Notes under the pieces: model-generated | Databases searched by the model: none | Told to the model about the DNA's origin: nothing | The model's input: only the letters and a program-made list of their open reading frames with translations | Shown here: piece by piece, positions 1-64,000 of the stretch | Position numbering within the stretch: position 1 is the first letter of the stretch | How the letters are laid out: each line of letters begins with the position of its first letter | Source: Actinoallomurus spadix | GTDB lineage: Bacteria > Actinomycetota > Actinomycetes > Streptosporangiales > Streptosporangiaceae | Direction of reading: 5' to 3' | Assembly (NCBI RefSeq): GCF_024055725.1 | Contig: NZ_JAMXMX010000022.1 | Location: forward strand, 62,001 to 126,000 | DNA: 64,000 bases | Translations under genes and position numbers: made by a program

Positions 1-820
1 CGGGAACCAGGACGCCGGGCGACCGGTCGCCCCCGTCCGCCGATCCGTACCCCGCCGTTTCGCCCGGCGGCACGAGCCGCCGCAACGCGTCGCTGGTGCC
101 GATCGAGGCGGCCAGGCAGCCCTGTGCCACCGCGTCGAGCCCCGTCAGGTCCGTACGGAACAGGGCGACGTCCGGCACCTCGGTGACGAGGCGGCGCAGG
201 CCGAGCACGCCGTCCAGCATCCGCCGCGGCGCGGCGGCCCGGCCACCCGGCATCACCGCCTTCGCGACGGGCGCCCGGGCGAGCACGCCGATCAGCTTGT
301 CGATCAGGCCGGGCGCCAGCCATCCGGCGTCCAGGGGGAGCGACAGGATGACGTCGTCGCGGGCCAGACCGACCGCGCCCTCGACCGCCGCGTCGAGGGC
401 GCCGAAGTCCGCCGCCCGCAGGTACCCGGTGGGAGTGAGGGCCGCGTCCGCGCCCGCGTCGATCTGCCCTTGGACGCGTTGTTCCAGGGTGATCTCCAGC
501 AGGCCGTCGCCGCCCTCGTCGAAGGGCCGTTCGCGGGTCGCGACCCTCGCCTCCGCCGCCGCGGAGTCGAACAGGATCGGGCCCTCGAACGCCTGCTCCT
601 CCCGGCACCGCCGGGCCGCCCGTACCGGATTGGCGCCGGTCAGCACGAGGCCCCCGCCCGCACCGACGATCGCCGCGACGTGGGAGGCGTCCGACGGGCG
701 GGCATGCGCGAACACCCGGTCGGCCAGCACCGCGACGGCGCCACCGCAGGCTCTCTCTCCCGCCCTCGTCGCCTCGCCGGACGCTCGGGCTCGCCGGACC
801 GGCGGGACCGGACGACGCAT
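1..820 (-). CDS. Conserved protein of unknown function, 3' end beyond window
   Basis: An uninterrupted minus-strand frame runs from an ATG at 820 to the window edge, so about 273 residues are visible and the C-terminus is missing. The product has alternating hydrophobic strand and helix segments (SHVAAIVGAGGGLVLTGANP near residue 45, then DDVILSLPLDAGWL, then IGTSDALRRLVPP). This is compatible with a TIM-barrel-like fold, but no catalytic motif is recognised. I recall similar proteins in actinomycetes annotated only as hypothetical. It is the last visible gene of a minus-strand run, 203 bp downstream of a winged-helix regulator. The start is the first ATG after a non-coding stretch; no strong ribosome site is seen. 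Confidence 0.6.
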   Translation of the reverse strand, partial: MRRPVPPVRRARASGEATRAGERACGGAVAVLADRVFAHARPSDASHVAAIVGAGGGLVLTGANPVRAARRCREEQAFEGPILFDSAAAEARVATRERPFDEGGDGLLEITLEQRVQGQIDAGADAALTPTGYLRAADFGALDAAVEGAVGLARDDVILSLPLDAGWLAPGLIDKLIGVLARAPVAKAVMPGGRAAAPRRMLDGVLGLRRLVTEVPDVALFRTDLTGLDAVAQGCLAASIGTSDALRRLVPPGETAGYGSADGGDRSPGVLVP

Positions 821-1023
821 CGTGCGGATTCACCTCGGGAAGTGACGGCTCAACTCCACTTCCGACGGTGCGCGCAGACAACCGCACAGTCAATGCCCAG
901 GTCGGCCCGGCTTCGGTAAAGCGACGGCCGGGAACCCTCGGGCCGGACCGGCGCGGTCCGGTCTCCGGGCCGTGGCGTGGGCGCGGGAGCCCGCGTCGGC
1001 GGTCCGAGCGACGAGAGCGGCCC

Positions 1024-1347
1024 CTACTCCGCGTCCCGGCTCTCCTCCCGGTGCGTGAACAGGGCGAGCAGACCCTCGATACGGTGATCGGCCTCGGCCG
1101 GATGCCGGAAGCGACGGCTCGGATCGATCGTGTAGTGGTTCCGCCGGCCGACGCGGGTCCGGGTGAGGTAACCCGCGGCCTCCAGGTCGGTCACGATCGT
1201 CTGGGCGGCCCGCTCGGTGATGCCCGCGACGGCGGCCATGTCCCGCAGCCTCGCCTGGGGGTTCCGGGCGATCTCTAGGAGGACGCGCGCGTGGTTCGTC
1301 AGAAAGGTCCAGTGCCGGACGGGTTCACCATCCGCGGGCGTGCCCAT
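1024..1347 (-). CDS. Winged-helix MarR/ArsR-like transcriptional regulator
   Basis: A 107-residue protein made almost entirely of a winged-helix DNA-binding domain. It has an opening helix (HWTFLTNHARVLLEIARNP), a helix-turn-helix (RLRDMAAVAGITERAAQTIV), and a wing ending in TRVGRRNHYTIDP. This layout is that of small actinomycete helix-turn-helix regulators of the MarR/ArsR superfamily, which usually act as dimers on a local promoter. The ATG at 1347 is preceded by GAGGAG at a short distance. Upstream in-frame starts at 1359 and 1401 would add residues unlike the family. It is divergent from the STAS gene, so that intergenic region is its most likely target. Confidence 0.75.
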   Translation of the reverse strand: MGTPADGEPVRHWTFLTNHARVLLEIARNPQARLRDMAAVAGITERAAQTIVTDLEAAGYLTRTRVGRRNHYTIDPSRRFRHPAEADHRIEGLLALFTHREESRDAE

Positions 1348-1519
1348 GGGGCTCCTCATCCGATCTGCGTTCGGGCCGGTCACCGCGCTGCTCGGGCGCA
1401 TATATCATGAAGTCGATTTCTGGTATCGGTTGACGTGGTTCTCTCCTCCAGGCATGCTCGGGACATGCGGATTGATAGGCGGCCCGTACGAGCGCACCCT
1501 CGTGATGTTAGTGGCCGCC

Positions 1520-1861
1520 ATGGCAGAACGTAACGGACACACGGCGCAAGCGATCTTGCCGGACGCGGGCCTGGTCCTCTACGAGGACCGCCAGCTCAGG
1601 ATCATCCAGGCGACCCCACCCGACAAGGTGCTGCTCCGGGGCGACGTCGACATCACCAACAGCCCCGCCCTCGCCGACGCGCTCGCCGGCGTCACGGCCG
1701 AATGGGGCCGGGTCACGGTCGACACCGAGGGTCTCCGCTTCATCGACGTCTCCGGCTGGCGCATCCTCGTCGGCCCCCATCCCCGCCGCGGGCCCCGGCC
1801 CCGGCTGCTGAACATCGCCCCCTGCGTGCACCGCCTGAACCAGCGCATGCACGCCCTCTGA
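1520..1861 (+). CDS. STAS-domain anti-sigma-factor-antagonist-like protein
   Basis: A 113-residue protein with a STAS-type core: a beta strand (DKVLLRGDVDITNSPALADAL) and then the conserved turn GLRFIDVSGWRILV, where the Ser of DVSG is the position phosphorylated in SpoIIAA-type antagonists. The C-terminal helix ends in IAPCVHRLNQRMH, as in the STAS half of actinomycete MEDS-STAS sensors, but no MEDS domain precedes it. It could act in partner switching with RsbW-like ATPases such as the one at 3676; that pairing is inference. Starts at 1502 (GTG) or 1505 (ATG) are also possible and add five or six residues. Confidence 0.7.
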   Translation: MAERNGHTAQAILPDAGLVLYEDRQLRIIQATPPDKVLLRGDVDITNSPALADALAGVTAEWGRVTVDTEGLRFIDVSGWRILVGPHPRRGPRPRLLNIAPCVHRLNQRMHAL

Positions 1862-2080
1862 CCGGGCACGATCGAGCCCGCGTTCCGCGTCGCCCGCCCG
1901 ATACGGCGGCCGGCGACCCGCACGGGGGTCACGCCGATGACGGCGGCACCGTACGAAACGCCCTGAGGCGGAGTCCGCCGGGCGAGCGGGAGAGCCACGA
2001 GATCCGCGAACGGCCGCAGGAGCGCCCGTAAGACGGGCGCGATCGGAACCCCGCGGCCCTCCCGAGACCCGATCAAACGA

Positions 2081-2722
2081 TCAACGTCGTGCCCCGACGA
2101 ACTGCAGCGAGGGACGGCGGGTGCCGGTCTCGGTGATGCCGAACCCGGCCTGCGTGACCAGCCCGGTCAGTTCGTCGGCGGGGGTGTGCTCGTGCGCGTG
2201 GTTCGCGGCGGCGCCGACCAGCCGGGCGGCGGCCAGGTGGCGCGGCCGGCGGCGGTAGTCGGCGAGCAGCAGCCGCCCACCGGGGCGCAGGACCCGGTGG
2301 AATTCCGCCAGGGCGGCGGGCCGGTCGGCGGCGGGGATGTGATGGACGGCCAGACTGGAGATGACCACGTCGAAGGAGCCGTCGGGATACGGGATGGCCT
2401 GGGCCGCAGCGGTCTGGAATGTGCAGCCGGCCGGGGCGCGGCGAGTCGCGTAGGCGATGACCTGGGCGGAGGGGTCGATCCCGGTGGCGTGTCCGCCGGG
2501 GAGGACGGCGCGGGCGGCGCGGCGGGTGAGGTAGCCGGTGCCGCAGCCGACGTCCAGGATCCGATCTCCGGGGCGGGCGCCACTGAGGGTGACCAGGTCG
2601 TCGTAGACGCGGCGTCGGCGGCCGAGGAACCCGACCACCGCGCCGAGCTCGTACAGGCGCGCGCCGCGGATGAGCGCGCCGGGCTCGTCGGCGTTCTGGT
2701 GTCGGTGCGGCTGGTGACTCAT
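2081..2722 (-). CDS. Class I SAM-dependent methyltransferase
   Basis: A 213-residue Rossmann-fold methyltransferase. Motif I is ILDVGCGTGYLTRRAA near residue 55, followed by an acidic residue in GIDPSAQVI, then PDGSFDVVISSLAVHHI and HRVLRPGGRLLLADY. These are typical of the UbiE/Methyltransf_11 group; the substrate cannot be read from sequence. It lies divergent from a TetR regulator, with about 95 bp between the start codons. The TetR protein probably controls it, which is the usual arrangement for such pairs. Confidence 0.85.
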   Translation of the reverse strand: MSHQPHRHQNADEPGALIRGARLYELGAVVGFLGRRRRVYDDLVTLSGARPGDRILDVGCGTGYLTRRAARAVLPGGHATGIDPSAQVIAYATRRAPAGCTFQTAAAQAIPYPDGSFDVVISSLAVHHIPAADRPAALAEFHRVLRPGGRLLLADYRRRPRHLAAARLVGAAANHAHEHTPADELTGLVTQAGFGITETGTRRPSLQFVGARR

Positions 2723-2781
2723 GGAGACCCCTTCGCTTCGGTGCCGATTTTTCGATACATCATGTCTCCAACACGGTCAGT

Positions 2782-2809
2782 TTGTCGACATCTCGTCGGA
2801 TCGTATGAT
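2782..2809 (+). promoter_or_regulatory. Promoter of the TetR gene, predicted leaderless
   Basis: TTGTCG (2782-2787) and TATGAT (2804-2809) are separated by 16 bp, a good vegetative-type promoter. Transcription would begin near 2816, next to the GTG at 2817 that matches the expected N-terminus of the regulator. The message would therefore be leaderless, which is common in actinomycetes. Confidence 0.55.
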
Positions 2810-2816
2810 CGGCTGT

Positions 2817-3410
2817 GTGCCGAAGCTGTGGGACGAGACGATCGAGGCGCACCGCCGCACGGTGCACGACGCGGTGCTGGACGCCGCCGCGACACTGGTC
2901 GCCGAGCGCGGGCCGCTGGCGGTGACGATGTCGCAGATCGCCGCCGCGGCCGGCATCGGGCGGGCGACGCTGTACAAGTACTTCCCCGACGTCCAGGCGG
3001 TCCTGGTGGCCTGGCACGACCGTGAGGTCGCCGGCCATCTCCACCGGCTCGCCGCCGCACGCGACGAGGCCGAAGACCCCGGACAGCGCCTGGAGGCCGT
3101 CCTGTACGCCTATGGCCTGATCCACCATGACCGGGCGCGGCGCCACCGGCACGTCCCCGCCGAACCGGGCATCTTGGTGCCCGGGGACGAGCACGTCGCC
3201 CGTACGCAGCGTCACATCGGCGACCTGCTTCGCGACCTGCTGACCGACGCGTCCCAGGCGGGACAGGTCCGAGACGACATCGCCCCGGGCGAACTCGCCG
3301 ACTACTGCCGGTACTCCCTGCAGGCCGCCGCCGACCTGCCGTCCGAGGACGCCGTCCGGCGGCTCGTCACCCTCATCCTGGCCGGGCTGCGCCCCGAGCC
3401 CCGCGCCTGA
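2817..3410 (+). CDS. TetR-family transcriptional regulator
   Basis: A 197-residue repressor-type protein. It has an N-terminal TetR helix-turn-helix (LDAAATLVAERGPLAVTMSQ, then IAAAAGIGRATLYKYFPDVQ) and a variable all-helical ligand domain ending RLVTLILAGLRP. The GTG at 2817 is chosen because the product then begins V(M)PKLWDETIEAHRR, the usual opening of this subgroup, and because a promoter sits directly upstream. An earlier frame start would add about 30 unrelated residues. It is divergent from the methyltransferase at 2081-2722, its likely target along with itself. Confidence 0.85.
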   Translation: MPKLWDETIEAHRRTVHDAVLDAAATLVAERGPLAVTMSQIAAAAGIGRATLYKYFPDVQAVLVAWHDREVAGHLHRLAAARDEAEDPGQRLEAVLYAYGLIHHDRARRHRHVPAEPGILVPGDEHVARTQRHIGDLLRDLLTDASQAGQVRDDIAPGELADYCRYSLQAAADLPSEDAVRRLVTLILAGLRPEPRA

Positions 3411-3440
3411 CCCCCGGCCCGGCGCGACGGCAGCCATCGA

Positions 3441-3520
3441 CTCGCGCCGTCGCCGTTGCCACCTCGCCGCCGCCGTTGCCACAGCACCGTCGCCGTTGAC
3501 ACATCGCCGCCGCCGTTGCC
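3441..3520. repeat. Four-copy 20-bp tandem repeat
   Basis: Four consecutive 20-bp units begin at 3441, 3461, 3481 and 3501. Each contains CGCC(G/A)(T/C)CGCCGTTG(C/A)C with small differences, and units 1/3 and 2/4 resemble each other most. The array lies in the gap between the TetR gene and the next ATPase gene and encodes nothing recognisable. Confidence 0.8.
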
Positions 3521-3675
3521 GGCCGAATAACCTGAATGGCCGGATTCACCGGGTCAAGAACAGCGGCAAGGCGCTGTCAGGCTCGGTGGACACGCTCGAC
3601 CGCGACCGCTGCGAAGGACCGCCTTTTCCGGCCGGACACCCTACAATCACGGCAAGCAGAGGAACGGCGGCGGCA

Positions 3676-4140
3676 ATGACCGAAGATATCCGGATATGCA
3701 TGCCCGCGTGCGCGGCAGCTCCCGGCTTCGCGCGCACGTTGCTGGTCCGGCGCCTCAGAAAGTGGGGCTATTCCCATATTTCAGATGACGCTACTCTCAT
3801 AGCCTCCGAATTAGTGACAAATGCCGTGAAGGCGACTCCCGGCCAGATCATCCGTTTCGTATGCCGCTGGGAGGACGGCGGGATATACCTCGCCGTGTGG
3901 GATCGCAGTCCAGGCCGTCCCGCGCCGTTCCCCGCGGCCGGGCCGGCTTCGGCCGACCCGGCCGGTCTGGCCGACCTCGACGTCGACGCGAACGGGCATC
4001 GAGGGCTGCGGGTCGTCGACGCACTCGCCCTGGAGTGGGGCTACCGCCCCGATCCCGTCGGCCCGGGCACCGGCCCCTCCTGCCGCGGCAAATGGGTCTG
4101 GGCGCGCGCCGTCGCCGATCCCTCATCGGAGGGCCTGTAG
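3676..4140 (+). CDS. RsbW-like ATP-binding protein (anti-sigma factor type)
   Basis: A 154-residue GHKL-type ATPase of the HATPase_c_2 family. The N-box is LIASELVTNAVKA near residue 40, with the key Glu and Asn present. The G1-like segment is LAVWDRSPGRP and the later glycine box is GHRGLRVVDAL, followed by GKWVWARAV. Proteins of this kind bind sigma factors or STAS antagonists, or are orphan signalling ATPases in actinomycetes. The ATG at 3676 has AGAGGA about 10 bp upstream, and TACAAT at 3642 could be its -10 element. It stands alone between the tandem repeat arrays. Confidence 0.75.
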   Translation: MTEDIRICMPACAAAPGFARTLLVRRLRKWGYSHISDDATLIASELVTNAVKATPGQIIRFVCRWEDGGIYLAVWDRSPGRPAPFPAAGPASADPAGLADLDVDANGHRGLRVVDALALEWGYRPDPVGPGTGPSCRGKWVWARAVADPSSEGL

Positions 4141-4151
4141 CCCTACCGCGG

Positions 4152-4255
4152 CCTCAGGAATGGGGAGCCCTACCCCCGGCCCTCGGGAATGGCCGCAGCC
4201 CTCCCCCGTGCCCTCACGAATGGCTGCAGCCCTACTCCGGGTCTTCAGGAATGGG
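4152..4255. repeat. About 30-bp imperfect tandem repeat, four copies
   Basis: Units starting near 4152, 4181, 4212 and 4242 share CTC(A/G/C)(G/C)GAATGG followed by GCAGCCCTAC-like sequence and a C-rich end. The last, shortened copy overlaps the stop codon of the aldehyde dehydrogenase. The array fills the gap between two convergent genes. Confidence 0.7.
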
Positions 4256-5678
4256 CGGTCACGGCGATGTACTTCTCCTCGAGGAACTCGAGGATGCCGT
4301 CGGAGCCGCCCTCCCGGCCGAGGCCGCTCTGCTTGACGCCGCCGAAGGGAGCCGCCGGATCGCTCACGACCCCGCGGTTGACCGCGACCATCCCGGCCTC
4401 CAGCCGGCCGGCGACCGCCATCGCCTCGCGTTCCTCGCCGAACACGTACGCCATCAGACCGTAGATGGTGTCGTTGGCCATCCGTACCGCCTCATCGACG
4501 TCGTCGTACCGCACGACCGTCAGGACGGGACCGAAGATCTCGGTCGAGGTGATGGGCGATCCGTGCCGCACGCCGGTCAGCAGGGTCGTGTCGTAGAAGG
4601 CGCCCTGCTCGGAGGACTTGCCGCCGTGGACGAGCGTGGCGCCTTCGGAGACGGCGTCCTCCACGAGCGCGGCGACCTTGTCGCGCTCGGCGGTCGAGAC
4701 GAGCGCTCCGACCTGGTTGGAGCGGTCGAGGCCGGGGCCGACGGACAGCGCGGCCAGCTCCGCGGTCATCCTCTCGACGAACTCGTCGTGCCGTGAGGCG
4801 TGGACGTAGACGCGGTTGGCGGCCGTGCAGGCGGCTCCACCGTTGCGCATCTTCGCCAGCAGCGTGCCCTCGACGGTGACGTCCATGTCCGCGCCGGGGA
4901 GCACGATGAGCGGGGCGTTCCCGCCGAGCTCCATCGACGCGCTCACCACGCTGTCGGCGCAGACGTGCAGCAGGTCGCGCCCGACCTCGGTGGATCCGGT
5001 GAACGACAGCTTCCGCACCTCCGGCCTGTTGATCATCTTGGCCACGAGGGGGCCCGTCGGCATCGGCGTCACCAGGTTCACGACGCCGGCGGGCACTCCG
5101 ACGCGCCGCAGCACCTCGACCATGTACGCCGCGGTCAGCGGGGTCTCCCGGGCCGGTTTGAGGATCGTCGTGCAGCCGGCCGCCAGCGCGGGGGCGAGCT
5201 TTCGCGTCGCCATGGCCGCGGGGAAGTTCCACGGGGTGATCAGCAACGCGACCCCGATGGGCTGCCGGTCGACGATGATGCGCTTGTCCCCCGCGGGCGA
5301 GAGCCGGTAGTCGCCGGGAACGCGCACGGCCTCCTCGGCGAACCAGCGGAAGAACTCCTTGGCGTAGTTCGCCTCCCCGATCGCGTCGGACCAGGACTTG
5401 CCGTTCTCGCGCACGATGATCTCGGCGAACCGCTCGACCTCCGCGGTGAGGACCTCGTACGCGGCTCGCAACAGTTCGCCGCGTTCACGCGGCGCGGTGG
5501 CCGCCCAGCCCTCCTGCGCGTTCGCGGCCGCGTCGACGGCGGCCATGCAGTCACCCTCGGTGGCGGTGGCGAAGCGCGCGATGACGGACAGGTCGGAAGG
5601 GTCGATCACGTCGAAGCGCTCGCCGGCGCCGCCCGGGCGCCACACGCCGTCGATGAAGAGATCGGCGAGGTAGGTCAT
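4245..5678 (-). CDS. NAD(P)-dependent aldehyde dehydrogenase, succinate-semialdehyde type
   Basis: A 477-residue aldehyde dehydrogenase, full length for the family. It has the cofactor-site segment LLITPWNFPAAMATRKLAPA, the glycine motif SFTGSTEVGRDLL, the general-base Glu in SMELGGNAPLIV and the nucleophilic Cys in NGGAACTAANR. It ends with FGGVKQSGLGREGG, as in GabD-like enzymes. It would oxidise an aldehyde to the acid. Its ATG overlaps the stop of the iron alcohol dehydrogenase by four bases (ATGA), so the two are translated together. Alcohol-to-aldehyde-to-acid oxidation as the end of the cluster's pathway is inference. Confidence 0.9.
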   Translation of the reverse strand: MTYLADLFIDGVWRPGGAGERFDVIDPSDLSVIARFATATEGDCMAAVDAAANAQEGWAATAPRERGELLRAAYEVLTAEVERFAEIIVRENGKSWSDAIGEANYAKEFFRWFAEEAVRVPGDYRLSPAGDKRIIVDRQPIGVALLITPWNFPAAMATRKLAPALAAGCTTILKPARETPLTAAYMVEVLRRVGVPAGVVNLVTPMPTGPLVAKMINRPEVRKLSFTGSTEVGRDLLHVCADSVVSASMELGGNAPLIVLPGADMDVTVEGTLLAKMRNGGAACTAANRVYVHASRHDEFVERMTAELAALSVGPGLDRSNQVGALVSTAERDKVAALVEDAVSEGATLVHGGKSSEQGAFYDTTLLTGVRHGSPITSTEIFGPVLTVVRYDDVDEAVRMANDTIYGLMAYVFGEEREAMAVAGRLEAGMVAVNRGVVSDPAAPFGGVKQSGLGREGGSDGILEFLEEKYIAVTAHS

Positions 5679-6907
5679 GAGTCGCTTCCTTCCGTGAGAC
5701 GGCCGGTGTGGGCGTGCTGGAGAATGTCGAGCAGCACGGCCGGGGGTGCGGGGATCGGCGCGATCGCGATGAGTCGTACCGAGTTCGATGCCAGCTCGGC
5801 GAGCTGCGGCAGTTGCTCGCGGGTGATCCCGATCTCCTGAAGGGACGCCGGCACTCCGATCGCGCGGCCGAGCGCGGCGATCGAGGAGATGGCGTCGCGG
5901 GCCCTGGCGTCGGCGGTGGCCGCGGCGGACCCCAGTGCGCGCCCGACCGCGGCGATCCGTTCGACGACCTCGGTGTCGGCGAGGCACGCCTGCAGCACGT
6001 ACGGCAGGAGGAGCCCGGTGCCCAGCCCGTGCGGCGTCTTGGTGGCCGCGCCGATCGGGTACTGGAGGGCGTGTGAGAGATGGGTGCCGGTGGCGCCGAA
6101 GGAGACGCCGGCGAGGAGGCTGCCGAAGGCGACCTCCTCTCGCGCGCGGCGGTTCCCCGGGTCGTCGACCGCCGTCGGCAGCCAGGTGCCCAGGTGCTCC
6201 ACCGCGCGCAGCGCGATGGCCTCGGAGAAGGCGTTCCTGCCCGTGAACACGGGAAGCTCGGCGTCCCACGGCCCTTCGAGCCGGGCGGCGGTGAACGACT
6301 CCACCGCGTGGACCAGGGCGTCGATGCCGGCGAAGGCGGTGACGCTCCGGGGAGCGCCCAGGGTGAACTCCGGGTCGACGACCGCGGCGGTGGGGATGAG
6401 GTACGGGCTGGAGATCCCCACCTTCATCTCGCGCTCCGGGTCGGAGACCACGGCGACCGGGGTCACCTCCGACCCGGTTCCGGCGGTCGTGGGGACGGCG
6501 ACGAGGGGCAGCGATGGTCCGGGGACGAGGTTCTCCCCGTAGTACCGGCTCAGCGGTCCGCCGTGCGTGACGAGCAGCCCGATCAGCTTCGCGGCGTCCA
6601 GCGCGCTTCCGCCGCCGACGGCGAGGATGACATCGGGCTCGTAGTCCCGCGCGAACGCCGCCGCGGCGTCCAGCGACGCGATCGGCAGCTCCGGCCGGAC
6701 GTCGCTGTAGACCGCGACGTCCAGCCCGCCGGCCCGTAGTCCGGCGACCGTCTCGCCGAAGATCGGCGACTCGGTCAGGAACGGGTCGATGATCGCGAGC
6801 ACCCGGCGGCCGCCGAGGTGCAGCAGCCGGCCCAGTTGCGCGCGTGACCCATAGCCGAAATGGACGCGTGCCGGGAGCCGGAGCGTCCCGGCCGTGAGGT
6901 ACTCCAT
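5675..6907 (-). CDS. Iron-containing alcohol dehydrogenase
   Basis: A 410-residue group III alcohol dehydrogenase. The nucleotide-binding GGGSALDAAK lies near residue 98, with VPTTAGTGSEVTP following. Metal ligands are visible as Asp and His in GIDALVHAVES, His in THLSHALQYPIG and His in TPHGLGTG. AGGAG lies four bases before the ATG. Maleylacetate reductases and hydroxyacid-oxoacid transhydrogenases share this fold, so the true substrate is open. It sits between a cyclase-family hydrolase and an aldehyde dehydrogenase in the same operon. Confidence 0.88.
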   Translation of the reverse strand: MEYLTAGTLRLPARVHFGYGSRAQLGRLLHLGGRRVLAIIDPFLTESPIFGETVAGLRAGGLDVAVYSDVRPELPIASLDAAAAFARDYEPDVILAVGGGSALDAAKLIGLLVTHGGPLSRYYGENLVPGPSLPLVAVPTTAGTGSEVTPVAVVSDPEREMKVGISSPYLIPTAAVVDPEFTLGAPRSVTAFAGIDALVHAVESFTAARLEGPWDAELPVFTGRNAFSEAIALRAVEHLGTWLPTAVDDPGNRRAREEVAFGSLLAGVSFGATGTHLSHALQYPIGAATKTPHGLGTGLLLPYVLQACLADTEVVERIAAVGRALGSAAATADARARDAISSIAALGRAIGVPASLQEIGITREQLPQLAELASNSVRLIAIAPIPAPPAVLLDILQHAHTGRLTEGSDS

Positions 6908-6967
6908 GGTTCTCCTGCGAACGTGTGGGGGGATGCCGAGCCCGGTGCGGCGGGGCTCGGGCGCCGC

Positions 6968-7945
6968 TCACTTGAAGGCGAGCGCGTTCGGCGGCGAGCC
7001 GACTCCGCCGATGAGGTGCAGCGGCTTACAGGTCAGGAAGAACTCGTAGACGCCGTCGGCGGCGCAGTCGGCGGCGAGGTCGTCGAGCTTCCACAGCTCC
7101 CCCATCGCCATGCCGAGCAGCGCGATGAGCGGGCGGTGCAGCATGCCGCTGTGGTCCACGCCCTGCTCCGGAGGCCGGTCGGCGGTCAGCCGGAAGTCGG
7201 AGTCGAGCACCGGGTCGGCCTCGACCGCCGGGTTGTCGCCCGCGACGAGCGCGATCTCGTGGTCCCAGAGCCAGCGCAGGACCGACTCCCGCTGGGCCAG
7301 CCCGGGAGACTTGTTGCGCTTGTTGAACTCGATGCGTTCCTCGGTCGACTTGGCGACGTAGTTCTCGGCCCACCCGGTGCGCAGCAGCAGCAGGTCGCCT
7401 CCCTGCCAGGTGACCCCCTGGGACTCCGCGATGGCGTCGAGCGTCACGTCGTCGAGGGGGATCGTCTGCTCGCAGTCGTACGGCCGGCCCTCCCGCGCGA
7501 AGAAGCGGGGGACGTCGAGCAGGACGCCGCGGCCGGCGATGCCCGGCCGCGCCCAGTTGTGGATGCCGAGCGACGTCGATTCGTCGTTGTTGTACTCGGC
7601 CGGGAGTCCTCCGTAGAAGCCGTGCTCGGGGTGCCCGATGTGGCGGAGGGAGTCGAGTTGCGAGGTGGACTGCAGGTAGAACGAGTCGAGCCAGTCGTCG
7701 CGATGGAACTCGTTGGTCGCGAAGATGTGGTGCTCGGCCGGGTGCCTGGTCCCGGTGGGGTACGGCTCGAAGGCGTTGATCGGGTAGTCGAGGCCGAACC
7801 GGCGCCCGGTGCGGATGAGGCGGGCCGCCGCGGCCACACGCTCGGGGGTGAGGAGGTTGATGGTGCCGAGTTGATCGCCGCGTCCGAAGACGTCCCAGCT
7901 CGAACCGGCGATCTCGGCGTTGGCGAGCTCGTCATAGGTCGCCAA
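6968..7945 (-). CDS. Cyclase-family (PF04199) hydrolase
   Basis: A 325-residue protein of the cyclase/kynurenine-formamidase-like superfamily, in the longer subgroup. It contains the family metal-site region (QLDSLRHIGHPEHGFYGG) and the later strand GDLLLLRTGW. These enzymes are metal-dependent hydrolases of amides or lactones. The start is a TTG at 7945 with AAAGGA seven bases upstream, giving the usual N-terminus MATYDELANAEIAGSSWDVFG. It overlaps the 3' end of the IclR gene by 14 bp, so the two are coupled. Confidence 0.8.
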   Translation of the reverse strand: MATYDELANAEIAGSSWDVFGRGDQLGTINLLTPERVAAAARLIRTGRRFGLDYPINAFEPYPTGTRHPAEHHIFATNEFHRDDWLDSFYLQSTSQLDSLRHIGHPEHGFYGGLPAEYNNDESTSLGIHNWARPGIAGRGVLLDVPRFFAREGRPYDCEQTIPLDDVTLDAIAESQGVTWQGGDLLLLRTGWAENYVAKSTEERIEFNKRNKSPGLAQRESVLRWLWDHEIALVAGDNPAVEADPVLDSDFRLTADRPPEQGVDHSGMLHRPLIALLGMAMGELWKLDDLAADCAADGVYEFFLTCKPLHLIGGVGSPPNALAFK

Positions 7946-8714
7946 TGCGTTTCCTTTCTTCGCTGCCGCCCAGTTCGTCACTGAGCCTGGCGGCGGTGTC
8001 GACGAGTCCGGTGAGGGCCGGCGATCCGATGGAGAGGTCGGCCATCTGGTCGGATCCGAGCAGCGCGACGGTGGCGCAGATCCCGTATTCGTCGAAGACG
8101 GGTGCGGCCGCGGCGAAGAGGCCGTCCGGGTGGCTGACGATGCTGTAGCCGTTTCGCCGGGCCATGTAGATTCCCCCTTCGAGTTCCGCCCGCTTGGCGT
8201 CCGAGACGCCTTCGGTGGCGCGTTCGAAGGCCTGCTCGTCCTTGAAGGCGAGGAAGACCCGGAGTTGTGCCGAGTCCAGGTCGAGGAGGGTGCCGGGGTG
8301 GACGGTGATGACGAGTGCGCGGCTGAGGTCCTCGTTGACGTGCGCCACGACGGGTCCGCGGGCGCCCCAGAGGGCGAGCACGGTCGTCGTGCGGACGGCG
8401 GAGCTGAGCTTCGCCAGGTACGGCGGCGCGATCTCGACGACGCGCCGCCGTCCCAGGGCGTGGATTCCGAGCTGCACCATGAGGCCGCCCAGGAGGAAGG
8501 TGCCGCGGCGGTGCCCACGCTCGAGGATGCCGGCGGTGACGAGGGAGGCGCAGTAGCGGTACGCCGTCGTCCGGTTCAGCCCCAGACGCTCCGCCACGTC
8601 GGCGGCCGTCAGCTCGGTGGTCTGCGGACCGAAGAGCGCGCAGATCTGCCCCACCCGCTGGACTGCCTGGATGTCGGAACCGGAAGCCTCGTTACCCGAA
8701 TCAATGTTCGCCAT
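7932..8714 (-). CDS. IclR-family transcriptional regulator
   Basis: A 260-residue regulator. The N-terminal winged helix contains LTAADVAERLGLNRTTAYRY and is followed by the IclR linker. The C-terminal effector domain ends near PVFDEYGICATVALLGSDQM. IclR proteins sense small carboxylates or aromatics and bind palindromes near their own promoters. The ATG at 8714 is directly downstream of a cluster of GTTC/GAAC half-sites (8706-8741), which suggests autoregulation. The same boxes lie before the other transcription units of the cluster. No good ribosome site precedes 8714; a leaderless message is possible. Confidence 0.87.
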   Translation of the reverse strand: MANIDSGNEASGSDIQAVQRVGQICALFGPQTTELTAADVAERLGLNRTTAYRYCASLVTAGILERGHRRGTFLLGGLMVQLGIHALGRRRVVEIAPPYLAKLSSAVRTTTVLALWGARGPVVAHVNEDLSRALVITVHPGTLLDLDSAQLRVFLAFKDEQAFERATEGVSDAKRAELEGGIYMARRNGYSIVSHPDGLFAAAAPVFDEYGICATVALLGSDQMADLSIGSPALTGLVDTAARLSDELGGSEERKRIGDL

Positions 8715-8741
8715 GGCTGAACTGTAGTTCACATTGAGAAC
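8706..8741. promoter_or_regulatory. Predicted IclR operator at the regulator's own start
   Basis: Half-sites GAAC (8719-8722), GTTC (8727-8730) and GAAC (8738-8741) form two overlapping palindromes. These are TGAACTGTAGTTCA (8718-8731) and GTTCACATTGAGAAC (8727-8741). A further GTTC lies at 8706. The same GAAC-GTTC-GAAC arrangement recurs at 17713-17737. Confidence 0.6.
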
Positions 8742-8777
8742 GGAGGAAGGCCGTCGCTCGAGCGTGAGAGCCAAATC

Positions 8778-9848
8778 TCAGCCCACCAGCCAGTTGTTGA
8801 GTTTGGTGGTGACCTCGTCCCAGTGCGCGGCGTACCAGTCGACGTCCTGCACCACCGGTTTCGCGGCGGCGCCCTGCCCTTCGACGCTCACGAGTTTGGC
8901 GTTTCCGGCCAATTGCGGCTTGGCGTTGTGGTTGACCGGCTGGACGCCCATGATCTCGGCGACCTTGGCCGCCTGCTCGGGCTGCGCCAGGAACTGCAGG
9001 AAGTCCTGCGCGGTCGCCTTGTGCTTCGTTCCCTTCGGCACCGCGAGCGCGTTGATCGACACCACCGTCTGGCCCCAGACGATCTTGATGTTCTTCTTGT
9101 CGTTGAGCAGCGGGTACAGGCGCGAGTCCGGAAGGAGGAACATGTCGACCTGGCCGGATCCGACCGCCTGCTCCAGCGCGCCCACGTTCGGCGCGAAGAG
9201 GGTGTCCTTCCGGATCGTGGCCCACTTGCGCAGGGAATGGTCGACGTCGAGCGGGTAGAGCTTGTCCGGCGTCACCCCGTCGGCGAGGAGCGGGTACTCC
9301 AGGATGCCGTTCTGCAGGTTCGTGATGACGCCCCGCTTGCCGGGGAACTTGGTCGTGTCGAAGAAGTCCTGGATCGTCTTCGGCGCCTTGGAAGGGTCCG
9401 GATACTTGTCGGCGTTGTACGCGAAGGGGGTCGCGTTCGCGAAGTTCCCGACGTAGCACTCGCCGACTCCCTTGGACGCGAAGTCCTGGGGGTTGAGCTT
9501 GGGCAGGCTCAGCTTCTCGAAGAGCCGCCCGCAGTGCTGCTTCGCCGCGGCCGGCGCCACCGCGACGACGTCCCACTGGACGTTCCAGGACAGCACCTGG
9601 GCCTTGACCTGGGCGATGTCCGCGGGCGAGGTGTTGTTGAAGGTCACGTTGGAATGGGCGGCGGTGTAGGGCTTCTGGAACGCGTTGGCCTGCGCGTCCT
9701 GGCCGGAACCTCCGTAGGCGACGTAGGTGAGCTTCTCCGGGCCGCCGGACGGATTCGCGCTCGCGCCGCCATCGGAGCCGCAGCCGGCGAGGGCGATCGC
9801 CGAGGCGAAGCCGACTCCCGCGAGGGTGGTTCGTGACAGAGAGACCAT
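8778..9848 (-). CDS. ABC transporter substrate-binding lipoprotein, polyamine/carboxylate type
   Basis: A 356-residue exported binding protein. The N-terminus is a lipoprotein signal with lipobox LAGC (Cys about residue 23). The mature part follows the PotD/extracellular-binding-protein fold: LTYVAYGGSGQDAQANAFQK, then WDVVAVAP, then PFAYNADKYPDPSKAPKTIQD. It would capture substrate for the permease and ATPase genes upstream on the same strand. It has its own promoter region with an IclR-type box at 9893-9907. The IclR regulator follows 63 bp downstream. Confidence 0.88.
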   Translation of the reverse strand: MVSLSRTTLAGVGFASAIALAGCGSDGGASANPSGGPEKLTYVAYGGSGQDAQANAFQKPYTAAHSNVTFNNTSPADIAQVKAQVLSWNVQWDVVAVAPAAAKQHCGRLFEKLSLPKLNPQDFASKGVGECYVGNFANATPFAYNADKYPDPSKAPKTIQDFFDTTKFPGKRGVITNLQNGILEYPLLADGVTPDKLYPLDVDHSLRKWATIRKDTLFAPNVGALEQAVGSGQVDMFLLPDSRLYPLLNDKKNIKIVWGQTVVSINALAVPKGTKHKATAQDFLQFLAQPEQAAKVAEIMGVQPVNHNAKPQLAGNAKLVSVEGQGAAAKPVVQDVDWYAAHWDEVTTKLNNWLVG

Positions 9849-9892
9849 CGTCCTACCTCTCGTTAAGGGTCCGCCAGGCCGGATGGAGGTTT

Positions 9893-9928
9893 GTTCACTA
9901 TGCGACCTTCGAACCCCGTGATGTGAAC
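9893..9928. promoter_or_regulatory. Predicted IclR-type operator upstream of the binding-protein gene
   Basis: GTTCACTATGCGACC (9893-9907) matches GTTC-N7-GAAC with one mismatch in the right arm. A second GAAC half-site preceded by GTGATGT lies at 9925-9928. The site is about 45 bp before the start codon of the substrate-binding protein. Confidence 0.5.
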
Positions 9929-10067
9929 ACGGTACCGAAATAGCACGAGAACGTACAGGTCCGGCCTTACATCGTTTCGAGTTTGTTTCCAACTGTGCAC
10001 ATGACGCGCGATACGTTCGCGATGTGTGTAAGGGCGGCAGGGTCGCGCCCATGGCGCGGCGACGGAT

Positions 10068-10127
10068 GTCCCGCACGAAAGGCGGGTGTCCTGCAGGAAG
10101 GGCGGGTGTCCTGCACGAAAGGCGCCC
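10068..10127. repeat. Three-copy 20-bp tandem repeat
   Basis: Units at 10068, 10088 and 10108 share GTCC(C/T)GCA(C/G)GAA(A/G)GGCG with a variable end. The third unit runs into the left arm of the adjacent hairpin. Confidence 0.75.
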
Positions 10128-10148
10128 GGAGGCAGGCCACCGGGCGCC
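10121..10148 (-). terminator. Terminator-like hairpin after the ABC ATPase gene
   Basis: GGCGCCCGG (10121-10129) and CCGGGCGCC (10140-10148) form a perfect 9-bp stem with a 10-nt loop, about 55 bp downstream of the ATPase stop. There is no T-run, as is common for actinomycete terminators. Confidence 0.55.
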
Positions 10149-10201
10149 ATCGGCACCCCGTGGCCACCTCCGGGCGGTAGGGGAAGTGGATCGGCGCCGG
10201 A

Positions 10202-11341
10202 TCAGGCCGCGACGATCCGCTGCGCTCGCGGCCGCCACCAGGCCACGAGGTCGTCGCCGACGGCGTGGTCGCCGTGGAGCGCGCTGACGCGGGCACGGCC
10301 GGGAAGCCGGCGTTCGCCCATGGTGAGCAGCAGCGTGCGGTACGCGCCCATGTACTCGACATCGCGGACGGTCGCCCGTACGGCGTTGGCGCCCGCGGGC
10401 ACCTCGTCGAGCCGGTTGACCACCTCGACGTCCTCCGGCCGTACGACGATCGCGCTGCGCGTGCGCACGCCGGGATGCGCGGCGACGGTGCCGGGATCGA
10501 TGCCCCAGGTCTCGCCGTCCCAGGTGAGGTTCTCATCCAGGGCGGCCTGTCCGAGCTCGAAGACGTTCGAGTCGCCGAGGAACCTGGCCGTGAAGAGGGT
10601 CTCGGGCTCGGCGTACAGCTGCTGCGGCGTGCCGACCTGCTCGATGTGCCCGCTGTTGAACAGCGCGATGCGGTCGGAGAGGTTCAGGGCCTCCTCCTGG
10701 TCGTGCGTCACGAAGACGAACGTGGAGCCCACCTCGCGGTGGATCCGCCGGATCTCCACCTGCAGGGCCGACCGCAGGTTACGGTCGAGCGCGCCCAGCG
10801 GCTCGTCCAGCAGGAGCGCCCTGGGCTCGAAGACGATCGCGCGGGCCAGCGCGACGCGTTGCTGCTGCCCTCCGGACAGCTGCGCGGGATGGTGATCGTC
10901 GCGGCCGGTGAGCTGAACGAGCTCGAGCACCTCGGCGACCTTCCGGGCGATCTCCCGCTTGTCGGCCCTGCGCTCGCGCAGCGGATACGCGACGTTCTGC
11001 GCGACCGTCATGTGCGGGAAGAGCGCGTAGTGCTGGAACAGCATGCCGAGGTTGCGGCGGTGCGGCGGCACGTTGCTCACGTCGGCCCCGTTGAGCACGA
11101 TGGTGCCCGCGGTGAGCGTCTCGAAGCCGGCGATGAGGTTCAGGGTGGTCGTCTTGCCCGAGCCGCTCGGCCCGAGCAAGGTCATGAACTCCCCGGGTTC
11201 GATCGTGAGCGAGATGTCGTCGACGGCGGGAGCCTCGAGCCCGTAGTCCTTGGTCACGTGGTCCAGGCGGATCTCGGTGCCGCTCCTGGTCCCGGGCGAC
11301 GATCCGGTGGCCTTCACCGTGGTGTCATGTGTCATCGTCAT
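10202..11341 (-). CDS. ABC transporter ATP-binding protein, PotA-like
   Basis: A 379-residue nucleotide-binding subunit. It has Walker A GPSGSGKTT near residue 54, Q-loop MLFQHYALFPHM, signature LSGGQQQRVALARA, Walker B ALLLDEPLGALD and the H-loop FVTHDQEEAL. A C-terminal TOBE-like domain (SAIVVRPEDVEVV) follows, as in PotA/FbpC importers. It powers import with the two permeases directly upstream, eight bases after the second permease's stop. The ATG at 11341 or at 11335 could be used. Confidence 0.92.
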   Translation of the reverse strand: MTMTHDTTVKATGSSPGTRSGTEIRLDHVTKDYGLEAPAVDDISLTIEPGEFMTLLGPSGSGKTTTLNLIAGFETLTAGTIVLNGADVSNVPPHRRNLGMLFQHYALFPHMTVAQNVAYPLRERRADKREIARKVAEVLELVQLTGRDDHHPAQLSGGQQQRVALARAIVFEPRALLLDEPLGALDRNLRSALQVEIRRIHREVGSTFVFVTHDQEEALNLSDRIALFNSGHIEQVGTPQQLYAEPETLFTARFLGDSNVFELGQAALDENLTWDGETWGIDPGTVAAHPGVRTRSAIVVRPEDVEVVNRLDEVPAGANAVRATVRDVEYMGAYRTLLLTMGERRLPGRARVSALHGDHAVGDDLVAWWRPRAQRIVAA

Positions 11342-11349
11342 TGGCTCTC

Positions 11350-12224
11350 TTATCGGCGGCGGGCCCTGCCGCGAAGCAGCTGGGGCACGAGGAAGATGAT
11401 GGTCACGGCGACGACCATGAGGCTCGACGCGGCGGAGATCGTCGGGTCGATCTCCACGGTGACGCTGTTGTACATCTGCACCGGCATGGTCTGGAACTGC
11501 GGCGATCGCAGGAACAGCGCGATGACGACCTCGTCGAACGAGACGATGAACGCGAAGATCGCGCCTGTCAGGATGCCCCGGCTGATCAGCGGCATCGTCA
11601 CGCGGACGAACGAACGCCAGGGCGAGGCTCCGAGCGACGCCGAGGCCTTCAGCAGCCGCTGGTCGAAGCCGCCGAGCGCGCCGGTGACGGAGACGAGGAC
11701 GTACGGGACGGCGATCGCGGTGTGGGCGAGCACGTACCCGGGCACCGTGCCGGTGAGGCGCCAGCCGAGGAAGGAGATGTAGACCGCGACCGCCACGACG
11801 ATGGCGGGGGCCACGATCGGCACCATCAGCAGGGTGCGCACGAACCGGGCGAGCCGTCCGTGCAGCCGGGACAGCGCCACGGCCGCCGCGGTGCCGACCG
11901 TCGTGGCCAGCAGCGCCGTGAGCAGCGCGACCAGCAGCGAGTTGCGCAGGGAGTCCAGCCAGACGGGGCTGGTGAAGAAGTTGTGGTACAGCCGCCACGA
12001 GAATCCCCGAGGCGGCCACTGGAACGTCGGCGCGCCGCTGAAGCTCATCGGGATGACGAACAGCGTCGGCAGGATGAGGAAGACGGCGACGAGCCCGCCG
12101 GTGACCTTGAGCCACCAGGGGACGGGGTCGACCTTCGTGTACCGCCGGCGGGTGCGGGACGGGTGGTCCCAGGGCCGGAGCCGGTGGCCGCCGGTCCGGA
12201 ACGGGTGGTCGCTGGGCTGGTCAT
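11350..12224 (-). CDS. ABC transporter permease (PotC-like), apparent frameshift near the N-terminus
   Basis: The second permease of the importer. The body (from MSFSGAPTF at 12048) has five predicted membrane helices and the permease coupling segment ASLGASPWRSFVRVTMPLI. The natural start is the ATG at 12224, overlapping the previous stop as TGATG. That frame gives a plausible N-terminal tail for about 28 codons and then leaves frame. The frame containing KVDPVPWWLKVTGGLVAV, the first membrane helix, and the rest of the protein has no start codon upstream of 12048. One extra base near 12140-12160, in a C/G-rich run, would join the two. This is either a real mutation or a sequence error. Confidence 0.8.
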
Positions 12225-13081
12225 CAGCGGTCCTTCGTTCGACTGGTCGCGACCACGCCGATCGCGGACATGGTGCCGCCCATCCGGTTCGCCCAGGCGA
12301 CGAGGACGAGCGTGACGATCAGCACGACCATGCCGAGCGCCCCCGCGGCGGCGAAGTCGAGCAGCTGGGTGGTCCGCTGGGCGAGCAGCTGGGCGACGAG
12401 CGACTGCTGCGGTGATCCGAGCAGCGCCGGAGTCACGTAGAACCCGAGGCTGAGCGTGAACACCAGGATGACGCCGGCCACCACCCCGCCGCGGGACAGC
12501 GGGAAGAAGACCTTCCAGAACGCCGCGGTCGGGGACGAGCCGAGCCCGCGCGCGGCGAGCAGCAGTCTCCGGTCGATCGATCCGAGGGTGCTGAACAGCG
12601 GCAGCACCATGAAGGGGAGCATCACCTGGGTCATGGCGATCGTCACGCCGGCGGAGGTGCCGTAGAGGACGACGTGATCGGCCCCGAGGAGCGCGAACAC
12701 CTTCTGCACCGGCCCGCCGTTCTGCAGGATGATGATCCACGCGAAGTTGCGCGCCATCACGGACGTCCAGAAGGGGATCAGCACGATCACCAGGAGGATG
12801 CCGCGCGCGCGTGGGCTCACGCGGGTCATCAGGTACGCGTACGGGTACCCGATCAGCAGGGCGGCGGCGGTCACCGCCGCGGCGATCATCACGGTCCGGC
12901 CGAGCACCGTCAGGGTGACGCCGTCGGTGAAGATGTTCTCGTAGTTCTTCAGCGTCCAGGTCGGCTCGGAGACGCTGTCGAGGAGGGTCCTGCCGAGCGG
13001 TACCAGCAGGATGCCGGCCAGCAGGGCCAGCGCGGGTAGCAGCAGAGGCCAGCCCGACAGTCTCATCTTGTTCGAGGACAT
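12224..13081 (-). CDS. ABC transporter permease, PotB-like
   Basis: A 285-residue inner-membrane permease with about six hydrophobic helices, beginning GWPLLLPALALLAGILLVPL. It carries the typical cytoplasmic coupling loop (RGLGSSPTAAFWKVFFPLS). The ATG at 13081 is preceded by GGAAGGGGA. Its TGA overlaps the ATG of the second permease. It is the first gene of the importer unit, which has its own upstream region (13082-13309) containing two IclR-like boxes. Subunit order permease-permease-ATPase is that of polyamine/opine-type importers. Confidence 0.88.
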   Translation of the reverse strand: MSSNKMRLSGWPLLLPALALLAGILLVPLGRTLLDSVSEPTWTLKNYENIFTDGVTLTVLGRTVMIAAAVTAAALLIGYPYAYLMTRVSPRARGILLVIVLIPFWTSVMARNFAWIIILQNGGPVQKVFALLGADHVVLYGTSAGVTIAMTQVMLPFMVLPLFSTLGSIDRRLLLAARGLGSSPTAAFWKVFFPLSRGGVVAGVILVFTLSLGFYVTPALLGSPQQSLVAQLLAQRTTQLLDFAAAGALGMVVLIVTLVLVAWANRMGGTMSAIGVVATSRTKDR

Positions 13082-13233
13082 ACTCGTCCCCTTCCAGCTT
13101 GTTCGGCTCAACCGGTCAGGAGTACCGGATCGTGACGGTGGCGGAAGCGCTGCTCAGGCGCGCCCGCCACCTGCCGAGACGTCGGCGGCGTCTCGGAACG
13201 GAGGCCTGGGGGTCGCCAGTATTCCAAGCCAAT

Positions 13234-13268
13234 GTTCGTATAGCAATAGTCATGTGCGTATCGTGAAC
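13234..13268. promoter_or_regulatory. Paired IclR-type boxes upstream of the importer operon
   Basis: GTTCGTATAGCAATA (13234-13248) and GTGCGTATCGTGAAC (13254-13268) each match one half of GTTC-N7-GAAC well and share GTAT in the centre. Their equivalent positions are exactly 20 bp apart, two helical turns. They lie in the 228-bp gap before the permease operon. Confidence 0.5.
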
Positions 13269-13309
13269 GTCGGCCCGCATCCGCCGGTCCCACACCGGCC
13301 GGTCGCGCG

Positions 13310-14095
13310 TCAGGCGCTGTAACCGCCGTCGACGGGCAGGACGACGCCGCTGATCTGGCTCGCACGATCGCTCAGCAGCCACGCCGCGGCGTCGGCCACC
13401 TCGGTCGTCGTGCCGGCCTTCCGCAACGGGACCGCGGAGATCCGGCGCTCCACCGCTGCCGGATCGTCGTGCCGCCACTTGACGAACATCGGGGTCTCGG
13501 TGGGGCCGGGGGCGACGGCGTTGACGCGGATGCCGAGCGGCCCGTTGTCATGCGCCGCCGTACGGGTGAAGCCGATGACCGCGTGTTTCGTCGCCTGGTA
13601 GGCGCCGAGGCCCGTGTTGCCGCGGAAGCCGCCGACGCTGCTCGTATTGACGATCGACCCGCCCGACTCCCGCATCGCGCGGATCTCCTCGCGCAGGCAC
13701 AGCCACATGCCCTTGACGTTCACCGCCATGATCCGGTCGAAGTCTTCCTCCGGCACCTCGTCGAGGCGGCCGTACTGGTTGATCCCCGCGTTGTTGAACG
13801 CGCCGTCGAGCCGGCCGAACCGGGTGATCGTGTCGTCGACGAACCGCGCGACGTCCGCTCCGACGCTCACGTCCCCCACGGTGCAGGCGACGTCGTGACC
13901 GGCCGCGGTGAGCTCCTCGGTGAGCTCCTCGAGCGTGTCCCGCGACCGCGCGGTGACCATGACGGAGGCGCCCTCCTCGGCGAAGAGCCGCACGGAGTCG
14001 GCCCCGATGCCGGTGCTCCCGCCGACCACCAGAACGACCTTCTCGGCGAGCAGCCCGGTCCCGGACGCCGTCCGGTTTCCTGCGTTTTCCGACAA
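13310..14095 (-). CDS. SDR-family NAD(P)-dependent oxidoreductase
   Basis: A 261-residue classical short-chain dehydrogenase. It has the cofactor motif VVGGSTGIGADSV, the NNAG motif (GAFNNAGINQ), catalytic Ser in NTSSVGG and the YxxxK motif in AYQATKHAV, with PG motif VAPGPTETPMF. It ends ISGVVLPVDGGYSA. The start is TTG at 14095 with AAGGAG five bases upstream. It follows the aldolase gene by 13 bp and probably ends the upstream catabolic transcript. The substrate is unknown. Confidence 0.9.
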   Translation of the reverse strand: MSENAGNRTASGTGLLAEKVVLVVGGSTGIGADSVRLFAEEGASVMVTARSRDTLEELTEELTAAGHDVACTVGDVSVGADVARFVDDTITRFGRLDGAFNNAGINQYGRLDEVPEEDFDRIMAVNVKGMWLCLREEIRAMRESGGSIVNTSSVGGFRGNTGLGAYQATKHAVIGFTRTAAHDNGPLGIRVNAVAPGPTETPMFVKWRHDDPAAVERRISAVPLRKAGTTTEVADAAAWLLSDRASQISGVVLPVDGGYSA

Positions 14096-14108
14096 GATGT
14101 CTCCTTCT

Positions 14109-14897
14109 CTAGTCCTCGGAACCTACTGCACGGCCCAGCCGTACGGCAGCGGCGGCGGCGGATCCCAGCAGGCCGGCGTCGTTGCCGAGCAGCGTGAAGG
14201 CGTACCCCGCGTCGACGGCGGCCCGCACCGACCGCTCCGTCGCCGCCCCGGCGTTGCCGATCGGCCTCCCGGCGGCGATGCAGGCCGCGATGGCGGAGGT
14301 GATCAGCTCGACCACCCGCGGGTCGTCCTCCGTCGTGCCCTCGGAGGTGGACAGGTCCGCGGCCCCGACCAGCAGCGCGTCCACTCCCTCCACCGCGGCG
14401 ATCTCCCCCGCCGACCGGGCCGCCCCGGCGCTCTCGATCTGCGCGATGAACACCACCTCCTCCTGCCCGAAGCGCAGGTACTCGGCGCGATCGATCGCGC
14501 CCCAGGCACCGGCGCGGCTCGTCGCGCCGACGCCCCTGGTGCCCCGAGGCGGGAAGCGGACGGCGCGGGCGCCGGCCTCCGCCTGCTCGACCGTGTCGAC
14601 GTGCGGCAGCATGATCCCCTCGGCGCCGGCGTCCAGGACGCGCTGGGCGATGCCGCCGTCCAGCGTGGGGACCCGGACGATCGGCGCCATGCCCAGCTGG
14701 TCCGCGGCGCCGATCAGCCGGTACGTCGTCTCGAGGTTCAGCGCGGAGTGCTCGAGGTCGATGACCACGAAGTCGAAGCCGGCCAGGGCGAGCAGTTCGA
14801 CACTCTCCGTCGCCGGCAGCTTCACCCACGTGCCGAGCGCCGGCCCGCCGGGCCGGGCCAGCGCGGCCCGGAAACGGCTCTTACGCGGCGCGCTCAT
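14109..14897 (-). CDS. HpcH/HpaI-family aldolase
   Basis: A 262-residue class II pyruvate-type aldolase. Signature segments are GTWVKLPATESVELLALAGF, then DFVVIDLEHSALN (metal/active region), GAEGIMLPHVDTVEQAEA, then VVFIAQIESAGA with the metal-binding Glu, and VDALLVGAADLS with the metal-binding Asp. Such enzymes cleave 2-oxo-4-hydroxy acids to pyruvate and an aldehyde. The ATG at 14897 overlaps the bicupin stop (ATGA). An aldehyde product would fit the dehydrogenases of the cluster, but that link is inference. Confidence 0.9.
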   Translation of the reverse strand: MSAPRKSRFRAALARPGGPALGTWVKLPATESVELLALAGFDFVVIDLEHSALNLETTYRLIGAADQLGMAPIVRVPTLDGGIAQRVLDAGAEGIMLPHVDTVEQAEAGARAVRFPPRGTRGVGATSRAGAWGAIDRAEYLRFGQEEVVFIAQIESAGAARSAGEIAAVEGVDALLVGAADLSTSEGTTEDDPRVVELITSAIAACIAAGRPIGNAGAATERSVRAAVDAGYAFTLLGNDAGLLGSAAAAAVRLGRAVGSED

Positions 14898-15811
14898 GGG
14901 GCTGGGTACTCGTCTGCGTTGAGAACCCAGCCGGGACGGGCGGAGAAGTCCCGGCGCGGCGGGGAGAACAGGTCGATCAGCTGCTGGTGCGGCCCGACGC
15001 CCTGGGTCGTGTGGACGGTCGGCGGGGGGATCACGGTCATCGACGGCGACCCGACGCGGGTGTGCTCCGCGGACCGCCACCGGGTCGAGTCGGGCCCCCA
15101 GGGGTACTGGATGTGGTGGACGAACTCGCCCTTGACCGCCAGCGAGAGCTGTTCGAAGTCGTCGTGGGAGTGCGGGGAGAGCTTGAGCGGGTCGCGCGGG
15201 GTCGGCTCCTCGGCGAGGAAGTTCACCATCAGGTTGGTGGTGCGGAAGATCCGGCCGAACCGTCCCTCGGTGATCGGCGTGTCCGCGAGCCGGTGGACGC
15301 GCAGCCGGAAGCCGCCCACCGGGTCCGGCCACGGCACGAGCGGGGCGCAGCGGGGGTCCGGCTCGGCGTACGCGCCGGCGTTCAGCGCCGCGTCCCGCAG
15401 GTCCCCGGCGACGGAGGAGAACACCCGGATGACGGGCCCGTCGGTCAGCGCCTCGACGACGCTGTCCCCCGGCGGCACGATGACGAAGGCCTCCTCGTCC
15501 ACCTCCTGCTCCTCGTCCCCGGCGGTGACCCGGACCGCGGCGCTGCCGGAGTAGAGCAGCACGCAGTACTCATCGGGCTGCCCGTCGCGGGTGAAGCGGT
15601 CGCCGGCGACGGCCTCGGTCCAGGCCAGCACGGCGTTCTGGCCGCGCACGAACCACGTACGGCTGCCGGCCGGGCCGACCGCGGCGGGCGGGAGCTTCGA
15701 GAACTCCAGATACTGGGCCGCGGAGACGGGGGTGGACGGATCGACCGGGGCCGACGCGGACGGGACGCTCGCCAGCTGCGAGCGCAGGTCGTCCTTGGCG
15801 TACATCGACAT
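14894..15811 (-). CDS. Two-domain cupin protein
   Basis: A 305-residue bicupin. The first barrel covers roughly residues 55-130 (YCVLLYSGSAAVRVTAGDEE, then FVIVPPGDSVVEAL). The second covers 200-290, where SPHSHDDFEQLSLAVKGEFVHHI supplies His and Glu residues expected of a metal site, followed by VIPPPTVHTTQGVGPH. Many bicupins are dioxygenases or isomerases of carboxylated substrates; here the reaction is not recognised. It lies between BKACE and the HpaI-type aldolase, in overlapping translation with the latter. Confidence 0.75.
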   Translation of the reverse strand: MSMYAKDDLRSQLASVPSASAPVDPSTPVSAAQYLEFSKLPPAAVGPAGSRTWFVRGQNAVLAWTEAVAGDRFTRDGQPDEYCVLLYSGSAAVRVTAGDEEQEVDEEAFVIVPPGDSVVEALTDGPVIRVFSSVAGDLRDAALNAGAYAEPDPRCAPLVPWPDPVGGFRLRVHRLADTPITEGRFGRIFRTTNLMVNFLAEEPTPRDPLKLSPHSHDDFEQLSLAVKGEFVHHIQYPWGPDSTRWRSAEHTRVGSPSMTVIPPPTVHTTQGVGPHQQLIDLFSPPRRDFSARPGWVLNADEYPAP

Positions 15812-15827
15812 GTCTCGGTGCCTCTTC

Positions 15828-16759
15828 CTAAAGCGTGATGTTCTGCGCGCCCTTGAGGGCCAGCATCGTGCGGACGTCGGCGGGCGTCGCGATCGGCCGG
15901 TCCAGGTCGGTGAGGACCTCCCGGACCTTGTTCACCTGCTGCGCGTTGCCGGTCGCCTGCTCGCCCTTGCCGATGTAGAGGTTGTCCTCCAGGCCGACGC
16001 GCACGTGCCCGCCGAGCCACGCGCTGTGGGTGCAGAACCGCATCTGGTTACGCCCGGCGGCGAAGGCGGAGAAGTGGTAGTCGTCGCCGAAGAGCCTGTC
16101 GGCGATGGCGACCATGTGGGTGAGGTTGGCGTGGTCGGCCCCGATGCCGCCGAGGATCCCGAAGACCCCCTGGATGAGGAACGGCGGCTTCGCCAGCCCG
16201 CGGTCGGCGAAGTGGGCGAGGGTGTACAGGTGCCCGATGTCGTAGCACTCGTACTCGAACCGGGTCCCCCCCGCTCCCCCAGCTCCCGCAGCGCGTACTC
16301 GATCTGCTCGAACGAGTTGACGAACGGGTGCCGGTAGGTGTTCTCCACGTAGGGCTTCTCCCACGCGTGCTTCCAGTGGGTCACCCGGTCGGCGATGCCG
16401 GAGTAGACGAAGTTCATCGACCCCATGTTCAGCGAGGCGAGTTCGGGGCTGAACCGGGTCGCCGCGGCGAGCCGCTCCTCGATCGTCATCGAGGACGCCC
16501 CGCCGGTCGAGATGTTGATGACCGCGTCGCACCGCTCGGCGATCGGCGGGATGATCTGCTCGAAGACGCTGGGCTCGAAGGCCGGCCGGCCGTCCCGGTG
16601 CCTGGCGTGCAGGTGGATGACGGCCGCCCCGGCCTCCGCCGCGGCGAGGGACTCGGCGACGATCTCCTCCGGCGTGATCGGGAGATGGTCGCTCTGCGAC
16701 GGCACGTGGACCGAGCCCGTCACCGCGGCACTGATGATCACACGATCCGCGGCGATCAC
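15828..16759 (-). pseudogene. BKACE-family (beta-keto acid cleavage) enzyme with frameshift
   Basis: The N-terminal part (start ATG 16759, overlapping the previous stop) has TGSVHVPSQSDHLPITPEEI, the two-His metal motif HLHARHRDGRP, and NISTGGASSMTIEERL. The C-terminal part is in another frame and resumes at TRFEYECYDIGHLYTLAHF, ending at 15828. The switch falls on a run of seven C (16266-16272). Five or eight bases there would restore the family's ...ERG(G)TRFE sequence. BKACE enzymes convert a beta-keto acid plus acetyl-CoA to acetoacetate and a CoA ester. Either the gene is broken or the homopolymer was miscounted. Confidence 0.85.
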
Positions 16760-17688
16760 GACGCCGTGTCCTCCAGCCCCAGCAGGAACGCGGGGTTCAC
16801 GGCGATCATCGTGCGGATGTCCTTCTCGGCCACACCGTGCTCGAGCAGCGCCCCGACGAGGTGGATGTAGCCGTCGACCGGCAGCGGGTTGCCCTTCTGG
16901 CCCAGGTCCGACGAGATGACCGTCCGCTCCGGGCCGACCCGCTCGATCCAGTCCACGAGCTTCTGGACAGGCCAGCGGGGACCGGCCGCCTCGGGGTGGT
17001 ACATCGCGATCTCGTGCTCGATGTAGGCGCCGGAGCGCAGCAGGTCCTCGACGTCGGCCTCCGACGCGCCGACGACGAAGTCGGGGTGCTGGACGAGCAG
17101 CCGACGCACGCCCTTGCGTGCGGCGCCCTCGAACAGGATCTTCATCGACTCGGTGTCCAGGTGCCCGCCGGCGAGCAGCGCGTCGGTCTCGGCGACGAGG
17201 TCGAGGATCTGCTCCGTGTCCGCCGACAGGTCTCCCGACTCGTCGAGGATCGACACCTCCTTCTCGAGCAGGTCGATGGCGGCGCTGGGGAAGCCGCCGG
17301 CGGCGGCATGACTGTGATGGTCCCGGTGCTGCCGGGCGCAGGTCGTCGGCGCCCAGACGCAGCGCCCGCCCATCCGCAGGCTCATCGCCACGGCCGACGA
17401 CGGGTTGACGCCGCCGACCTCGGTGTTGAGGGCGACCCCTCCGTACACCGGCGTGGGAGCGTCCGCGAGCCAGGGGCCCATGGCGAGCAGATCCATCACC
17501 GTGTTGTGGTGATGGGACTTCACGAGGATGGCCCGCATGCCGATGCGCGCCCCATCGTGGGCGGCCTCGACGTGGTTCAACCGTCGCGGGAACGGGCTGG
17601 GGCCGGAGTGGCAGTGCAGATCCACGGCACCGGACAGAACCTTCAGGACGGCCGGCGAGACGGGCTGGGAATCCTCCACCGAAAGCAT
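16756..17688 (-). CDS. DUF6282-type amidohydrolase-like protein
   Basis: A 310-residue protein with metal-hydrolase features. It has VDLHCHSGPSPFPR near residue 20, AILVKSHHHNTV, the segment ARQHRDHHSHAAAGGFPSA, and then VISSDLGQKGNPLPVDG, where an Asp sits late in the barrel as in amidohydrolases. I recognise it as the DUF6282 group, function unassigned. The ATG at 17688 is chosen because GGAG lies six bases upstream; earlier in-frame starts at 17727 and 17739 fall inside the operator. It opens the catabolic operon, with BKACE overlapping its 3' end. Confidence 0.75.
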   Translation of the reverse strand: MLSVEDSQPVSPAVLKVLSGAVDLHCHSGPSPFPRRLNHVEAAHDGARIGMRAILVKSHHHNTVMDLLAMGPWLADAPTPVYGGVALNTEVGGVNPSSAVAMSLRMGGRCVWAPTTCARQHRDHHSHAAAGGFPSAAIDLLEKEVSILDESGDLSADTEQILDLVAETDALLAGGHLDTESMKILFEGAARKGVRRLLVQHPDFVVGASEADVEDLLRSGAYIEHEIAMYHPEAAGPRWPVQKLVDWIERVGPERTVISSDLGQKGNPLPVDGYIHLVGALLEHGVAEKDIRTMIAVNPAFLLGLEDTAS

Positions 17689-17712
17689 GCAGTGCTCCAA
17701 AGTGCGGAATGT

Positions 17713-17737
17713 GAACTGGATGTTCATACTATGGAAC
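17713..17737. promoter_or_regulatory. Predicted IclR operator at the head of the catabolic operon
   Basis: GTTCATACTATGGAAC (17722-17737) is a near-palindrome with GTTC and GAAC arms, and a third half-site GAAC sits at 17713-17716. The order GAAC-GTTC-GAAC is the same as at the IclR gene (8719-8741). The site is 25-50 bp before the ATG of the DUF6282 gene. Confidence 0.6.
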
Positions 17738-17739
17738 AC

Positions 17740-18045
17740 GGCAATCCCTGTCTACGGCGATCGCGGAACCGAACCGGCCCATCCACCGGACCCCCGGCGA
17801 TCCACGCAGGTCAGCGCGCTCCAGGCGGCCTACGCGAGCACGGCGCGGCACGCCGCTCACACCGGATCCCGACCGGGACGACCCCCGATCCCGGTCACGC
17901 CTCAGGCGCCTGACACCCACAGGAGGCGACAGCTGTTTCAGGATGCGAAGCGAGAGAATGCGATGCGAACTCGACGCCCGGACGCCCCGGATCCCGGAGC
18001 GACGCCTCGTCCCAGGCGAGGGCTCAAAGGTCCGGCCGCTGCGCG
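17740..18045. other. Intergenic stretch, no gene supported
   Basis: About 300 bp of GC-rich sequence between the catabolic operon promoter and a gene remnant. I see no convincing reading frame, RNA or repeat in it. Confidence 0.5.
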
Positions 18046-18296
18046 TTCGGTGGGCCGAGGCGAGGCCGGCCGCCGGGAAGCCGGACGGCTCGCCGGTCCG
18101 CTCCACGTAGGGAAGGCCGTAGGCGGGCGTACCCGGCCCGAACAGCCTGCCCTGCGCGAGCGGTCCCGCGTCGACGGCGTCGTACCCGAGGAGGTCCAGG
18201 AGCTCGGTCGCGTACCGCTTCGCCGCCGCGTCGTCTCCGGCGATGGGGAGCGCGGTACAGTCCTCGGCCCCGGTCGGCCGGTTCAGTACGGCGAGG
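18046..18296 (-). pseudogene. 5'-truncated duplicate of the F420-reductase-like gene at 33063-33785
   Basis: On the minus strand the sequence reads NRPTGAEDCTALPIAGDDAA and continues through LLDLLGYDAVDAGPLAQGRL to GLPYVERTGEPSGFPAAGLA. This matches the C-terminal third of the oxidoreductase at 33063-33785 with only scattered differences. The nucleotide match covers roughly 18046-18296 against 33131-33382. Homology stops abruptly at 18296, so the nucleotide-binding half is absent and there is no start. It is a duplicated fragment, now non-functional. Confidence 0.8.
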
Positions 18297-18475
18297 ATCG
18301 AACACGGAGGGGTTCGCGCCGGTTCCGCCCGTACTCCAGGACGTGACCGGCACGAATCTGCGGTGACTGCCCTCCCATGGCTGAGGGCGCGGCCCGGCCC
18401 CCGCCCTTACCCGCAGGTCAGGCTCTGGGAGGTGGCCCCGGCATGCCGTCCCTTCGCCCGGGAACGGAGGAGACG

Positions 18476-19447
18476 TCAGCGGACCCAGACGTAGGAGTAC
18501 ACGTGGTACGCCACCGGCTTGCGGTGCGGGTCACGGCCGATCACGAGGTAGCCGAGTTCACCCTCGGCGGTCTTGACGCAGGCGATGATGGTGTCCGCTG
18601 CCAGGTCGTTTCCGGTGAAGCGCTGCCGCCACTGGTCGGCCGGTGTCCGGAGGCACTCGTTCTCCCCGGGCACCTTGTCGCCCAGGCTGATTCCCGTGCT
18701 GAACCAGTGCTTCTTCTCCCGGTACCGCGTGAGGCGGGCGAAGCGGGCGCCGTTGGCGGGCTGGAGGTCACCCGTGACGTGATCGTAGGACAGGTCGTCG
18801 GTGTTGCCACCCTGGTCACGGTCCAGGTCGACGTTGGTCGCCTGGCCGGTCTCGTTGAAGTCGAATTCCGCGATGGCGATGCGAGCGGGACCACGCGCAC
18901 CGACCGGCGCGGGAGGGCCGCTGTCGGAGACGGTGATCCTGGACCCCGGCTCGGCGCGGATGACGATGCGCTTGCGTTCGACATCGGCCGTGAAGTGACC
19001 GTCCATCTCGATGTGCAGTCGGCGTCCCGTACCGATCTGGTAGCCCTGACACTGGCCGGCCGAGCCGCTCCGGCAGATGATGAGCTGCGTGACGTCGCCC
19101 GGCTGAGCGGGGAGTGGCTTGTTGTTCTGATCCGTGAGATCGCCCTCCGCGCCGAGGTGGAACGTGCCCAGGGGCGTTACCAGTCGCCCGGAGGTCTCGA
19201 CGCTGATGTGAAATCCATCGTCGATCGACAACATGATCGGCAAGAACGGCAGATCGTACCCGACGTATCCCTTGACGCCCTTCGAGCGGGGTCGGGCGCC
19301 TTTCTTGGCGTGGGCAGGGAGCCCTCGCTTACCTGCCCTGGGCGGGACGTACGTGCCGGAATCGGGTCTGCCGTTGCCGGCGCACGCCGCGAGAAGGGAC
19401 GTGCAGCAAAGGAGCGCGGCCAGGGCACCGATGAGGCGGATTCGCAC
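18476..19447 (-). CDS. Secreted lipoprotein of unknown function
   Basis: A 323-residue exported protein. The N-terminus is MRIRLIGALAALLCCTSLLA followed by lipobox AC (LAAC), so it should be anchored outside the membrane. The mature part has VKGYVGYDLPFLPIMLSIDD, several Cys, and a C-terminal segment GELGYLVIGRDPHRKPVAYH. No family is recognised. The GTG at 19447 is chosen because GAGAGG lies seven bases upstream; the GTG at 19453 would sit on the ribosome site. It stands alone. Confidence 0.7.
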   Translation of the reverse strand: MRIRLIGALAALLCCTSLLAACAGNGRPDSGTYVPPRAGKRGLPAHAKKGARPRSKGVKGYVGYDLPFLPIMLSIDDGFHISVETSGRLVTPLGTFHLGAEGDLTDQNNKPLPAQPGDVTQLIICRSGSAGQCQGYQIGTGRRLHIEMDGHFTADVERKRIVIRAEPGSRITVSDSGPPAPVGARGPARIAIAEFDFNETGQATNVDLDRDQGGNTDDLSYDHVTGDLQPANGARFARLTRYREKKHWFSTGISLGDKVPGENECLRTPADQWRQRFTGNDLAADTIIACVKTAEGELGYLVIGRDPHRKPVAYHVYSYVWVR

Positions 19448-19773
19448 ATGCACTCCTCTCAGACGACTCGAGTGTCGGCACAGTTCCGATGAGAGTCCAG
19501 TCGATCAAGTCGCCTAAATGATCAAACGGTCCTTATCTACGGTCAGCAAGATATGCCATGGGCTCGACATCCACCGACCCACCGCTCTCGTTATACGTGC
19601 CTTACGCCACATATCGGGGAAAAATGAGCTGGTCAGGTCATGCGCCATGGCCCGCACCGAGGGGCGGCCATAGCCCTACGGGACCATCACGCGTCTGCGC
19701 CCTCGACGACCGGATCTCCGCACCCGTCCACGTCGGCCATCACGGAAGCCGATCGGCGCGATCCACTCCATAA
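19448..19773. other. Divergent intergenic region
   Basis: A 326-bp region between the lipoprotein and pentapeptide genes. It is locally AT-richer around 19515-19560 and probably holds both promoters, but I cannot place boundaries. No gene is seen in it. Confidence 0.4.
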
Positions 19774-20460
19774 GTGGAAAGGCTCGCCATCGGTCGCCGT
19801 ACGATCGGCCGATCCCCGCAGCGACATATCGCCACGAGGCCGTCCGCCGGGCCGGTCAGGTCATGGCCCTACAGTGAAGCGGCCCGCGAGGCGCTGGCCG
19901 CCTATGTCGAACGACGCGCGGAAGATGAGAACGCGACCCTGACCGGCGCGCATCTCGACTTCCGCGGCGCGGATCTGCGTGGCATGGACCTCTCCCGCGC
20001 GGACTTCACCGAAGCGACCCTCGACGGAGTATCCTTCGCCGGCTGTACGCTCAATCGCGCCGATTTCACGGACTCCTCCATCGTCGGAGCCACGTTCGTC
20101 AACGTCGAGATGATAGGCGCCGATCTCTTCCAGGTTTCAGGGAGAGGTGCGTGTTTCGCCGACGCGTGGCTCTCGGGCACCGAGGCTGAATTCGCCGATC
20201 TGCGGGCCGGGGATTTCCGCAACGCCTTCCTCGGCGGGGTGAGTTTCGTGAAGTCCGACCTGACCGGCGCCGACCTGCGGCACGCGAAGGCCGAGCGCAC
20301 CTTGTTCATCGGCTGCAGAGTCGCCGATATGCGGTTGACCGGGTTCTCGGGATCCATCGTCGGTCCGAGCGTGGCCGGGAACGACACCGAGCTCCATGAC
20401 GGCCTGCTCCAGGGGTGGTTCCAGGAGCGGGATGCGGATGTCACCGTGGTGTCGGTCTAG
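19774..20460 (+). CDS. Pentapeptide-repeat protein
   Basis: A 228-residue protein whose central part is built of A(D/N)LXX-type pentapeptides: LRGMDLSRADFTEATLDGVS, then CTLNRADFTDSSIVGATF, then SDLTGADLRHAKAERTLF. Such proteins fold into right-handed quadrilateral beta-helices and often mimic DNA or bind partner proteins. The helix SEAAREALAAYVERRAEDEN precedes the repeats, as in other actinomycete members. The GTG at 19774 is the only upstream start; the first 30 residues look atypical, so the true start may be uncertain. No membrane segment. Confidence 0.75.
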   Translation: MERLAIGRRTIGRSPQRHIATRPSAGPVRSWPYSEAAREALAAYVERRAEDENATLTGAHLDFRGADLRGMDLSRADFTEATLDGVSFAGCTLNRADFTDSSIVGATFVNVEMIGADLFQVSGRGACFADAWLSGTEAEFADLRAGDFRNAFLGGVSFVKSDLTGADLRHAKAERTLFIGCRVADMRLTGFSGSIVGPSVAGNDTELHDGLLQGWFQERDADVTVVSV

Positions 20461-20561
20461 AAGCGGGCGGCCAAGGCGGTGTGGTTCCCCTCGAGGAACG
20501 CGCCGCACACGTGTCAGTGAGGCGACGTCGTACCTCCGGCGCCCTCCGTTGTCTCCGCTCC

Positions 20562-22145
20562 TCAGTCCCGCGTGATGCGGCGGATCGTCGCGTGGAGTTC
20601 GCGTACGGCGGGCGCGGCCGGACCGTGCCGGCGCTCGAGGTCCGCGGCCAGTTCCCCGAGCACCTTCACGGCTTCATCGTTTCGGCCGATCCCGTGCAGG
20701 AGCAGACCGATCTGCTCGCGCAGGGCCGTGACCCGGTCGTCGTCCCTGCCGCGCACGCGCATCTGGTCGGTGAGCAGTCCCCGGAGCCGGTCCAGGGCGA
20801 GGTCGCTCTCGCCGAGCGCGGCGTGGCAGGTGGCCTCTTGCCGCCGGAATTCGAAGACCAGGTCGGTGTCGGGGCCGTCGCGGCGCGCCAGGTCCTCGGC
20901 GAGGCGATGGAAGGCGGCCGCCGCCCTGGCGTAGTTCCCGCCGGTCAGCAGAATGTTCGCGAGGTCGATCCGGACCCCGATGACGTCCGAGTGTCCGTCG
21001 CCGAGGTGGGTTCCGGCCTCCTCGGCGACGCGGGTGAGCATTCCGGCGGCCTCGCCGTACCGGGATTCGCGGGCGAGGCGTTCGGCCTGCCGCCGGGCGC
21101 GCACGAGGTCGCCGGCGCTGATCTCCTCCCGCGCTCCGGCGCCGATCCCGTCGTGTCCTCCGGCGCCGTCCGCGCCGGTGCGGGAGGCGGGCGGCGCGTC
21201 ATCGCGTGGGACGTCCGGCGGCACGGCCGGGATCCGGCCGACGACCTGGGCGTACATGTGCCAGGGGGTGGGACCCTGGTCGATCGCCCCCGGCAGCTCG
21301 GGCAGTGCGGTGACGTAGGGTTCGAGCAGCCGGTAGGCTTCCGCCGCCGAGGCCGGCCGGTCCTGCGGCTGCTTGGCGAGCAGTCTTAAGGCGACGGCTT
21401 CGAGCCCCGCGGGCACGTCCGGGCGCAGGTCGCGGATCGGGGCCGGCTTCTCGTACAGCTGGCCGTGCATCACGGACGCCTCGGTCGGGCCGTCGAACGG
21501 CAGTTCCCCGGTCAGCATGCGGTAGAGCACGCAGCCGAGCGCGTACAGGTCGCTGCGGGCCTCGACCTCGCCGCGGAACTGTTCCGGGGCCATGTAGGCG
21601 AGCGTCCCCACGGTCTGGTTCGTCCGGGTGATCCGCGACCGTTCGCTCGCGTCGAGCGCGACGGCGAGGCCGAAGTCCAGGACCTTTACGCCGCCGTCCC
21701 GGGCGAGCATGAGGTTGCTGGGCTTGAGATCGCGGTGGATCAGCTTGCGGCCGTGGGCGTAGGCCAGGACGGCGCAGGTCTGCGCGGCGATCGCGGCGGC
21801 CCAGCCGATCGGCAGTGGATCGTGTTCGGCCACCAGGTCGTCCACGCTGATGCCGTCGATCAGCTGCATCACGAGGTACAGCCGCCCTTGGAAGGGCCCG
21901 TCGCCGACCTGGGCGGCGTCATGGATTACCGGCACACCGGGGTGGTCCATCCGTGCGGTGAGCTGGGACTCGCGGACGAACCTGCGGACGAGATCCGGGT
22001 CGGGCTCGTCGTCGGGGAAGCGGATGAACTTCACGGCGACGCGGCGGCGCAGCCGGCGATCCGTGGCGCCCCAGACCTCCCCCATCCCGCCCTTGCCGAT
22101 GTGGACGGGGTCGAGGGTATAGCGATCGGCGATGACGATGGCCAA
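20562..22145 (-). CDS. Soluble Ser/Thr protein kinase with TPR-like C-terminus, at the end of the DISARM operon
   Basis: A 527-residue Hanks-type kinase. It has the glycine loop IGKGGMGEVWG, ATP Lys in VAVKFI, catalytic HRDLKPSNLM, DFG in VLDFGLAV, and APE in YMAPEQFRGE. After about residue 280 there is a Pro/Ala linker and no transmembrane helix. Then about 180 residues of paired helices follow (LARESRYGEAAGMLTRVAEE, YARAAAAFHRLAEDL), resembling tetratricopeptide repeats. The TTG start has GGGGAG seven bases upstream and lies only three bases past the methylase stop, so it is coupled to the defence genes. A kinase beside a methylase recalls Pgl systems, but here the partners are DISARM proteins. 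Confidence 0.88.
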   Translation of the reverse strand: MAIVIADRYTLDPVHIGKGGMGEVWGATDRRLRRRVAVKFIRFPDDEPDPDLVRRFVRESQLTARMDHPGVPVIHDAAQVGDGPFQGRLYLVMQLIDGISVDDLVAEHDPLPIGWAAAIAAQTCAVLAYAHGRKLIHRDLKPSNLMLARDGGVKVLDFGLAVALDASERSRITRTNQTVGTLAYMAPEQFRGEVEARSDLYALGCVLYRMLTGELPFDGPTEASVMHGQLYEKPAPIRDLRPDVPAGLEAVALRLLAKQPQDRPASAAEAYRLLEPYVTALPELPGAIDQGPTPWHMYAQVVGRIPAVPPDVPRDDAPPASRTGADGAGGHDGIGAGAREEISAGDLVRARRQAERLARESRYGEAAGMLTRVAEEAGTHLGDGHSDVIGVRIDLANILLTGGNYARAAAAFHRLAEDLARRDGPDTDLVFEFRRQEATCHAALGESDLALDRLRGLLTDQMRVRGRDDDRVTALREQIGLLLHGIGRNDEAVKVLGELAADLERRHGPAAPAVRELHATIRRITRD

Positions 22146-22148
22146 CGT

Positions 22149-24014
22149 TCAGCTCCCCGGTTTCATCGCTCCGGCGGCGAGCCCCTCGAACCCGAGCGTG
22201 ATGAGGGACTCTCCCACGTCGCCCAGGTTCCGCAGCGCCGCGGAGAGTGCCTGCAACCGCTGGAACGCCGCGCCGTACGGTCGCTGCCGTTCGAGCGGGA
22301 GCCGGGGAATGGGGACCCGCCGGGCGTCGGTACGGGACGCGGTCGTGCCGGCGCGGGAAAGGCCGGCGGCGCGGAGGAAGCAGGCGAGGAAGTACGGGTC
22401 GCAGCGTTCGGGGTCGGTCCGGAACACCTGGAGGTGCGGGCCGGCCGCGGCGCCGTCCGCCTGGACGACCGCGACCTCGATCCGCCCGGTGGCCGGCGGC
22501 ACGACGACGTCTCCGCGGCGCAGGATCACCACGCCGGGGCCGTCCGTCGTACGGCCCGACGGCGGACGGTCGACGAGCACGTCCTTGACCGTCAGCATCG
22601 GCAGGTCGCCGGCGTCGGTCGCCATCTTGACGGGTGACTGCCGGACCGAGACGGCGCCGCTCTGGATGAGCTCGCTGACGGTCGTCATGGGCACCTCTTC
22701 CGGCTCGGTCAGGAGGGGGATCAGCGCGGAGGCGGCGTCGTTCGCCGCCGTGAGGGACGCTTGAAGGCGTTCCCTGGCGTTCGCGTAATCGGCCTCGCCC
22801 GCGGCGGGAGGTGTCAGGTGCCGGGTCGAGGTGAGATCGACCACGTCGTCGAGCAGGTCGACGACGGGCACCGCCTGGCTGAGCTCGGACATCTGGGGGT
22901 CGTCCGGTCGTTCCAGGAACGCCCGCCAGCGGGTCACGACCGCCGGGCGGACCTCGCGGGGGTCCAGGGAGGCGGCGTTCATCTTGAGGATGTGACCGGG
23001 CAGTGGATCGTCCGGGGCGGGACGTCGCAACAGCCACAGGTGCGGGGGCGCCGCCGACGCCGAGGCGAATCCGGCCGGGAGCTCGATGACGGCGCGCAGG
23101 ACCCCGGCGCGCAGGAGCTGCGCACGGATCCGGCGGCCGGACCGGCGGTCCGCGGCGGCCGACGGCATGAGGACGACCGCGCGCCCGCCGGGGTTGAGCT
23201 GCCAGAGCGCGTGCTCGACCCAGGCCAGCTCGGACTCTCCCCGTGGCGGCAGGCCGTAGGTCCAGCGCGGGTCGCTGGTCAGCTCGTCGTATCCCCACGC
23301 GCGGTCGCCGAACGGCGGGTCGCAGAGGACGACGTCGACCCGTTCCCCGGGGAAGCCGTTCGCCCGCAGGGCGTCCCCGACGGCGAGGGCTGCGGGGGTT
23401 CCCCGCATCGCCAGCCGGATCCTTGTGATCACCGCGGTGGCCTCGTCCCGGTCCTGGGCGAGGATCCGGGCGGGCCGGTGCTCCAGGGCGGCCAGGAGGA
23501 GCGTCCCGATGCCGCAGGCGGGGTCGAGGACCGATCCGCCGTCGATTTCCGCGAGCTCGGCCATGAGCGCGGCCGTCTCGGCCGGGGTGTTCAGCACCCG
23601 GCGGGAGTGCGCTTCGACGTAGCGGTCGACCAGGAACTCGAAGGTGTCCGCGGGTCCGAGGCGCTCCGCCACCGCCGCGGTCTCCTCACGCAGGGCCGCG
23701 AGCGCCTTGTCGTGGGCGCGGGCCTCGCCGGTCAGGCCGGTCCCCAGGTCGGCGATGACCGCCGCGAGCTGAAGGTCGTCGGCGACGGTCCGGATCAGCT
23801 GCCAGAGATGCTCCTCGGGCGAGACCTCCATGGCCTTCCCCTGGGCGGCCAGCCATTTCTCGACCTCGGCCAAGGCGAACAGCGGGCTGTTGGCCGTCCC
23901 GCCGACCGGCTGCGGGAAGTCATCGTGGCGGCGCCGCCAGTTGCTGACGGCCGCGCGGCCGTATCCGGTCAGCCGCGCGATGTCGGCCGCCGTGACCGTG
24001 ATCGGCTCACGCAT
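22149..24014 (-). CDS. N6-adenine DNA methylase with N-terminal HTH and specificity-like tail
   Basis: A 621-residue HsdM-like protein. Residues 1-60 form a helix-turn-helix (VTAADIARLTGYGRAAVSNW). The methylase core has SAM motif SVLDPACGIGTLLLAAL and catalytic DPPF in VLCDPPFGDRAWGYDE. The C-terminal 190 residues (from about PMTTVSELIQSGAVSVRQSP) contain GDVVVPPATGRIEVAVVQ and RRVPIPRLPLERQR, like a type I specificity half-subunit. It follows drmC by 24 bp and precedes the kinase by 3 bp. No HsdR restriction subunit is present. I infer that it modifies self DNA for, or modulates, the neighbouring DISARM. Confidence 0.85.
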   Translation of the reverse strand: MREPITVTAADIARLTGYGRAAVSNWRRRHDDFPQPVGGTANSPLFALAEVEKWLAAQGKAMEVSPEEHLWQLIRTVADDLQLAAVIADLGTGLTGEARAHDKALAALREETAAVAERLGPADTFEFLVDRYVEAHSRRVLNTPAETAALMAELAEIDGGSVLDPACGIGTLLLAALEHRPARILAQDRDEATAVITRIRLAMRGTPAALAVGDALRANGFPGERVDVVLCDPPFGDRAWGYDELTSDPRWTYGLPPRGESELAWVEHALWQLNPGGRAVVLMPSAAADRRSGRRIRAQLLRAGVLRAVIELPAGFASASAAPPHLWLLRRPAPDDPLPGHILKMNAASLDPREVRPAVVTRWRAFLERPDDPQMSELSQAVPVVDLLDDVVDLTSTRHLTPPAAGEADYANARERLQASLTAANDAASALIPLLTEPEEVPMTTVSELIQSGAVSVRQSPVKMATDAGDLPMLTVKDVLVDRPPSGRTTDGPGVVILRRGDVVVPPATGRIEVAVVQADGAAAGPHLQVFRTDPERCDPYFLACFLRAAGLSRAGTTASRTDARRVPIPRLPLERQRPYGAAFQRLQALSAALRNLGDVGESLITLGFEGLAAGAMKPGS

Positions 24015-24038
24015 CGATGTTCGTCCTATCTCTGGGTT

Positions 24039-24797
24039 CTACAGCCGTTCCAGCATGCCCGCGGAGCGCAGTGCCGCGATGTGCTCGGCGGCGCGCCGGG
24101 GCGCCGAGCCGCCTCGGATCACCAGGCCCGCCTCGATGTTGTGGTCGACGCCCGACTGGGTCAGGTTGGCGCTGGACACCAACAGCTCCCGCCGGTCGGC
24201 TACGGCGATCTTGGCATGCATCTTGGCACCTCGCTCGGTTCGGCGGCCGGCGGGCCAGTGCCACAGGTGAACGCCGAGCCCGTGGAACGCCGCGGCGGGC
24301 TCATCCCCGGACATGGCGCTGCCCGCGCCCTGCAGGGTCTCCACGATCGCGGTGACCTCGACGCCGCGCCGGATCGCGGCGGCCAGGGCCTGGCGCAGCG
24401 GCTCGTACGGCTTGGCGGAGTAGGTCATCAGTAGCAGTTCGGCGGTCGCCCTCTGCACCAGGTGTACCAGGACCTGGGCGGTCGAGCGTACCGGGATGCC
24501 GTGGACGCGCGGGCCGCTCCACACGGACTCGATGGTGACGGCCGCCGCGTGGCGGGCGTGACCGTCCGCGACGCCGTACAGGTAGGCGGCCGTCTCCGCG
24601 TCGCGTACGCCGTCGATCTCCTGGGCGGCCAGGACGGCCGCCGCCGCGTCGGAGAAGCCGGGAACGGGGACGGCCTCGGTGATCGCCGCGCGCGGCCGGC
24701 CCTCGGCGAGGCGGTCGGCGAGGGCGCGCAGGTGCACGGGGCCGACGGCGTCGACGGCCGCGGCGGCGGCCGCCTGCAGCGCCGGGCGCCAGGTCAT
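24039..24797 (-). CDS. drmC: DISARM phospholipase-D-like protein DrmC
   Basis: A 252-residue protein with one phospholipase D HKD motif, MHAKIAVADRRELLVSSANL, in its C-terminal half, preceded by the PLD strand ELLLMTYSAKPYEPL. DrmC proteins in DISARM carry this PLD domain and are of this size. It starts 11 bp after drmB stops (ATG 24797, or GTG 24803) and is the third gene of drmA-drmB-drmC. In published DISARM work drmC is reported as less essential than drmA and drmB. Identification rests on the HKD motif and the conserved gene order. Confidence 0.88.
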   Translation of the reverse strand: MTWRPALQAAAAAAVDAVGPVHLRALADRLAEGRPRAAITEAVPVPGFSDAAAAVLAAQEIDGVRDAETAAYLYGVADGHARHAAAVTIESVWSGPRVHGIPVRSTAQVLVHLVQRATAELLLMTYSAKPYEPLRQALAAAIRRGVEVTAIVETLQGAGSAMSGDEPAAAFHGLGVHLWHWPAGRRTERGAKMHAKIAVADRRELLVSSANLTQSGVDHNIEAGLVIRGGSAPRRAAEHIAALRSAGMLERL

Positions 24798-24808
24798 GGC
24801 CACCCCCG

Positions 24809-26713
24809 TCACGGCGATTCGGGGAACAGCGCCAGGTCGGTGTCGTCGATCGGCACGACGAACCGGCGGTCGAGGAACTTGTTGCCCCGCTCGCAGGTCG
24901 TCTCCGACACGAACAGGCAGACGTGGCACGCCGCGCCGTGCAGGAAGTCGGCCGGGTTCTGCGGGAGGCGTTCGGCGCACAGCGGGTCGGAGGAGCAGTG
25001 CCGCGCGTCGGCGAGGGCCCGGCGGGTGATGCGGACGAGCCGGTCGGGCTCGGCGAGGGAGACGAGGCCGCCGAGCGTTCCCTCGGCGTCCGGGACCGCC
25101 GTGTAGATGAGGATGCCGGCGCGGTGCGGGTCGTCCTCGGTTCCGGAGTAGATCCGCTCGGACAGGCTCGCGGAGTTGTAGCCGCACTCCAGCGCGATCG
25201 TCCGGATCAGCAGATGCGAGAGCGTGTGCAGCGCGATGAAGCGCGCCCCCGGCCACAGCGCCATCGCGTCGAAGTCGGCGGCGTTCTTGATGCGGTCGGA
25301 GTAGCGATTCTTCCGGTGCCGGGCGTAGGCGTCCTTGTGCGCGCGGAGGGCGGCCGAGTCGGCGACGCGTTTCTCCCAGTCCTGCAGCAGGTCCTCGGGC
25401 AGGCGAAGGAAGATGCCCTCGCCGCGGACCTCGCTGGCCGGGACCCAGCTCGGCCGGGACCGGGCGAGACGGACCCGCGTCACCAGACCGGGGTCCTCGG
25501 GGTCCGGGGCGTCCAGCCGGGTGAAGCCGATCAGGGCGCGGACCTCGCGGAGGCGTTCGGCCTGGATGACGTCGGCGTAGACGCCTTTCAGCGCCTCCGG
25601 CACTCCGTCGACGTCCCGGTAGAGAGCGAAGTCCAGGTTGGGCTCCGGGAGCCGGTCGGCGGCGAACACCTCCCACTCGGCCGTGCGCAGGTCCGGGTAC
25701 CTGTCACCGGCGTCCTGGGACTCCGTCGCACCGGAGACCTTGGCCCGGTGGCGTTCGACCGCCTCGGCGATCTCCTCGTCGCTCCACTGGGACATGTCGC
25801 GCAGCGCGGGCAGGCCGCTGGCGCGCATGCTCGGGTACAGCGCCGGGGGCAGCTGTTCGAGTGCCCCCCAGTACTGCTCGACCTTGGCGTCCAGGGCGCT
25901 CGCCCCCGACTGGGGCACGGCGAGCGCCGGCAGTGTCTCGGCGAACCACTGGTTCGACGCGCCGACGACCAGGACCTTCGGTGGTTCCTTGCAGCCCTGC
26001 GGGTCGAACGTCGCCAGGTGCGGGTGCCGGCCGCGGCAGCGCGGGAGGTTCTCCTCGCCGCGCTTGCCCATCGCGTCGCGGATGTTCCGGCGTTCGCGGC
26101 AGTTGACGCAGCGGATTTCGACGTTCGCGCTGATGTTCCCGCCACGGTCCTCCATCTGCAGCCGGGGGTGGGTGGCGTTGGGGCACTCCCCTCCGCGGTG
26201 CACGAAGTGCGCGTACGGGAACTCGTCCAGGTGCCCGGCGGTGCAGCTGAGGATGAACCGGGCGGCGACCGCCAGCGGTTTCTTCTTCTTGCACTTCGCG
26301 TGGAAGAAGTGTGCCTCGTGTGGCTTGCGCGGCTTGGAATTCTCGAAGCCGAAGATCCCGGAGTCGAGCGCGCCGAGTTCGTTGCAGGCCGTGCACCTCA
26401 GCCAGCTCGGGAACGGCACGACCGGGACGCCGACTCGGGAGGCGGGGCCGTTCGGGTCGCGGTCCAGGCCCTCGTGCCACGGCGCCGGTTTGAGTTCGAC
26501 GACGCCCTTGCCGAGGACCTTTTGCACGGCCTTCAGCAGACGGGGTTCGACGATCGGGGCCTGCTGCGACCCGGAGTCGTTCCAGTCGTCCAGGCCTTTG
26601 ATCAGCACGGAGAACTTCGGCAGGTCGACGAGCGCGCCGACGCCGCTGGTGAACATCAGGTGGCTGGGGCGGACGCTGCCGACCCGGCGCTTGAAGGGGG
26701 TCGTCTCGCTCAT
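24809..26713 (-). CDS. drmB: DISARM DUF1998-domain protein DrmB
   Basis: A 634-residue protein. The N-terminus (RRVGSVRPSHLMFTSGVGAL) is typical of DrmB. Paired Cys in the first third (LRCTACNEL and later IRCVNCRERR) suggest zinc binding. The DUF1998 region near residues 500-600 includes FIALHTLSHLLIRTIALECG and AGILIYTAVPDAEGTLGGL, and ends with a Cys cluster CHVCLFVSETTCERGNKFLD. DrmB works with the DrmA helicase as the DISARM core complex. Its ATG overlaps the drmA stop by four bases. Confidence 0.92.
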   Translation of the reverse strand: MSETTPFKRRVGSVRPSHLMFTSGVGALVDLPKFSVLIKGLDDWNDSGSQQAPIVEPRLLKAVQKVLGKGVVELKPAPWHEGLDRDPNGPASRVGVPVVPFPSWLRCTACNELGALDSGIFGFENSKPRKPHEAHFFHAKCKKKKPLAVAARFILSCTAGHLDEFPYAHFVHRGGECPNATHPRLQMEDRGGNISANVEIRCVNCRERRNIRDAMGKRGEENLPRCRGRHPHLATFDPQGCKEPPKVLVVGASNQWFAETLPALAVPQSGASALDAKVEQYWGALEQLPPALYPSMRASGLPALRDMSQWSDEEIAEAVERHRAKVSGATESQDAGDRYPDLRTAEWEVFAADRLPEPNLDFALYRDVDGVPEALKGVYADVIQAERLREVRALIGFTRLDAPDPEDPGLVTRVRLARSRPSWVPASEVRGEGIFLRLPEDLLQDWEKRVADSAALRAHKDAYARHRKNRYSDRIKNAADFDAMALWPGARFIALHTLSHLLIRTIALECGYNSASLSERIYSGTEDDPHRAGILIYTAVPDAEGTLGGLVSLAEPDRLVRITRRALADARHCSSDPLCAERLPQNPADFLHGAACHVCLFVSETTCERGNKFLDRRFVVPIDDTDLALFPESP

Positions 26714-29700
26714 CGGCCATTCTTTCCGGTCAGTTCGGAGTCGCCGAGCTCGTCGCCGTCGGGCAGGTCGCCGTCCTCACCGGATGATTCGAAACTCCAG
26801 GCGGGCTCGCCGTAGGTCGGGGTGAAAATGGCGTCTCCGCCGGGGAACAGGAGGTTGATCTCGTTCTCGGTCTCGCGCATCGACATCCCGGCGGTCATCG
26901 TCTGCCAGCGCCCGTTGCCCGCGGGTTGCAGCAGCCCGCGCAGTTGCTGCTTGTTCCAGGTGCCGTCCTGGTAGCCGAGCCGTACGCTGCCGGCGTCGCG
27001 CTCCCGCGCCCAGGTGTCCTTGATCACCTTGATGGAGTCGGCGAGGTGGTCCCGGCCGCGTTCGGCGGCGACGGCCTCGGCCCGGTCCAGGAGCCGCTCG
27101 GTCAGCTCGGTGACGAGCGGGCCGTCCAGGTCGACGTCGTACGCGTCGTGGTTGTGCGAGGCGTCCTCGGCGATCTGCCGGACCGCCGCGACGAACGTGG
27201 CGGCGGCTCCCCGGTCGATCGCCCGGCGGGTGTACGGGGTGACCGACAGCGCCTCGACCTGCCGGTAGAAGGTGGCGTGGTAGTACGCGAAGTCCTCGTA
27301 GTGCGCGAGGTCGCGCGGACGGGACCAGTTGTAGAGGGTGACGACCAGGCCGGGCCGCTCGGCGTCGCGGCCGACGCGCGAGGACGCCTGGATGTACTCC
27401 GCGGTGTTCTTCGGCTGGCCGACCAGCACCATCAGCCCGAACCGTGAGACGTCGACGCCCACCTGCAGCATCGAGGTGGCGAGCACTGCGTCCACGGGTT
27501 CCAGTTCGTCGCGCCGCCGGTCGCCGTACCGCTGCGCGACCGGATGCGGTGGCCGCACCTTCTCGTTGGAGCGGGCGGTCCGCCGGTCCCGGCTCACCCG
27601 CGCCAGCTCGGCCTGGCAGGCGTAGCGCCGCCGCGCGGTGTCCAGCTCGGGGTCGAAGCCGTGCTCCAGGCGCTTGAGGACGTCGCTGATGTCGCCAGAG
27701 GAGATCCGGGACGTCAGCTCCTGAACGGTCAGCATGCCGGAGCGGGTGACGATCCGGTCCGACAGGCCCTTGGCGCGGCCGTGCCGGCGGACGCGGGTGG
27801 TGACGTCGTCGTCGAGATAACGGCGCATGCCCGCCAGCTCGCGGGTGGCGTTGAAATAGCCGACCATCGTCATGTACGGGTCGGCGGCCGCGCCGTACCG
27901 GTCGAAGAGCGTCTGGCCGGCCAGCAGCAGGATCTCCGCCAGCCGGATCTCCGCGGACTTGAGGCGGACGCCGTGTGCGCAGACGCCGAGGTACCGGCGG
28001 CCCGGGGTTTCCGGGGTGACGGTCACCTGCCGGGAGAAGAACGTGTCGGCGACGTCGCTGACCTGCGGCGGGAAGATCGCCAGGTCGCGTCCGAAGACCC
28101 CGAGCACCTGTTGACGCGCGCGCTTGGTCGTCGCCGTGGACGCGACGATCTTCGGGCCGGTGCGCCCCGGGCCGTACGGCCAGGACGTCAGCTCCGCGAC
28201 GGCCGACTCGAACAGGCCGACCGTCGTGCCGAGCGCGCCGGAGATCAGGTGCAGCTCGTCCTGGATGATCAGGTCCGGCGGCCGGAGCCGTACGACCGGC
28301 TGGGTGGTGACGGCGGGCAGGCCGTCCTTCGCCTGGTGCCTGCTCGCGCAGCCGGTCTTGTCGTCCATGTCGTCGTGCCGGTAGCCGTGCCGCGGGCAGC
28401 GCCGGCTCACGCGGCCGAAGAGCATGCCGGCGTATCCCTTCCAAGGGAGCTGGGCGAGCTTGTCCACGGTCGCGATGACGAGACTCGGGGCGTACCGGTA
28501 AATCTCCTCGTCGACCGTGAGGATGGGCAGCCCCTCCCGCGGCGACATCCGGCGCGAGAACGGGCAGGCGTCGATGCCCTCGCCGCGCGGGCAGTACAGC
28601 AGGATGCGGCGCCGTGGCTCGTCGATGTCGAGGTCGCGTTCGGCGCGCAGCTCCTCGCCGCACCAGGGGCAGGACAAGGTCTGCAGGACGTTCGCGCGGT
28701 TGCCCTGCCCGGCGTCGCGCGCGTCGATGACCTGGTCCTTTCCTTCGTCGAACCAGTTCGGCGACACGCCGGCGCCGACCCAAAGGCCGATGCGGAAGGG
28801 TTCGTCACCCCAGGTGGCGGGGTCGTCGCGGCGCAGCACCTCGGCCGCGCAGATGAGCGCCGCGGCGCGCTGGAACTGCTGCGCGGTGAGCAGCCGCAGG
28901 GTGTACCGCATGAGGACGGCGACGCCCGCCTCACCGCTGCGGGCGTCCTCCCCCGCGCCGAGGATCCCCTGGAGCCGCCGGATCGCGAAGGTGTAGGCGG
29001 TGAGCCCGAGGTACGCCTCGGTCTTGCCGCCGCCGGTCGGGAAGAACAGCAGGTCGACCAGGGCGGTGTGGTCGGCGGCGCGCTCGGGGTGGCCGGGGTC
29101 GGTGAGGGAGGGCAGGTTCAGCAGGATGAACGCGAGCTGGAACGGCCGCCAGCTCGCCGCCGACGCGCCCCGCGCCTCGATCCTCGTCCGGGCCTGCTCA
29201 TAGGTGAGCCCCTCGTCGTCGCGCAGTTTGGCGAGCGCGGTGTGGCGCCGCTGCCGCGCCATGGTCTCGTTGGCGAAGTGGAAGGCCGTCAGCGCGTCGC
29301 CGTGGTACGGGTCGGCGGGGTCGGTCAGCAGCGTCACCCCGGCTTCGATCCGCCGCGCCGCCTGCCGCGCGTCGTACACCGCTCGCGTCGCCGCCGGACG
29401 CAGCGGCTCGGGCAGGCTGGGGATCTCGGCCTCCCGCGCGTCGAGCCAGGCGGTGTAGCCGTCGATCAGCGGTCGCAGACCCGCCTCCAGCGCGTCCGGG
29501 CCCGCCGTGGCGAGGGCGTCCATGGACAGCTCGACGTGCTCCAGCGGTGTCCCCGGACCGTTCGGCGCGATCGTCGCGGGCACGTCGTACGTCGGCAGCC
29601 ACGTCGTCGTCAGCCGGCGCGCGACGCGCTCGCCGTCGCCGGCGTCCGCGTAGACGGCGACGTTACGGCCCGCCGCGTACCGGCGCTGGTTGCGGTAGAG

Positions 29701-30540
29701 CAGCCGCAGGTGCAGCTCCTCGGCGTCGTCGCCGACGGTGTCCAGGTCGTCGGCGGGGTCGTCGATCGGCAGGAAGACCGGGGCCGCGCCGTCCAGCGCG
29801 GTCACCGTGAGCCGCGGCTGGAACAGCCAGGCGGTGTCGCCGGCGCGGCCGGTGAGCTCCCGCTGCCCGTTGATCAGTGAGATCTCCACGACCTGCCGCT
29901 CGTCACGGGACCGTACGGTGACCGCGAGCAGCACGCCGGGGGCGTCCTCGCGCTGGGCCGTCAGCGGAATCCGGTACGACGGCTCGGCGTCGAGGCGCAC
30001 CTCTCTCTCGTACGCGACGGGCTCGCGGGACCACGCCCGGACCTTCTTGCCCTCCTCGGTCTCCTCCTCGGTCTCGGCGTACCGGCCCCACTCGGCCGTG
30101 ACGCTCAGCACATCGACGTCGGCGGGCACGCAGAACGACAGCCCCATCGAGGACGCCCAGATGCGCCCGAGTGCCTGCGGGCTGGTGACCTCCGGCAGCT
30201 CGGCCTCCGACCCGTCCCCGGCCACGCCGGTCTCGGTGTCGGGAACCTCGTCGGCCTGGTCCCGTGTCGAGACGGCCTCGTGTTTAGGCCCGAGCATGCC
30301 GACGAGGTAGCGTTCGCGCGGTCCCATCGCCTTGGGCGAGAACCGCTCCAGCGGCCCGTTCCACGGCCCGAGCAGGTCCCGTTCGATCAGCGCCTGCAGT
30401 TCGTCGCGGACCTCGAAGGAGCTCGCCTCCTCGAACCGCTGCGGCAGGTCGAGCGGCTCGGCGGGCGCGGGATCCTCGCCGCTCAGGTCGAGGCGCTGCT
30501 GCTTCGGCAACCCGCTGTCGAACAGCTCGTTCTGCTCCAT
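26710..30540 (-). CDS. drmA: DISARM helicase DrmA
   Basis: A 1276-residue superfamily 2 helicase. Walker A is FFPTGGGKTEAYLGL near residue 500, the DEAH-like box is LIIQDELHLISGALGT, and the motif V/VI region is LQVGVDVSRFGLMVLVGQ then YIQASSRVGRD. Cys pairs (CPWCGEEL) lie in the middle. Length and the coupled DUF1998 gene identify DrmA, the core DISARM translocase. The ATG at 30540 has GAGGA six bases upstream; an alternative at 30597-30600 would add about 20 Pro-rich residues. The first gene of a five-gene operon, it has an operator-bearing promoter at 30634-30662. Confidence 0.92.
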   Translation of the reverse strand: MEQNELFDSGLPKQQRLDLSGEDPAPAEPLDLPQRFEEASSFEVRDELQALIERDLLGPWNGPLERFSPKAMGPRERYLVGMLGPKHEAVSTRDQADEVPDTETGVAGDGSEAELPEVTSPQALGRIWASSMGLSFCVPADVDVLSVTAEWGRYAETEEETEEGKKVRAWSREPVAYEREVRLDAEPSYRIPLTAQREDAPGVLLAVTVRSRDERQVVEISLINGQRELTGRAGDTAWLFQPRLTVTALDGAAPVFLPIDDPADDLDTVGDDAEELHLRLLYRNQRRYAAGRNVAVYADAGDGERVARRLTTTWLPTYDVPATIAPNGPGTPLEHVELSMDALATAGPDALEAGLRPLIDGYTAWLDAREAEIPSLPEPLRPAATRAVYDARQAARRIEAGVTLLTDPADPYHGDALTAFHFANETMARQRRHTALAKLRDDEGLTYEQARTRIEARGASAASWRPFQLAFILLNLPSLTDPGHPERAADHTALVDLLFFPTGGGKTEAYLGLTAYTFAIRRLQGILGAGEDARSGEAGVAVLMRYTLRLLTAQQFQRAAALICAAEVLRRDDPATWGDEPFRIGLWVGAGVSPNWFDEGKDQVIDARDAGQGNRANVLQTLSCPWCGEELRAERDLDIDEPRRRILLYCPRGEGIDACPFSRRMSPREGLPILTVDEEIYRYAPSLVIATVDKLAQLPWKGYAGMLFGRVSRRCPRHGYRHDDMDDKTGCASRHQAKDGLPAVTTQPVVRLRPPDLIIQDELHLISGALGTTVGLFESAVAELTSWPYGPGRTGPKIVASTATTKRARQQVLGVFGRDLAIFPPQVSDVADTFFSRQVTVTPETPGRRYLGVCAHGVRLKSAEIRLAEILLLAGQTLFDRYGAAADPYMTMVGYFNATRELAGMRRYLDDDVTTRVRRHGRAKGLSDRIVTRSGMLTVQELTSRISSGDISDVLKRLEHGFDPELDTARRRYACQAELARVSRDRRTARSNEKVRPPHPVAQRYGDRRRDELEPVDAVLATSMLQVGVDVSRFGLMVLVGQPKNTAEYIQASSRVGRDAERPGLVVTLYNWSRPRDLAHYEDFAYYHATFYRQVEALSVTPYTRRAIDRGAAATFVAAVRQIAEDASHNHDAYDVDLDGPLVTELTERLLDRAEAVAAERGRDHLADSIKVIKDTWARERDAGSVRLGYQDGTWNKQQLRGLLQPAGNGRWQTMTAGMSMRETENEINLLFPGGDAIFTPTYGEPAWSFESSGEDGDLPDGDELGDSELTGKNGR

Positions 30541-30633
30541 GGCATCCTCGGGCTCGGGGGAAGGCACTGGCGGGGGGACCGCCCTAGAGCGATCCATCAC
30601 TAGGCACCGTAGTACACATGATCTCTATGCACC

Positions 30634-30662
30634 AGAGATTCACCCGTGCACTGAATACACAA
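30634..30662 (-). promoter_or_regulatory. Predicted drmA promoter with defence-type operator
   Basis: On the minus strand, TTGTGT (30662-30657) is followed after 17 bp by ATCTCT (30639-30634). The element CGTGCACTGAATACACA (30645-30661 on the plus strand) is a degenerate TGTGTA-N5-TACACA palindrome and shares CTGAATACAC exactly with the site at 54429-54445. A further TACACA half-site lies at 30613. Confidence 0.5.
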
Positions 30663-30670
30663 GGCTACTT

Positions 30671-31351
30671 CTATCCGCGATTTCCCTTGAGGTGCTCTCG
30701 GCAGCAGTCGACGGCGTCCGCGTGAAGTTGCACCCAGGACCGGTTGGTCCCGACCGGGGTGGTGTGACATCCCAGCTCAACGGCCTTAACCAGCACGTCG
30801 GGTGCGTCCGACTCTCGGTAGCGGCGAGAGCCCGATCCGACCTCCCGCATCAGGATGCGCTTCGGGTCGGACAGTTTGCCGGTATCTCGGTGCAGGTACT
30901 TCTTCGGCACCGACCAAGAGGACACCAGACCGGCCAACGCCTCCGGGAAGAGCAGCAGCCAGGCCTCGATCTCCGCGACGGCCAGTACGTAGTGAGCAGT
31001 ACCGAGCTCCGCTTCTAAGGCCTTCTGAACTCGCTTTCGGGTCTGCAGGTACTCGTCGCCATCGGCCGCGTCCAGATCTTCGTGGACGAAGACGCAGGCG
31101 AGGTCGGCGTTCTCCCGTGCCGCCCGAGCGCGCGCCAGCCTCGCCAGCCTGCCGACCCGGTCGCTCAGGTTGGCACCCGATGCCTGCCGCAGTGGCATCG
31201 GATCGTTGATCTCAACGATCCGGCCCCGCATGTCAGGGCAGGCCGCCTCAAGGAGGACACGAAGGCTTCTTCTGTCATTGCGGTCCTCCCCTGCCAGCAC
31301 GACGACCGGCTTCTTGCGCGCCCTGAGCCGAGTGCCGCCTCGTGGACTCAC
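30671..31351 (-). CDS. DUF4276-type TOPRIM-like protein, partner of an AAA ATPase
   Basis: A 226-residue protein with TOPRIM-like acidic motifs: a strand ending in Glu (PVVVLAGEDRNDRRSL) and a later DxD-type strand (ACVFVHEDLDAADGDEYL), followed by VAEIEAWLLLFPEAL. This matches my memory of DUF4276. Its ATG overlaps the stop of the AAA ATPase gene (ATGA). ATPase plus TOPRIM-like effector pairs occur in phage defence, with PARIS and OLD-type systems as examples. This pair is therefore a probable two-gene defence module; its exact class is inference. Confidence 0.72.
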   Translation of the reverse strand: MSPRGGTRLRARKKPVVVLAGEDRNDRRSLRVLLEAACPDMRGRIVEINDPMPLRQASGANLSDRVGRLARLARARAARENADLACVFVHEDLDAADGDEYLQTRKRVQKALEAELGTAHYVLAVAEIEAWLLLFPEALAGLVSSWSVPKKYLHRDTGKLSDPKRILMREVGSGSRRYRESDAPDVLVKAVELGCHTTPVGTNRSWVQLHADAVDCCREHLKGNRG

Positions 31352-32550
31352 AGGTCGCCGCCCAGCGCACCGGAGAACCAGAGATCACCGAGAGGGAGCC
31401 CTTCGCTCGCCTCGACGATCCGATTGACCTCATCGGTGGACACTGCTGGGATCGCCGACGATCCATCGTCGCGTCGCTCGCACACGATCAGCTCCTCGGG
31501 TTTGAGCCGATCCGCGAACGCCGGTGAATGCGTAGCGATGAGGAACTGCGTCCGCTCACTCGCCTCGCGGAGCCTTTCGATGAGCAGCGCCAGTGCCTGG
31601 GGATGCAAGCCGTGATCGATCTCTTCGACACAGGTCAAGGCCGGCGGCCGCGGATCGTAGAGGAGCGCGAGTAGGCCGAGGAGCCTGATCGTCCCGTACG
31701 AGGCGTCGGCAAGCGGCGTGGGCTGCCGCAGTCCTCTCTCCTGGAGAGTAACGATGACCTCATGGTCGGAGCCGGACAGGGCGGCGAAGTCGATGCCCTC
31801 CAGCTGCGGGAGCACCTCAATCGCGTCTTGTTGCAGTCGCAGCCAGGCCTGCACATCGTTCCTTCTCAGTTCTAGGAGGAACACCGCAAGGTTGCCGGCC
31901 TGTTCGTCAAGCGTCGGGAGCGCAGCCAGCTTGGCCGGTCGCCGTGCGGCCGTCACGTCGACATCGAAGACCCGGAATGACTGCAACCTATCCGCGATGG
32001 TCGCGACCTCGGCGACTCCCTCCTCGTCGGACAAACGCGGAAGGGTCGACAGACCACTGCTCAGCCGCCGAATCCCGATGGAACGCTCGGGAGACTCGCC
32101 GTCGTCCTTACCGATGCCGATGACGTTGACCTTCTGGCCGGAGACCGTAATCCTTCGTCCACGTCCTCTTGTGCGCTTGAACTGGAACGATTCTCTACGA
32201 GAGAGAGACGTCTCACCTGACTTCAACGCGCGTCGTTCGATCCGTAGGTCATATTCGTCCGGAGCGCCGCGGCTGCTATGAGTGGTCCACGTGGCCTTCA
32301 GGCTGATCTCCATCGAGGCGGCCGGCCTCCTCCCACCCCAGAAGACCACCTGCTCGAACCCCCCTCGCAAATCGAGAGCGGGCACCAGGTCGGTGCGGAT
32401 GACGTCCGCGAGGAAACGGAACACCTCCAAGACGTTGGTCTTACCCGCTCCGTTCGGTCCGACGAGAACGTTCAGCGGTCTCAACGGCAAGGTGACGTTA
32501 CGCAAGCTCCGGAAGTTCTCCACATGCAACTCGATCAGTCGCTTGTCCAT
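31348..32550 (-). CDS. AAA ATPase of the SMC/OLD-like type
   Basis: A 400-residue ABC-type/AAA_21 ATPase. The start is typical (LIELHVENFRSLRNVTLPLR), Walker A is VLVGPNGAGKTNVLEVFRFL, and the signature-like and Walker B regions are LLALLYDPRPPALTCVEEID then HGLHPQALALLIERLREASE. The D/H-loop is QFLIATHSPAFADRLKP. The ATG at 32550 is chosen from AAGG upstream and the family N-terminus. It is translated together with the DUF4276 gene. GC is lower than in neighbouring genes, consistent with separate acquisition. Two perfect inverted repeats precede it (32628-32670). Confidence 0.85.
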   Translation of the reverse strand: MDKRLIELHVENFRSLRNVTLPLRPLNVLVGPNGAGKTNVLEVFRFLADVIRTDLVPALDLRGGFEQVVFWGGRRPAASMEISLKATWTTHSSRGAPDEYDLRIERRALKSGETSLSRRESFQFKRTRGRGRRITVSGQKVNVIGIGKDDGESPERSIGIRRLSSGLSTLPRLSDEEGVAEVATIADRLQSFRVFDVDVTAARRPAKLAALPTLDEQAGNLAVFLLELRRNDVQAWLRLQQDAIEVLPQLEGIDFAALSGSDHEVIVTLQERGLRQPTPLADASYGTIRLLGLLALLYDPRPPALTCVEEIDHGLHPQALALLIERLREASERTQFLIATHSPAFADRLKPEELIVCERRDDGSSAIPAVSTDEVNRIVEASEGLPLGDLWFSGALGGDL

Positions 32551-32627
32551 CGCCTCACCCTTGAGCCACCTCCACAGTTCCAACCTTCCGCTTGAAGATC
32601 AGCGTCAGCAGCACCGTATTACAGGAA

Positions 32628-32649
32628 CCAGGAACGTTATCGTTCCTGG
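32628..32649. repeat. Perfect 9-bp inverted repeat (hairpin) before the AAA gene
   Basis: CCAGGAACG (32628-32636) and CGTTCCTGG (32641-32649) flank TTAT. It lies 78-99 bp before the AAA start codon and could form an mRNA hairpin or be an operator. Confidence 0.7.
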
Positions 32650-32656
32650 AGCACTT

Positions 32657-32670
32657 GGTGTACGTACACC
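32657..32670. promoter_or_regulatory. 14-bp perfect palindrome GGTGTACGTACACC
   Basis: A perfect palindrome upstream of the AAA-DUF4276 operon. Its GTGTAC/GTACAC halves resemble the TGTGTA/TACACA halves of the defence operators but with no spacer, so a related regulator is possible but not shown. Confidence 0.5.
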
Positions 32671-33062
32671 GCGCGGAATCAGCCGATGCCTCCCGTTAAG
32701 AGAAATGTGACGCTGAGTGGTACACAGCATCAGGCGCCGTAACCGATGAACGGAGACTCCCGCGCCGACCCGTAGTCACGCGACGAGGCGTGCGACCGGT
32801 GACGCTCAGCGCTTTCGCACCAAGGTCCCCCAGGACGACTGGTCCGCCCTGGGAGATGGCCGTACCGGAGTGACGGCCCTTCATCCGGAATCTCGTGCTT
32901 GTCGACGCTTCGCCGCCGTCGTGCACTGGTTGCCGTCGCCGCCACCTTGTCGCCATCGTGGCCGCCTAAACGCCCGAAGAGTCCGATTTGACGCGTCAAC
33001 CGCGACGGCGAGGACAGACACCGGTGACCCAGCTCGTTGAACCGGCCGACGCGCGGTAGGCG

Positions 33063-33785
33063 TCAGCTCTGCGCTTTCTCCAGCAGCGCTCGTATCTCGG
33101 CGGCCGGAGCGGGACGCGCCGGGCGGGAGGCGAAATCGGCCGACGCGGGCCCGGCCGCCGGGTATCCGGACGATTCGCCGGCCCGCTCGGCGTACGGAAG
33201 GCCATAGGCGGGCGTCCCCGGCCCGAACAGCCTGCCCTGCGCGAGCGGTCCCGCGTCGACGGCGTCGTACCCGAGAAGGTCCAGAAGCTCGGTCGCGTAC
33301 CGCTTCGCCGCCGCGTCGTCCCCGGCGATGGGGAGGGCGGTACGGTCCTGGGCGCCGGTCGGCCGGTTCAGCAGGGCGAGGTGCTTGAAGTAGATGTTGT
33401 TGAACGCCTTGACGACCTGCGCCGACTCACCGAGGTAGTTCTGGAACAGCTCGGTGTTCGTCGTCGAGCCGTTCTCCAGGGCCTCGATCGTGCCGTCGCG
33501 CTGCGGGTAGTAGTTGCCGGTGTCGATGACCGTCTTGCCGGCGAATGCCTCGCGCGGCAGGGACTCGTACGCCTTGACGGGCACGGACACGAGCACCCAG
33601 TCCCCCGCCGCCGCGGCCTCCGCCGGGGTCGCCGCCCTGGCCCGCGGGCCGAGGTCCGCGACCAGGTCGGCCAGCGTCTCCGGGCCACGAGAGTTGCTGA
33701 GCACGACGTCGAGACCGCCGTTCACGGCCAGGCGCGCGACGGTGCCACCGATCGACCCACTGCCGATGATCCCCAAAGTAGCCAT
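33063..33785 (-). CDS. NADPH-dependent F420 reductase-like oxidoreductase
   Basis: A 240-residue protein with an N-terminal Rossmann motif GIIGSGSIGGTVARLAVNGG and the sequence VVLSNSRGPETLADLVADLG, typical of PF03807 (F420-dependent NADP reductase and relatives). Then VLVSVPVKAYESLP and VIDTGNYYPQRDG follow. It probably reduces a small molecule with NADPH or F420; the substrate is unknown. It is monocistronic, between EcsC and the AAA pair. A 250-bp piece of its 3' end is duplicated at 18046-18296. Confidence 0.85.
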   Translation of the reverse strand: MATLGIIGSGSIGGTVARLAVNGGLDVVLSNSRGPETLADLVADLGPRARAATPAEAAAAGDWVLVSVPVKAYESLPREAFAGKTVIDTGNYYPQRDGTIEALENGSTTNTELFQNYLGESAQVVKAFNNIYFKHLALLNRPTGAQDRTALPIAGDDAAAKRYATELLDLLGYDAVDAGPLAQGRLFGPGTPAYGLPYAERAGESSGYPAAGPASADFASRPARPAPAAEIRALLEKAQS

Positions 33786-33830
33786 GCCCGACCGAACACC
33801 GAGGGGCCCGCGCCGATTCCGGTCCCTACG

Positions 33831-34781
33831 TCATTCCGCCACATCGACCGTCGGCGCCAGCGCGGGGAACGATTTCCTCGCCAGACGCCCGACGATCCGC
33901 GTGAACGTTGCGTCGACCGCGCCCCCGATGACGCCGCCGACACCCGGCACGAGCTTCGACAGTGTGACGACCGATCGTTTCGTCCCGTACTTCGCGACCA
34001 GCATGAATCCGACGCGCTTGTTGATCTCGCGGATGATGGTGACCGGCAGCTTCTTGATCGCGGCCTCGGCGCTCTTCCGCGCGACCGCCACGCCGAACTC
34101 GGCGAGCACGGCGTTGGGCGTGCCGCCCGCAATGGTGATCAGGACGCTGTTGCGGACGATCTCATCCTCCAGGTCCCAGCCACGGAGGTGCGCGATCGCG
34201 CCGACCATCCGGGCGTTCAGGATCGCCTGGCCGGTGATGTTCGCAGGCAGGGTCACGGGCAACGTGATGAGGCCACCTACACCGGTCACGAACCCGGCCA
34301 CCGCTGACTGTGCCGTCGTCTCGGCGATGATCCGCTTGATCGCCTTCTCCGGATCACCGAACTGGGCCAGCCTGGCCTCGGCGTAGTCGCGCGATCCTGT
34401 GACCGGGCCGACGCCATCGTCGACGACCTTCATCAGCTGTCTCGTCAAGGCCGACCCGAGTTTGTCGAGCGGCGACAGTTGCTTGGCCACCGCCGTCGTC
34501 GTGTCGTCGGCGTCCACGTCCGACTCCTCAGCTTCGCCTGCGTCCACGTTCAACTCGTCAGCGTTCACGCGCGCAAAGGGTGACAGATCATTCATTAGCA
34601 CCGCTACCGGTTCAGGCCCTGAGTTAGCGCCGTACGCCCCTGCCCCGACCGGCAGCCCCGGTCTCTCCTCCCGCATGGCCTTCATGAGTGCAGGGATGTC
34701 CTGCCCATCACGCTCGGCTCCGCCTGTTGTAAACCCCCGCCGTTCAGCACCTTCGACCAGCCATTCTCCGTCTGGCGACAT
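33831..34781 (-). CDS. EcsC-family protein
   Basis: A 316-residue protein. From about residue 100 it follows the EcsC pattern: DYAEARLAQFGDPEKAIKRI, a glycine-rich hydrophobic hairpin (AVAGFVTGVGGLITLPVTLP) and helices continuing AILNARMVGAIAHLRGWDLE. A second hydrophobic segment is VVTLSKLVPGVGGVIGGAVD. EcsC proteins are membrane-associated with unclear roles. The first 60 residues from the ATG at 34781 have no family match, so the ATG at 34598 may be the true start. Confidence 0.75.
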   Translation of the reverse strand: MSPDGEWLVEGAERRGFTTGGAERDGQDIPALMKAMREERPGLPVGAGAYGANSGPEPVAVLMNDLSPFARVNADELNVDAGEAEESDVDADDTTTAVAKQLSPLDKLGSALTRQLMKVVDDGVGPVTGSRDYAEARLAQFGDPEKAIKRIIAETTAQSAVAGFVTGVGGLITLPVTLPANITGQAILNARMVGAIAHLRGWDLEDEIVRNSVLITIAGGTPNAVLAEFGVAVARKSAEAAIKKLPVTIIREINKRVGFMLVAKYGTKRSVVTLSKLVPGVGGVIGGAVDATFTRIVGRLARKSFPALAPTVDVAE

Positions 34782-34953
34782 ACCGCCACGAGTTGATCAG
34801 CGCCGCAGGTCACGCCGGTCCGCGACACCCTCTCCGACGATGTAGGCGAGACCTGTCCAAGGGGTTTGGCCTTTGCAAAGGCTCCGGGATTATGGCGGCC
34901 GCCTACGCGCGGGATCAGTCTTTCGGCAGGCCAGACCGAAGGACGTGACGAGC

Positions 34954-35373
34954 ATGGACATCACCCGGCTGTACGAGATCCCCCGCAGGTTCGATCTGAA
35001 GATTTCCGCGTACGCGGAGAACGTCTATCTCGTCCGCAATCTGGTTGATCAAGCCGTTGACACCTGGGGCCTGTCCGAGGACGCCAGATTCGCCGGGCAG
35101 CTCGTCCTCACCGAGCTGACCACCAACGCCGTGCGCCTGTACGAGGGCAGGGAGATCCACGTGTGGGTCTCCAACGCGGCCCGGCCCGACCTGCTGGAGC
35201 TGGCCGTCTGGGACCCCGACCCCGACAACCTCCCCCGGGTCCTGCCGCCGACCGAGTACGGCGAGTCCGGCCGTGGCCTCGCGCTGGCGTGGGAGCTGTC
35301 CGGCCAGCGACTCGGCTGGTACCGGTCGGCGACGGCCCGCGGGAAGGTCGTCTGGGCGCGTGTCGGACCGTAG
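34954..35373 (+). CDS. RsbW-like ATP-binding protein
   Basis: A 139-residue GHKL ATPase of the orphan anti-sigma type. The N-box is LVLTELTTNAVRLYEG with Glu and Asn, the acidic loop is LAVWDPDPDN, and the glycine box is GESGRGLALAWELSGQ. It ends GKVVWARVGP. The ATG at 34954 has AAGGA about 11 bases upstream. A 72-residue protein is encoded 16 bp downstream with a strong ribosome site, so the two form a small operon. Confidence 0.8.
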   Translation: MDITRLYEIPRRFDLKISAYAENVYLVRNLVDQAVDTWGLSEDARFAGQLVLTELTTNAVRLYEGREIHVWVSNAARPDLLELAVWDPDPDNLPRVLPPTEYGESGRGLALAWELSGQRLGWYRSATARGKVVWARVGP

Positions 35374-35389
35374 ACGAGGAGAGATCACG

Positions 35390-35608
35390 ATGACCGTTCC
35401 GGCACTGCCCGGGTGGATCAGCGCGGGCACGATCGACGGCGTGCCGCTGTGGCGGCGCGCCGGCGAGCCGGTGTACGTCGCGGCCACCGACACCGACCAG
35501 CTCGCCTTCCTCGACGCCGCGCTGGAGTGGTTCGACGAGGCGGGACCGCAGGAGTTCGCCGCGTTCGTCGAGCGAAGGGGCTTCCGGCCCGTCAGCGCGC
35601 GCCGGTGA
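35390..35608 (+). CDS. Small protein of unknown function, 72 aa
   Basis: Begins at an ATG preceded by GAGGAGAG and follows the ATPase gene by 16 bp. The sequence (GWISAGTIDGVPLWRRAGEP, then TDQLAFLDAALEWFDEAGPQ) has coding character and no recognised family. Its last codons overlap the convergent MFS gene by 17 bp. It may be a partner of the ATPase, by position only. Confidence 0.6.
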   Translation: MTVPALPGWISAGTIDGVPLWRRAGEPVYVAATDTDQLAFLDAALEWFDEAGPQEFAAFVERRGFRPVSARR

Positions 35609-37184
35609 GCGCGTCGTCCGCCGTACGGCCGTCGTCACCGGCCTCCTGAGGCCGGTGCCGCGGACCGCGCAGGAGAACGTAGACGAGAAGCACCGCCATG
35701 ACCGCCGCACCGGCCCACATGGCCTGCTGCCAGCCGTCGACGAAGGACTCCCTGGCGGCCCGGGTCAGCGCCCGCGCCTGGGGACCGGCCTGGCCGGCGA
35801 CCGCGAGGGCCTTGACGACGCCTTCGCGGGCGGTGGCGGCGGTGTCGTCCGGCACTCCGTGCAGCCGGGGGTCGATGGCGCCGCGGTACCCGGCGGTCAG
35901 GACCGCGCCGAGCAGCGCGACGCCGAGCGCGGTGCCGAATTCCCGGGTGACGTCGTTGAGCGCGGACGCGACGCCTTGCCGTTCACGTGGCAGGGCGCTG
36001 GTGATGGCCTCGGTGGAGGGCGTCATCGTCAGGCCCATGCCGAGTCCCATGGCGAGCATGCCCGGCAGGATCGACAGGTAGCCGCCGTCGGCGGAGACGA
36101 AGGCCGCCATGAGGACCAGCCCCGCGCCGCTCAGGAGGATCCCGGCGGCCATGGTCGTACGGCTGCCGGCGCGCGCCGCCACCTGCGGGGCGAGCCCGGA
36201 GGCGGCCATCATCAGCACCGCCATCGGCATCAGCGCCAGGGTGGAGCGCAAGCCGGACCAGCCGAGCACCGCCTGGAAGTACGGGAACAGGACCACGAAG
36301 ATCCCCGCCTGCACGCCGAAGACCGTCAGGAGCGCCACGGACCCGCTCGCGAGTCCGCGCTCGCGGAACAGCCGGACGTCGAGGAGCGGTGCCGCCCGGC
36401 GCAGTTCCCACGCCACGAACCCGGCGGCGGCGATCACGCCGACGAGGAGGCTCAGCAGCGTCACGGGCTCGGTCCAGCCGCGTTCGGGACCTTCGTGGAG
36501 GAAGGAGACGAGCCCCACGACCGCGACGACGGACGCCAGCGACCCGACCGTGTCGAACCCGTGCTTCGACGCCTCGCGGGAGTTCGGGACGGAGCGCAGG
36601 GTCATGACGATCGCGACGGCGACGAGCACGACCGGCAGGACGAACAGCCACCGCCAGCTGGCCAGGTCGACCAGGACGGCCGACAGGTACATCCCGAGGA
36701 TGCCTCCCCCGCCGGCGACGCCGGTCCACACGCCGATCGCCTTGGAGCGCTCCTCGTCCGGGAAGGTGGAGGTGATGACGGCGAGGGTGACCGGCATGAT
36801 CATCGCCGCGCCCACGCCGCTCAGGAATCGCGCGGCGAGCATGACCCCGGACGACGTGGCGAGGCCGGCCGCCGCACTCGCCGTACCGAAGACGACCAGG
36901 CCCGCGAGCAGCACCGGCCTGCGGCCCCATCGGTCGCCCAGCGCGCCGAGCGGCAGGAGCAGCGCGCCCAGACTGATGGCGTAGATGTTGATGAACCACA
37001 GAACCTCGGACTGGGAGGCGTCGAACGCGGTGGTGAGCTCCGGCTGTGCGACGCTCAGCCCGGTCACCGAGGCGATGACCGCCATCAGCGCGATACAGAC
37101 CGTGACCAGGACCGTACGCCGTCGTCGCGGGTCCTCGATGATCGTGCCGGGGGCTCTCGCGTCCGTGGACGGACTCGTACTCAT
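35592..37184 (-). CDS. MFS multidrug efflux transporter, DHA2 (14-TMS) family
   Basis: A 530-residue integral membrane transporter. Motif A is LGDRWGRRPVLLAGLVVFGT, motif C-like glycine segments are RFLSGVGAAMIMPVTLAVIT, and there are about 14 hydrophobic helices, as in EmrB/QacA-type proton-driven exporters. The ATG at 37184 has AGAGGA five bases upstream. It follows a methyltransferase by 71 bp on the same strand and lies near an XRE-cupin regulator, a common exporter arrangement. Confidence 0.9.
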   Translation of the reverse strand: MSTSPSTDARAPGTIIEDPRRRRTVLVTVCIALMAVIASVTGLSVAQPELTTAFDASQSEVLWFINIYAISLGALLLPLGALGDRWGRRPVLLAGLVVFGTASAAAGLATSSGVMLAARFLSGVGAAMIMPVTLAVITSTFPDEERSKAIGVWTGVAGGGGILGMYLSAVLVDLASWRWLFVLPVVLVAVAIVMTLRSVPNSREASKHGFDTVGSLASVVAVVGLVSFLHEGPERGWTEPVTLLSLLVGVIAAAGFVAWELRRAAPLLDVRLFRERGLASGSVALLTVFGVQAGIFVVLFPYFQAVLGWSGLRSTLALMPMAVLMMAASGLAPQVAARAGSRTTMAAGILLSGAGLVLMAAFVSADGGYLSILPGMLAMGLGMGLTMTPSTEAITSALPRERQGVASALNDVTREFGTALGVALLGAVLTAGYRGAIDPRLHGVPDDTAATAREGVVKALAVAGQAGPQARALTRAARESFVDGWQQAMWAGAAVMAVLLVYVLLRGPRHRPQEAGDDGRTADDALTGAR

Positions 37185-37255
37185 GGCGTTCCTCTCATGC
37201 GGGCAGGGGGTGGCGGCGCCGGAGCAACGGACCCCGGCACCGTCGGATCGTGGGG

Positions 37256-37891
37256 TCAGCGGCGCCGGGTGGCGCGTACGACGACGTCGTGCAGGTCGAC
37301 CGGGCGGCCCTCGGGGCCGGTGACCGTGCGGGAGGGCTCCTCGGCGGTGACGATCTCCCACGTCTCGCCGTCCAGGCGCGCGGTGACGGCCGCCGCGGTG
37401 ACCGACGCCTCGGCGGGCGGATGGTGCCCGTGGCCGGTGGAGCCCGGGGCGTGCCGGTGCCCGACGATGAGCAGCATGCCGCCGGGCGCCACCCACCCGG
37501 CGATGCGCTCGTAGAACTCAAGCTGCGGCATCGCGGGGTGGGCGTAGTGGGTCGTGACCAGGTCGTACGGCGCGTCCGGGCGCCAGACGCTCAGATCCGC
37601 CTCGACCCACCGCAGGCGCTCCGGGGCCGCGCTCGCCGCCGCGCGTTCGGCCGCGCGGGCGAGGGCCTCGGACGCGATGTCGGCCGCGGTGACGTGCCAG
37701 CCGTGCGAGGCGAGCCAGATCGCCTCGGCGCCGCCGCCACAGCCCGCGTCCAGTGCCGTGCCCGGTGTCAGGCCGGCGGTCTCACGCGCGAGGTACGGGT
37801 TCGGCGGGTTGCCGCCCACGGCCCGCGGTCCCTCGACGCGTCCCTCCTTCCAGTGCCGCTCCCAGAAGTCCTTGTCGAAGTCGTACGTCAC
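37256..37891 (-). CDS. SAM-dependent methyltransferase (tellurite-resistance/thiopurine type fold)
   Basis: A 211-residue class I methyltransferase. It has WERHWKEGRVEGPRAVGGNP, motif I TALDAGCGGGAEAIWLASHG, an acidic residue after strand 2 (VTAADIASEAL), then YDLVTTHYAHP and WVAPGGMLLIVGHRH. The GTG at 37891 is chosen because GAGGAGG lies eight bases upstream; an ATG at 37921 would read through that ribosome site. It is divergent from the XRE-cupin regulator and upstream of the MFS exporter. Confidence 0.83.
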   Translation of the reverse strand: MTYDFDKDFWERHWKEGRVEGPRAVGGNPPNPYLARETAGLTPGTALDAGCGGGAEAIWLASHGWHVTAADIASEALARAAERAAASAAPERLRWVEADLSVWRPDAPYDLVTTHYAHPAMPQLEFYERIAGWVAPGGMLLIVGHRHAPGSTGHGHHPPAEASVTAAAVTARLDGETWEIVTAEEPSRTVTGPEGRPVDLHDVVVRATRRR

Positions 37892-37944
37892 AGGTGGTTC
37901 CTCCTCGTTCACGCTGGTCATCGTGCCGACGAGTGAGACGAAGC

Positions 37945-37969
37945 GGCAAACCTTGTTGCCGAATGGCAA
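37945..37969. promoter_or_regulatory. Operator with GGCAA/TTGCC half-sites before the XRE-cupin gene
   Basis: TTGCCGAATGGCAA (37956-37969) is a perfect inverted repeat. A third half-site GGCAA at 37945 pairs with the central TTGCC. The site lies 10-34 bp before the regulator's ATG and between it and the divergent methyltransferase. Confidence 0.65.
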
Positions 37970-37978
37970 AATGGAGGG

Positions 37979-38575
37979 ATGGACGAAGCCTTCGAGCGCA
38001 CTCTCGACGCCGTCGGACCGAGGCTGAAGCGCCTCCGGCTGCAGCGGGACGTCACGCTCGCCGACCTCGCGGCGGAGACCGGCATCTCCACCAGCACCCT
38101 GTCCCGGCTGGAGGCCGGCCTGCGACGCCCCACACTCGAGCAACTACTGCCGCTCGCCCGCGCGTACGGGGTCACGCTGGACGAACTCGTCGACGCGCCG
38201 CCGACCGGCGATCCCCGCATCAACCTGCGCCCCATCGCCTGCGGCGACGGCCTGGTCGTCCTGCCGCTGACCCGAAGGCCCGGCGGGATCCAGGCGTACA
38301 AGTTCGTCCTCCCGGCCGGACGCGACGACGCCGAGCCCGAGCTGCGCACCCACGAGGGCTACGACTGGGCGTACGTCCTCAACGGAACGCTCCGGCTCGT
38401 CCTCGGGGAGCACGACATGCGCCTCAAGCCCGGGGAGGCAGCGGAGTTCGACACGCGCATCCCGCACTGGTTCGGGGCCACCAGCGCCGGCCCGGTCGAG
38501 TTCCTGAGCCTCATCGGGAAACAGGGCGAACGCGCACACGTCCGCGCGGCCCCGAAACGCGGCACGGCCGAGTGA
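37979..38575 (+). CDS. XRE-family regulator with C-terminal cupin domain
   Basis: A 198-residue regulator. The helix-turn-helix is VTLADLAAETGISTSTLSRL, followed by EAGLRRPTLEQLLPLARAYG. The C-terminal cupin (residues 100-185) has ELRTHEGYDWAYVLNGTLRL and a His in TRIPHWFGA. HTH-cupin proteins sense small metabolites. The gene reads divergently from the methyltransferase-MFS pair over an inverted-repeat operator, so it likely controls both sides. Confidence 0.88.
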   Translation: MDEAFERTLDAVGPRLKRLRLQRDVTLADLAAETGISTSTLSRLEAGLRRPTLEQLLPLARAYGVTLDELVDAPPTGDPRINLRPIACGDGLVVLPLTRRPGGIQAYKFVLPAGRDDAEPELRTHEGYDWAYVLNGTLRLVLGEHDMRLKPGEAAEFDTRIPHWFGATSAGPVEFLSLIGKQGERAHVRAAPKRGTAE

Positions 38576-38613
38576 GAAGCCGCCGGGACGGCCGGCGAGT
38601 GGTCCGGGTGACC

Positions 38614-38633
38614 GTCTAGAGCGGTCTAGAGCG
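38614..38633. repeat. Two tandem copies of GTCTAGAGCG
   Basis: A 10-bp direct repeat in the gap between the two XRE genes. It is too short to assign a role. Confidence 0.5.
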
Positions 38634-38751
38634 CTCGCCGTATGGGGCCGGAGTGCCCGTCTGGGCGAGTTTTCGGGATTCTGCTGCGCTGAGTGTTCGA
38701 AGGATCTACTCTCCGTAATAGCCATTCACGCTGGATTCAACGGGAGAGTCA

Positions 38752-39642
38752 ATGACCGCCGTACGCGCACCGCTCAACCCGAGGACGTCTCTCTGGCACA
38801 TGCTGGCCTACCTGCTCCGATGGGAGCGCGAGAAGAACGGCCTCTCACTGACCCAGTGGGGCAAGATCGCCACCGCCGCCCCCTCGACGGTCTCCAACGT
38901 CGAAGCCGGCCGCCGAAAGATCGACGAGAGGCAGGCCAAGATCATCGACCGCCACTTCCAGACCGGCGGCCTCTTCGAACTGCTCCTCTGGTACGCCCAG
39001 AGGGGCCACAACCCCGACTGGGCCCAGTCGGTCATCGGGTACGAGGCCATCGCCGGGATGATCCGGATCTACCAAGGTCAGATCATCCCTGCCCCGTTCC
39101 AGACCGAGGACTACGCGCGCGCCCTGCTGCTGGCCAGCAGTGACGTCAAGGACATCGACGAGACCCTCAAGGCCAGGATGGAGTGGCAGAGCTCCATCCT
39201 GGAGCGGCCGGATCCGCCCTACGTCTGGGCGCTGCTGGACGAGGACGTCCTGGACGACTGCATCGGCGGGCCTGAGGTCATGCAGGCACAACTCCGGTAC
39301 CTGCTCGAACTGATAAAGCGGCCGAACCTCTCCGTCCGCATCATCCCGCGCTCGGCAGGAGCACATATCGGAAAAGATGGACCTTTCCGCCTTATCAGTG
39401 TCGAAGGACGGGACATTGCCTACGCTGGAGCGGCGAGAGGCGGTCGGCTGATCGAGATGTGCGGCGAGGTCGACCAGTTCAGGCTGGACTTCGATCTGAT
39501 CGGACAGAAGGCAGCCTCCGACGACGCCTCACGCGTCCTGATCGAACGGCGATTGGAGACCACCGAGTGGCGATGCAGTGGCGCAAAAGCTCAGTTAGCA
39601 GCGCGGTCAACGACGAAGCGTGCGTCGAGGTGGCGCCGCTGA
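38752..39642 (+). CDS. XRE-family regulator with DUF5753 domain
   Basis: A 296-residue protein. The helix-turn-helix is LSLTQWGKIATAAPSTVSNV, then EAGRRKIDERQ. The DUF5753 domain runs from IRIYQGQIIPAPFQTEDYAR through MEWQSSILERPDPPYVWALL to LSVRIIPRSAGAHIGKDGPF. In actinomycetes these proteins pair with a small DUF397 protein, as here (39567-39701, overlapping). They commonly regulate development, secondary metabolism or local gene islands. It is the closest dedicated regulator to the defence genes, so it is a candidate for the shared operator; this is inference. Confidence 0.85.
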   Translation: MTAVRAPLNPRTSLWHMLAYLLRWEREKNGLSLTQWGKIATAAPSTVSNVEAGRRKIDERQAKIIDRHFQTGGLFELLLWYAQRGHNPDWAQSVIGYEAIAGMIRIYQGQIIPAPFQTEDYARALLLASSDVKDIDETLKARMEWQSSILERPDPPYVWALLDEDVLDDCIGGPEVMQAQLRYLLELIKRPNLSVRIIPRSAGAHIGKDGPFRLISVEGRDIAYAGAARGGRLIEMCGEVDQFRLDFDLIGQKAASDDASRVLIERRLETTEWRCSGAKAQLAARSTTKRASRWRR

Positions 39643-39701
39643 CCTCACAGGAGGCTGCCAGCCTGCTGGCACGAATCACAACTAACGACACCGGCTGCTG
39701 A
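39567..39701 (+). CDS. Short DUF397-like protein, partner of the XRE-DUF5753 regulator
   Basis: A 44-residue frame starting at GTG 39567 with GGAG eight bases upstream, overlapping the end of the XRE gene. It reads MQWRKSSVSSAVNDEACVEV, the canonical DUF397 start with its Cys-Val-Glu-Val core. It then departs from the family and ends after 44 residues instead of about 60. The pairing is the normal one; the shortened C-terminus may mean decay. Confidence 0.65.
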   Translation: MAMQWRKSSVSSAVNDEACVEVAPLTSQEAASLLARITTNDTGC

Positions 39702-39725
39702 CTAACACAACACCGCTTGCGCGGG

Positions 39726-39761
39726 CGACACGCGGGGTATCCGAGGATGCTCCGCGTGTCG
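39726..39761. terminator. Structured terminator-like inverted repeat
   Basis: CGACACGCGG (39726-39735) pairs perfectly with CCGCGTGTCG (39752-39761). The loop contains a second short stem ATCC-GA-GGAT. It lies between the plus-strand XRE/DUF397 genes and the convergent AAA-TOPRIM gene, where a two-way terminator is expected. Confidence 0.55.
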
Positions 39762-39892
39762 TGAATCCACGGGAATCAGGGGCCAACGGCAAGTGATGAG
39801 CGGCACCTACAACTAAGTCAGCCCTCAGAACGAGGCGTCTCTGCAGGCGGTCCCGCCGCTGGCCTGCTGACGCACGATCGACGACACCGAGG

Positions 39893-41632
39893 TCATCGCG
39901 CACGAGCACCATCAGCGCCTGCCAGTATCTTTAGAGCTATCGCAGCTACGAAATCCTTAGCATCTGACGATCGAGGAAGGTTCCTTTCGAGGACAGTACG
40001 CAACCAGACCGCCTTATTATCTGCGGAAACATCTCGATGGAATCGCTCCAACTCGCCGACCTCGACTACAAAAATACCGATCTTCCTGAGCTCTTCACAG
40101 AGGATATCGAAAGAGATAAGAGCCTGGCCGGAGAACAAGCTACGACCGTACAACTTCGCCTCCCTCCACCCGCTCGATACCCGCAAAGACTTCGATATTT
40201 CTCTAAGCTCTTTCGAACTGAGTTCGCTAGCGCTGCCAGCCTTCAGCACCATGTTGATTTCGGATTCCGCCACGGCGCGACGGACCTTCCTGGCATGGTT
40301 CCGTACCGCACTTAGAACATCGTTGCGCCGCGGTGTAAGCGCTTCGACGTCCCCACCACATGAATCGACCAGCGCATTGAAGTCCTTATCCTCTTGCAAG
40401 AAGTCAATATCGACAACACAGCACACTGGGACCTCTGCAGCACGAAGCGCTTTCACTGCTTTAGGAAGCCTATCCTTGCCTCCACAGTGCGTGAAATGAA
40501 GACTAAGAACGGACGTTGACATACCGTTCGGCAACTGCTCTAGCGAGTCAAGGACCGCTCGGTAGTACGTACAATCAGAATCCGCCTCACAGAGGACAGT
40601 ACCTTGATAGAATAGGCCACCAAGAATCCCGTAATACTTCACCAAAGGATCTTCATAAAGGTCGCGAATCGTTTGCGATGCCACCTGATAGGCGCGATTC
40701 GAGGCGGGGCCGTCGCGCACGAGGCGCACAATTGAAACGTCACGCCCCTTGGACATTCCAGAGGTCAGACCCTGAAGGATTTCCTGACTATGGGTCGCCA
40801 CGATAATCTGAACTTCATCACCACATTTTTCGCTCAACATTTTTCCGAGCAGGTAAGCCTGCGGTGGATGCAAAAACGCCTCTGGCTCATCTATGATTAG
40901 CAGCGGAAAATGTGCGGTCTCAATTGCAAGTAGTATCCCCACGAACGCCCGTATCCCATCACCTTGATCCTTCAACTCGGGCAAAGCGTTAAGCTGCTGA
41001 AGGTACTCATGCGAAGGCGGAATTGCCTCCTCCGCTGACACAGAGCCCACATGCAGGGTTATCACCGAGCCTGCATACCTGTTTACGGTAAGCGATTCAC
41101 CAAATGCGCGGGTCATTAGCTCACTGATTCGCTGTTCCAGATCTCGATCTTTGTAGAGATGCTGAGCAGGAACCACCGGCCGATCGTGGAGGAGATCAAA
41201 ACTACTGGTTTGGCCTGCCGTCATACCCAAGCGGCCTTCAGCGTTGAGATGAAGCGCGTACGCCCCTACCAGCTGACCCAGAGTTTGCGACTGTAGGAGG
41301 GCCCCGAGTTGAGGCTCCGCCACAATTTGGCCATCTATATGGTAAGCAGGCTCGAAGATTTGCCCGAATCGGGTGAGTCCTGGCTGGAGTCGTTCATACC
41401 GCTGGTGCAGCCAGTTGATCGCCTCTTCAACTGATGTCCGCGGCTCAAGCTCAATGCTTCCTATGAGCGAGGTAGGCTGCTGGCGGCCTGGCACAAAGCC
41501 GATATAGCCTTGGATTTCGCGTAGGAATAGGCTCTTCCCTGCATTATTCGGCCCTACGATCGCCGTAACGCCACTGGAAACTTCGATGACGTCGCCTGAC
41601 AGAAGCGTGATCGTCTTCAATTTTGGAAGCAT
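39893..41632 (-). CDS. OLD-family-like AAA ATPase with TOPRIM nuclease domain
   Basis: A 579-residue protein. N-terminal ABC-type ATPase: Walker A VTAIVGPNNAGKSLFLREIQ, Walker B FPLLIIDEPEAFLHPPQAYL, and VQIIVATHSQEILQ. A TOPRIM domain follows near residue 350, with VLCEADSDCTYYRAVLDSLE and the DxD strand VCCVVDIDFLQEDKDF. This is the layout of OLD-type nucleases, many of which act against phages. The gene is monocistronic and its GC is far below that of the island core, as is the adjoining end of drmMI. Confidence 0.82.
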   Translation of the reverse strand: MLPKLKTITLLSGDVIEVSSGVTAIVGPNNAGKSLFLREIQGYIGFVPGRQQPTSLIGSIELEPRTSVEEAINWLHQRYERLQPGLTRFGQIFEPAYHIDGQIVAEPQLGALLQSQTLGQLVGAYALHLNAEGRLGMTAGQTSSFDLLHDRPVVPAQHLYKDRDLEQRISELMTRAFGESLTVNRYAGSVITLHVGSVSAEEAIPPSHEYLQQLNALPELKDQGDGIRAFVGILLAIETAHFPLLIIDEPEAFLHPPQAYLLGKMLSEKCGDEVQIIVATHSQEILQGLTSGMSKGRDVSIVRLVRDGPASNRAYQVASQTIRDLYEDPLVKYYGILGGLFYQGTVLCEADSDCTYYRAVLDSLEQLPNGMSTSVLSLHFTHCGGKDRLPKAVKALRAAEVPVCCVVDIDFLQEDKDFNALVDSCGGDVEALTPRRNDVLSAVRNHARKVRRAVAESEINMVLKAGSASELSSKELREISKSLRVSSGWREAKLYGRSLFSGQALISFDILCEELRKIGIFVVEVGELERFHRDVSADNKAVWLRTVLERNLPRSSDAKDFVAAIALKILAGADGARAR

Positions 41633-41804
41633 AGCCTAAGAATATTACAAAACCCGCTCTGGTGATACAGAATCGCGGAGCGATCCGTTAGCGAGACAGC
41701 AGAACCTCAACCACACCTGACCCTTAGCGCCAAGGCACGGTTGGCACACGGGCCTGTTCGGTGAGGACGCCCTCTTGGGCAGCGATCACCACTGCGATAG
41801 TCGT

Positions 41805-41818
41805 CCCGGCAAGCCGGG
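41805..41818. repeat. Palindrome CCCGGCAAGCCGGG, also at 54342-54355
   Basis: The same 14-mer occurs twice in the window, both times in non-coding DNA of the defence island. Each forms a 6-bp stem with an AA loop. Confidence 0.6.
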
Positions 41819-41862
41819 CACTCTACCGGCAGTACTCATGTACATGCTTCCTATAGCGCTAC

Positions 41863-41881
41863 CCGTACGCACAGCGTACGG
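41863..41881. promoter_or_regulatory. Inverted repeat CCGTACGC-ACA-GCGTACGG
   Basis: Perfect 8-bp arms with a 3-bp centre, 230 bp upstream of the OLD-like gene. It is a possible operator, but which gene it serves is unclear. Confidence 0.5.
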
Positions 41882-41975
41882 TAACTCGCGAGCTGGCTGC
41901 GATACTGCCTCAACAGTGGATCGTCCTGCCCATCGGACCTCCTTTGTGGAGCTAGCTTCCTGATTCTGAGCTTCC

Positions 41976-44900
41976 TCAAAAAATGGTGTCTTGTTCAGCT
42001 GAAGCTAGACGACCTCTTGAGGACGGAGCATTCCTTTTATCGTGGAGGCCGGCGGCGACCTCGGCGGCGTAGCGCTCGTGGTTCAGTTCGAGCAGACGAT
42101 CAACGATCTCGCGCTGCACGGCCGGACCGACCGTGAAGCGAACTTCTCGGCCGACAGGATGCATACCGTGATTCAACTGCGGGATTAGGTCTTCCCAGCC
42201 GTAGGCCCAGCAGACCGCCTCATCGATCGCTTTGTGAACACTTCGCAGTTGTTCGATGCCCGCATCGTGGCACTCCTTATTGTTTACTGAGTTATACATA
42301 TCCGTCAACCCAATGCCACTCCCATTATTGCAGGACAACGCCACCTCCTGCCGGATCACATCGAGGCGTTCTCCCAATTCTCGCATCTCCTGAGTGAGCC
42401 CAGGCAGCGGCATTGTTTCGAAGACGTCCGATGGCGTATAACGAAGCCTAGTCTCTAGCGTCGATGCCCGCCCGATTGCCCACCAATAGTGCGGTGCGCT
42501 GCTGAGCAGCGCCAACATCGCCATATCATCCGTTGCGAATACGACAATTGAATCGCTGATTACCTGATCTTTCCGTATCCTTACAGGCATGACCACCTTA
42601 CTTACGCGAGTGAGGGCGATCACGTGGTCCAGGTCAGCGGAGGCTTGTCGCATTTCGGGCCGCTGCCGGAAGAACTGCCACCAATAGCGGCGCCCGAATT
42701 CATCCTTCTGACGAAGTCGCTCCGACTTTACAGTGCGAACGACGTGCTCAAAACACAAAGAGTAGCTCTGCGATTTCTCAAGGGACCAATCTCGGAAGTT
42801 TATAACGTAACGACTAGCCGAGCAGTCTGGACGGGAATTCAAATCCTGTCCACTAAGATAGGGTTCCAATACCTCCTTGTTGCGAGGATCTTTAGCGATC
42901 AATTCAGCTGCGACTGCGGGATCCAGAACGAATCCGGATCCCATAACATACTGCCCAATGAAGGAAATATTTGCATTTGCAAGAAGGCGCTCCGGGTTCC
43001 CGCTTACCCTGGAAACAGGATCCAGGGACGGCGTTATTCCGGGAACCTGCGCACCATCTGCAATGAACTCGGCCTCGGGACCGACAGGCGCCCCACTTGT
43101 CCAGACAGCACAGTATTCCAACACTGCGGACTTTGAAGGCCAGGGACGACTTTTGATAGACCTCCGTATAGTGGTTCCCCTTTCGACGAGCTGATCCAGC
43201 CCAACTTCGCGGGTATCACCCTGCGCAAGACTATTCGTTGCGAGCAAGCCGACCTGGCCATTCGCGCCAAGTACCTCATGAGCCCGCAAGACAAAGTAGG
43301 CGACCAAGTCAGCGTGTCCTCTTTCACCTCTTCCGACGACCTCGACCAGCCACTCCCGGTATGCCGCTCCTGTTGCGCCGCTGATCTTCTTCCCACCAAG
43401 GAATGGTGGATTGCCGACAACAGCGTCGAAGCCAGGACCGCGCGGGTTACGGTAATCGAAGACCTCCGGAAAGAGCAACGGCCAGTGGAACGGATCACGT
43501 TCGAAGCCACCTGCGGGGAGATCCGTCTGCAGCAACATTCGAGCCTGATCCCAAGCCGCCAATTCTGCAATCCATCTACTTCCGCCACCGCCCTGCATGC
43601 TCCTGCGGTCGCTGAGAAGCTTCGCGGCGGCCCTCAGAGCTTGGCCTGATGCGTTATCGAGGGCGTTGCCACCTTTGCGTATGTAAGCAAGGGCGGTGCC
43701 GACACAGAGGTCGGCGATGACACGAGTCGATTCGGACTTTCTTTCGACCTCGGCGAGGACTTTGCGCTTCTTGGCAAGGCCTTCCAACGTTGTGCCGTCG
43801 ATCTCCGTTAGGCGGCGGCGGTCTTCGGCCAGTTCGGCGACCAGCTCGCGGAGGCCGGCGGTGAGGTCGAAGAGCTTGTCGTCGCCCTTGTGCAGCTCCC
43901 GGCCGCGCACGGGGTCCATGTGGAGGACTTCGAGCTGCTCCAAGGACGTGATGCCGAGCAGGGAGTCGCCGGCGATGAGGCGGTCGTCGAGGAACGTGAA
44001 CGGGCGCTGCGGGTCCATGGACACCAGCCACAGCGAGAGCTTGGCCATCTCGACGGCCATCGGGTTGATGTCGACGCCGTACAGGCAGTGCTCGATGATC
44101 TGCCGGCGCGCCTTGATGATGAGCGGGTCGTCCTCAGCGTCCAGGGCGGCGTCGGTGCGCTTGGACGTGTAGGCGAGGGCCTCTTCGTCGCCCTCGCGGG
44201 ACCAGGCCTCCACGAGGTGGCCGGCGAGGTAGCGGCAGGCGGCGACGAGGAACGCCGCCGAACCCATCGCGATGTCGGCGACCTTCAGCGACAGAATCTC
44301 CTGCGACGACTTGGGCTTCCACTCGTCCTTGTTCGCGGTCTGCAGCGGCCCCGGCTCGTACACGAGAGGTTCGAGGGCGCCTTCGACGACCTGTTCGGCG
44401 AGGAAGCGCGGCGTGTAGTGGGTGCCGGTGTTCTTGCGGAGCGAGGACTCGGTGACGTACAGCGCGTCGGTGAGGATGACGACGGGCAGGTCCCGCAGGT
44501 CCGTGCGGATGATGCCGTAGAACGGCAGCAGCCGCCGGGTCAGCGGGTAGTCGCCGCCGGTGACGGCGAGGAGCTTGCGTTCGGCCTCCTGCTCGTCGAC
44601 GCCGGCCGGCGGGGCGAGGCGCTTGGTGAGGGCGGCGGCCGATCCGATCTTGGAGTCCTTGTACGCGGCGGCGAGGCGGGCGGCGAGGGCCTCGGTGGAG
44701 CCGGCGGCCTCGGCGTGCTCTTCGAGCTCCCGCAGCGGCACCTCCTCCTCGTACCCCTCCTTGCCGATGAGGCCGACGACGGTCTCCTGGGCGTGGAAGC
44801 CCTCGAAGGACAGCAGGCCCTCGTAGACGTACCCGATCTCCTCGACGTCGAGGGTGCGGAAGGACAGCTTGCGGCGTTCGCGGTTGCGGCCGGTGCCGAT

Positions 44901-46058
44901 CTGGACGTACTGCACGGCGCGGAGCATGTGCAGGACGGTGCGGTCGTCGATGTTCAGCGGCAGCCACGCGAAGCGGTCCGGGTCGAAGATCGAGCCGTCG
45001 TGGGCGTGCATCGTCAGGTCGGGATGGTCGACGCCGTAGTAGACGGCGTTGAACGTCGCGAGCAGGCGGTGCCAGGCGCCCGTGCTGTGCTCCAGGTCCT
45101 CCTCGGTGCCCTCGACGGCGCGGGCCTCCAGCTCGGCGCAGAGCAGGCCGACGGAGTACGACGTGCGGTACAGCTCCTTGTCGCTGGGCAGCAGGCCGCG
45201 TTCCTCGGCGAACAGCAGGAACACGACGCGCATCATCACCGCGACCGCGCCGCGGTAGACCTCCTGGGCGGAGACGTCGCCGATGCCGGGGCCGCCGGCG
45301 GCGAGGTCGTGGGTGTGGGCGCGGCCGATCGCGGCGACGAGGAGCTCGACGGCCTGGCGGACCTGGACGCCGAGGGCCTCGGTGATGTCCTCCTGGTTGC
45401 CCTTGCTGTCCTCCAGCAGCTTCGGCAGCGTCTCGGTCTCGGGGACGCCGAAGAAGCGGGTGCGGTTCAGGAGGGAGACGAACGCGCGGACGACGTCGCG
45501 TTCGGCGGCGGTGGCCCAGTCGACGGAGTCGAACACCGCGGTGGTGGTGACGCCGCCGCGCGGCGCCCAGACCAGGGTCCACCAGCGGCCGTCGGTGGCC
45601 AGGCCGAGCGGCACGTCGTGGTGGCGGCACAGCTGGGCGAGCCGGCCGGCGGGGCTCGCGGACCACCCCTCCCCCGCGACGCGCCGGGTCGGCGGGCCGG
45701 AGGTGACCAGCCCAAGGAGGCGTACGTTCCCGGGCTTGAGGTCCGCGCCGGGCTCGAGCAGGGCGAACGACGGGGTGACCGTCGTGTCGTACTCGGCGAC
45801 CTCCAGGGCGAGCGCGTCCAGGCCGGTGGTGACGAGGGCGTCGCCCCAGCCGAGCAGCTCGGCCAGGACGTACTCGATCCACTCCGGGCCGGTGCCGTGC
45901 ATGAGGCGGAGGCGTTCGCGGGCGGCCTTGTCGAGCGTGTCGAGCGTCGGCCAGACCCTGCGCAGCACGGGCAGGGACAGGAACGGGCCGGAGACCTCGA
46001 TCAGGCCGAGCCACCGGTTGTGGTCGTAGCTGTCACGGTGCCGGGGGTACCGGGCCAT
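41976..46058 (-). CDS. drmMI: DISARM class 1 adenine methylase DrmMI
   Basis: A 1360-residue N6-adenine DNA methylase. SAM motif VADIAMGSAAFLVAACRYL lies near residue 605, with VDINPMAVEMAKLSLWL, and the catalytic motif FDAVVGNPPFLGGKK near residue 910. The C-terminal third holds the target-recognition region (from FIADGAQVPGITPSL onward). It starts two bases after the drmD stop. The N-terminal and central coding sequence (above about 43650) is very GC-rich, whereas 41976-43650 is much poorer in GC. That implies a replaced recognition domain. In class 1 DISARM it marks self DNA. Confidence 0.9.
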   Translation of the reverse strand: MARYPRHRDSYDHNRWLGLIEVSGPFLSLPVLRRVWPTLDTLDKAARERLRLMHGTGPEWIEYVLAELLGWGDALVTTGLDALALEVAEYDTTVTPSFALLEPGADLKPGNVRLLGLVTSGPPTRRVAGEGWSASPAGRLAQLCRHHDVPLGLATDGRWWTLVWAPRGGVTTTAVFDSVDWATAAERDVVRAFVSLLNRTRFFGVPETETLPKLLEDSKGNQEDITEALGVQVRQAVELLVAAIGRAHTHDLAAGGPGIGDVSAQEVYRGAVAVMMRVVFLLFAEERGLLPSDKELYRTSYSVGLLCAELEARAVEGTEEDLEHSTGAWHRLLATFNAVYYGVDHPDLTMHAHDGSIFDPDRFAWLPLNIDDRTVLHMLRAVQYVQIGTGRNRERRKLSFRTLDVEEIGYVYEGLLSFEGFHAQETVVGLIGKEGYEEEVPLRELEEHAEAAGSTEALAARLAAAYKDSKIGSAAALTKRLAPPAGVDEQEAERKLLAVTGGDYPLTRRLLPFYGIIRTDLRDLPVVILTDALYVTESSLRKNTGTHYTPRFLAEQVVEGALEPLVYEPGPLQTANKDEWKPKSSQEILSLKVADIAMGSAAFLVAACRYLAGHLVEAWSREGDEEALAYTSKRTDAALDAEDDPLIIKARRQIIEHCLYGVDINPMAVEMAKLSLWLVSMDPQRPFTFLDDRLIAGDSLLGITSLEQLEVLHMDPVRGRELHKGDDKLFDLTAGLRELVAELAEDRRRLTEIDGTTLEGLAKKRKVLAEVERKSESTRVIADLCVGTALAYIRKGGNALDNASGQALRAAAKLLSDRRSMQGGGGSRWIAELAAWDQARMLLQTDLPAGGFERDPFHWPLLFPEVFDYRNPRGPGFDAVVGNPPFLGGKKISGATGAAYREWLVEVVGRGERGHADLVAYFVLRAHEVLGANGQVGLLATNSLAQGDTREVGLDQLVERGTTIRRSIKSRPWPSKSAVLEYCAVWTSGAPVGPEAEFIADGAQVPGITPSLDPVSRVSGNPERLLANANISFIGQYVMGSGFVLDPAVAAELIAKDPRNKEVLEPYLSGQDLNSRPDCSASRYVINFRDWSLEKSQSYSLCFEHVVRTVKSERLRQKDEFGRRYWWQFFRQRPEMRQASADLDHVIALTRVSKVVMPVRIRKDQVISDSIVVFATDDMAMLALLSSAPHYWWAIGRASTLETRLRYTPSDVFETMPLPGLTQEMRELGERLDVIRQEVALSCNNGSGIGLTDMYNSVNNKECHDAGIEQLRSVHKAIDEAVCWAYGWEDLIPQLNHGMHPVGREVRFTVGPAVQREIVDRLLELNHERYAAEVAAGLHDKRNAPSSRGRLASAEQDTIF

Positions 46059-46060
46059 CT

Positions 46061-49000
46061 CTACTGTGCCTCTCGCTCTGGTACGACGAAGATGATCGCC
46101 ACGGGGAAGGAGTGCGACCGGGGGTCGGCGTATCGCGCGTCGATCTGCTCCAGCTCCCGGTCGCGGTCGCTCTGCAGCCGTCGCAGGCGCTCCTCCCAGG
46201 ACCTGCGGTCCCGATGGTATTGCGCGATCTCGTCCTTGCTGCGCGCCTCGATGGCGGAGAACAGGGTGTCCTCCTCCTCATCGCCCCGGGCGATCTGGGC
46301 GCTCAGGCTCGCGGCGAACTGCTCCAGGTTCGCGGTGATGCGCTCCCGCTCGGCCGTACGGCGCTGGTCGAGCTTGCGTTGCAGCGACTCGCGGCGGGCG
46401 GCCGTACGCCACTCGATCGCGCCGGTGAGGCCGTCGCGGACGCGGGCGGACTCCCAGCGGTCGGCGAGGATGCCCTGGATGCGGGGCGTGGCCTCGCGGC
46501 CGTTGGTCAGGGCGCGGTCGAGGAGGTCGCCGAGGCGGCCGACGCTCTCCCAGCGGCGGAACCGGCCGGTCGGCGGCGCCCAGCCGCCCGCGTGCAGGAC
46601 CTCTTCGTGCAGGCGTACGCCGTCGGCGCCGACCAGCACGAATCGGGAGTACGCGCCGACGAGCACGGTCTCCAGCTCCGGGTCGTCGCTGATCACGGCG
46701 GCGACGCGGTGCAGGCCGATCTCGTCGTTGGAGACGGCGGCGCGCAGCAGGCGGGTGGACATCGCGACGAGCGGGTGGCCGAGGTGGGCGAGGACGACAT
46801 CGTCGCGGCCCCGGGCGACCCGCTGGTCGAACGTCACCGGCCGCTGCTTCGGCTGCTCGCCGGGGGCGGGCAGCTTCTCCCACAGCCCGGCGGACGCGCG
46901 CTCCCACGAGCCGGTGAGGGTCGGCACCTCGTACAGCGGGTCGACGTCGACCGCGGGTTTCAGCGGCTGCTGACGGGCCAGGTCGAGCGCGGTGTCGACG
47001 ACGCGCTTGACGGCCGGGGGCGTGATGCGCAGCTCGGCGACGGTCTTGTCCAGCTCGGCGCGGAGCCTGCGGACCTGCTCGCCGACGTCGGATTCGGCGG
47101 GAACGTTCCCGCCGCGCGTACGGCCACGGCCGGCGTTCTCCACGTCGAAGTCGTCGATCTGGCCGGTGAGCCGGCGCTGCACGGCGTCGGCGAGGACGGC
47201 GTTGACCGCGCCGAGGTCCTCCTCCATCTGCGCGACCTTGCGGGCCACCCGCGACAGGAACTCCAGGTCCGCCTCGTACGAGTCGACGGCCTCGCCCCAG
47301 CCCGTACCGACGAAGTGCCGGATCTGCGGGGTCTCGCGCTGGCCGTACCGGTCGATGCGGCCGATCCGCTGCTCCAGCTTGTTCGGATTGAACGGAATGT
47401 CGTAGTTGACCAGCCGGTGGCAGTGGTTCTGCAGGTCGATGCCCTCGCTGGCCGCGTCGGTGGCCAGCAGGATGCGGACCGGGTGCTCGCCCGGGTCCTT
47501 CTGGAACGCCAGCCGCAGGCGCTCGCGGGCCTCGGCGGTCATGCCGCCGTCGAGCTCGGCGACGCGGTCGCCGCCCATACCCTCGCTGCGCAGCAGCTCG
47601 CGCAGCCAGTCCTTGGTGTCGCGGTACTCGGTGAAGACGATGACGCGCTCGTTCGTCCAGTGCCTCCCGTCGGGGATGCAGACGGACCGCAGGTAGGAGA
47701 TGAGCTCCCTGGCCTTGGCGTCCGGCTGCGCCTCGTGGGCGTCGGCCCAGTCCTTCATCCGCTGGAGCAGGCTCAGCTCGTCGGCCTCCTCCTCAACGAG
47801 CGGGCGCGTACGGGCGAGGGCGTCGTGCTCGGCCTCCTCCAGGGCCTCGTCGTCGAGAGTGGCGGTCTCGTCGAAGAAGTCGTCGAGCCAGTCGTCGTCC
47901 GCGGGCGCGACGGCCTTCCCCTTCGCGGTGAGGGTGTCGGCGTAGACGGCGATGGTCTGGCCGAAGGCGTACGGGCTGGAGAACAGGCGCTTCTTCAGCA
48001 GCAGCGTCACCAGGTCGGCGGCCTTGCGGCCCCGCGTCTGGTTCAGCCGCCGGCGGCGCGCGTCGGCGAAGTCCTTGAGCAGCCCGTGGATCTCGCGCTC
48101 GTCCTCCGGGTACGCGACGGGGATCGCCTTCGCGTCGCGCTGCGGGAACAGCGGCCGGCCGCCGGCGTCCTTGATCTGCCGCTTCAGCCGGCGTACGACG
48201 ACGTCCTCGACCGCGCTCCGGTCCGGCTCGACGCCGCGCGCGAACCGCTGGTCGTCGAGGATCTCCAGCAGTGCGGTGAACGACGCCTGATAGCCGTTGT
48301 GCGGGGTCGCCGACAGGAACAGGCGGTGCGTGAAGTGCGGGGCGAGGCGCCGGATCAGCTTCGTCTGCTGGGAGTCGACGGCGTACACCTGCTTCGGCGC
48401 GGCCGGGGCGACGTGATGCGCCTCGTCGAGGATCAGCAGGTCGAACGTGCGGGGGTACGTCGGGCCGTCCGGCGGCAGCACCTCATCGAGCAGGCGCTGC
48501 GCCTTGGGCCCGCGCAGCCACGGCAGCGACACGATCGCCAAGGGGTAGACCTCGAACGGGTTGGCCGCCGAACCGTGCGTACGGCGCACCTCCGCGCAGC
48601 GCTCCGAATCGATGATCGTGAAGTCCAGGCCGAACTTGTCGGCCATCTCGTCGCGCCACTTCACGGTCAGGCCCGCCGGACAGACGATCAACACCTTGCG
48701 GCCCCGGTGCCGCAGCAGGAGCTCCTGGGCGACGAGACCCGCCTCGACGGTCTTGCCGAGACCGACGTCGTCGGCGAGCAGCAGGTTCACGCGGGGCGCG
48801 TCGACGGCGCGGGCGACCGGCTCGAGCTGGTAGTCCTCGATCGCGACGCCGGACCGGAACGGCGCCTGCAGCGTCTTCACGTCGGCGGACGTCACCGCCG
48901 ACCAGCGGATCGCGTCCAGGAACGCGGCCAGCCGCTCCGGTGAGTCGAAACCGTCCCGGGTGATCTGAGGCAGGGAGCCGCTCGGGAGCGTACGGCGGCC

Positions 49001-49204
49001 GGGCTCGACCTCCCAGATGACCGACAGCGTCTCGCCGTACCGGCCGTCCTCGACGCTCTGCAGCGTGATTCGGGTGCTGCGCGCGGCGGGTTCGACGTCG
49101 CTTACGACCCAGCGCTGACCGCGCACTTGCACGAGAGAGCCTTCGGCGGGCAGTTCGGCGGTCGGCGTCGGCACGTCTCTCCTCGGGTCCGGGGGATCGG
49201 ACAT
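46061..49204 (-). CDS. drmD: DISARM class 1 SNF2-like helicase DrmD
   Basis: A 1047-residue SNF2/SF2 helicase. Walker A is LLADDVGLGKTVEAGLVAQE, the DEAH box is LLILDEAHHVAPAAPK, motif III is RLFLSATPHNGYQ, and the C-terminal helicase motifs are TDAASEGIDLQNHCHRLVNY and KLEQRIGRIDRYGQ. A charged coiled-coil tail follows (RTAERERITANLEQFAASLS). It immediately precedes drmMI, the class 1 DISARM order. The ATG at 49204 is chosen over a GTG at 49279 because residues before it are unlike the family. It is divergent from the ASCH-GTPase gene across an operator. Confidence 0.9.
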   Translation of the reverse strand: MSDPPDPRRDVPTPTAELPAEGSLVQVRGQRWVVSDVEPAARSTRITLQSVEDGRYGETLSVIWEVEPGRRTLPSGSLPQITRDGFDSPERLAAFLDAIRWSAVTSADVKTLQAPFRSGVAIEDYQLEPVARAVDAPRVNLLLADDVGLGKTVEAGLVAQELLLRHRGRKVLIVCPAGLTVKWRDEMADKFGLDFTIIDSERCAEVRRTHGSAANPFEVYPLAIVSLPWLRGPKAQRLLDEVLPPDGPTYPRTFDLLILDEAHHVAPAAPKQVYAVDSQQTKLIRRLAPHFTHRLFLSATPHNGYQASFTALLEILDDQRFARGVEPDRSAVEDVVVRRLKRQIKDAGGRPLFPQRDAKAIPVAYPEDEREIHGLLKDFADARRRRLNQTRGRKAADLVTLLLKKRLFSSPYAFGQTIAVYADTLTAKGKAVAPADDDWLDDFFDETATLDDEALEEAEHDALARTRPLVEEEADELSLLQRMKDWADAHEAQPDAKARELISYLRSVCIPDGRHWTNERVIVFTEYRDTKDWLRELLRSEGMGGDRVAELDGGMTAEARERLRLAFQKDPGEHPVRILLATDAASEGIDLQNHCHRLVNYDIPFNPNKLEQRIGRIDRYGQRETPQIRHFVGTGWGEAVDSYEADLEFLSRVARKVAQMEEDLGAVNAVLADAVQRRLTGQIDDFDVENAGRGRTRGGNVPAESDVGEQVRRLRAELDKTVAELRITPPAVKRVVDTALDLARQQPLKPAVDVDPLYEVPTLTGSWERASAGLWEKLPAPGEQPKQRPVTFDQRVARGRDDVVLAHLGHPLVAMSTRLLRAAVSNDEIGLHRVAAVISDDPELETVLVGAYSRFVLVGADGVRLHEEVLHAGGWAPPTGRFRRWESVGRLGDLLDRALTNGREATPRIQGILADRWESARVRDGLTGAIEWRTAARRESLQRKLDQRRTAERERITANLEQFAASLSAQIARGDEEEDTLFSAIEARSKDEIAQYHRDRRSWEERLRRLQSDRDRELEQIDARYADPRSHSFPVAIIFVVPEREAQ

Positions 49205-49493
49205 TCCTAGCGCATGTGCATCGCGCCGCCCAGCAGGCGGCCGGTGCCGGACACGCCCGGGCGCGCGCCCGTCGCACACCGTAGACCACTGGGGCTTGTG
49301 CGTCCACGGTCGTCTTATTCGTGAGTACGGCTACTTGGACTTCTCTTGTGTACCGGATACACATCTGATCTACTGACGGTGGTCGATCGGTTCGCCAAGG
49401 CAACCGTTAGCGTTGCTCACGCGTCCCATGAACACCAGCCCTCCGGCATCTTCCCCCGTCGCCCCCTGGGCGCTGTTCCGATGAGGATGTGAC
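49205..49493. other. Divergent control region between drmD and the ASCH-GTPase gene
   Basis: A 289-bp gap containing the operator-promoter at 49346-49374. The drmD promoter must also lie here but I cannot place its -35 and -10 boxes. Confidence 0.5.
49346..49374 (+). promoter_or_regulatory. Promoter with perfect TGTGTA-N5-TACACA operator
   Basis: TTGTGT (49346-49351), a 17-bp spacer and TCTACT (49369-49374) form a sigma-70-like promoter reading toward the ASCH-GTPase gene. The palindrome TGTGTACCGGATACACA (49347-49363) overlaps the -35 box and most of the spacer, a classic repressor position. The same design recurs at 54428-54456. Confidence 0.65.
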
Positions 49494-51965
49494 GTGTCCG
49501 CACCCACCTGGGCCCTGACCGTTCCCCAGCCCGCCGCATGGGCGATCGCCCACGGGTACCAGGACGTCTACAACCGCCCCTTCTCGACCGACGTCCGCGG
49601 ATGGATCGCGATCTGCGCGGGCGCGGCGGTGGACACCGAACTCATGCACCTGACGTCCCGGTTGACCGGACGGACACCGGAAGAGATCGCCGAGGCATCC
49701 CCCGAACGCTCCATGGTCGTCGCGGTCGCGAGGCTGGTCGACGTCTGCGACGACGAGGCGTGCGAGTGCGGGCCCTGGGCCAACAAGCGGTTCATTCACT
49801 GGCGAATCGCGGACGCCATCCTCCTCCCCGAACCCGTACCGGCACCGCACATCTTCGGAATCTGGAAGATGTCCGACGAACTCGCGGCGCGGGTGACACA
49901 CCAATGGGAACTCGCCGCGGCGCGCGCGGCCGAGCAGCCTGCCGCGGAAGAGCGGAAGGACTCCCTCGCCCTTCGCGACCGGCTCCTGCCGCTGCCGGGA
50001 CCGGCGGAGAGCTACCGCCACGTCCTGCTGCTTGGAACGACGGGGGCAGGGAAGACCACGGTCATCCGCCAGTTGCTCGGCACCGACCCCGAGACCGAGC
50101 GGTTCCCCTCCACGTCCTCGGCGAAGACCACCGTCGCCGACACCGAACTCATCCTGACCGGTGACCGGCGCTTCCAAGCCGCAGTGACCTTCGCCGACCG
50201 GGACGAGATCGCCGACCACCTCCGGGACAACGTCTGGGAGGCGGCGAAGGCGGTGTTCGAAGGGCGACCGGAGCCGACCGTCTACGACAAGCTCCTCGAC
50301 CACATCAGCCAGCGGTTCCGGTTCAGCTACATACTCGGCCGCCCGTCGCCCCCGAGGGCGGCCGGTGATCTCGACGACCTCGACGACCTCGAGGCCTTGG
50401 ACGATGACGAGCTTCTGGAGACCGCTTCCGGCGACGCCCCTGGAGAAAACGGGACGCCGGCGGACACGACCACGGCAGAGATGATCCAGGAGGTCGTCGA
50501 GGCCATCCAACACCTGGTGAACACCCAGGTGAGCGTGGTCCAGACCGAGATCACGGCAAGCGACAAGGAACGGCCCCGCGAGGAGGTCATCGAGGACGAG
50601 CTGGAGAACCGCGTCCGACGTTCGGTGATCTGCGAGAAGGTCGTCGAGGCTCTGCTCGGCGCCATCGAGAAGCGCTTCTCCCTCCTCACCGCGGGTGAGC
50701 TGCAGCGCGACTCGAACGGCTGGCCCGTGAGCTGGACCTGGGGAACGGACGACCGCGCCGAGTTCCTGAACGTCATCACCAGATTCTCCAGCAACCAGGC
50801 CGCCTTCTTCGGCACCCTACTGACCCCCCTCGTGAACGGCATCCGGGTGTCCGGACCGTTCCGGCCACTGTGGCGGGACTCCGACGCGCGCCTGGTACTC
50901 ATCGACGGCGAGGGCATGGGACACGTCCAGGAGTCCGCGACCGAGGTCTCCACCCGTGTCCGCAAGCGCCTGGACGACGTCGACGCGATCGTCCTCGTCG
51001 ACAACGCCGCCCAGCCGATGCAGGCCGCCCCGGTCGCGATCATGCGGACGGCGGCCGCGACCGGCAACGGGGACAAGCTGCACTTCCTGTTCACCCACCT
51101 CGATCTGGTCAAGGGCGACAACATCCGGACGGTCACCGACCAGAAACGCCATGTCCTCGAGTCCGCCGAGAACGTCTTGAACGCGGTCCGCGCGGACCTC
51201 GGGGTCGCCGAGCGGGTCCTACGCCGTCAGCTGTACGACGCCTCCTACTTCGTCGGCGGCATCCAGGGGCGGATCGACCTGCGACGGCTCGATCCGACCC
51301 GCCCCAGGGACAAGGCCCCTCTGCGCACCTCCAGAGAACTCGTCGCGCTGATGGACGCGCTGACCGCCGACACGGTCGAGATGGAGGTCGGGCCCGCGCG
51401 TCCCGTCTACAAAAGTGCGGACCTGACCCGGACCGTCGCCGAGGCCGCAGGCGTCTTCCACCGCCTCTGGGACGGCATGCTCGGACTGTCGTACGACCCT
51501 GAGGTCAAGAAACAGCATTGGGCGACCATCAAGGCGCTCACCCGTCGCCTGTCGGAGGGCCGTACGGACGAGTACCGGGACCTACGGCCTGCGGCGAGCC
51601 TGCGCACCTATCTGGAGACCAGGCTCTACCTGCTGATCCAGAAGCCGGTGCGCTGGACCGGGGCTCAGCCGGAGCCCGAGGAACAACAGGTCGTCTTCGA
51701 CCGGATCTCGCAGGCCGTCACCAAGCGGCTGGTCAAACTCATCGATCGGATGATCACCGAGGAGCCGCACGCGGACTGGCTACGCGCCTACGAGGAGTAC
51801 GGAAAGGGCTCGACGATTCGCAGAGCGCAGATCCTGGCCACGGACATCTACACCCACGCCGTCCCCCGTCCGGGTCTCTCCGACGCCTACGACAACCCAT
51901 TCGCCCAGGCGGTGTACGCGGCGTTCGCGGAGGTCGCCGCGGAGCAGGACCTTCTACTCGAGTGA
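49494..51965 (+). CDS. ASCH-domain fused to a P-loop GTPase-like protein
   Basis: An 823-residue protein. Residues 1-110 look like an ASCH domain (WALTVPQPAAWAIAHGYQDV, then RGWIAICAG), a fold that binds RNA or modified nucleotides. A P-loop, LLLGTTGAGKTTVIRQLLG, lies near residue 180. The G3-like motif LVLIDGEGMGHVQES is near 465 and the G4-like FTHLD near 540, so about 280 residues, including an Asp/Glu-rich stretch, are inserted between them. The C-terminus is helical. The GTG start has GAGGA six bases upstream. A DUF3987-like gene follows after 23 bp. I know of no described system with this fusion; a defence role is inferred from location. Confidence 0.75.
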   Translation: MSAPTWALTVPQPAAWAIAHGYQDVYNRPFSTDVRGWIAICAGAAVDTELMHLTSRLTGRTPEEIAEASPERSMVVAVARLVDVCDDEACECGPWANKRFIHWRIADAILLPEPVPAPHIFGIWKMSDELAARVTHQWELAAARAAEQPAAEERKDSLALRDRLLPLPGPAESYRHVLLLGTTGAGKTTVIRQLLGTDPETERFPSTSSAKTTVADTELILTGDRRFQAAVTFADRDEIADHLRDNVWEAAKAVFEGRPEPTVYDKLLDHISQRFRFSYILGRPSPPRAAGDLDDLDDLEALDDDELLETASGDAPGENGTPADTTTAEMIQEVVEAIQHLVNTQVSVVQTEITASDKERPREEVIEDELENRVRRSVICEKVVEALLGAIEKRFSLLTAGELQRDSNGWPVSWTWGTDDRAEFLNVITRFSSNQAAFFGTLLTPLVNGIRVSGPFRPLWRDSDARLVLIDGEGMGHVQESATEVSTRVRKRLDDVDAIVLVDNAAQPMQAAPVAIMRTAAATGNGDKLHFLFTHLDLVKGDNIRTVTDQKRHVLESAENVLNAVRADLGVAERVLRRQLYDASYFVGGIQGRIDLRRLDPTRPRDKAPLRTSRELVALMDALTADTVEMEVGPARPVYKSADLTRTVAEAAGVFHRLWDGMLGLSYDPEVKKQHWATIKALTRRLSEGRTDEYRDLRPAASLRTYLETRLYLLIQKPVRWTGAQPEPEEQQVVFDRISQAVTKRLVKLIDRMITEEPHADWLRAYEEYGKGSTIRRAQILATDIYTHAVPRPGLSDAYDNPFAQAVYAAFAEVAAEQDLLLE

Positions 51966-51988
51966 GCAAACGAAGAGAAGGCCACGGC

Positions 51989-53722
51989 ATGTTCCACTTC
52001 CTCGATGGTGAGGAGGAGAGCCGGTGGGGCGCCGACCCGGTGCTGGACGCCGGATCGGGAGAGAAGGCATTCCGGCGCTGGGCGGAAGGCGTCGTCGCGG
52101 CCGACCCGGCGAGCCTGCTGGCCACGCTCCGGGCCGACCGCCCGATACCGGGCTGGGCCAAGGTCATGTTCCTGGACGCCGAACCCGCCCACGCGGGATT
52201 CCTCGACGCCGCCTACCGCCGCCGGCTGGAACGACGCGCAAGTCCGACGCGACCGTCCGCACCCGAGGCCGTCCAGGCCGACAGGCCCGAGCCCACGCGC
52301 AGCGGCCCGGGGCCGGTTCGCACCCGTCAGGACGAGCGGGAGACAGTGGCCGCGCCGGCGAGCGGCTGGTACACGCTCGAACGCCCGGGGCCGCTTCCGG
52401 ACGAAGCCATGTTCGACGGATTGCCGGGCCGGGTCGTACGCGAGATCCACCCGTACACCGAAGGTGATCCCGTCGGCGTCCTGGCGACCCTCCTGTCGGC
52501 GTTCTCGGCCGCCGCCGGGCGCGGCCCGCACGTCGCCATCGGCTCGACCCGCCATCCCCTGCTGGTCTGGACGATGCTCATCGGGCGGACGGCGCTGGGC
52601 CGCAAGGGGACGGCCACGAACGCCGCGATGGAGATCTTCGAGCGGGTCTCCCCGGAGTTCACCGAACGCCATCTGCTGTACGGATCGCCCTCCTCCGGCG
52701 CCGGGCTGGTCGGCAAGCTGGAGGCCATGGCCCGGGAGGCGGGCTGGTACGAGGACGGCGACCCGCTCGACGACGAGCCGGAGGTGCGCCCGGGCTTCCC
52801 CGCTCTGATGATCGAGGAAGAGTGGGCGAAGGTGATGCGGCGCTCGCGCATCGACGACGCGCTCGGCCAGAACCTGCGCACCGCGTGGCAGGGCAACACG
52901 CTGTCGGTGATCGTGAAGCGGAAGGCCGACTGCGCCACCGTGAAGAAGGCCCACGTCGCGATCGTCGGCCACATCACCCCAGACGAGTTCCGCGGCAACC
53001 TGTCGGCGGCGGACGTCGCCGGCGGCACCTTCAACCGCTTCCTGCCGGTCTTCGTTCAGCGCTGCCAGTCGCTGCCACTCGCCGACGAGATGCCCGAGGC
53101 CACCGCCGACCGGCTCGCGGGCGAACTACGGGCCGCCGTCACCCGCGCCCGGTCCGTCGGCCGGATCGGCTTCGACGACGCGGCACGTGCCTACTGGACG
53201 GACCACCTCTACGACCGGCTCACCGGCCTGTCGACCGGCTCCGAGCTCATCGAGTCGTTCGCGGGCCGCGCGGTGCCCTACGCCAAGCGCATCGCCGCCC
53301 TGTACGCCCTCGCCGACGAGGAGTCCTCGATCTCGCGGAGCCACCTACGGAGGGCCGAGGCCTTCGTCACGTACGTCATCGACTCCGTCGAGTACATCAT
53401 GGCCACGGGCACGGCGCGGACCGTACGCAAGGGCCGGCCCGACGCGGCGAACCCGCACCTCACGCGGAAGGTGATCGAGGCCCTCGTCGGCGCGTATCCC
53501 GCCCCGCTCTCCCGCTCGGATCTCCTAGCCAAGATCAAGAACTTCGGCACGAGCACCGACCTGGACAACTCACTCGCGTCCCTGGACGGTGACCTCCAGA
53601 CCTCGGTGTCCCGCGCCGGCAGCGGCCGTCCGACCCACCTCTACCGGCTCACCGAAGCGGCCGCCACCCGCCTCACCCCGCCCGCTCAGCGCTCTCCCAG
53701 CGATCCGCACGGGCAATGGTAG
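51989..53722 (+). CDS. DUF3987-like P-loop ATPase
   Basis: A 577-residue protein. After a short N-terminal domain and a Pro-rich linker, a nucleotide-binding domain has a Walker A-like loop (IGRTALGRKGTATNAAMEIF, near residue 198) and Walker B ALMIEEEWAKVM near 272, then TAWQGNTLSVIVKRKADCAT. This resembles DUF3987 proteins, related to phage helicase/primase ATPases. The C-terminus carries a winged-helix-like segment (LVGAYPAPLSRSDLLAKIKN). The ATG has AAGG seven bases upstream and sits 23 bp after the ASCH-GTPase stop, so they form an operon. Confidence 0.72.
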   Translation: MFHFLDGEEESRWGADPVLDAGSGEKAFRRWAEGVVAADPASLLATLRADRPIPGWAKVMFLDAEPAHAGFLDAAYRRRLERRASPTRPSAPEAVQADRPEPTRSGPGPVRTRQDERETVAAPASGWYTLERPGPLPDEAMFDGLPGRVVREIHPYTEGDPVGVLATLLSAFSAAAGRGPHVAIGSTRHPLLVWTMLIGRTALGRKGTATNAAMEIFERVSPEFTERHLLYGSPSSGAGLVGKLEAMAREAGWYEDGDPLDDEPEVRPGFPALMIEEEWAKVMRRSRIDDALGQNLRTAWQGNTLSVIVKRKADCATVKKAHVAIVGHITPDEFRGNLSAADVAGGTFNRFLPVFVQRCQSLPLADEMPEATADRLAGELRAAVTRARSVGRIGFDDAARAYWTDHLYDRLTGLSTGSELIESFAGRAVPYAKRIAALYALADEESSISRSHLRRAEAFVTYVIDSVEYIMATGTARTVRKGRPDAANPHLTRKVIEALVGAYPAPLSRSDLLAKIKNFGTSTDLDNSLASLDGDLQTSVSRAGSGRPTHLYRLTEAAATRLTPPAQRSPSDPHGQW

Positions 53723-53729
53723 AAATCGA

Positions 53730-54140
53730 TCAGCCGCAGTGCGACCAGCCGGACGCCCATTGAATGCCTTCCGCGAAACCACCCCATGAAATGCACGTGT
53801 GCGCGGCGCTGAGTTTCACCGGTCCGGCGTAGTAATAGTAATAGCCGCCGTCGGGAGCCGACACGAGGTCGCTCTGCCGATCGATGTGCACTCGAAGGTC
53901 GTATCTCTTGGTCCCGGTCGGGTTCCTCACCCAGGTGACGGCGCAGTTGGACGACCCGTTGTAGAACAGGTAGATGTCGGCCACCGTGCCCAGCGCGTGG
54001 TGATCGATCTGGTAATAACCGCTGCCGCACGCACCGCTCGGCGTCGTGGCCGCTTCGGCCGGAACGGTCACGGACACCATTCCCGCGGCCAAACCCAGAC
54101 CGCTGAGCGCGAGTGCCATCATCCGCTTTGACTTGCTCAT
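53730..54140 (-). CDS. Secreted spore-associated protein A-like protein
   Basis: A 136-residue exported protein. The signal peptide is MSKSKRMMALALSGLGLAAG and continues to a cleavage site near AEA|ATTPS. The mature part has four Cys (ACGSGYY, SSNCAVTW, HTCISWG, WSHC) that could form two disulphides, and YYYYYAGPVKLSAAHTCISW. This matches the spore-associated protein A pattern known in Streptomyces. The ATG at 54140 has GGAG upstream. It is convergent with the DUF3987 gene, 7 bp apart, and seems unrelated to defence. Confidence 0.75.
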   Translation of the reverse strand: MSKSKRMMALALSGLGLAAGMVSVTVPAEAATTPSGACGSGYYQIDHHALGTVADIYLFYNGSSNCAVTWVRNPTGTKRYDLRVHIDRQSDLVSAPDGGYYYYYAGPVKLSAAHTCISWGGFAEGIQWASGWSHCG

Positions 54141-54245
54141 GAGACTCCGTTTCGTGCGTCCCTGTCCCAACTGCCGTAGGCACGGTAGCAGCGACCAAGA
54201 TCACCTCGCTACGGGCGCCTGCGGCGGTGCCAGGTGGTCCGATCG

Positions 54246-54299
54246 CGTCCAGCGCCGAGGGTGTTCGTCGTTTCGAGGACTGAGACCCTCGGCGTACGC
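54246..54299. repeat. Dispersed hairpin element, copy 1
   Basis: CGCCGAGGGT (54253-54262) and ACCCTCGGCG (54285-54294) form a 10-bp stem. The about 54-bp element, including the loop start GTTCGTCGTT, recurs at 57865-57918 with about four in five bases conserved. Confidence 0.6.
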
Positions 54300-54341
54300 C
54301 ATCGGCCTCGTCAGCCACCGATTTCGGGCCGCCTTCGCCAC

Positions 54342-54355
54342 CCCGGCAAGCCGGG
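54342..54355. repeat. Palindrome CCCGGCAAGCCGGG, second copy
   Basis: Identical to 41805-41818; a 6-bp stem hairpin in non-coding DNA upstream of the RNase H promoter. Confidence 0.6.
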
Positions 54356-54427
54356 ATTCGTGCCGGTCACACCCCTGAGCCCCGCCACGCGCCAGAAGTC
54401 GCCGTGAGTTCCGTACACCGAACTATC

Positions 54428-54456
54428 TTGTGTACTGAATACACGTGTGGTCTACT
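54428..54456 (+). promoter_or_regulatory. Promoter with TGTGTA-N5-TACACG operator
   Basis: TTGTGT (54428-54433), a 17-bp spacer and TCTACT (54451-54456) repeat the layout at 49346-49374 base for base in both boxes. The embedded palindrome is TGTGTACTGAATACACG (54429-54445). It reads toward the RNase H-like gene, whose ATG is about 60 bp downstream. Confidence 0.65.
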
Positions 54457-54518
54457 GGCTGATGTCGCAACCGACGATTTTGACCACTGCCGTCCGTTGC
54501 ATCCCGGATGGAGTCCTC

Positions 54519-55382
54519 ATGTCCTCCCCTCTCATGCGCCCCGACGAGTTCGAACGCGCCGTGCTCCAACTCCCGGCCGACCTGCGGGAGCGGGCACGCC
54601 GGATCCGCGCCTGCGTGCTCCGCGACGACGGCTGCCCGTACTGCCGTATCGCGGGCCGTTCGCTGGACCTCGCCTTCCGCGCCGCGCTCTACGACCAGCA
54701 CGACTGGGCGCGCGTCCTCGTCGCCGAGGCCGAGTCCTACGCGGACGCCGACCGCCACGCCGGGTCATGCGCCCGGCGTAGGCCTACCTTCGCGCCGGCG
54801 ACTCAGGTCTGGCGGGGCGTCCACCGGCAGGTCACCCGGTGGGCGGACACGGCACCCGTGATCGCGGCCACCGACGCGAGCTGGAAGAAGGACGCGGGCG
54901 GCCTGGGCTACATCACGACCGACGGCCGGTGGGGCTACCGCGGCCGGACCACGGACCGGAACGACCCGACCGGACCGGCCAAGGTGCTCGTCAGCGAACT
55001 GCGCGCCGTCCACCTGCTGCTCTCGGCCATCGAAGACGTCCCCGAATTCCTGCTACTCGTCGACAGCCGCCGCGCGCTCACGTTCCTGCGGACGTGGCAG
55101 TGCGGCCGGACCGACGTGATGCCCGAGGGGTACGACCTGCGCCCGCGCCGGTCCGGCGCGCCGGCGCTCGTACGGCTCGCCGAGCGCGTCGCCGCCCTCC
55201 CCGGCCTCCGCATGGAGCACGTCAAAGGGCACTCCGGCCACCCGCTCAACGAGGCCGCCGACTCACTGGCCAAGATCGCGCGGCGGCGGATGACCGAGCC
55301 GTTCGACGCGGTCGGCCGCGCCGCCGATCTCGCGGCGTCCTTCCTGCTCACCTGGCACCAGCAGGCCGCGGTCGCGGCCTGA
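54519..55382 (+). CDS. RNase HI-like protein with Cys-containing N-terminal domain
   Basis: A 287-residue protein. The C-terminal two thirds are an RNase H fold with all four expected acidic residues: Asp in VIAATDASWKKDAGG, Glu in VLVSELRAVHLLL, Asp in FLLLVDSRRALTFL, and Asp in LNEAADSLAKIARR after HVKGHSGHP. This supports cleavage of RNA in RNA-DNA hybrids or a related nuclease activity. The N-terminal about 100 residues are helical with CVLRDDGCPYCRIAG. GGAG lies five bases before the ATG. It is driven by the same promoter type as the ASCH-GTPase unit, suggesting a role in that defence response. Confidence 0.8.
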   Translation: MSSPLMRPDEFERAVLQLPADLRERARRIRACVLRDDGCPYCRIAGRSLDLAFRAALYDQHDWARVLVAEAESYADADRHAGSCARRRPTFAPATQVWRGVHRQVTRWADTAPVIAATDASWKKDAGGLGYITTDGRWGYRGRTTDRNDPTGPAKVLVSELRAVHLLLSAIEDVPEFLLLVDSRRALTFLRTWQCGRTDVMPEGYDLRPRRSGAPALVRLAERVAALPGLRMEHVKGHSGHPLNEAADSLAKIARRRMTEPFDAVGRAADLAASFLLTWHQQAAVAA

Positions 55383-55408
55383 CCACTTCCCTGAGGAGAC
55401 CTCTCGTC

Positions 55409-56047
55409 ATGCATCCCCAGCCCGGCCCCTACCTGCCTCCGCCTCCGAAGAAGAACTCCGCCGCGAAGGGCTGCCTCATCGCCGCGGCCGCCGGATTCGG
55501 CGGCCTGGTCCTCATCGGCGCGATCGGCGCCGCCGTCGGCGGCGCGGGGGACTCCGGTTCGGCCGCCACTCCCCCGGCCGCCGCGTCCGCTCCGCAGCAC
55601 TCCACGACCGCGGAGCCGGCGAAGAAGCAGGCCAAGAAGCCCGTGGTGAACGGGATCGGCCGCGAGTACCGCGACGGGAAGTTCGCCTTCACCGTCACCA
55701 AGGTCAAGAAGGGTGTACGGCGCGTCGGCAACGAGTACGTCGGCCGTACCGCACAGGGCCGGTTCGTCCTCGTGTACGTGACCGTGGTCAACATTGGGAA
55801 GGAGGCGCGCACCTTCGACAGCAGCTCACAGAAGCTCACCGACACCGAAGGCCGGCAGTTCGACGCCGACAGCGAGGCGACCATCGTCATGGGCGACGAG
55901 AGCAAGGCGTTCTTGGAGAACATCAACCCCGGCAACGGCGTTCACGGGATCCTCGTCTTCGACCTACCGGCCGGGGTCAGCCTCAAGTCGCTCGAACTCC
56001 ACGACTCCCCCTTCTCCGGTGGCGTGAAGGTCCCGCTGCACTCGTGA
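55409..56047 (+). CDS. Membrane-anchored DUF4352 protein
   Basis: A 212-residue protein. A Pro-rich cytoplasmic N-terminus (PQPGPYLPPPPKKNSAAKG) is followed by one hydrophobic helix (CLIAAAAGFGGLVLIGAIGA), a Ser/Ala/Pro linker and a DUF4352 immunoglobulin-like domain (FAFTVTKVKKGVRRVGNEYV, then GRFVLVYVTVVNIGKEARTF). Such domains sit outside the cell and bind ligands or proteins. It begins 26 bp after the RNase H gene with GAGGAG upstream, so it may be co-transcribed. Confidence 0.82.
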   Translation: MHPQPGPYLPPPPKKNSAAKGCLIAAAAGFGGLVLIGAIGAAVGGAGDSGSAATPPAAASAPQHSTTAEPAKKQAKKPVVNGIGREYRDGKFAFTVTKVKKGVRRVGNEYVGRTAQGRFVLVYVTVVNIGKEARTFDSSSQKLTDTEGRQFDADSEATIVMGDESKAFLENINPGNGVHGILVFDLPAGVSLKSLELHDSPFSGGVKVPLHS

Positions 56048-56149
56048 TGCGGTGAGCGTCACAGCAGGCAGGCTCGCCCCGATCATGGGGCATGACCTGC
56101 GGGACAACGATACGGAAAGAGCACCGAGAATGATCGCAAAGGAGCAGGA

Positions 56150-56461
56150 GTGACCTGGGTAACCCCTTCCGGTCTCACGGGGAACGCCGAGGTCATACGG
56201 CTCTCGGCCAGCCTCCTCGACCGCCGCCAAGGCGACTGCCGGCAGTTCGCCGCGATCAAACTTCGCCCTCACACTTACCCGGCCTCCGCGGAGAGGACCC
56301 GCTACGTTCCATGGGAGAACTTCCCGCTCGGTGTGGTCGAACAACTCGGCACGAGTCCAGGGCAGTGGCTGCTCGCCCAACGTATCGCCAGAGCCCAGGA
56401 CCTACTGGAATCAACCGATCTCCCGTTTGGACGTCATCGCCCGACCATCGTCTCGGCGTGA
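56150..56461 (+). pseudogene. Remnant of an AraC-family regulator
   Basis: The open frame contains VVEQLGTSPGQWLLAQRIAR then AQDLLESTDLPFG. This matches the recognition helix region of GlxA/AraC-type regulators, but it stops just where the second helix-turn-helix should continue. The N-terminal part does not resemble the family. I read it as a decayed fragment, not a working gene. Confidence 0.55.
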
Positions 56462-56502
56462 GATGGTTTCCGAGGTACTGCCCGGATGCATGGTGGTGAC
56501 TG

Positions 56503-57852
56503 GTGCTGACACCGATTCGACGACGCTCGGTCGTTCCGCGATCAGGCCGTCAGGCCTTAGGACGCCTACGCATACGGCCGCTTGCGGCAGGCTTGTGGAC
56601 TCTGGCGGCCGTTGCGGCCGTCGGAGCGGCGATCTGGGTGACCACCGCCTTGCTACTCGGAGTGGCAGCCGAGGTGCCGGCAGGGACGGAGCGGGCGAAG
56701 GTCAAGGTCGATGCGGTCAGGACGGGCCTGGCCGCCGGCGGCGGCGTCGGCGCGGCGGCCGGGCTGATGCTGGCGTTCCGTCGGCAGCGTCATCAGGAGG
56801 TCGCGGCGGCGCTGGCCGATCGCGATGCGACTGAACGCCGGATCACGGAGTTGTACAACGCCGCCGCCGAGCAGCTGGGCTCGGACAAGGCTCCCGTTCG
56901 TCTAACCGCCTTGTACACGCTCGAACGGCTCGCGAATGACAACTCCTCCCACCGGCAGACCATCGTCAACATCATCTGCGCCTATCTACGGATGCCCTAC
57001 GCTCCCGTTCTCGATTCGGTCGGCCGGCCAAATGAGCAACGTCGCCCTGACCGCCGTCTGCCGGCGATCGGCAGGTACCGCACCGAGTCGGAAGTCTCAC
57101 CGGGTGAACAGGCCGCAGCCGAAGAACGCGAGGTTCGCCTTGCCGCGCAGCGCATCCTACGCACCCACCTGGATCCCAACGCCGAGGTGTACTGGGACGG
57201 GCTGGCCCTGGACCTCGTCGGCGCGACCCTCATCGCCTTCAGCCTTCGAGACTGCATGCTGACCAGCGCGAACTTCACCCGCGCGACCTTCCTCGGCAGT
57301 GCCGATTTCACCAAGGCGGTCTTCAACGGCTTCGCCGACTTCACCCGCACCACCTTCACCAACCGCGCCTTCTTCGGCGACTGCATCATCAGCACGGATG
57401 GTCACTTCGAAGAGGCGACGTTCGCCGATGGCGCACATTTCGGTGGAACGTCTTTCCGCTCTGCATCCTTCGGTGGAGCAACCTTCGACGGCAGCGTTTC
57501 TTTCATCGGCGCGACCTTCGAAGACGGCGCTTGGTTCAGGACGGTGGGCCGACCCGGCACCTCATACTTCATCGGAGAGACGCTGGTCGGCGGGACGGGA
57601 TACCGCGGCACCGAGTTCAACGGTGATGCCTTCTTCGGACGAGCGGTCTTCTCTGCGGCCGCTCACTTCCGGGGAGCGACCTTCGGCGGTATCGTCGATT
57701 TCGAAGAAACGCGCTTCGATCACCTGCCGGAATTGACCGATGCTAGGTTGACCGATGTTGGACGCAACCACATCCTGCCCGCAGGCTGGCGGATCGAACG
57801 AGGCAGGAGAACCAGCGGCCGACTCGTCGCTGATAAGAGACAGTCGCCGTGA
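56503..57852 (+). CDS. Membrane-associated pentapeptide-repeat protein
   Basis: A 449-residue protein. Two hydrophobic N-terminal helices (LWTLAAVAAVGAAIWVTTAL and TGLAAGGGVGAAAGLMLAF) precede a conserved region ITELYNAAAEQLGSDKAPVR. Then come LTALYTLERLANDNSSHRQT and IVNIICAYLRMPY, typical of a large actinomycete group. The C-terminal half is made of pentapeptides of the AxF type (FTRATFLGSADFTKAVFNGF and later). The function of the group is unknown. The start is GTG at 56503. It is probably monocistronic. Confidence 0.82.
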   Translation: MLTPIRRRSVVPRSGRQALGRLRIRPLAAGLWTLAAVAAVGAAIWVTTALLLGVAAEVPAGTERAKVKVDAVRTGLAAGGGVGAAAGLMLAFRRQRHQEVAAALADRDATERRITELYNAAAEQLGSDKAPVRLTALYTLERLANDNSSHRQTIVNIICAYLRMPYAPVLDSVGRPNEQRRPDRRLPAIGRYRTESEVSPGEQAAAEEREVRLAAQRILRTHLDPNAEVYWDGLALDLVGATLIAFSLRDCMLTSANFTRATFLGSADFTKAVFNGFADFTRTTFTNRAFFGDCIISTDGHFEEATFADGAHFGGTSFRSASFGGATFDGSVSFIGATFEDGAWFRTVGRPGTSYFIGETLVGGTGYRGTEFNGDAFFGRAVFSAAAHFRGATFGGIVDFEETRFDHLPELTDARLTDVGRNHILPAGWRIERGRRTSGRLVADKRQSP

Positions 57853-57864
57853 TGGCCTCCAGCG

Positions 57865-57918
57865 CGTTCAGCGCCGAGGGTCTTCGTCGTTCCGACCACC
57901 GAAATCCTCGGCCGTACT
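57865..57918. repeat. Dispersed hairpin element, copy 2
   Basis: GCCGAGGGT (57873-57881) pairs with ATCCTCGGC (57904-57912), allowing one G-T. It matches copy 1 at 54246-54299 over about 54 bp. It lies between the convergent pentapeptide and hydrolase genes and may act as a terminator. Confidence 0.6.
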
Positions 57919-58001
57919 CGAAGGACGGTCCGACTCCTTGGCGCGAGGGCTTCGGTAGGTACCACCGAGGCCTTCAACCGTTCACGGGCCCGAAGCCGTC
58001 G

Positions 58002-58751
58002 TCAAGCCTCCCATCGGCGCGTGAGCAGGGCGAGCAGTTCGGCGGCCACCGCGTCCGGGTCCTCGTAGATCGGGGTGTGTCCGGTGTCGAGCAGGCGCAG
58101 CCGTGCGCCCGGGATGGCCTCGGCCAGTTCCCCTGCCTGATCCGGCGTTCTCGTCGGATCGTGCAGTCCGTGCAGCACGGTGACCGGGCAGTCGATCTCG
58201 GGCAATGCCGGGGTCAGATCCAGGTCCCGCTGACTGCGCAGGGCGTCCAGTGCCGCCTGGACGGGGACCGAGGCCGCGTACCCGAGCAGCTCGTCCCGGA
58301 AGGCCGGGTCGGGCGGCGTGGCGAATGACCGGTCGAGCACCCTGGCATGCAGCTGCGGACCCCAGTCCGTGGCCAGCGAGGCCACGATGGCGTCCACGTC
58401 GCCATGGCCCCGCATGTGCGCGCCGGTGTCCACGAGCATCAGAGCGGCCACCAGCCCGGGGTGTCCGGCCGCCAGGCGCAGCGCGATGGCGCCGCCGGTG
58501 GAATGCCCGAGGACGATCACGCGCCTGCCGTGCCGCTGTGTGATGCGTGCGGCGAGCCGGTCGGCGACGGTGCCGAGGTCCCAGGGGCCAGCGTCGGTCA
58601 TCCAGGTCACCGCGTCGAAATCGACCTGCCCGGCCAGGCGCTGCGCCAGCGGCCGGAACACCGCGGGCGCGCACAATGTGCCCGGAATGGCCAGCACCAC
58701 CGGCCGACGCCCGGGCCGCTCGTACTCGACATGCGGAATCTGCGCCGCCAC
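58002..58751 (-). CDS. Alpha/beta hydrolase
   Basis: A 249-residue hydrolase. The oxyanion/HG-like start is VVLAIPGTLCAPAVFRPLAQ, the nucleophile elbow GHSTGG is in VIVLGHSTGGAIALRLA, the acid is in VTVLHGLHDPTRTPDQ, and the catalytic His is in RLLDTGHTPIYEDP. The full catalytic triad is thus visible; the substrate is unknown. The start is GTG at 58751, the first in frame with the family N-terminus. Confidence 0.87.
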   Translation of the reverse strand: MAAQIPHVEYERPGRRPVVLAIPGTLCAPAVFRPLAQRLAGQVDFDAVTWMTDAGPWDLGTVADRLAARITQRHGRRVIVLGHSTGGAIALRLAAGHPGLVAALMLVDTGAHMRGHGDVDAIVASLATDWGPQLHARVLDRSFATPPDPAFRDELLGYAASVPVQAALDALRSQRDLDLTPALPEIDCPVTVLHGLHDPTRTPDQAGELAEAIPGARLRLLDTGHTPIYEDPDAVAAELLALLTRRWEA

Positions 58752-58885
58752 GGTCCGCCCCCTGGGGTTTCGTCAACGCAAGTCAGAACAGATCGGTCAC
58801 ACGTTAGGGCACGCCGCGGCGCTTCTCCTCGCCCCCGAGCGGTTCCCGGAAGTTTCGGCCAGGGCGTGAGCGAGAGGCTTGGTTG

Positions 58886-58995
58886 TGGGACCTGACCGAG
58901 CCACGCAGCCCGCGTCCCAATGCCAGTCCCGGGGACGGGTACTTTGCCGTGGGCTCGGTGTCCTTCGCCGCCGATGGACGCAAACTCTCGGCTGC
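58886..58995 (+). pseudogene. Remnant of a WD40-repeat protein
   Basis: A short frame reads WDLTEPRSPRP, then VGSVSFAADGRKLSAAV. This is the blade signature of actinomycete WD40 proteins (WDLTDP...VxSVAFSPDGRxLA). No further blades lie on either side, so this is a fragment left by deletion. Confidence 0.6.
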
Positions 58996-59008
58996 TGTAA
59001 GGGGCAGG

Positions 59009-59479
59009 TCAGGGGTTCAGGAGGCGGCGGGGGCCGGGGCCCTGTTCGGCGAGGACGTCGTCCGGGTTGACGAGGGTGCACTGCTCGAAGGACAGGCAGC
59101 CGCAGCCGATGCACTCGGTGAACCGGTCGCGCATGCGCTCCATCTTGGCGATGCGCTCATTGACCTCCTTCTGCCAGTGCTCGGAGACACCGACCCAGAA
59201 GTCGCGGGTGAGCTCGGCGTCGGGCGGCAGCATGGCGAGGACGTGGCCGACGCAGTCCAGAGGCATGCCGACGCTCTGCGCGGCGCGGATGAAGGCGACC
59301 CGGCGCAGTGTCGTGCGGTGGTAACGGCGCTGGTTGCCGCTGGTGCGGCGGCTGTAAATGAGGCCCTGCCGTTCGTAGAAGCGCAGGGCCGAGGCGGCGA
59401 CGCCGCTGCGCTCGGAGAGCTCCCCGATCGTCAGTTCCTTGGTGATCTTCGGGCGCTGATGATCCGTACGGTCCGGCAT
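59009..59479 (-). CDS. soxR: Redox-sensitive MerR-family regulator SoxR
   Basis: A 156-residue MerR protein. The winged helix is LTIGELSERSGVAASALRFY then ERQGLIYSRRTSGNQRRYHR. Four Cys in CIGCGCLSFEQC near residue 120 are the [2Fe-2S] cluster ligands of SoxR. In actinomycetes SoxR responds to redox-active metabolites rather than superoxide and activates a few efflux or reductase genes. It is divergent from an FMN-reductase/MFS operon, with a SoxR-type palindrome between them. Confidence 0.93.
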   Translation of the reverse strand: MPDRTDHQRPKITKELTIGELSERSGVAASALRFYERQGLIYSRRTSGNQRRYHRTTLRRVAFIRAAQSVGMPLDCVGHVLAMLPPDAELTRDFWVGVSEHWQKEVNERIAKMERMRDRFTECIGCGCLSFEQCTLVNPDDVLAEQGPGPRRLLNP

Positions 59480-59496
59480 ACCGGACAGCGTAGCTT

Positions 59497-59518
59497 GACT
59501 TGAACCTTTGTTTAAGTC
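59497..59518. promoter_or_regulatory. SoxR operator
   Basis: GACTTGAAC (59497-59505) and GTTTAAGTC (59510-59518) form a 9-bp inverted repeat with one mismatch and a 4-bp centre, close to the known SoxR box built on CTTGA/TCAAG. It lies in the divergent region between soxR and the FMN reductase gene. Confidence 0.75.
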
Positions 59519-59581
59519 CGATGGTTGTCCCTGTGACCGCCTCCCGGTGGTCACTCCATCGAGATGAACAGGGGTTTCGTC

Positions 59582-60181
59582 ATGCCTGAGAACACCGAAC
59601 GGTTCAGGGTCGCCGTCATCGTGGGGAGCGTCCGCGAAGGGCGGTTCGGCACGACCGTCGCCGACTGGTTCGCGGGGCAGGCCCGGCAGCGTGCGGACGT
59701 GGAGGTCGACGTGATCGACCTCGCCGAGGTCGGGCTGCCGCTGACGTTCCCGGCGTTCGGGTCGGCGCCGGCGTCCGAGACGGCCCGCGCGCTGGAGAAG
59801 GTGACGCCCCGCCTCGCCGCGGCGGACGCGTTCGTCGTCGTGACGCCGGAGTACAACCACAGCTTCCCGGCCTCGCTGAAGAACGTCATCGACTGGCACA
59901 ACGCCGAGTGGCACGCCAAGCCCGTCGGGTTCGTGTCGTACGGGGGCCTGTCCGGCGGGCTGCGGGCGGTCGAGCACCTGCGTCCGGTCTTCGCCGAGGT
60001 GCACGCGGTGACGGTCCGCGAGACCGTCAGCTTCCACCAGGCGTGGGAGCGGTTCGACGCGGAGGGGCGGCCGGTCGATCCCGCCGGGTGCGAGACGGCC
60101 GCCAAGGCTCTCCTGGACCAGTTGCTGTGGTGGGCCCGCGCACTGCGCGAGGCGCGCGCCGTCCGCCCGTACGCCGCCTGA
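59582..60181 (+). CDS. NADPH-dependent FMN reductase-like flavoprotein
   Basis: A 199-residue flavodoxin-like protein. The phosphate loop is VAVIVGSVREGRFGTTVADW, and FVVVTPEYNHSFPASLKNVI is the hallmark of the FMN_red family, followed by KPVGFVSYGGLSGGLRAVEH. Such enzymes reduce quinones or azo and redox-cycling compounds. The ATG at 59582 has AGGGG eight bases upstream. It is probably SoxR-activated and heads an operon with an MFS exporter 16 bp downstream. Confidence 0.88.
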   Translation: MPENTERFRVAVIVGSVREGRFGTTVADWFAGQARQRADVEVDVIDLAEVGLPLTFPAFGSAPASETARALEKVTPRLAAADAFVVVTPEYNHSFPASLKNVIDWHNAEWHAKPVGFVSYGGLSGGLRAVEHLRPVFAEVHAVTVRETVSFHQAWERFDAEGRPVDPAGCETAAKALLDQLLWWARALREARAVRPYAA

Positions 60182-60197
60182 CGAACGGATCGCATCG

Positions 60198-61697
60198 ATG
60201 ACGACCGCCTTCATGTCGCGCCGCCCCGCCCGTTCCCGGCCGCCGCGCGGCGCTCCCGCCCCGATGGCGATCGCCATGGTCATCGTGCTCGGATCGATCA
60301 TGACGGTCATCGACATGACGATCGTCAATGTCGCCCTCGGCCGGCTCTCCCAGGACTTCCACGCCCCGGTCGCGACCATCCAGTGGGTGGCGACCGGGTA
60401 CACCCTCGCGCTGGCCTCGGTGATCCCCGCCACGGCGTGGGCGGTCGGCCGGTTCGGTGCTAAACGCGCCTACCTGGCGTCGATCGGGATGTTCACCCTG
60501 GGCTCGGCGCTCGCGGGGCTCGCCTGGGACACCGGCTCGCTCATCGGTTTCCGCGCGCTGCAGGGCCTCGGCGGCGGGATGATCACACCGCTGGCGATGA
60601 CGATCGTCATCCGGGCCGCCGACCCGGAACACCGGGGCCGGATGATGAGCGTGCTCGGCATTCCGGTCCTGATCGGGCCGCTGGCCGGGCCGATCCTCGG
60701 CGGCTGGCTGGTCGACAGCGCCTCCTGGCGCTGGATCTTCTTCATCAACCTCCCGATCGGGCTGCTGGTGCTCCTGCTGGCCGGCCGGATCTTCCCGGCC
60801 GACGTGCCGGAGCCGGGCCACCGCCTCGACGTTCCGGGCCTGCTGATGCTGTCCCCGGGGCTGGCCATGGCGATCTACGGCCTGGCCGCCGGGGGCGAGC
60901 ACGGCGACTTCGGCACCGCGAAGGTGCTCGTCCCCACGCTGGCGGGCGCCGCGCTGGTGGCCGGGTTCGTCGTCCGCGGCCTGACGGCCCGGCATCCGCT
61001 CATCGACCTGCGGCTGTTCCGGCGGCGGGCGTTCGCGACGGCGGCCGGGTCCCTGGTGTTCTTCACCTGCGCGTACTTCGGGTCAATGCTGCTGCTGCCG
61101 CTGTACTACCAGGTCGTACGGGGGCAGAGCGCGACCGCATCGGGCCTGCTCGGCATCCCGCAGGTCCTGGCCACCGGCATCACCATGCAGATCGCCGGCC
61201 GGCTGATCGACAGGGTCTCCCCCCGGCGGCTGGTGCCCGCGGGGATCACCCTGGCGAGCGCCGGGTTCCTCGTCTTCACCGCACAGGTCCACGCCGGCAC
61301 GCCGTACTGGCACCTCGTCCTCCCGCTCGCCGTGACCGGGGTCGGGGTGGGGATGACGATCATGCCGGCGATGACGGCGGCGACCCGGAACGTCCCGAAC
61401 GCGGAGGTCCCCGGTGCCAGCACCGCGCTGAACATCACGCAGCAGGTCTCCGCCGCGCTCGGCACGGCCCTGATCTCGGTCGTGCTCGCCGGGGCGATGC
61501 GCGACCGGCTGCCCGGCACCACCGAAGGGGGCATCGGAGCGGTCCGAGCGCTCCCGGCGCCGGCCCGGGACGCGATCGCGCCCCGGCTGGCCGGCGCCTT
61601 CCAGCACACTTACGTCTGGGCCGTGGTCCTGATGGCCCTGGCCGTACTGCCCGCGCTGTTCCTGCCGGGCCGCCACGCGAAGGGACGGGAGTCATGA
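60198..61697 (+). CDS. MFS efflux transporter, EmrB/QacA (DHA2) family
   Basis: A 499-residue transporter with about 14 membrane helices. Motifs include TIVNVALGRLSQDFHAPVAT, WVATGYTLALASVIPATAWA, FRALQGLGGGMITPLAMTIV, and GPLAGPILGGWLVDSASWRW. It would export drugs or redox-active metabolites. It is in the SoxR-linked operon between the flavin reductase and a patatin-like gene, whose ATG overlaps its stop by four bases. Confidence 0.9.
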   Translation: MTTAFMSRRPARSRPPRGAPAPMAIAMVIVLGSIMTVIDMTIVNVALGRLSQDFHAPVATIQWVATGYTLALASVIPATAWAVGRFGAKRAYLASIGMFTLGSALAGLAWDTGSLIGFRALQGLGGGMITPLAMTIVIRAADPEHRGRMMSVLGIPVLIGPLAGPILGGWLVDSASWRWIFFINLPIGLLVLLLAGRIFPADVPEPGHRLDVPGLLMLSPGLAMAIYGLAAGGEHGDFGTAKVLVPTLAGAALVAGFVVRGLTARHPLIDLRLFRRRAFATAAGSLVFFTCAYFGSMLLLPLYYQVVRGQSATASGLLGIPQVLATGITMQIAGRLIDRVSPRRLVPAGITLASAGFLVFTAQVHAGTPYWHLVLPLAVTGVGVGMTIMPAMTAATRNVPNAEVPGASTALNITQQVSAALGTALISVVLAGAMRDRLPGTTEGGIGAVRALPAPARDAIAPRLAGAFQHTYVWAVVLMALAVLPALFLPGRHAKGRES

Positions 61698-62530
61698 CCA
61701 CGGAACTGGTGCTGGGGCCCGGCGGCGTCGTCGGCACGGCCTGGACCGCCGGCCTGGTGGCCGGGCTGCGCCGGGCCGGCATCGACCTGGCGGAGGCCGG
61801 CCTGATCGTCGGTACCTCGGCGGGGGCGATCGTCGGCGCGATGCTCGCGACGGGCCGGGACCTCGAACCGCTGGGCGCCCTGCGGCGGACCACCGGTTCC
61901 GGCGCGCCGGCCCCGGCGCGGCTGGACGAGGTGTTCGCCGTGCTCGGTGATCGGAGTCTGGATCCGGTGGAGGCCCGGCGGCGGGTCGGCCGGATCGCCC
62001 TCGCCGCCGGGACGGGCGAGGAGGAGGCGCACCGGTCCCGGATCACCGCCCTGACCGGTGAGGGCTGGCCGGACGGCCGGTTGCTGATCACGACGGTCGA
62101 CGTCGGGTCCGGGGAGCGGCGGGTCTGGAGCCGTGACGACGGCGTGCCCCTGGGGTCCGCCGTGGCGGCGAGTTGCGCCATGCCGGGCGTCTATCCGCCG
62201 ATCACCCTCGGCGGGCGGCGGTACATGGACGGCGCGCTGGCCGGAGGCGCGAACGCCGACCTCGTGTCCGGCGCCGGGGCGGTCATCCTCGTCGAGCCGC
62301 TGGCCCACCTGTTCCCGCCGCCGGAGGCGGCGGCCGGATCGCCCGCCCTGCGGATCATTCCCGACCGGGCGGCGATCGAGGCGTTCGGGCCCGACCTGCA
62401 CGACCGCGCGGCCTCGGCGGCGGCGTACGAGGCGGGAGTCCGGCAGGCGGCCGGCGCCGCCGAGGCGATCCGGGACGCCGGGGTCGCGGCCCGGCTCCGC
62501 CCCGGTCGTCGTGCGGACGCCGGCGCGTGA
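61694..62530 (+). CDS. Patatin-like phospholipase
   Basis: A 278-residue protein with a glycine-rich oxyanion region (LVLGPGGVVGTAWTAGLVAG), the Ser nucleophile in LIVGTSAGAIVGAM, and the catalytic Asp in YMDGALAGGANADL, together forming the patatin Ser-Asp dyad. It probably hydrolyses lipids or other esters. It overlaps the MFS gene (ATGA), so it belongs to the SoxR-linked operon. Confidence 0.88.
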   Translation: MTTELVLGPGGVVGTAWTAGLVAGLRRAGIDLAEAGLIVGTSAGAIVGAMLATGRDLEPLGALRRTTGSGAPAPARLDEVFAVLGDRSLDPVEARRRVGRIALAAGTGEEEAHRSRITALTGEGWPDGRLLITTVDVGSGERRVWSRDDGVPLGSAVAASCAMPGVYPPITLGGRRYMDGALAGGANADLVSGAGAVILVEPLAHLFPPPEAAAGSPALRIIPDRAAIEAFGPDLHDRAASAAAYEAGVRQAAGAAEAIRDAGVAARLRPGRRADAGA

Positions 62531-62561
62531 CCGGTTCCGTAGGTAAAACCGGGCTGAGATC

Positions 62562-62576
62562 TATGTAAAACACATA
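62562..62576. promoter_or_regulatory. AT-rich promoter region with TATGT-N5-ACATA palindrome upstream of the P450
   Basis: The sequence around 62555-62590 is unusually AT-rich and contains TATGTAAAACACATA (62562-62576) followed by ATATATCTAGACATAG. It is likely the P450 promoter and an operator; the regulator is not identified. Confidence 0.4.
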
Positions 62577-62728
62577 TATCTAGACATAGGCTGGTTTGTG
62601 TCGCTCGGCCTGCCGTCCGGGCCGTACAGGATCCCGGGCGGCCGGCGCCGGGACCACCGGCCGCACCACCGACCGGCGCACCTCCGGTGTCGTATCCGCG
62701 GGCCGGGCCCGAGCGGAGGAGGTACTCC

Positions 62729-63928
62729 TTGTCCGTTTCCACCCCGCAGCCGCTGCCGACACGCCGCGAATGCCCGTTCGACCCGCCCGGGAAGTACCGC
62801 CTGCTGCGGGAGGAGGACCCGGTCAGCAGGCTCGCCTTCCCGGACGGGAAGGTCGGCTGGCTGCTCACCCGGCACGAGGACGTCCGGGCGCTCCTGTCGG
62901 ACCAGCGGTTCAGCTCCGACCGGCTGCACGCCTCGTCGCCGGTCCGAGCGGTCCCCGTCCGCCGTGGCGAACCCGTCTTCCGCGCCGGGTTCTTCATCAG
63001 CATGGACGCCCCCGAGCACACCCGGTACCGCCGCATCCTCACCCGCTGGTTCACCACCCGGCGGATGCGCGAGCTGACCCCGCGCATCGAGCAGATCGTC
63101 GCCGAGCACCTCGACGCGATGGAACGCTCCGGGCCGCCGGCCGACCTCGTCCCCGCCTTCGCCCTGCCGATCCCCTCCCTCGTCATCTGCGAACTGCTCG
63201 GCGTCCCGTACGAGGACCGGGCCGCCTTCCAGGACTGGACCAGCACGCTGCTCAAGATCGGCGCCGACGACGACACGATCTTCGCGGCGCGCGACGCGAT
63301 CTGGGACTACATCCGCGGCCTGGTCGACCGCAAGCGGCGCGAGCCCGACGACGCGCTGCTCAGCAGTCTTGTTCACGACCCCGGCAGCGGGCTGACCCCG
63401 GAGGAGCTCACCGGCGTCGGGCTGCTCCTGCTCGTGGCCGGGCACGAGACGACGGCCAACATGCTGGCCCTGGGCACCTTCACGCTGCTGACGCGACCGG
63501 AACAGCTCCAGGCGCTGCGCGAGCGGCCCGAACTGATCGACGGCGCGGTCGAGGAGCTGCTGCGCTACCTCAGCATCATCCAGTACGGGCTCGTGCGCGT
63601 CGCGCTGGAGGACGTGGTGATCGCCGGGCGGCTGGTCCGCGCGGGCGAGACCGTCGTCGCCGCGCTGTCCGCCGCGAACCGCGACCCCGGGCACTACCCC
63701 GATCCCGACCGGCTCGACATCACCCGGCCCCCGGCGCAGCACGTGGCCTTCGGCCACGGCTTCCATCAGTGCCTGGGCCAGCAGCTCGCCCGCGCCGAGA
63801 TGAGGGTCGCCTATCCGGCGCTCTTCACCCGCTTCCCCGGCCTCCGCCTGGCCGTCCCTCCCGAGGACGTACCCCTGCGGGACGACATGGCGATCTACGG
63901 GGTCTACCGCCTGCCCCTCACCTGGTGA
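62729..63928 (+). CDS. Cytochrome P450 (CYP105/107-like bacterial class)
   Basis: A 399-residue soluble P450. The I-helix oxygen motif is LLVAGHETTANML, ExxR is in VEELLRYLS, and the haem loop with proximal Cys is FGHGFHQCLGQQLARAEM. Length and motifs fit bacterial P450s that act on secondary metabolites or xenobiotics with ferredoxin partners. The TTG at 62729 is chosen because GGAGGAGG lies six bases upstream. No ferredoxin gene is adjacent. Confidence 0.93.
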   Translation: MSVSTPQPLPTRRECPFDPPGKYRLLREEDPVSRLAFPDGKVGWLLTRHEDVRALLSDQRFSSDRLHASSPVRAVPVRRGEPVFRAGFFISMDAPEHTRYRRILTRWFTTRRMRELTPRIEQIVAEHLDAMERSGPPADLVPAFALPIPSLVICELLGVPYEDRAAFQDWTSTLLKIGADDDTIFAARDAIWDYIRGLVDRKRREPDDALLSSLVHDPGSGLTPEELTGVGLLLLVAGHETTANMLALGTFTLLTRPEQLQALRERPELIDGAVEELLRYLSIIQYGLVRVALEDVVIAGRLVRAGETVVAALSAANRDPGHYPDPDRLDITRPPAQHVAFGHGFHQCLGQQLARAEMRVAYPALFTRFPGLRLAVPPEDVPLRDDMAIYGVYRLPLTW

Positions 63929-63946
63929 GCGCGCCGTGTCCCGGCA

Positions 63947-64000
63947 TCAGCTCTGCAACCACCGGTTCATGCAGGTGAGGAGCTCCTCGGTGTCGACCGG
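63947..64000 (-). CDS. C-terminal end of a minus-strand gene
   Basis: The minus strand from the window edge reads ...PVDTEELLTCMNRWLQS and stops at 63947. It is convergent with the P450 gene by 18 bp. Too little is visible to name it, and coding status rests on the plausible frame only. Confidence 0.35.
   Translation of the reverse strand, partial: PVDTEELLTCMNRWLQS

What the first reader, a model, noticed from the sequence alone, without database searches (positions are those of the whole stretch)
49494..53722. Candidate undescribed two-gene system: ASCH-GTPase plus DUF3987-like ATPase
An ASCH domain fused to a large P-loop GTPase-like protein with a 280-residue insertion between G1 and G3, followed after 23 bp by a DUF3987-like ATPase. 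It lies divergent to drmD in a defence island and is driven by an operator shared with other island genes. ASCH domains bind RNA or modified bases, so recognition of phage nucleic acid is a possible role (inference).
Basis: partly seen in the sequence, partly recalled or inferred. Interest (0 to 1): 0.85.

Follow-up and report, generated by a model that had tools for sequence, protein, structure and literature searches.

The report
Dynamin-like GTPase family with exchangeable heads
The gene makes a probably soluble relative of dynamin (a protein machine better known for bending membranes) that carries a nucleic-acid-binding head; most relatives carry a different, probably DNA-binding head, usually behind a shared pattern of DNA sites, which suggests a dynamin-type switch that works with DNA or RNA, perhaps against viruses.

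Summary
In detail: ASCH-GTPase (49494-51965), 23 bp later a DUF3987 protein (51989-53722), divergent from drmD, behind a palindrome repeated before an RNase H-like gene and, weaker, before drmA.

The interpretation needs changing. (1) The GTPase (residues ~155-823) is best matched by dynamin-superfamily structures; it has no hydrophobic segment. (2) It belongs to a sparse, many-phylum family without a Pfam model, whose usual head is not ASCH but a ~95-residue beta-beta-beta-alpha domain. (3) Genes with that head tend to have GTTGTTCC half-sites 10-11 bp apart around their promoter: two or more strict sites in 35 of 54 loci with the head, 0 of 15 without (not significant once ancestry is allowed for). 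I infer that the head binds the sites. (4) ASCH replaced that head, probably once, in an Actinomadura lineage (3 loci); the half-sites are absent there. (5) The DUF3987 gene is no conserved partner: a relative of it lies in 1 of 87 loci, the window's own. DUF4352, kinase and methyltransferase genes recur in the 3 ASCH loci.

Most likely a nucleic-acid-sensing dynamin-type switch of defence islands; sensing and defence are inference. A new variant of a known kind.

The parts
49494..49958 (+). ASCH head (residues 1-155) of the dynamin-like GTPase; 58% identical to the heads in L023 and L024
   Evidence: predicted model weak here (pLDDT blocks 38-76)
49959..51965 (+). dynamin-like GTPase core (residues 156-823): G1 181-188, G2 region T212/T213, large insertion before G3 471-474, G4-like THLD 534-537, C-terminal helical part
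51989..53722 (+). DUF3987 protein (weak matches to phage DNA primase families); adjacent only in this genome, probably not a conserved partner
49347..49363 (+). palindrome TGTGTACCGGATACACA about 130 bp upstream of the GTPase start
54429..54444 (+). second copy TGTGTACTGAATACAC upstream of the RNase H-like gene
30645..30660 (-). weaker third copy (2 mismatches), 45-60 bp upstream of the drmA ORF start, on the drmA strand
54519..55382 (+). RNase H-like gene of the same presumed regulon (start approximate; the mechanical ORF begins at 54447); a homologue lies two genes upstream of the ASCH-GTPase in L024
55409..56047 (+). DUF4352 protein with an apparent N-terminal membrane segment (by reading); homologues lie directly upstream of the ASCH-GTPase in L023 and L024
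22149..24014 (-). N6 DNA methyltransferase; homologues also near the ASCH-GTPase in L023 and L024
20562..22145 (-). Ser/Thr kinase like PD-T4-6/mad6; homologues also near the ASCH-GTPase in L023 and L024
46061..49279 (-). drmD (DISARM), divergent neighbour

Best explanation
Gene 1 is a soluble dynamin-superfamily GTPase with a nucleic-acid-binding head, and it acts largely without a fixed partner. In the usual form of the family the head is a small beta-beta-beta-alpha domain that binds tandem GTTGTTCC half-sites on both sides of the gene's own promoter, so the protein represses itself. When the protein is occupied elsewhere, for example by foreign nucleic acid, the promoter opens. In the window's lineage an ASCH domain, of a kind found in actinophages and Streptomyces plasmids, has replaced that head; the half-sites are absent and the gene stands behind a palindrome also found before DISARM drmA. 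GTP-driven assembly on the recognised nucleic acid would then block or sequester it. Shown by computation: fold class, different heads on one core, association of head and sites, lack of a DUF3987 partnership. Inferred: that the head binds the sites, autorepression, nucleic acid as target, role in defence, assembly as the output.
For: Fold: the 13 PDB chains at Foldseek E<=0.001 are all dynamin-superfamily (SynDLP 1.6e-7, a bacterial dynamin pair, MxB, MFN2, IniA, BDLP, DNM1L, Fzo1); VIA Z 17.3 to mitofusin 1 over 243 residues, 16.7 to IniA over 315, 14.6 to BDLP over 383. 501 of 823 residues at pLDDT 90 or more, nearly all in the core. G181, G186, K187, D471 and G474 invariant, T534, H535, D537 at 90% or more in 46 sequences. 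No hydrophobic segment: highest 19-residue Kyte-Doolittle mean 1.11; 3 of 87 family members exceed 1.6. Head and sites: two or more strict sites in 35 of 54 non-redundant loci with the head, 0 of 12 headless, 0 of 3 ASCH; of 243 control windows further upstream 1 had a single site. Geometry: 61 of 63 neighbouring half-sites are 10-11 bp apart; TTGAC lies 14-18 bp from the start of the last forward half-site in 20 of the 21 loci with the full layout. Specificity: in viral contigs 14 of 14 pattern matches with the full layout precede a gene with the head; L119 was found by the DNA pattern alone and encodes a divergent member. Swap: the 3 ASCH rows form one group (SH-aLRT 100) inside a set with headed members. 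Setting: DISARM island; type I restriction-modification-like genes in the flanks of 13 of 73 loci; patatin plus nucleotidyltransferase beside L018; SduA-like protein beside L029.
Against: No assay and no complex structure. Whole-protein TM-scores to the dynamins are low (0.14-0.26 by query length in the 13 rows), and translation GTPases reach Z 14.6 in the same VIA list, so the G domain carries the match. The head-site link is not significant once ancestry is allowed for: 6 independent pairs, on average 3.5 in the expected direction, 0 against, median sign-test p 0.125. 19 of 54 headed loci have fewer than two strict sites, 9 of 51 fewer than two with a looser motif. All 14 full-layout viral contigs had already been fetched by protein (14 of the 16) and several are near-copies; the one new contig, L119, lacks the inverted pair in the form scored. 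No solved DNA-binding domain matches the head significantly. Many nearest neighbours are metabolic genes, and no defence model matches more than 3 of 111 nearest neighbours, so the defence link is by island, not by partner. The ASCH part of the model is poor. The palindrome was not found in L023 or L024.
Confidence: 0.5

Rival explanations
1. One reading: ASCH-GTPase and DUF3987 protein form a dedicated two-gene defence system.
For: Same strand, 23 bp apart; defence island.
Against: A relative of gene 2 lies in 1 of 87 GTPase loci, the window's own; none in L023 or L024. Of four relatives of gene 2 elsewhere whose surroundings I read, the two closest lie among phage-like genes (L131, L133) and the other two beside transporter-like genes (L134, L135, by reading).
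Confidence: 0.1
2. A membrane-guarding dynamin like Bacillus DynA, which delays lysis of infected cells; the head only regulates.
For: Dynamin fold; DynA delays phage lysis (PMC8844932, abstract); a DUF4352 gene lies near all 3 ASCH-type genes, and the window's has an apparent membrane segment.
Against: No hydrophobic segment in the window protein, 3 of 87 members above 1.6; the heads resemble nucleic-acid binders.
Confidence: 0.15
3. A housekeeping switch of plasmids and islands (copy control, maintenance or transfer) rather than defence; defence neighbours are a by-product of mobility.
For: Found on plasmids and in contigs of a viral collection; sporadic: 1 of 396 genomes sampled in the phylum, the window's own (3 candidates scored per genome); DNA-linked regulation; a phage-integrase domain in 3 of 111 nearest neighbours.
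Against: Restriction or other defence genes lie in the flanks of part of the genome loci; the window copy shares its palindrome, in a weaker form, with drmA.
Confidence: 0.2
4. The ASCH head is an enzyme (ssRNA nuclease or N4-acylcytidine amidohydrolase) switched by the GTPase.
For: ASCH proteins with such activities exist (PMC5615036, PMC6972931, passages).
Against: At the spacing of YqfB Lys21-Thr24-Arg26 the window has Gln23-Tyr26-Arg28, and L023 and L024 also lack Lys and Thr (by reading). The nuclease case was not tested.
Confidence: 0.05

Closest known systems
Bacterial dynamin-like proteins (SynDLP, BDLP, IniA, DynA)
   Same: Predicted dynamin-type G domain (DynA itself was not compared); intact G1 and G3
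   Different: Large conserved insertion before G3, THxD in place of TKxD (recalled consensus), no hydrophobic segment, a nucleic-acid-type head in most members
Mx proteins (antiviral dynamins of vertebrates)
   Same: Fold match (MxB, E 1.5e-4); antiviral role is proposed here, known for Mx (recalled)
   Different: No sequence relation shown; Mx has no ASCH or integrase-like head (recalled)
ASCH proteins of actinophages and Streptomyces plasmids (phrog_3193)
   Same: Window residues 2-137 align at about 30-41% identity in the listed rows; family match
   Different: The matches cover only the head; here the domain heads a GTPase
DUF6538 and arm-type DNA-binding domains of integrases
   Same: Weak match of the usual head to DUF6538 in 19 of 48 members at E<=1 (best 4.9e-4; that this domain heads integrases is recalled); beta-beta-beta-alpha order
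   Different: No significant PDB match; in the plasmid collection all 6 strong matches of the head lie in records that hold this GTPase
DISARM
   Same: Neighbour; a weaker copy of the palindrome stands before drmA
   Different: Gene 1 and gene 2 match no DISARM model

Membership tests
dynamin superfamily | dynamin-type G-domain fold | tested here: met
   translation GTPases follow at up to Z 14.6 against 17.3
dynamin superfamily | G1 GxxxxGK[ST] and G3 DxxG | tested here: met
   G181, G186, K187, D471, G474 invariant in 46 sequences
dynamin superfamily | G4 [TN]KxD (consensus recalled) | tested here: not met
   THxD, T534, H535, D537 at 90% or more; variants of this motif occur in related GTPases (recalled)
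dynamin superfamily | helical stalk or bundle after the G domain | tested here: inconclusive
   alignment to IniA and BDLP reaches residue 820 but at rmsd 6-7
dynamin superfamily | membrane-inserting or lipid-binding element | tested here: inconclusive
   no hydrophobic segment (19-residue mean 1.11); lipid binding by surface charge not tested
dynamin superfamily | GTP-dependent assembly and hydrolysis | not testable with these tools
   needs purified protein
ASCH | sequence match to the family | tested here: met
   the window sequence alone does not reach PF04266
ASCH | beta-barrel fold in the model | tested here: inconclusive
   pLDDT blocks 38-65 over residues 1-130
YqfB-type ASCH amidohydrolase | catalytic Lys and Thr | tested here: not met
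   Gln23 and Tyr26 at those spacings
DUF3987 | Pfam match over cut-off | tested here: met
   63.2 bits against 27
DUF3987 | canonical Walker A | tested here: inconclusive
   by reading: GRTALGRKGT
DISARM component | match to a Drm model | tested here: not met
   gene 1 best is mad8 (9.3e-5, P-loop only); gene 2 none
DUF6538 (usual head of relatives) | Pfam match over cut-off | tested here: inconclusive
   19 of 48 at E<=1, best 4.9e-4; bit scores not shown there
AP2/arm-type fold (usual head of relatives) | three strands and a helix matching solved members | tested here: inconclusive
   order fits; best AP2 row WRINKLED1 Z 3.6, below unrelated rows at up to 5.9

The most novel reading that the evidence does not exclude
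A branch of the dynamin superfamily that works on nucleic acid instead of membrane: GTP-switched assembly on tandem DNA sites (or, with an ASCH head, on foreign or modified nucleic acid), controlling its own gene and blocking invading DNA, with heads exchanged in evolution.
Probability: 0.3. Interest if true: 0.88.

Novelty: new variant of a known kind. Interest (0 to 1): 0.7.

Why it matters
Dynamins are known as membrane machines. A many-phylum family of apparently soluble dynamin-like GTPases with a probable DNA-binding head, an operator of fixed geometry and a natural head swap makes the question whether dynamins can act on nucleic acid directly testable with a gel-shift and a GTPase assay. 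It also adds an unnamed gene to watch in defence islands.

Tried and rejected
Gene 1 plus gene 2 as a system: rejected. A conserved partner for the whole family: clustering the flank genes of 87 loci gave no cluster in more than 10 non-redundant loci besides the GTPase itself; annotated neighbours differ. DUF6538 in actinomycete genomes for a comparison set: 1 weak match in 60 genomes, so the comparison was dropped. Foldseek and VIA with the small head: no significant match; viral library with the full model: 1 match at E<=0.001, a dynamin-domain protein of Catovirus. First genome-contig scan with the single protein found nothing; the alignment query worked. The phylum sample of 396 genomes found only the window's own (3 candidates scored per genome), so it gave no independent set. 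Literature, open PubMed Central papers only: no paper on DUF6538, on arm-type or AP2-like domains with GTPase, or on bacterial dynamin-like with 'binds DNA'; of those listed for dynamin plus defense island (7 of 7), dynamin-like plus antiphage plus DNA-binding domain (1 of 1), ASCH plus phage defence plus GTPase (15 of 39) and bacterial dynamin plus phage (15 of 45), none describes this family in its title or abstract start; the half-site search gave 1,190 papers, the 15 listed unrelated by title.

Dropped rows: near-identical loci were left out of counts by a list that I chose by eye (14 loci; 22 loci, near-copies and partial ones). Loci without a readable G1 motif were not scored; loci without a recognisable head start were not scored. 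In one search L041, L043 and L056 were counted as headless; the profile shows a head in all three, so one search replaces. In one search site windows differ: 170 bp for headed and ASCH loci, up to 700 bp for headless ones. One search counted one or more strict sites as present, two or more. The five-sequence profile included gene 2 itself.

Full report
What is there. Two same-strand genes, 49494-51965 (823 aa) and 51989-53722 (577 aa), lie 23 bp apart and diverge from drmD. The island also holds DISARM drmMI, drmA and drmB, HEC-01A and HEC-01B, a PD-T4-6/mad6-like kinase and a type I-like methyltransferase. Gene 2 is a DUF3987 protein. No PADLOC, Pfam or NCBIfam model identifies gene 1.

Head of gene 1. 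Residues 1-155 are an ASCH domain: phrog_3193 at 1.6e-21, 4 of 9 aligned relatives match PF04266, and the profile matches human ASC-1 ASCH structures. Outside the fusion, relatives of the head are ASCH-type proteins of Streptomyces plasmids, of Gordonia and mycobacterial phages, and of genomes of the same family. The residues that make YqfB an amidohydrolase are not kept, so a binding role is more likely.

Core of gene 1. In the plasmid search the first 11 of the 20 listed records match only from residue 154-165 on; the other 9 match only the head. An alignment query then gave 62 loci in species genomes (L084 matches only 40 residues) and 16 in viral contigs, from Actinomycetota, Pseudomonadota, Cyanobacteriota, Bacillota, Chloroflexota and others by record title. 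The model of the core is confident. The 13 PDB matches at E<=0.001 are all dynamin-superfamily chains, at low whole-protein TM-scores. VIA puts mitofusins, IniA, Fzo1 and EHD proteins first (Z 15-17); translation GTPases follow at up to 14.6. There is a large, conserved insertion between the G2 region and G3. Only 3 of 87 members exceed a 19-residue hydropathy mean of 1.6: L083 2.22, L079 1.78, L098 1.67.

Usual head and its operator. Most members (54 of 69 scored non-redundant loci) have, in place of ASCH, a domain of about 95 residues, predicted as three strands followed by helices, with weak resemblance to DUF6538. Upstream of many of these genes GTTGTTCC half-sites stand in tandem before a TTGAC box and in inverted tandem just before the start codon. 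Two or more strict sites are present in 35 of 54 headed, 0 of 12 headless and 0 of 3 ASCH loci (Fisher p 3.3e-6, not corrected for ancestry). The ancestry-corrected test is not significant: 6 independent pairs, none against, median p 0.125. With a looser motif 42 of 51 scorable loci have two or more half-sites and 21 of 51 the full layout. Spacing is 10-11 bp in 61 of 63 neighbouring pairs, about one helical turn, as expected for protein units on one face of DNA (inference).

Check in another collection. A first pattern gave 22 stretches of viral DNA; 4 had a family member behind them, including L119, which the protein scan had not found. A pattern with the learned spacing gave 29 stretches: 15 had a gene with the head. 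Of the 29, 14 had the inverted pair as well, and all 14 had the head gene; of the 15 without the pair, only L119 had it. All 14 are contigs already fetched by protein, and several are near-copies. So the scan shows that no other gene behind an exact match in this collection uses the full layout; it does not give 14 new cases. L119 is the one new case.

Origin of the ASCH form. In a quick tree of 65 cores the three ASCH rows form one group (support 100) inside a set of 11 rows that also holds 6 headed and 2 headless members (97; the program warns of long branches, L040 and L048 among them). The simplest reading is one replacement of the head, with absence of the half-sites.

What travels with the ASCH form. 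A DUF4352 gene and relatives of the window's kinase and methyltransferase genes occur in all 3 ASCH loci (in the window the last two lie about 25-29 kb away); the RNase H-like gene in 2 of 3. DUF3987 occurs in 1 of 3. In the window the palindrome TGTGTAC..G.ATACAC stands before gene 1, before the RNase H-like/DUF4352 pair and, weaker, before drmA; these are 3 of the 4 places in the whole genome with up to 2 mismatches. This may tie gene 1 to DISARM by regulation, an inference from sequence. The palindrome was not found in L023 or L024.

Defence or not. For: the DISARM island; type I restriction-modification-like clusters in the flanks of 13 of 73 loci (the identity of the clusters rests mainly on the annotation of L014, and there was no control for the background rate); CBASS-like patatin and nucleotidyltransferase beside L018; SduA-like protein beside L029 and a Z1-domain protein beside L037. 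Against: many metabolic neighbours, and no defence model matches more than 3 of 111 nearest neighbours (the number of neighbours with any defence match cannot be read from that table). The family is sparse: 1 of 396 genomes sampled in the phylum, the window's own.

Mechanism. Committed view: the head recognises nucleic acid, GTP-driven assembly follows, and the assembled protein blocks it; in the usual form the same head represses the gene. Only the anatomy is shown. Bacterial dynamins can protect against phage: DynA delays lysis at the membrane (PMC8844932, abstract). The PUA/ASCH superfamily is described as nucleic-acid-binding, and some ASCH domains are predicted to bind modified bases (PMC7641849, passages).

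Noticed in passing
L019:6372-10448 (and L022): In Agrobacterium and Rhizobium plasmids the GTPase is followed 12 bp later by a 598-aa protein without a Pfam match, nitrilase-like by reading.
   Followed up: partly
L018:9722-13955: In Caballeronia the GTPase is followed by a patatin phospholipase and a nucleotidyltransferase, as in CBASS.
   Followed up: partly
L131, L133: The two closest relatives of gene 2 whose surroundings I read sit among phage-like genes (tail-fibre-like and amidase-like by reading).
   Followed up: partly
L064, L065, L066: Members with variant repeats (GTGTTCC or TTGTTCC) upstream, perhaps co-evolved head and site.
   Followed up: no
L083:164-3088: Very distant GTPase relative in Aureivirga, 974 aa, with a hydrophobic segment near residue 785; may link this family to membrane dynamins.
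   Followed up: no
L012: A 35-residue stretch 63% identical to the P-loop region in another genome of the same family, possibly a fragment.
   Followed up: no
window 32583-41976: drmA/drmB, HEC-01A/B, kinase and methyltransferase are split from drmD/drmMI by about 9 kb that includes an MFS transporter gene (35592-37496) and an OLD-like ATPase gene (39893-41632).
   Followed up: no
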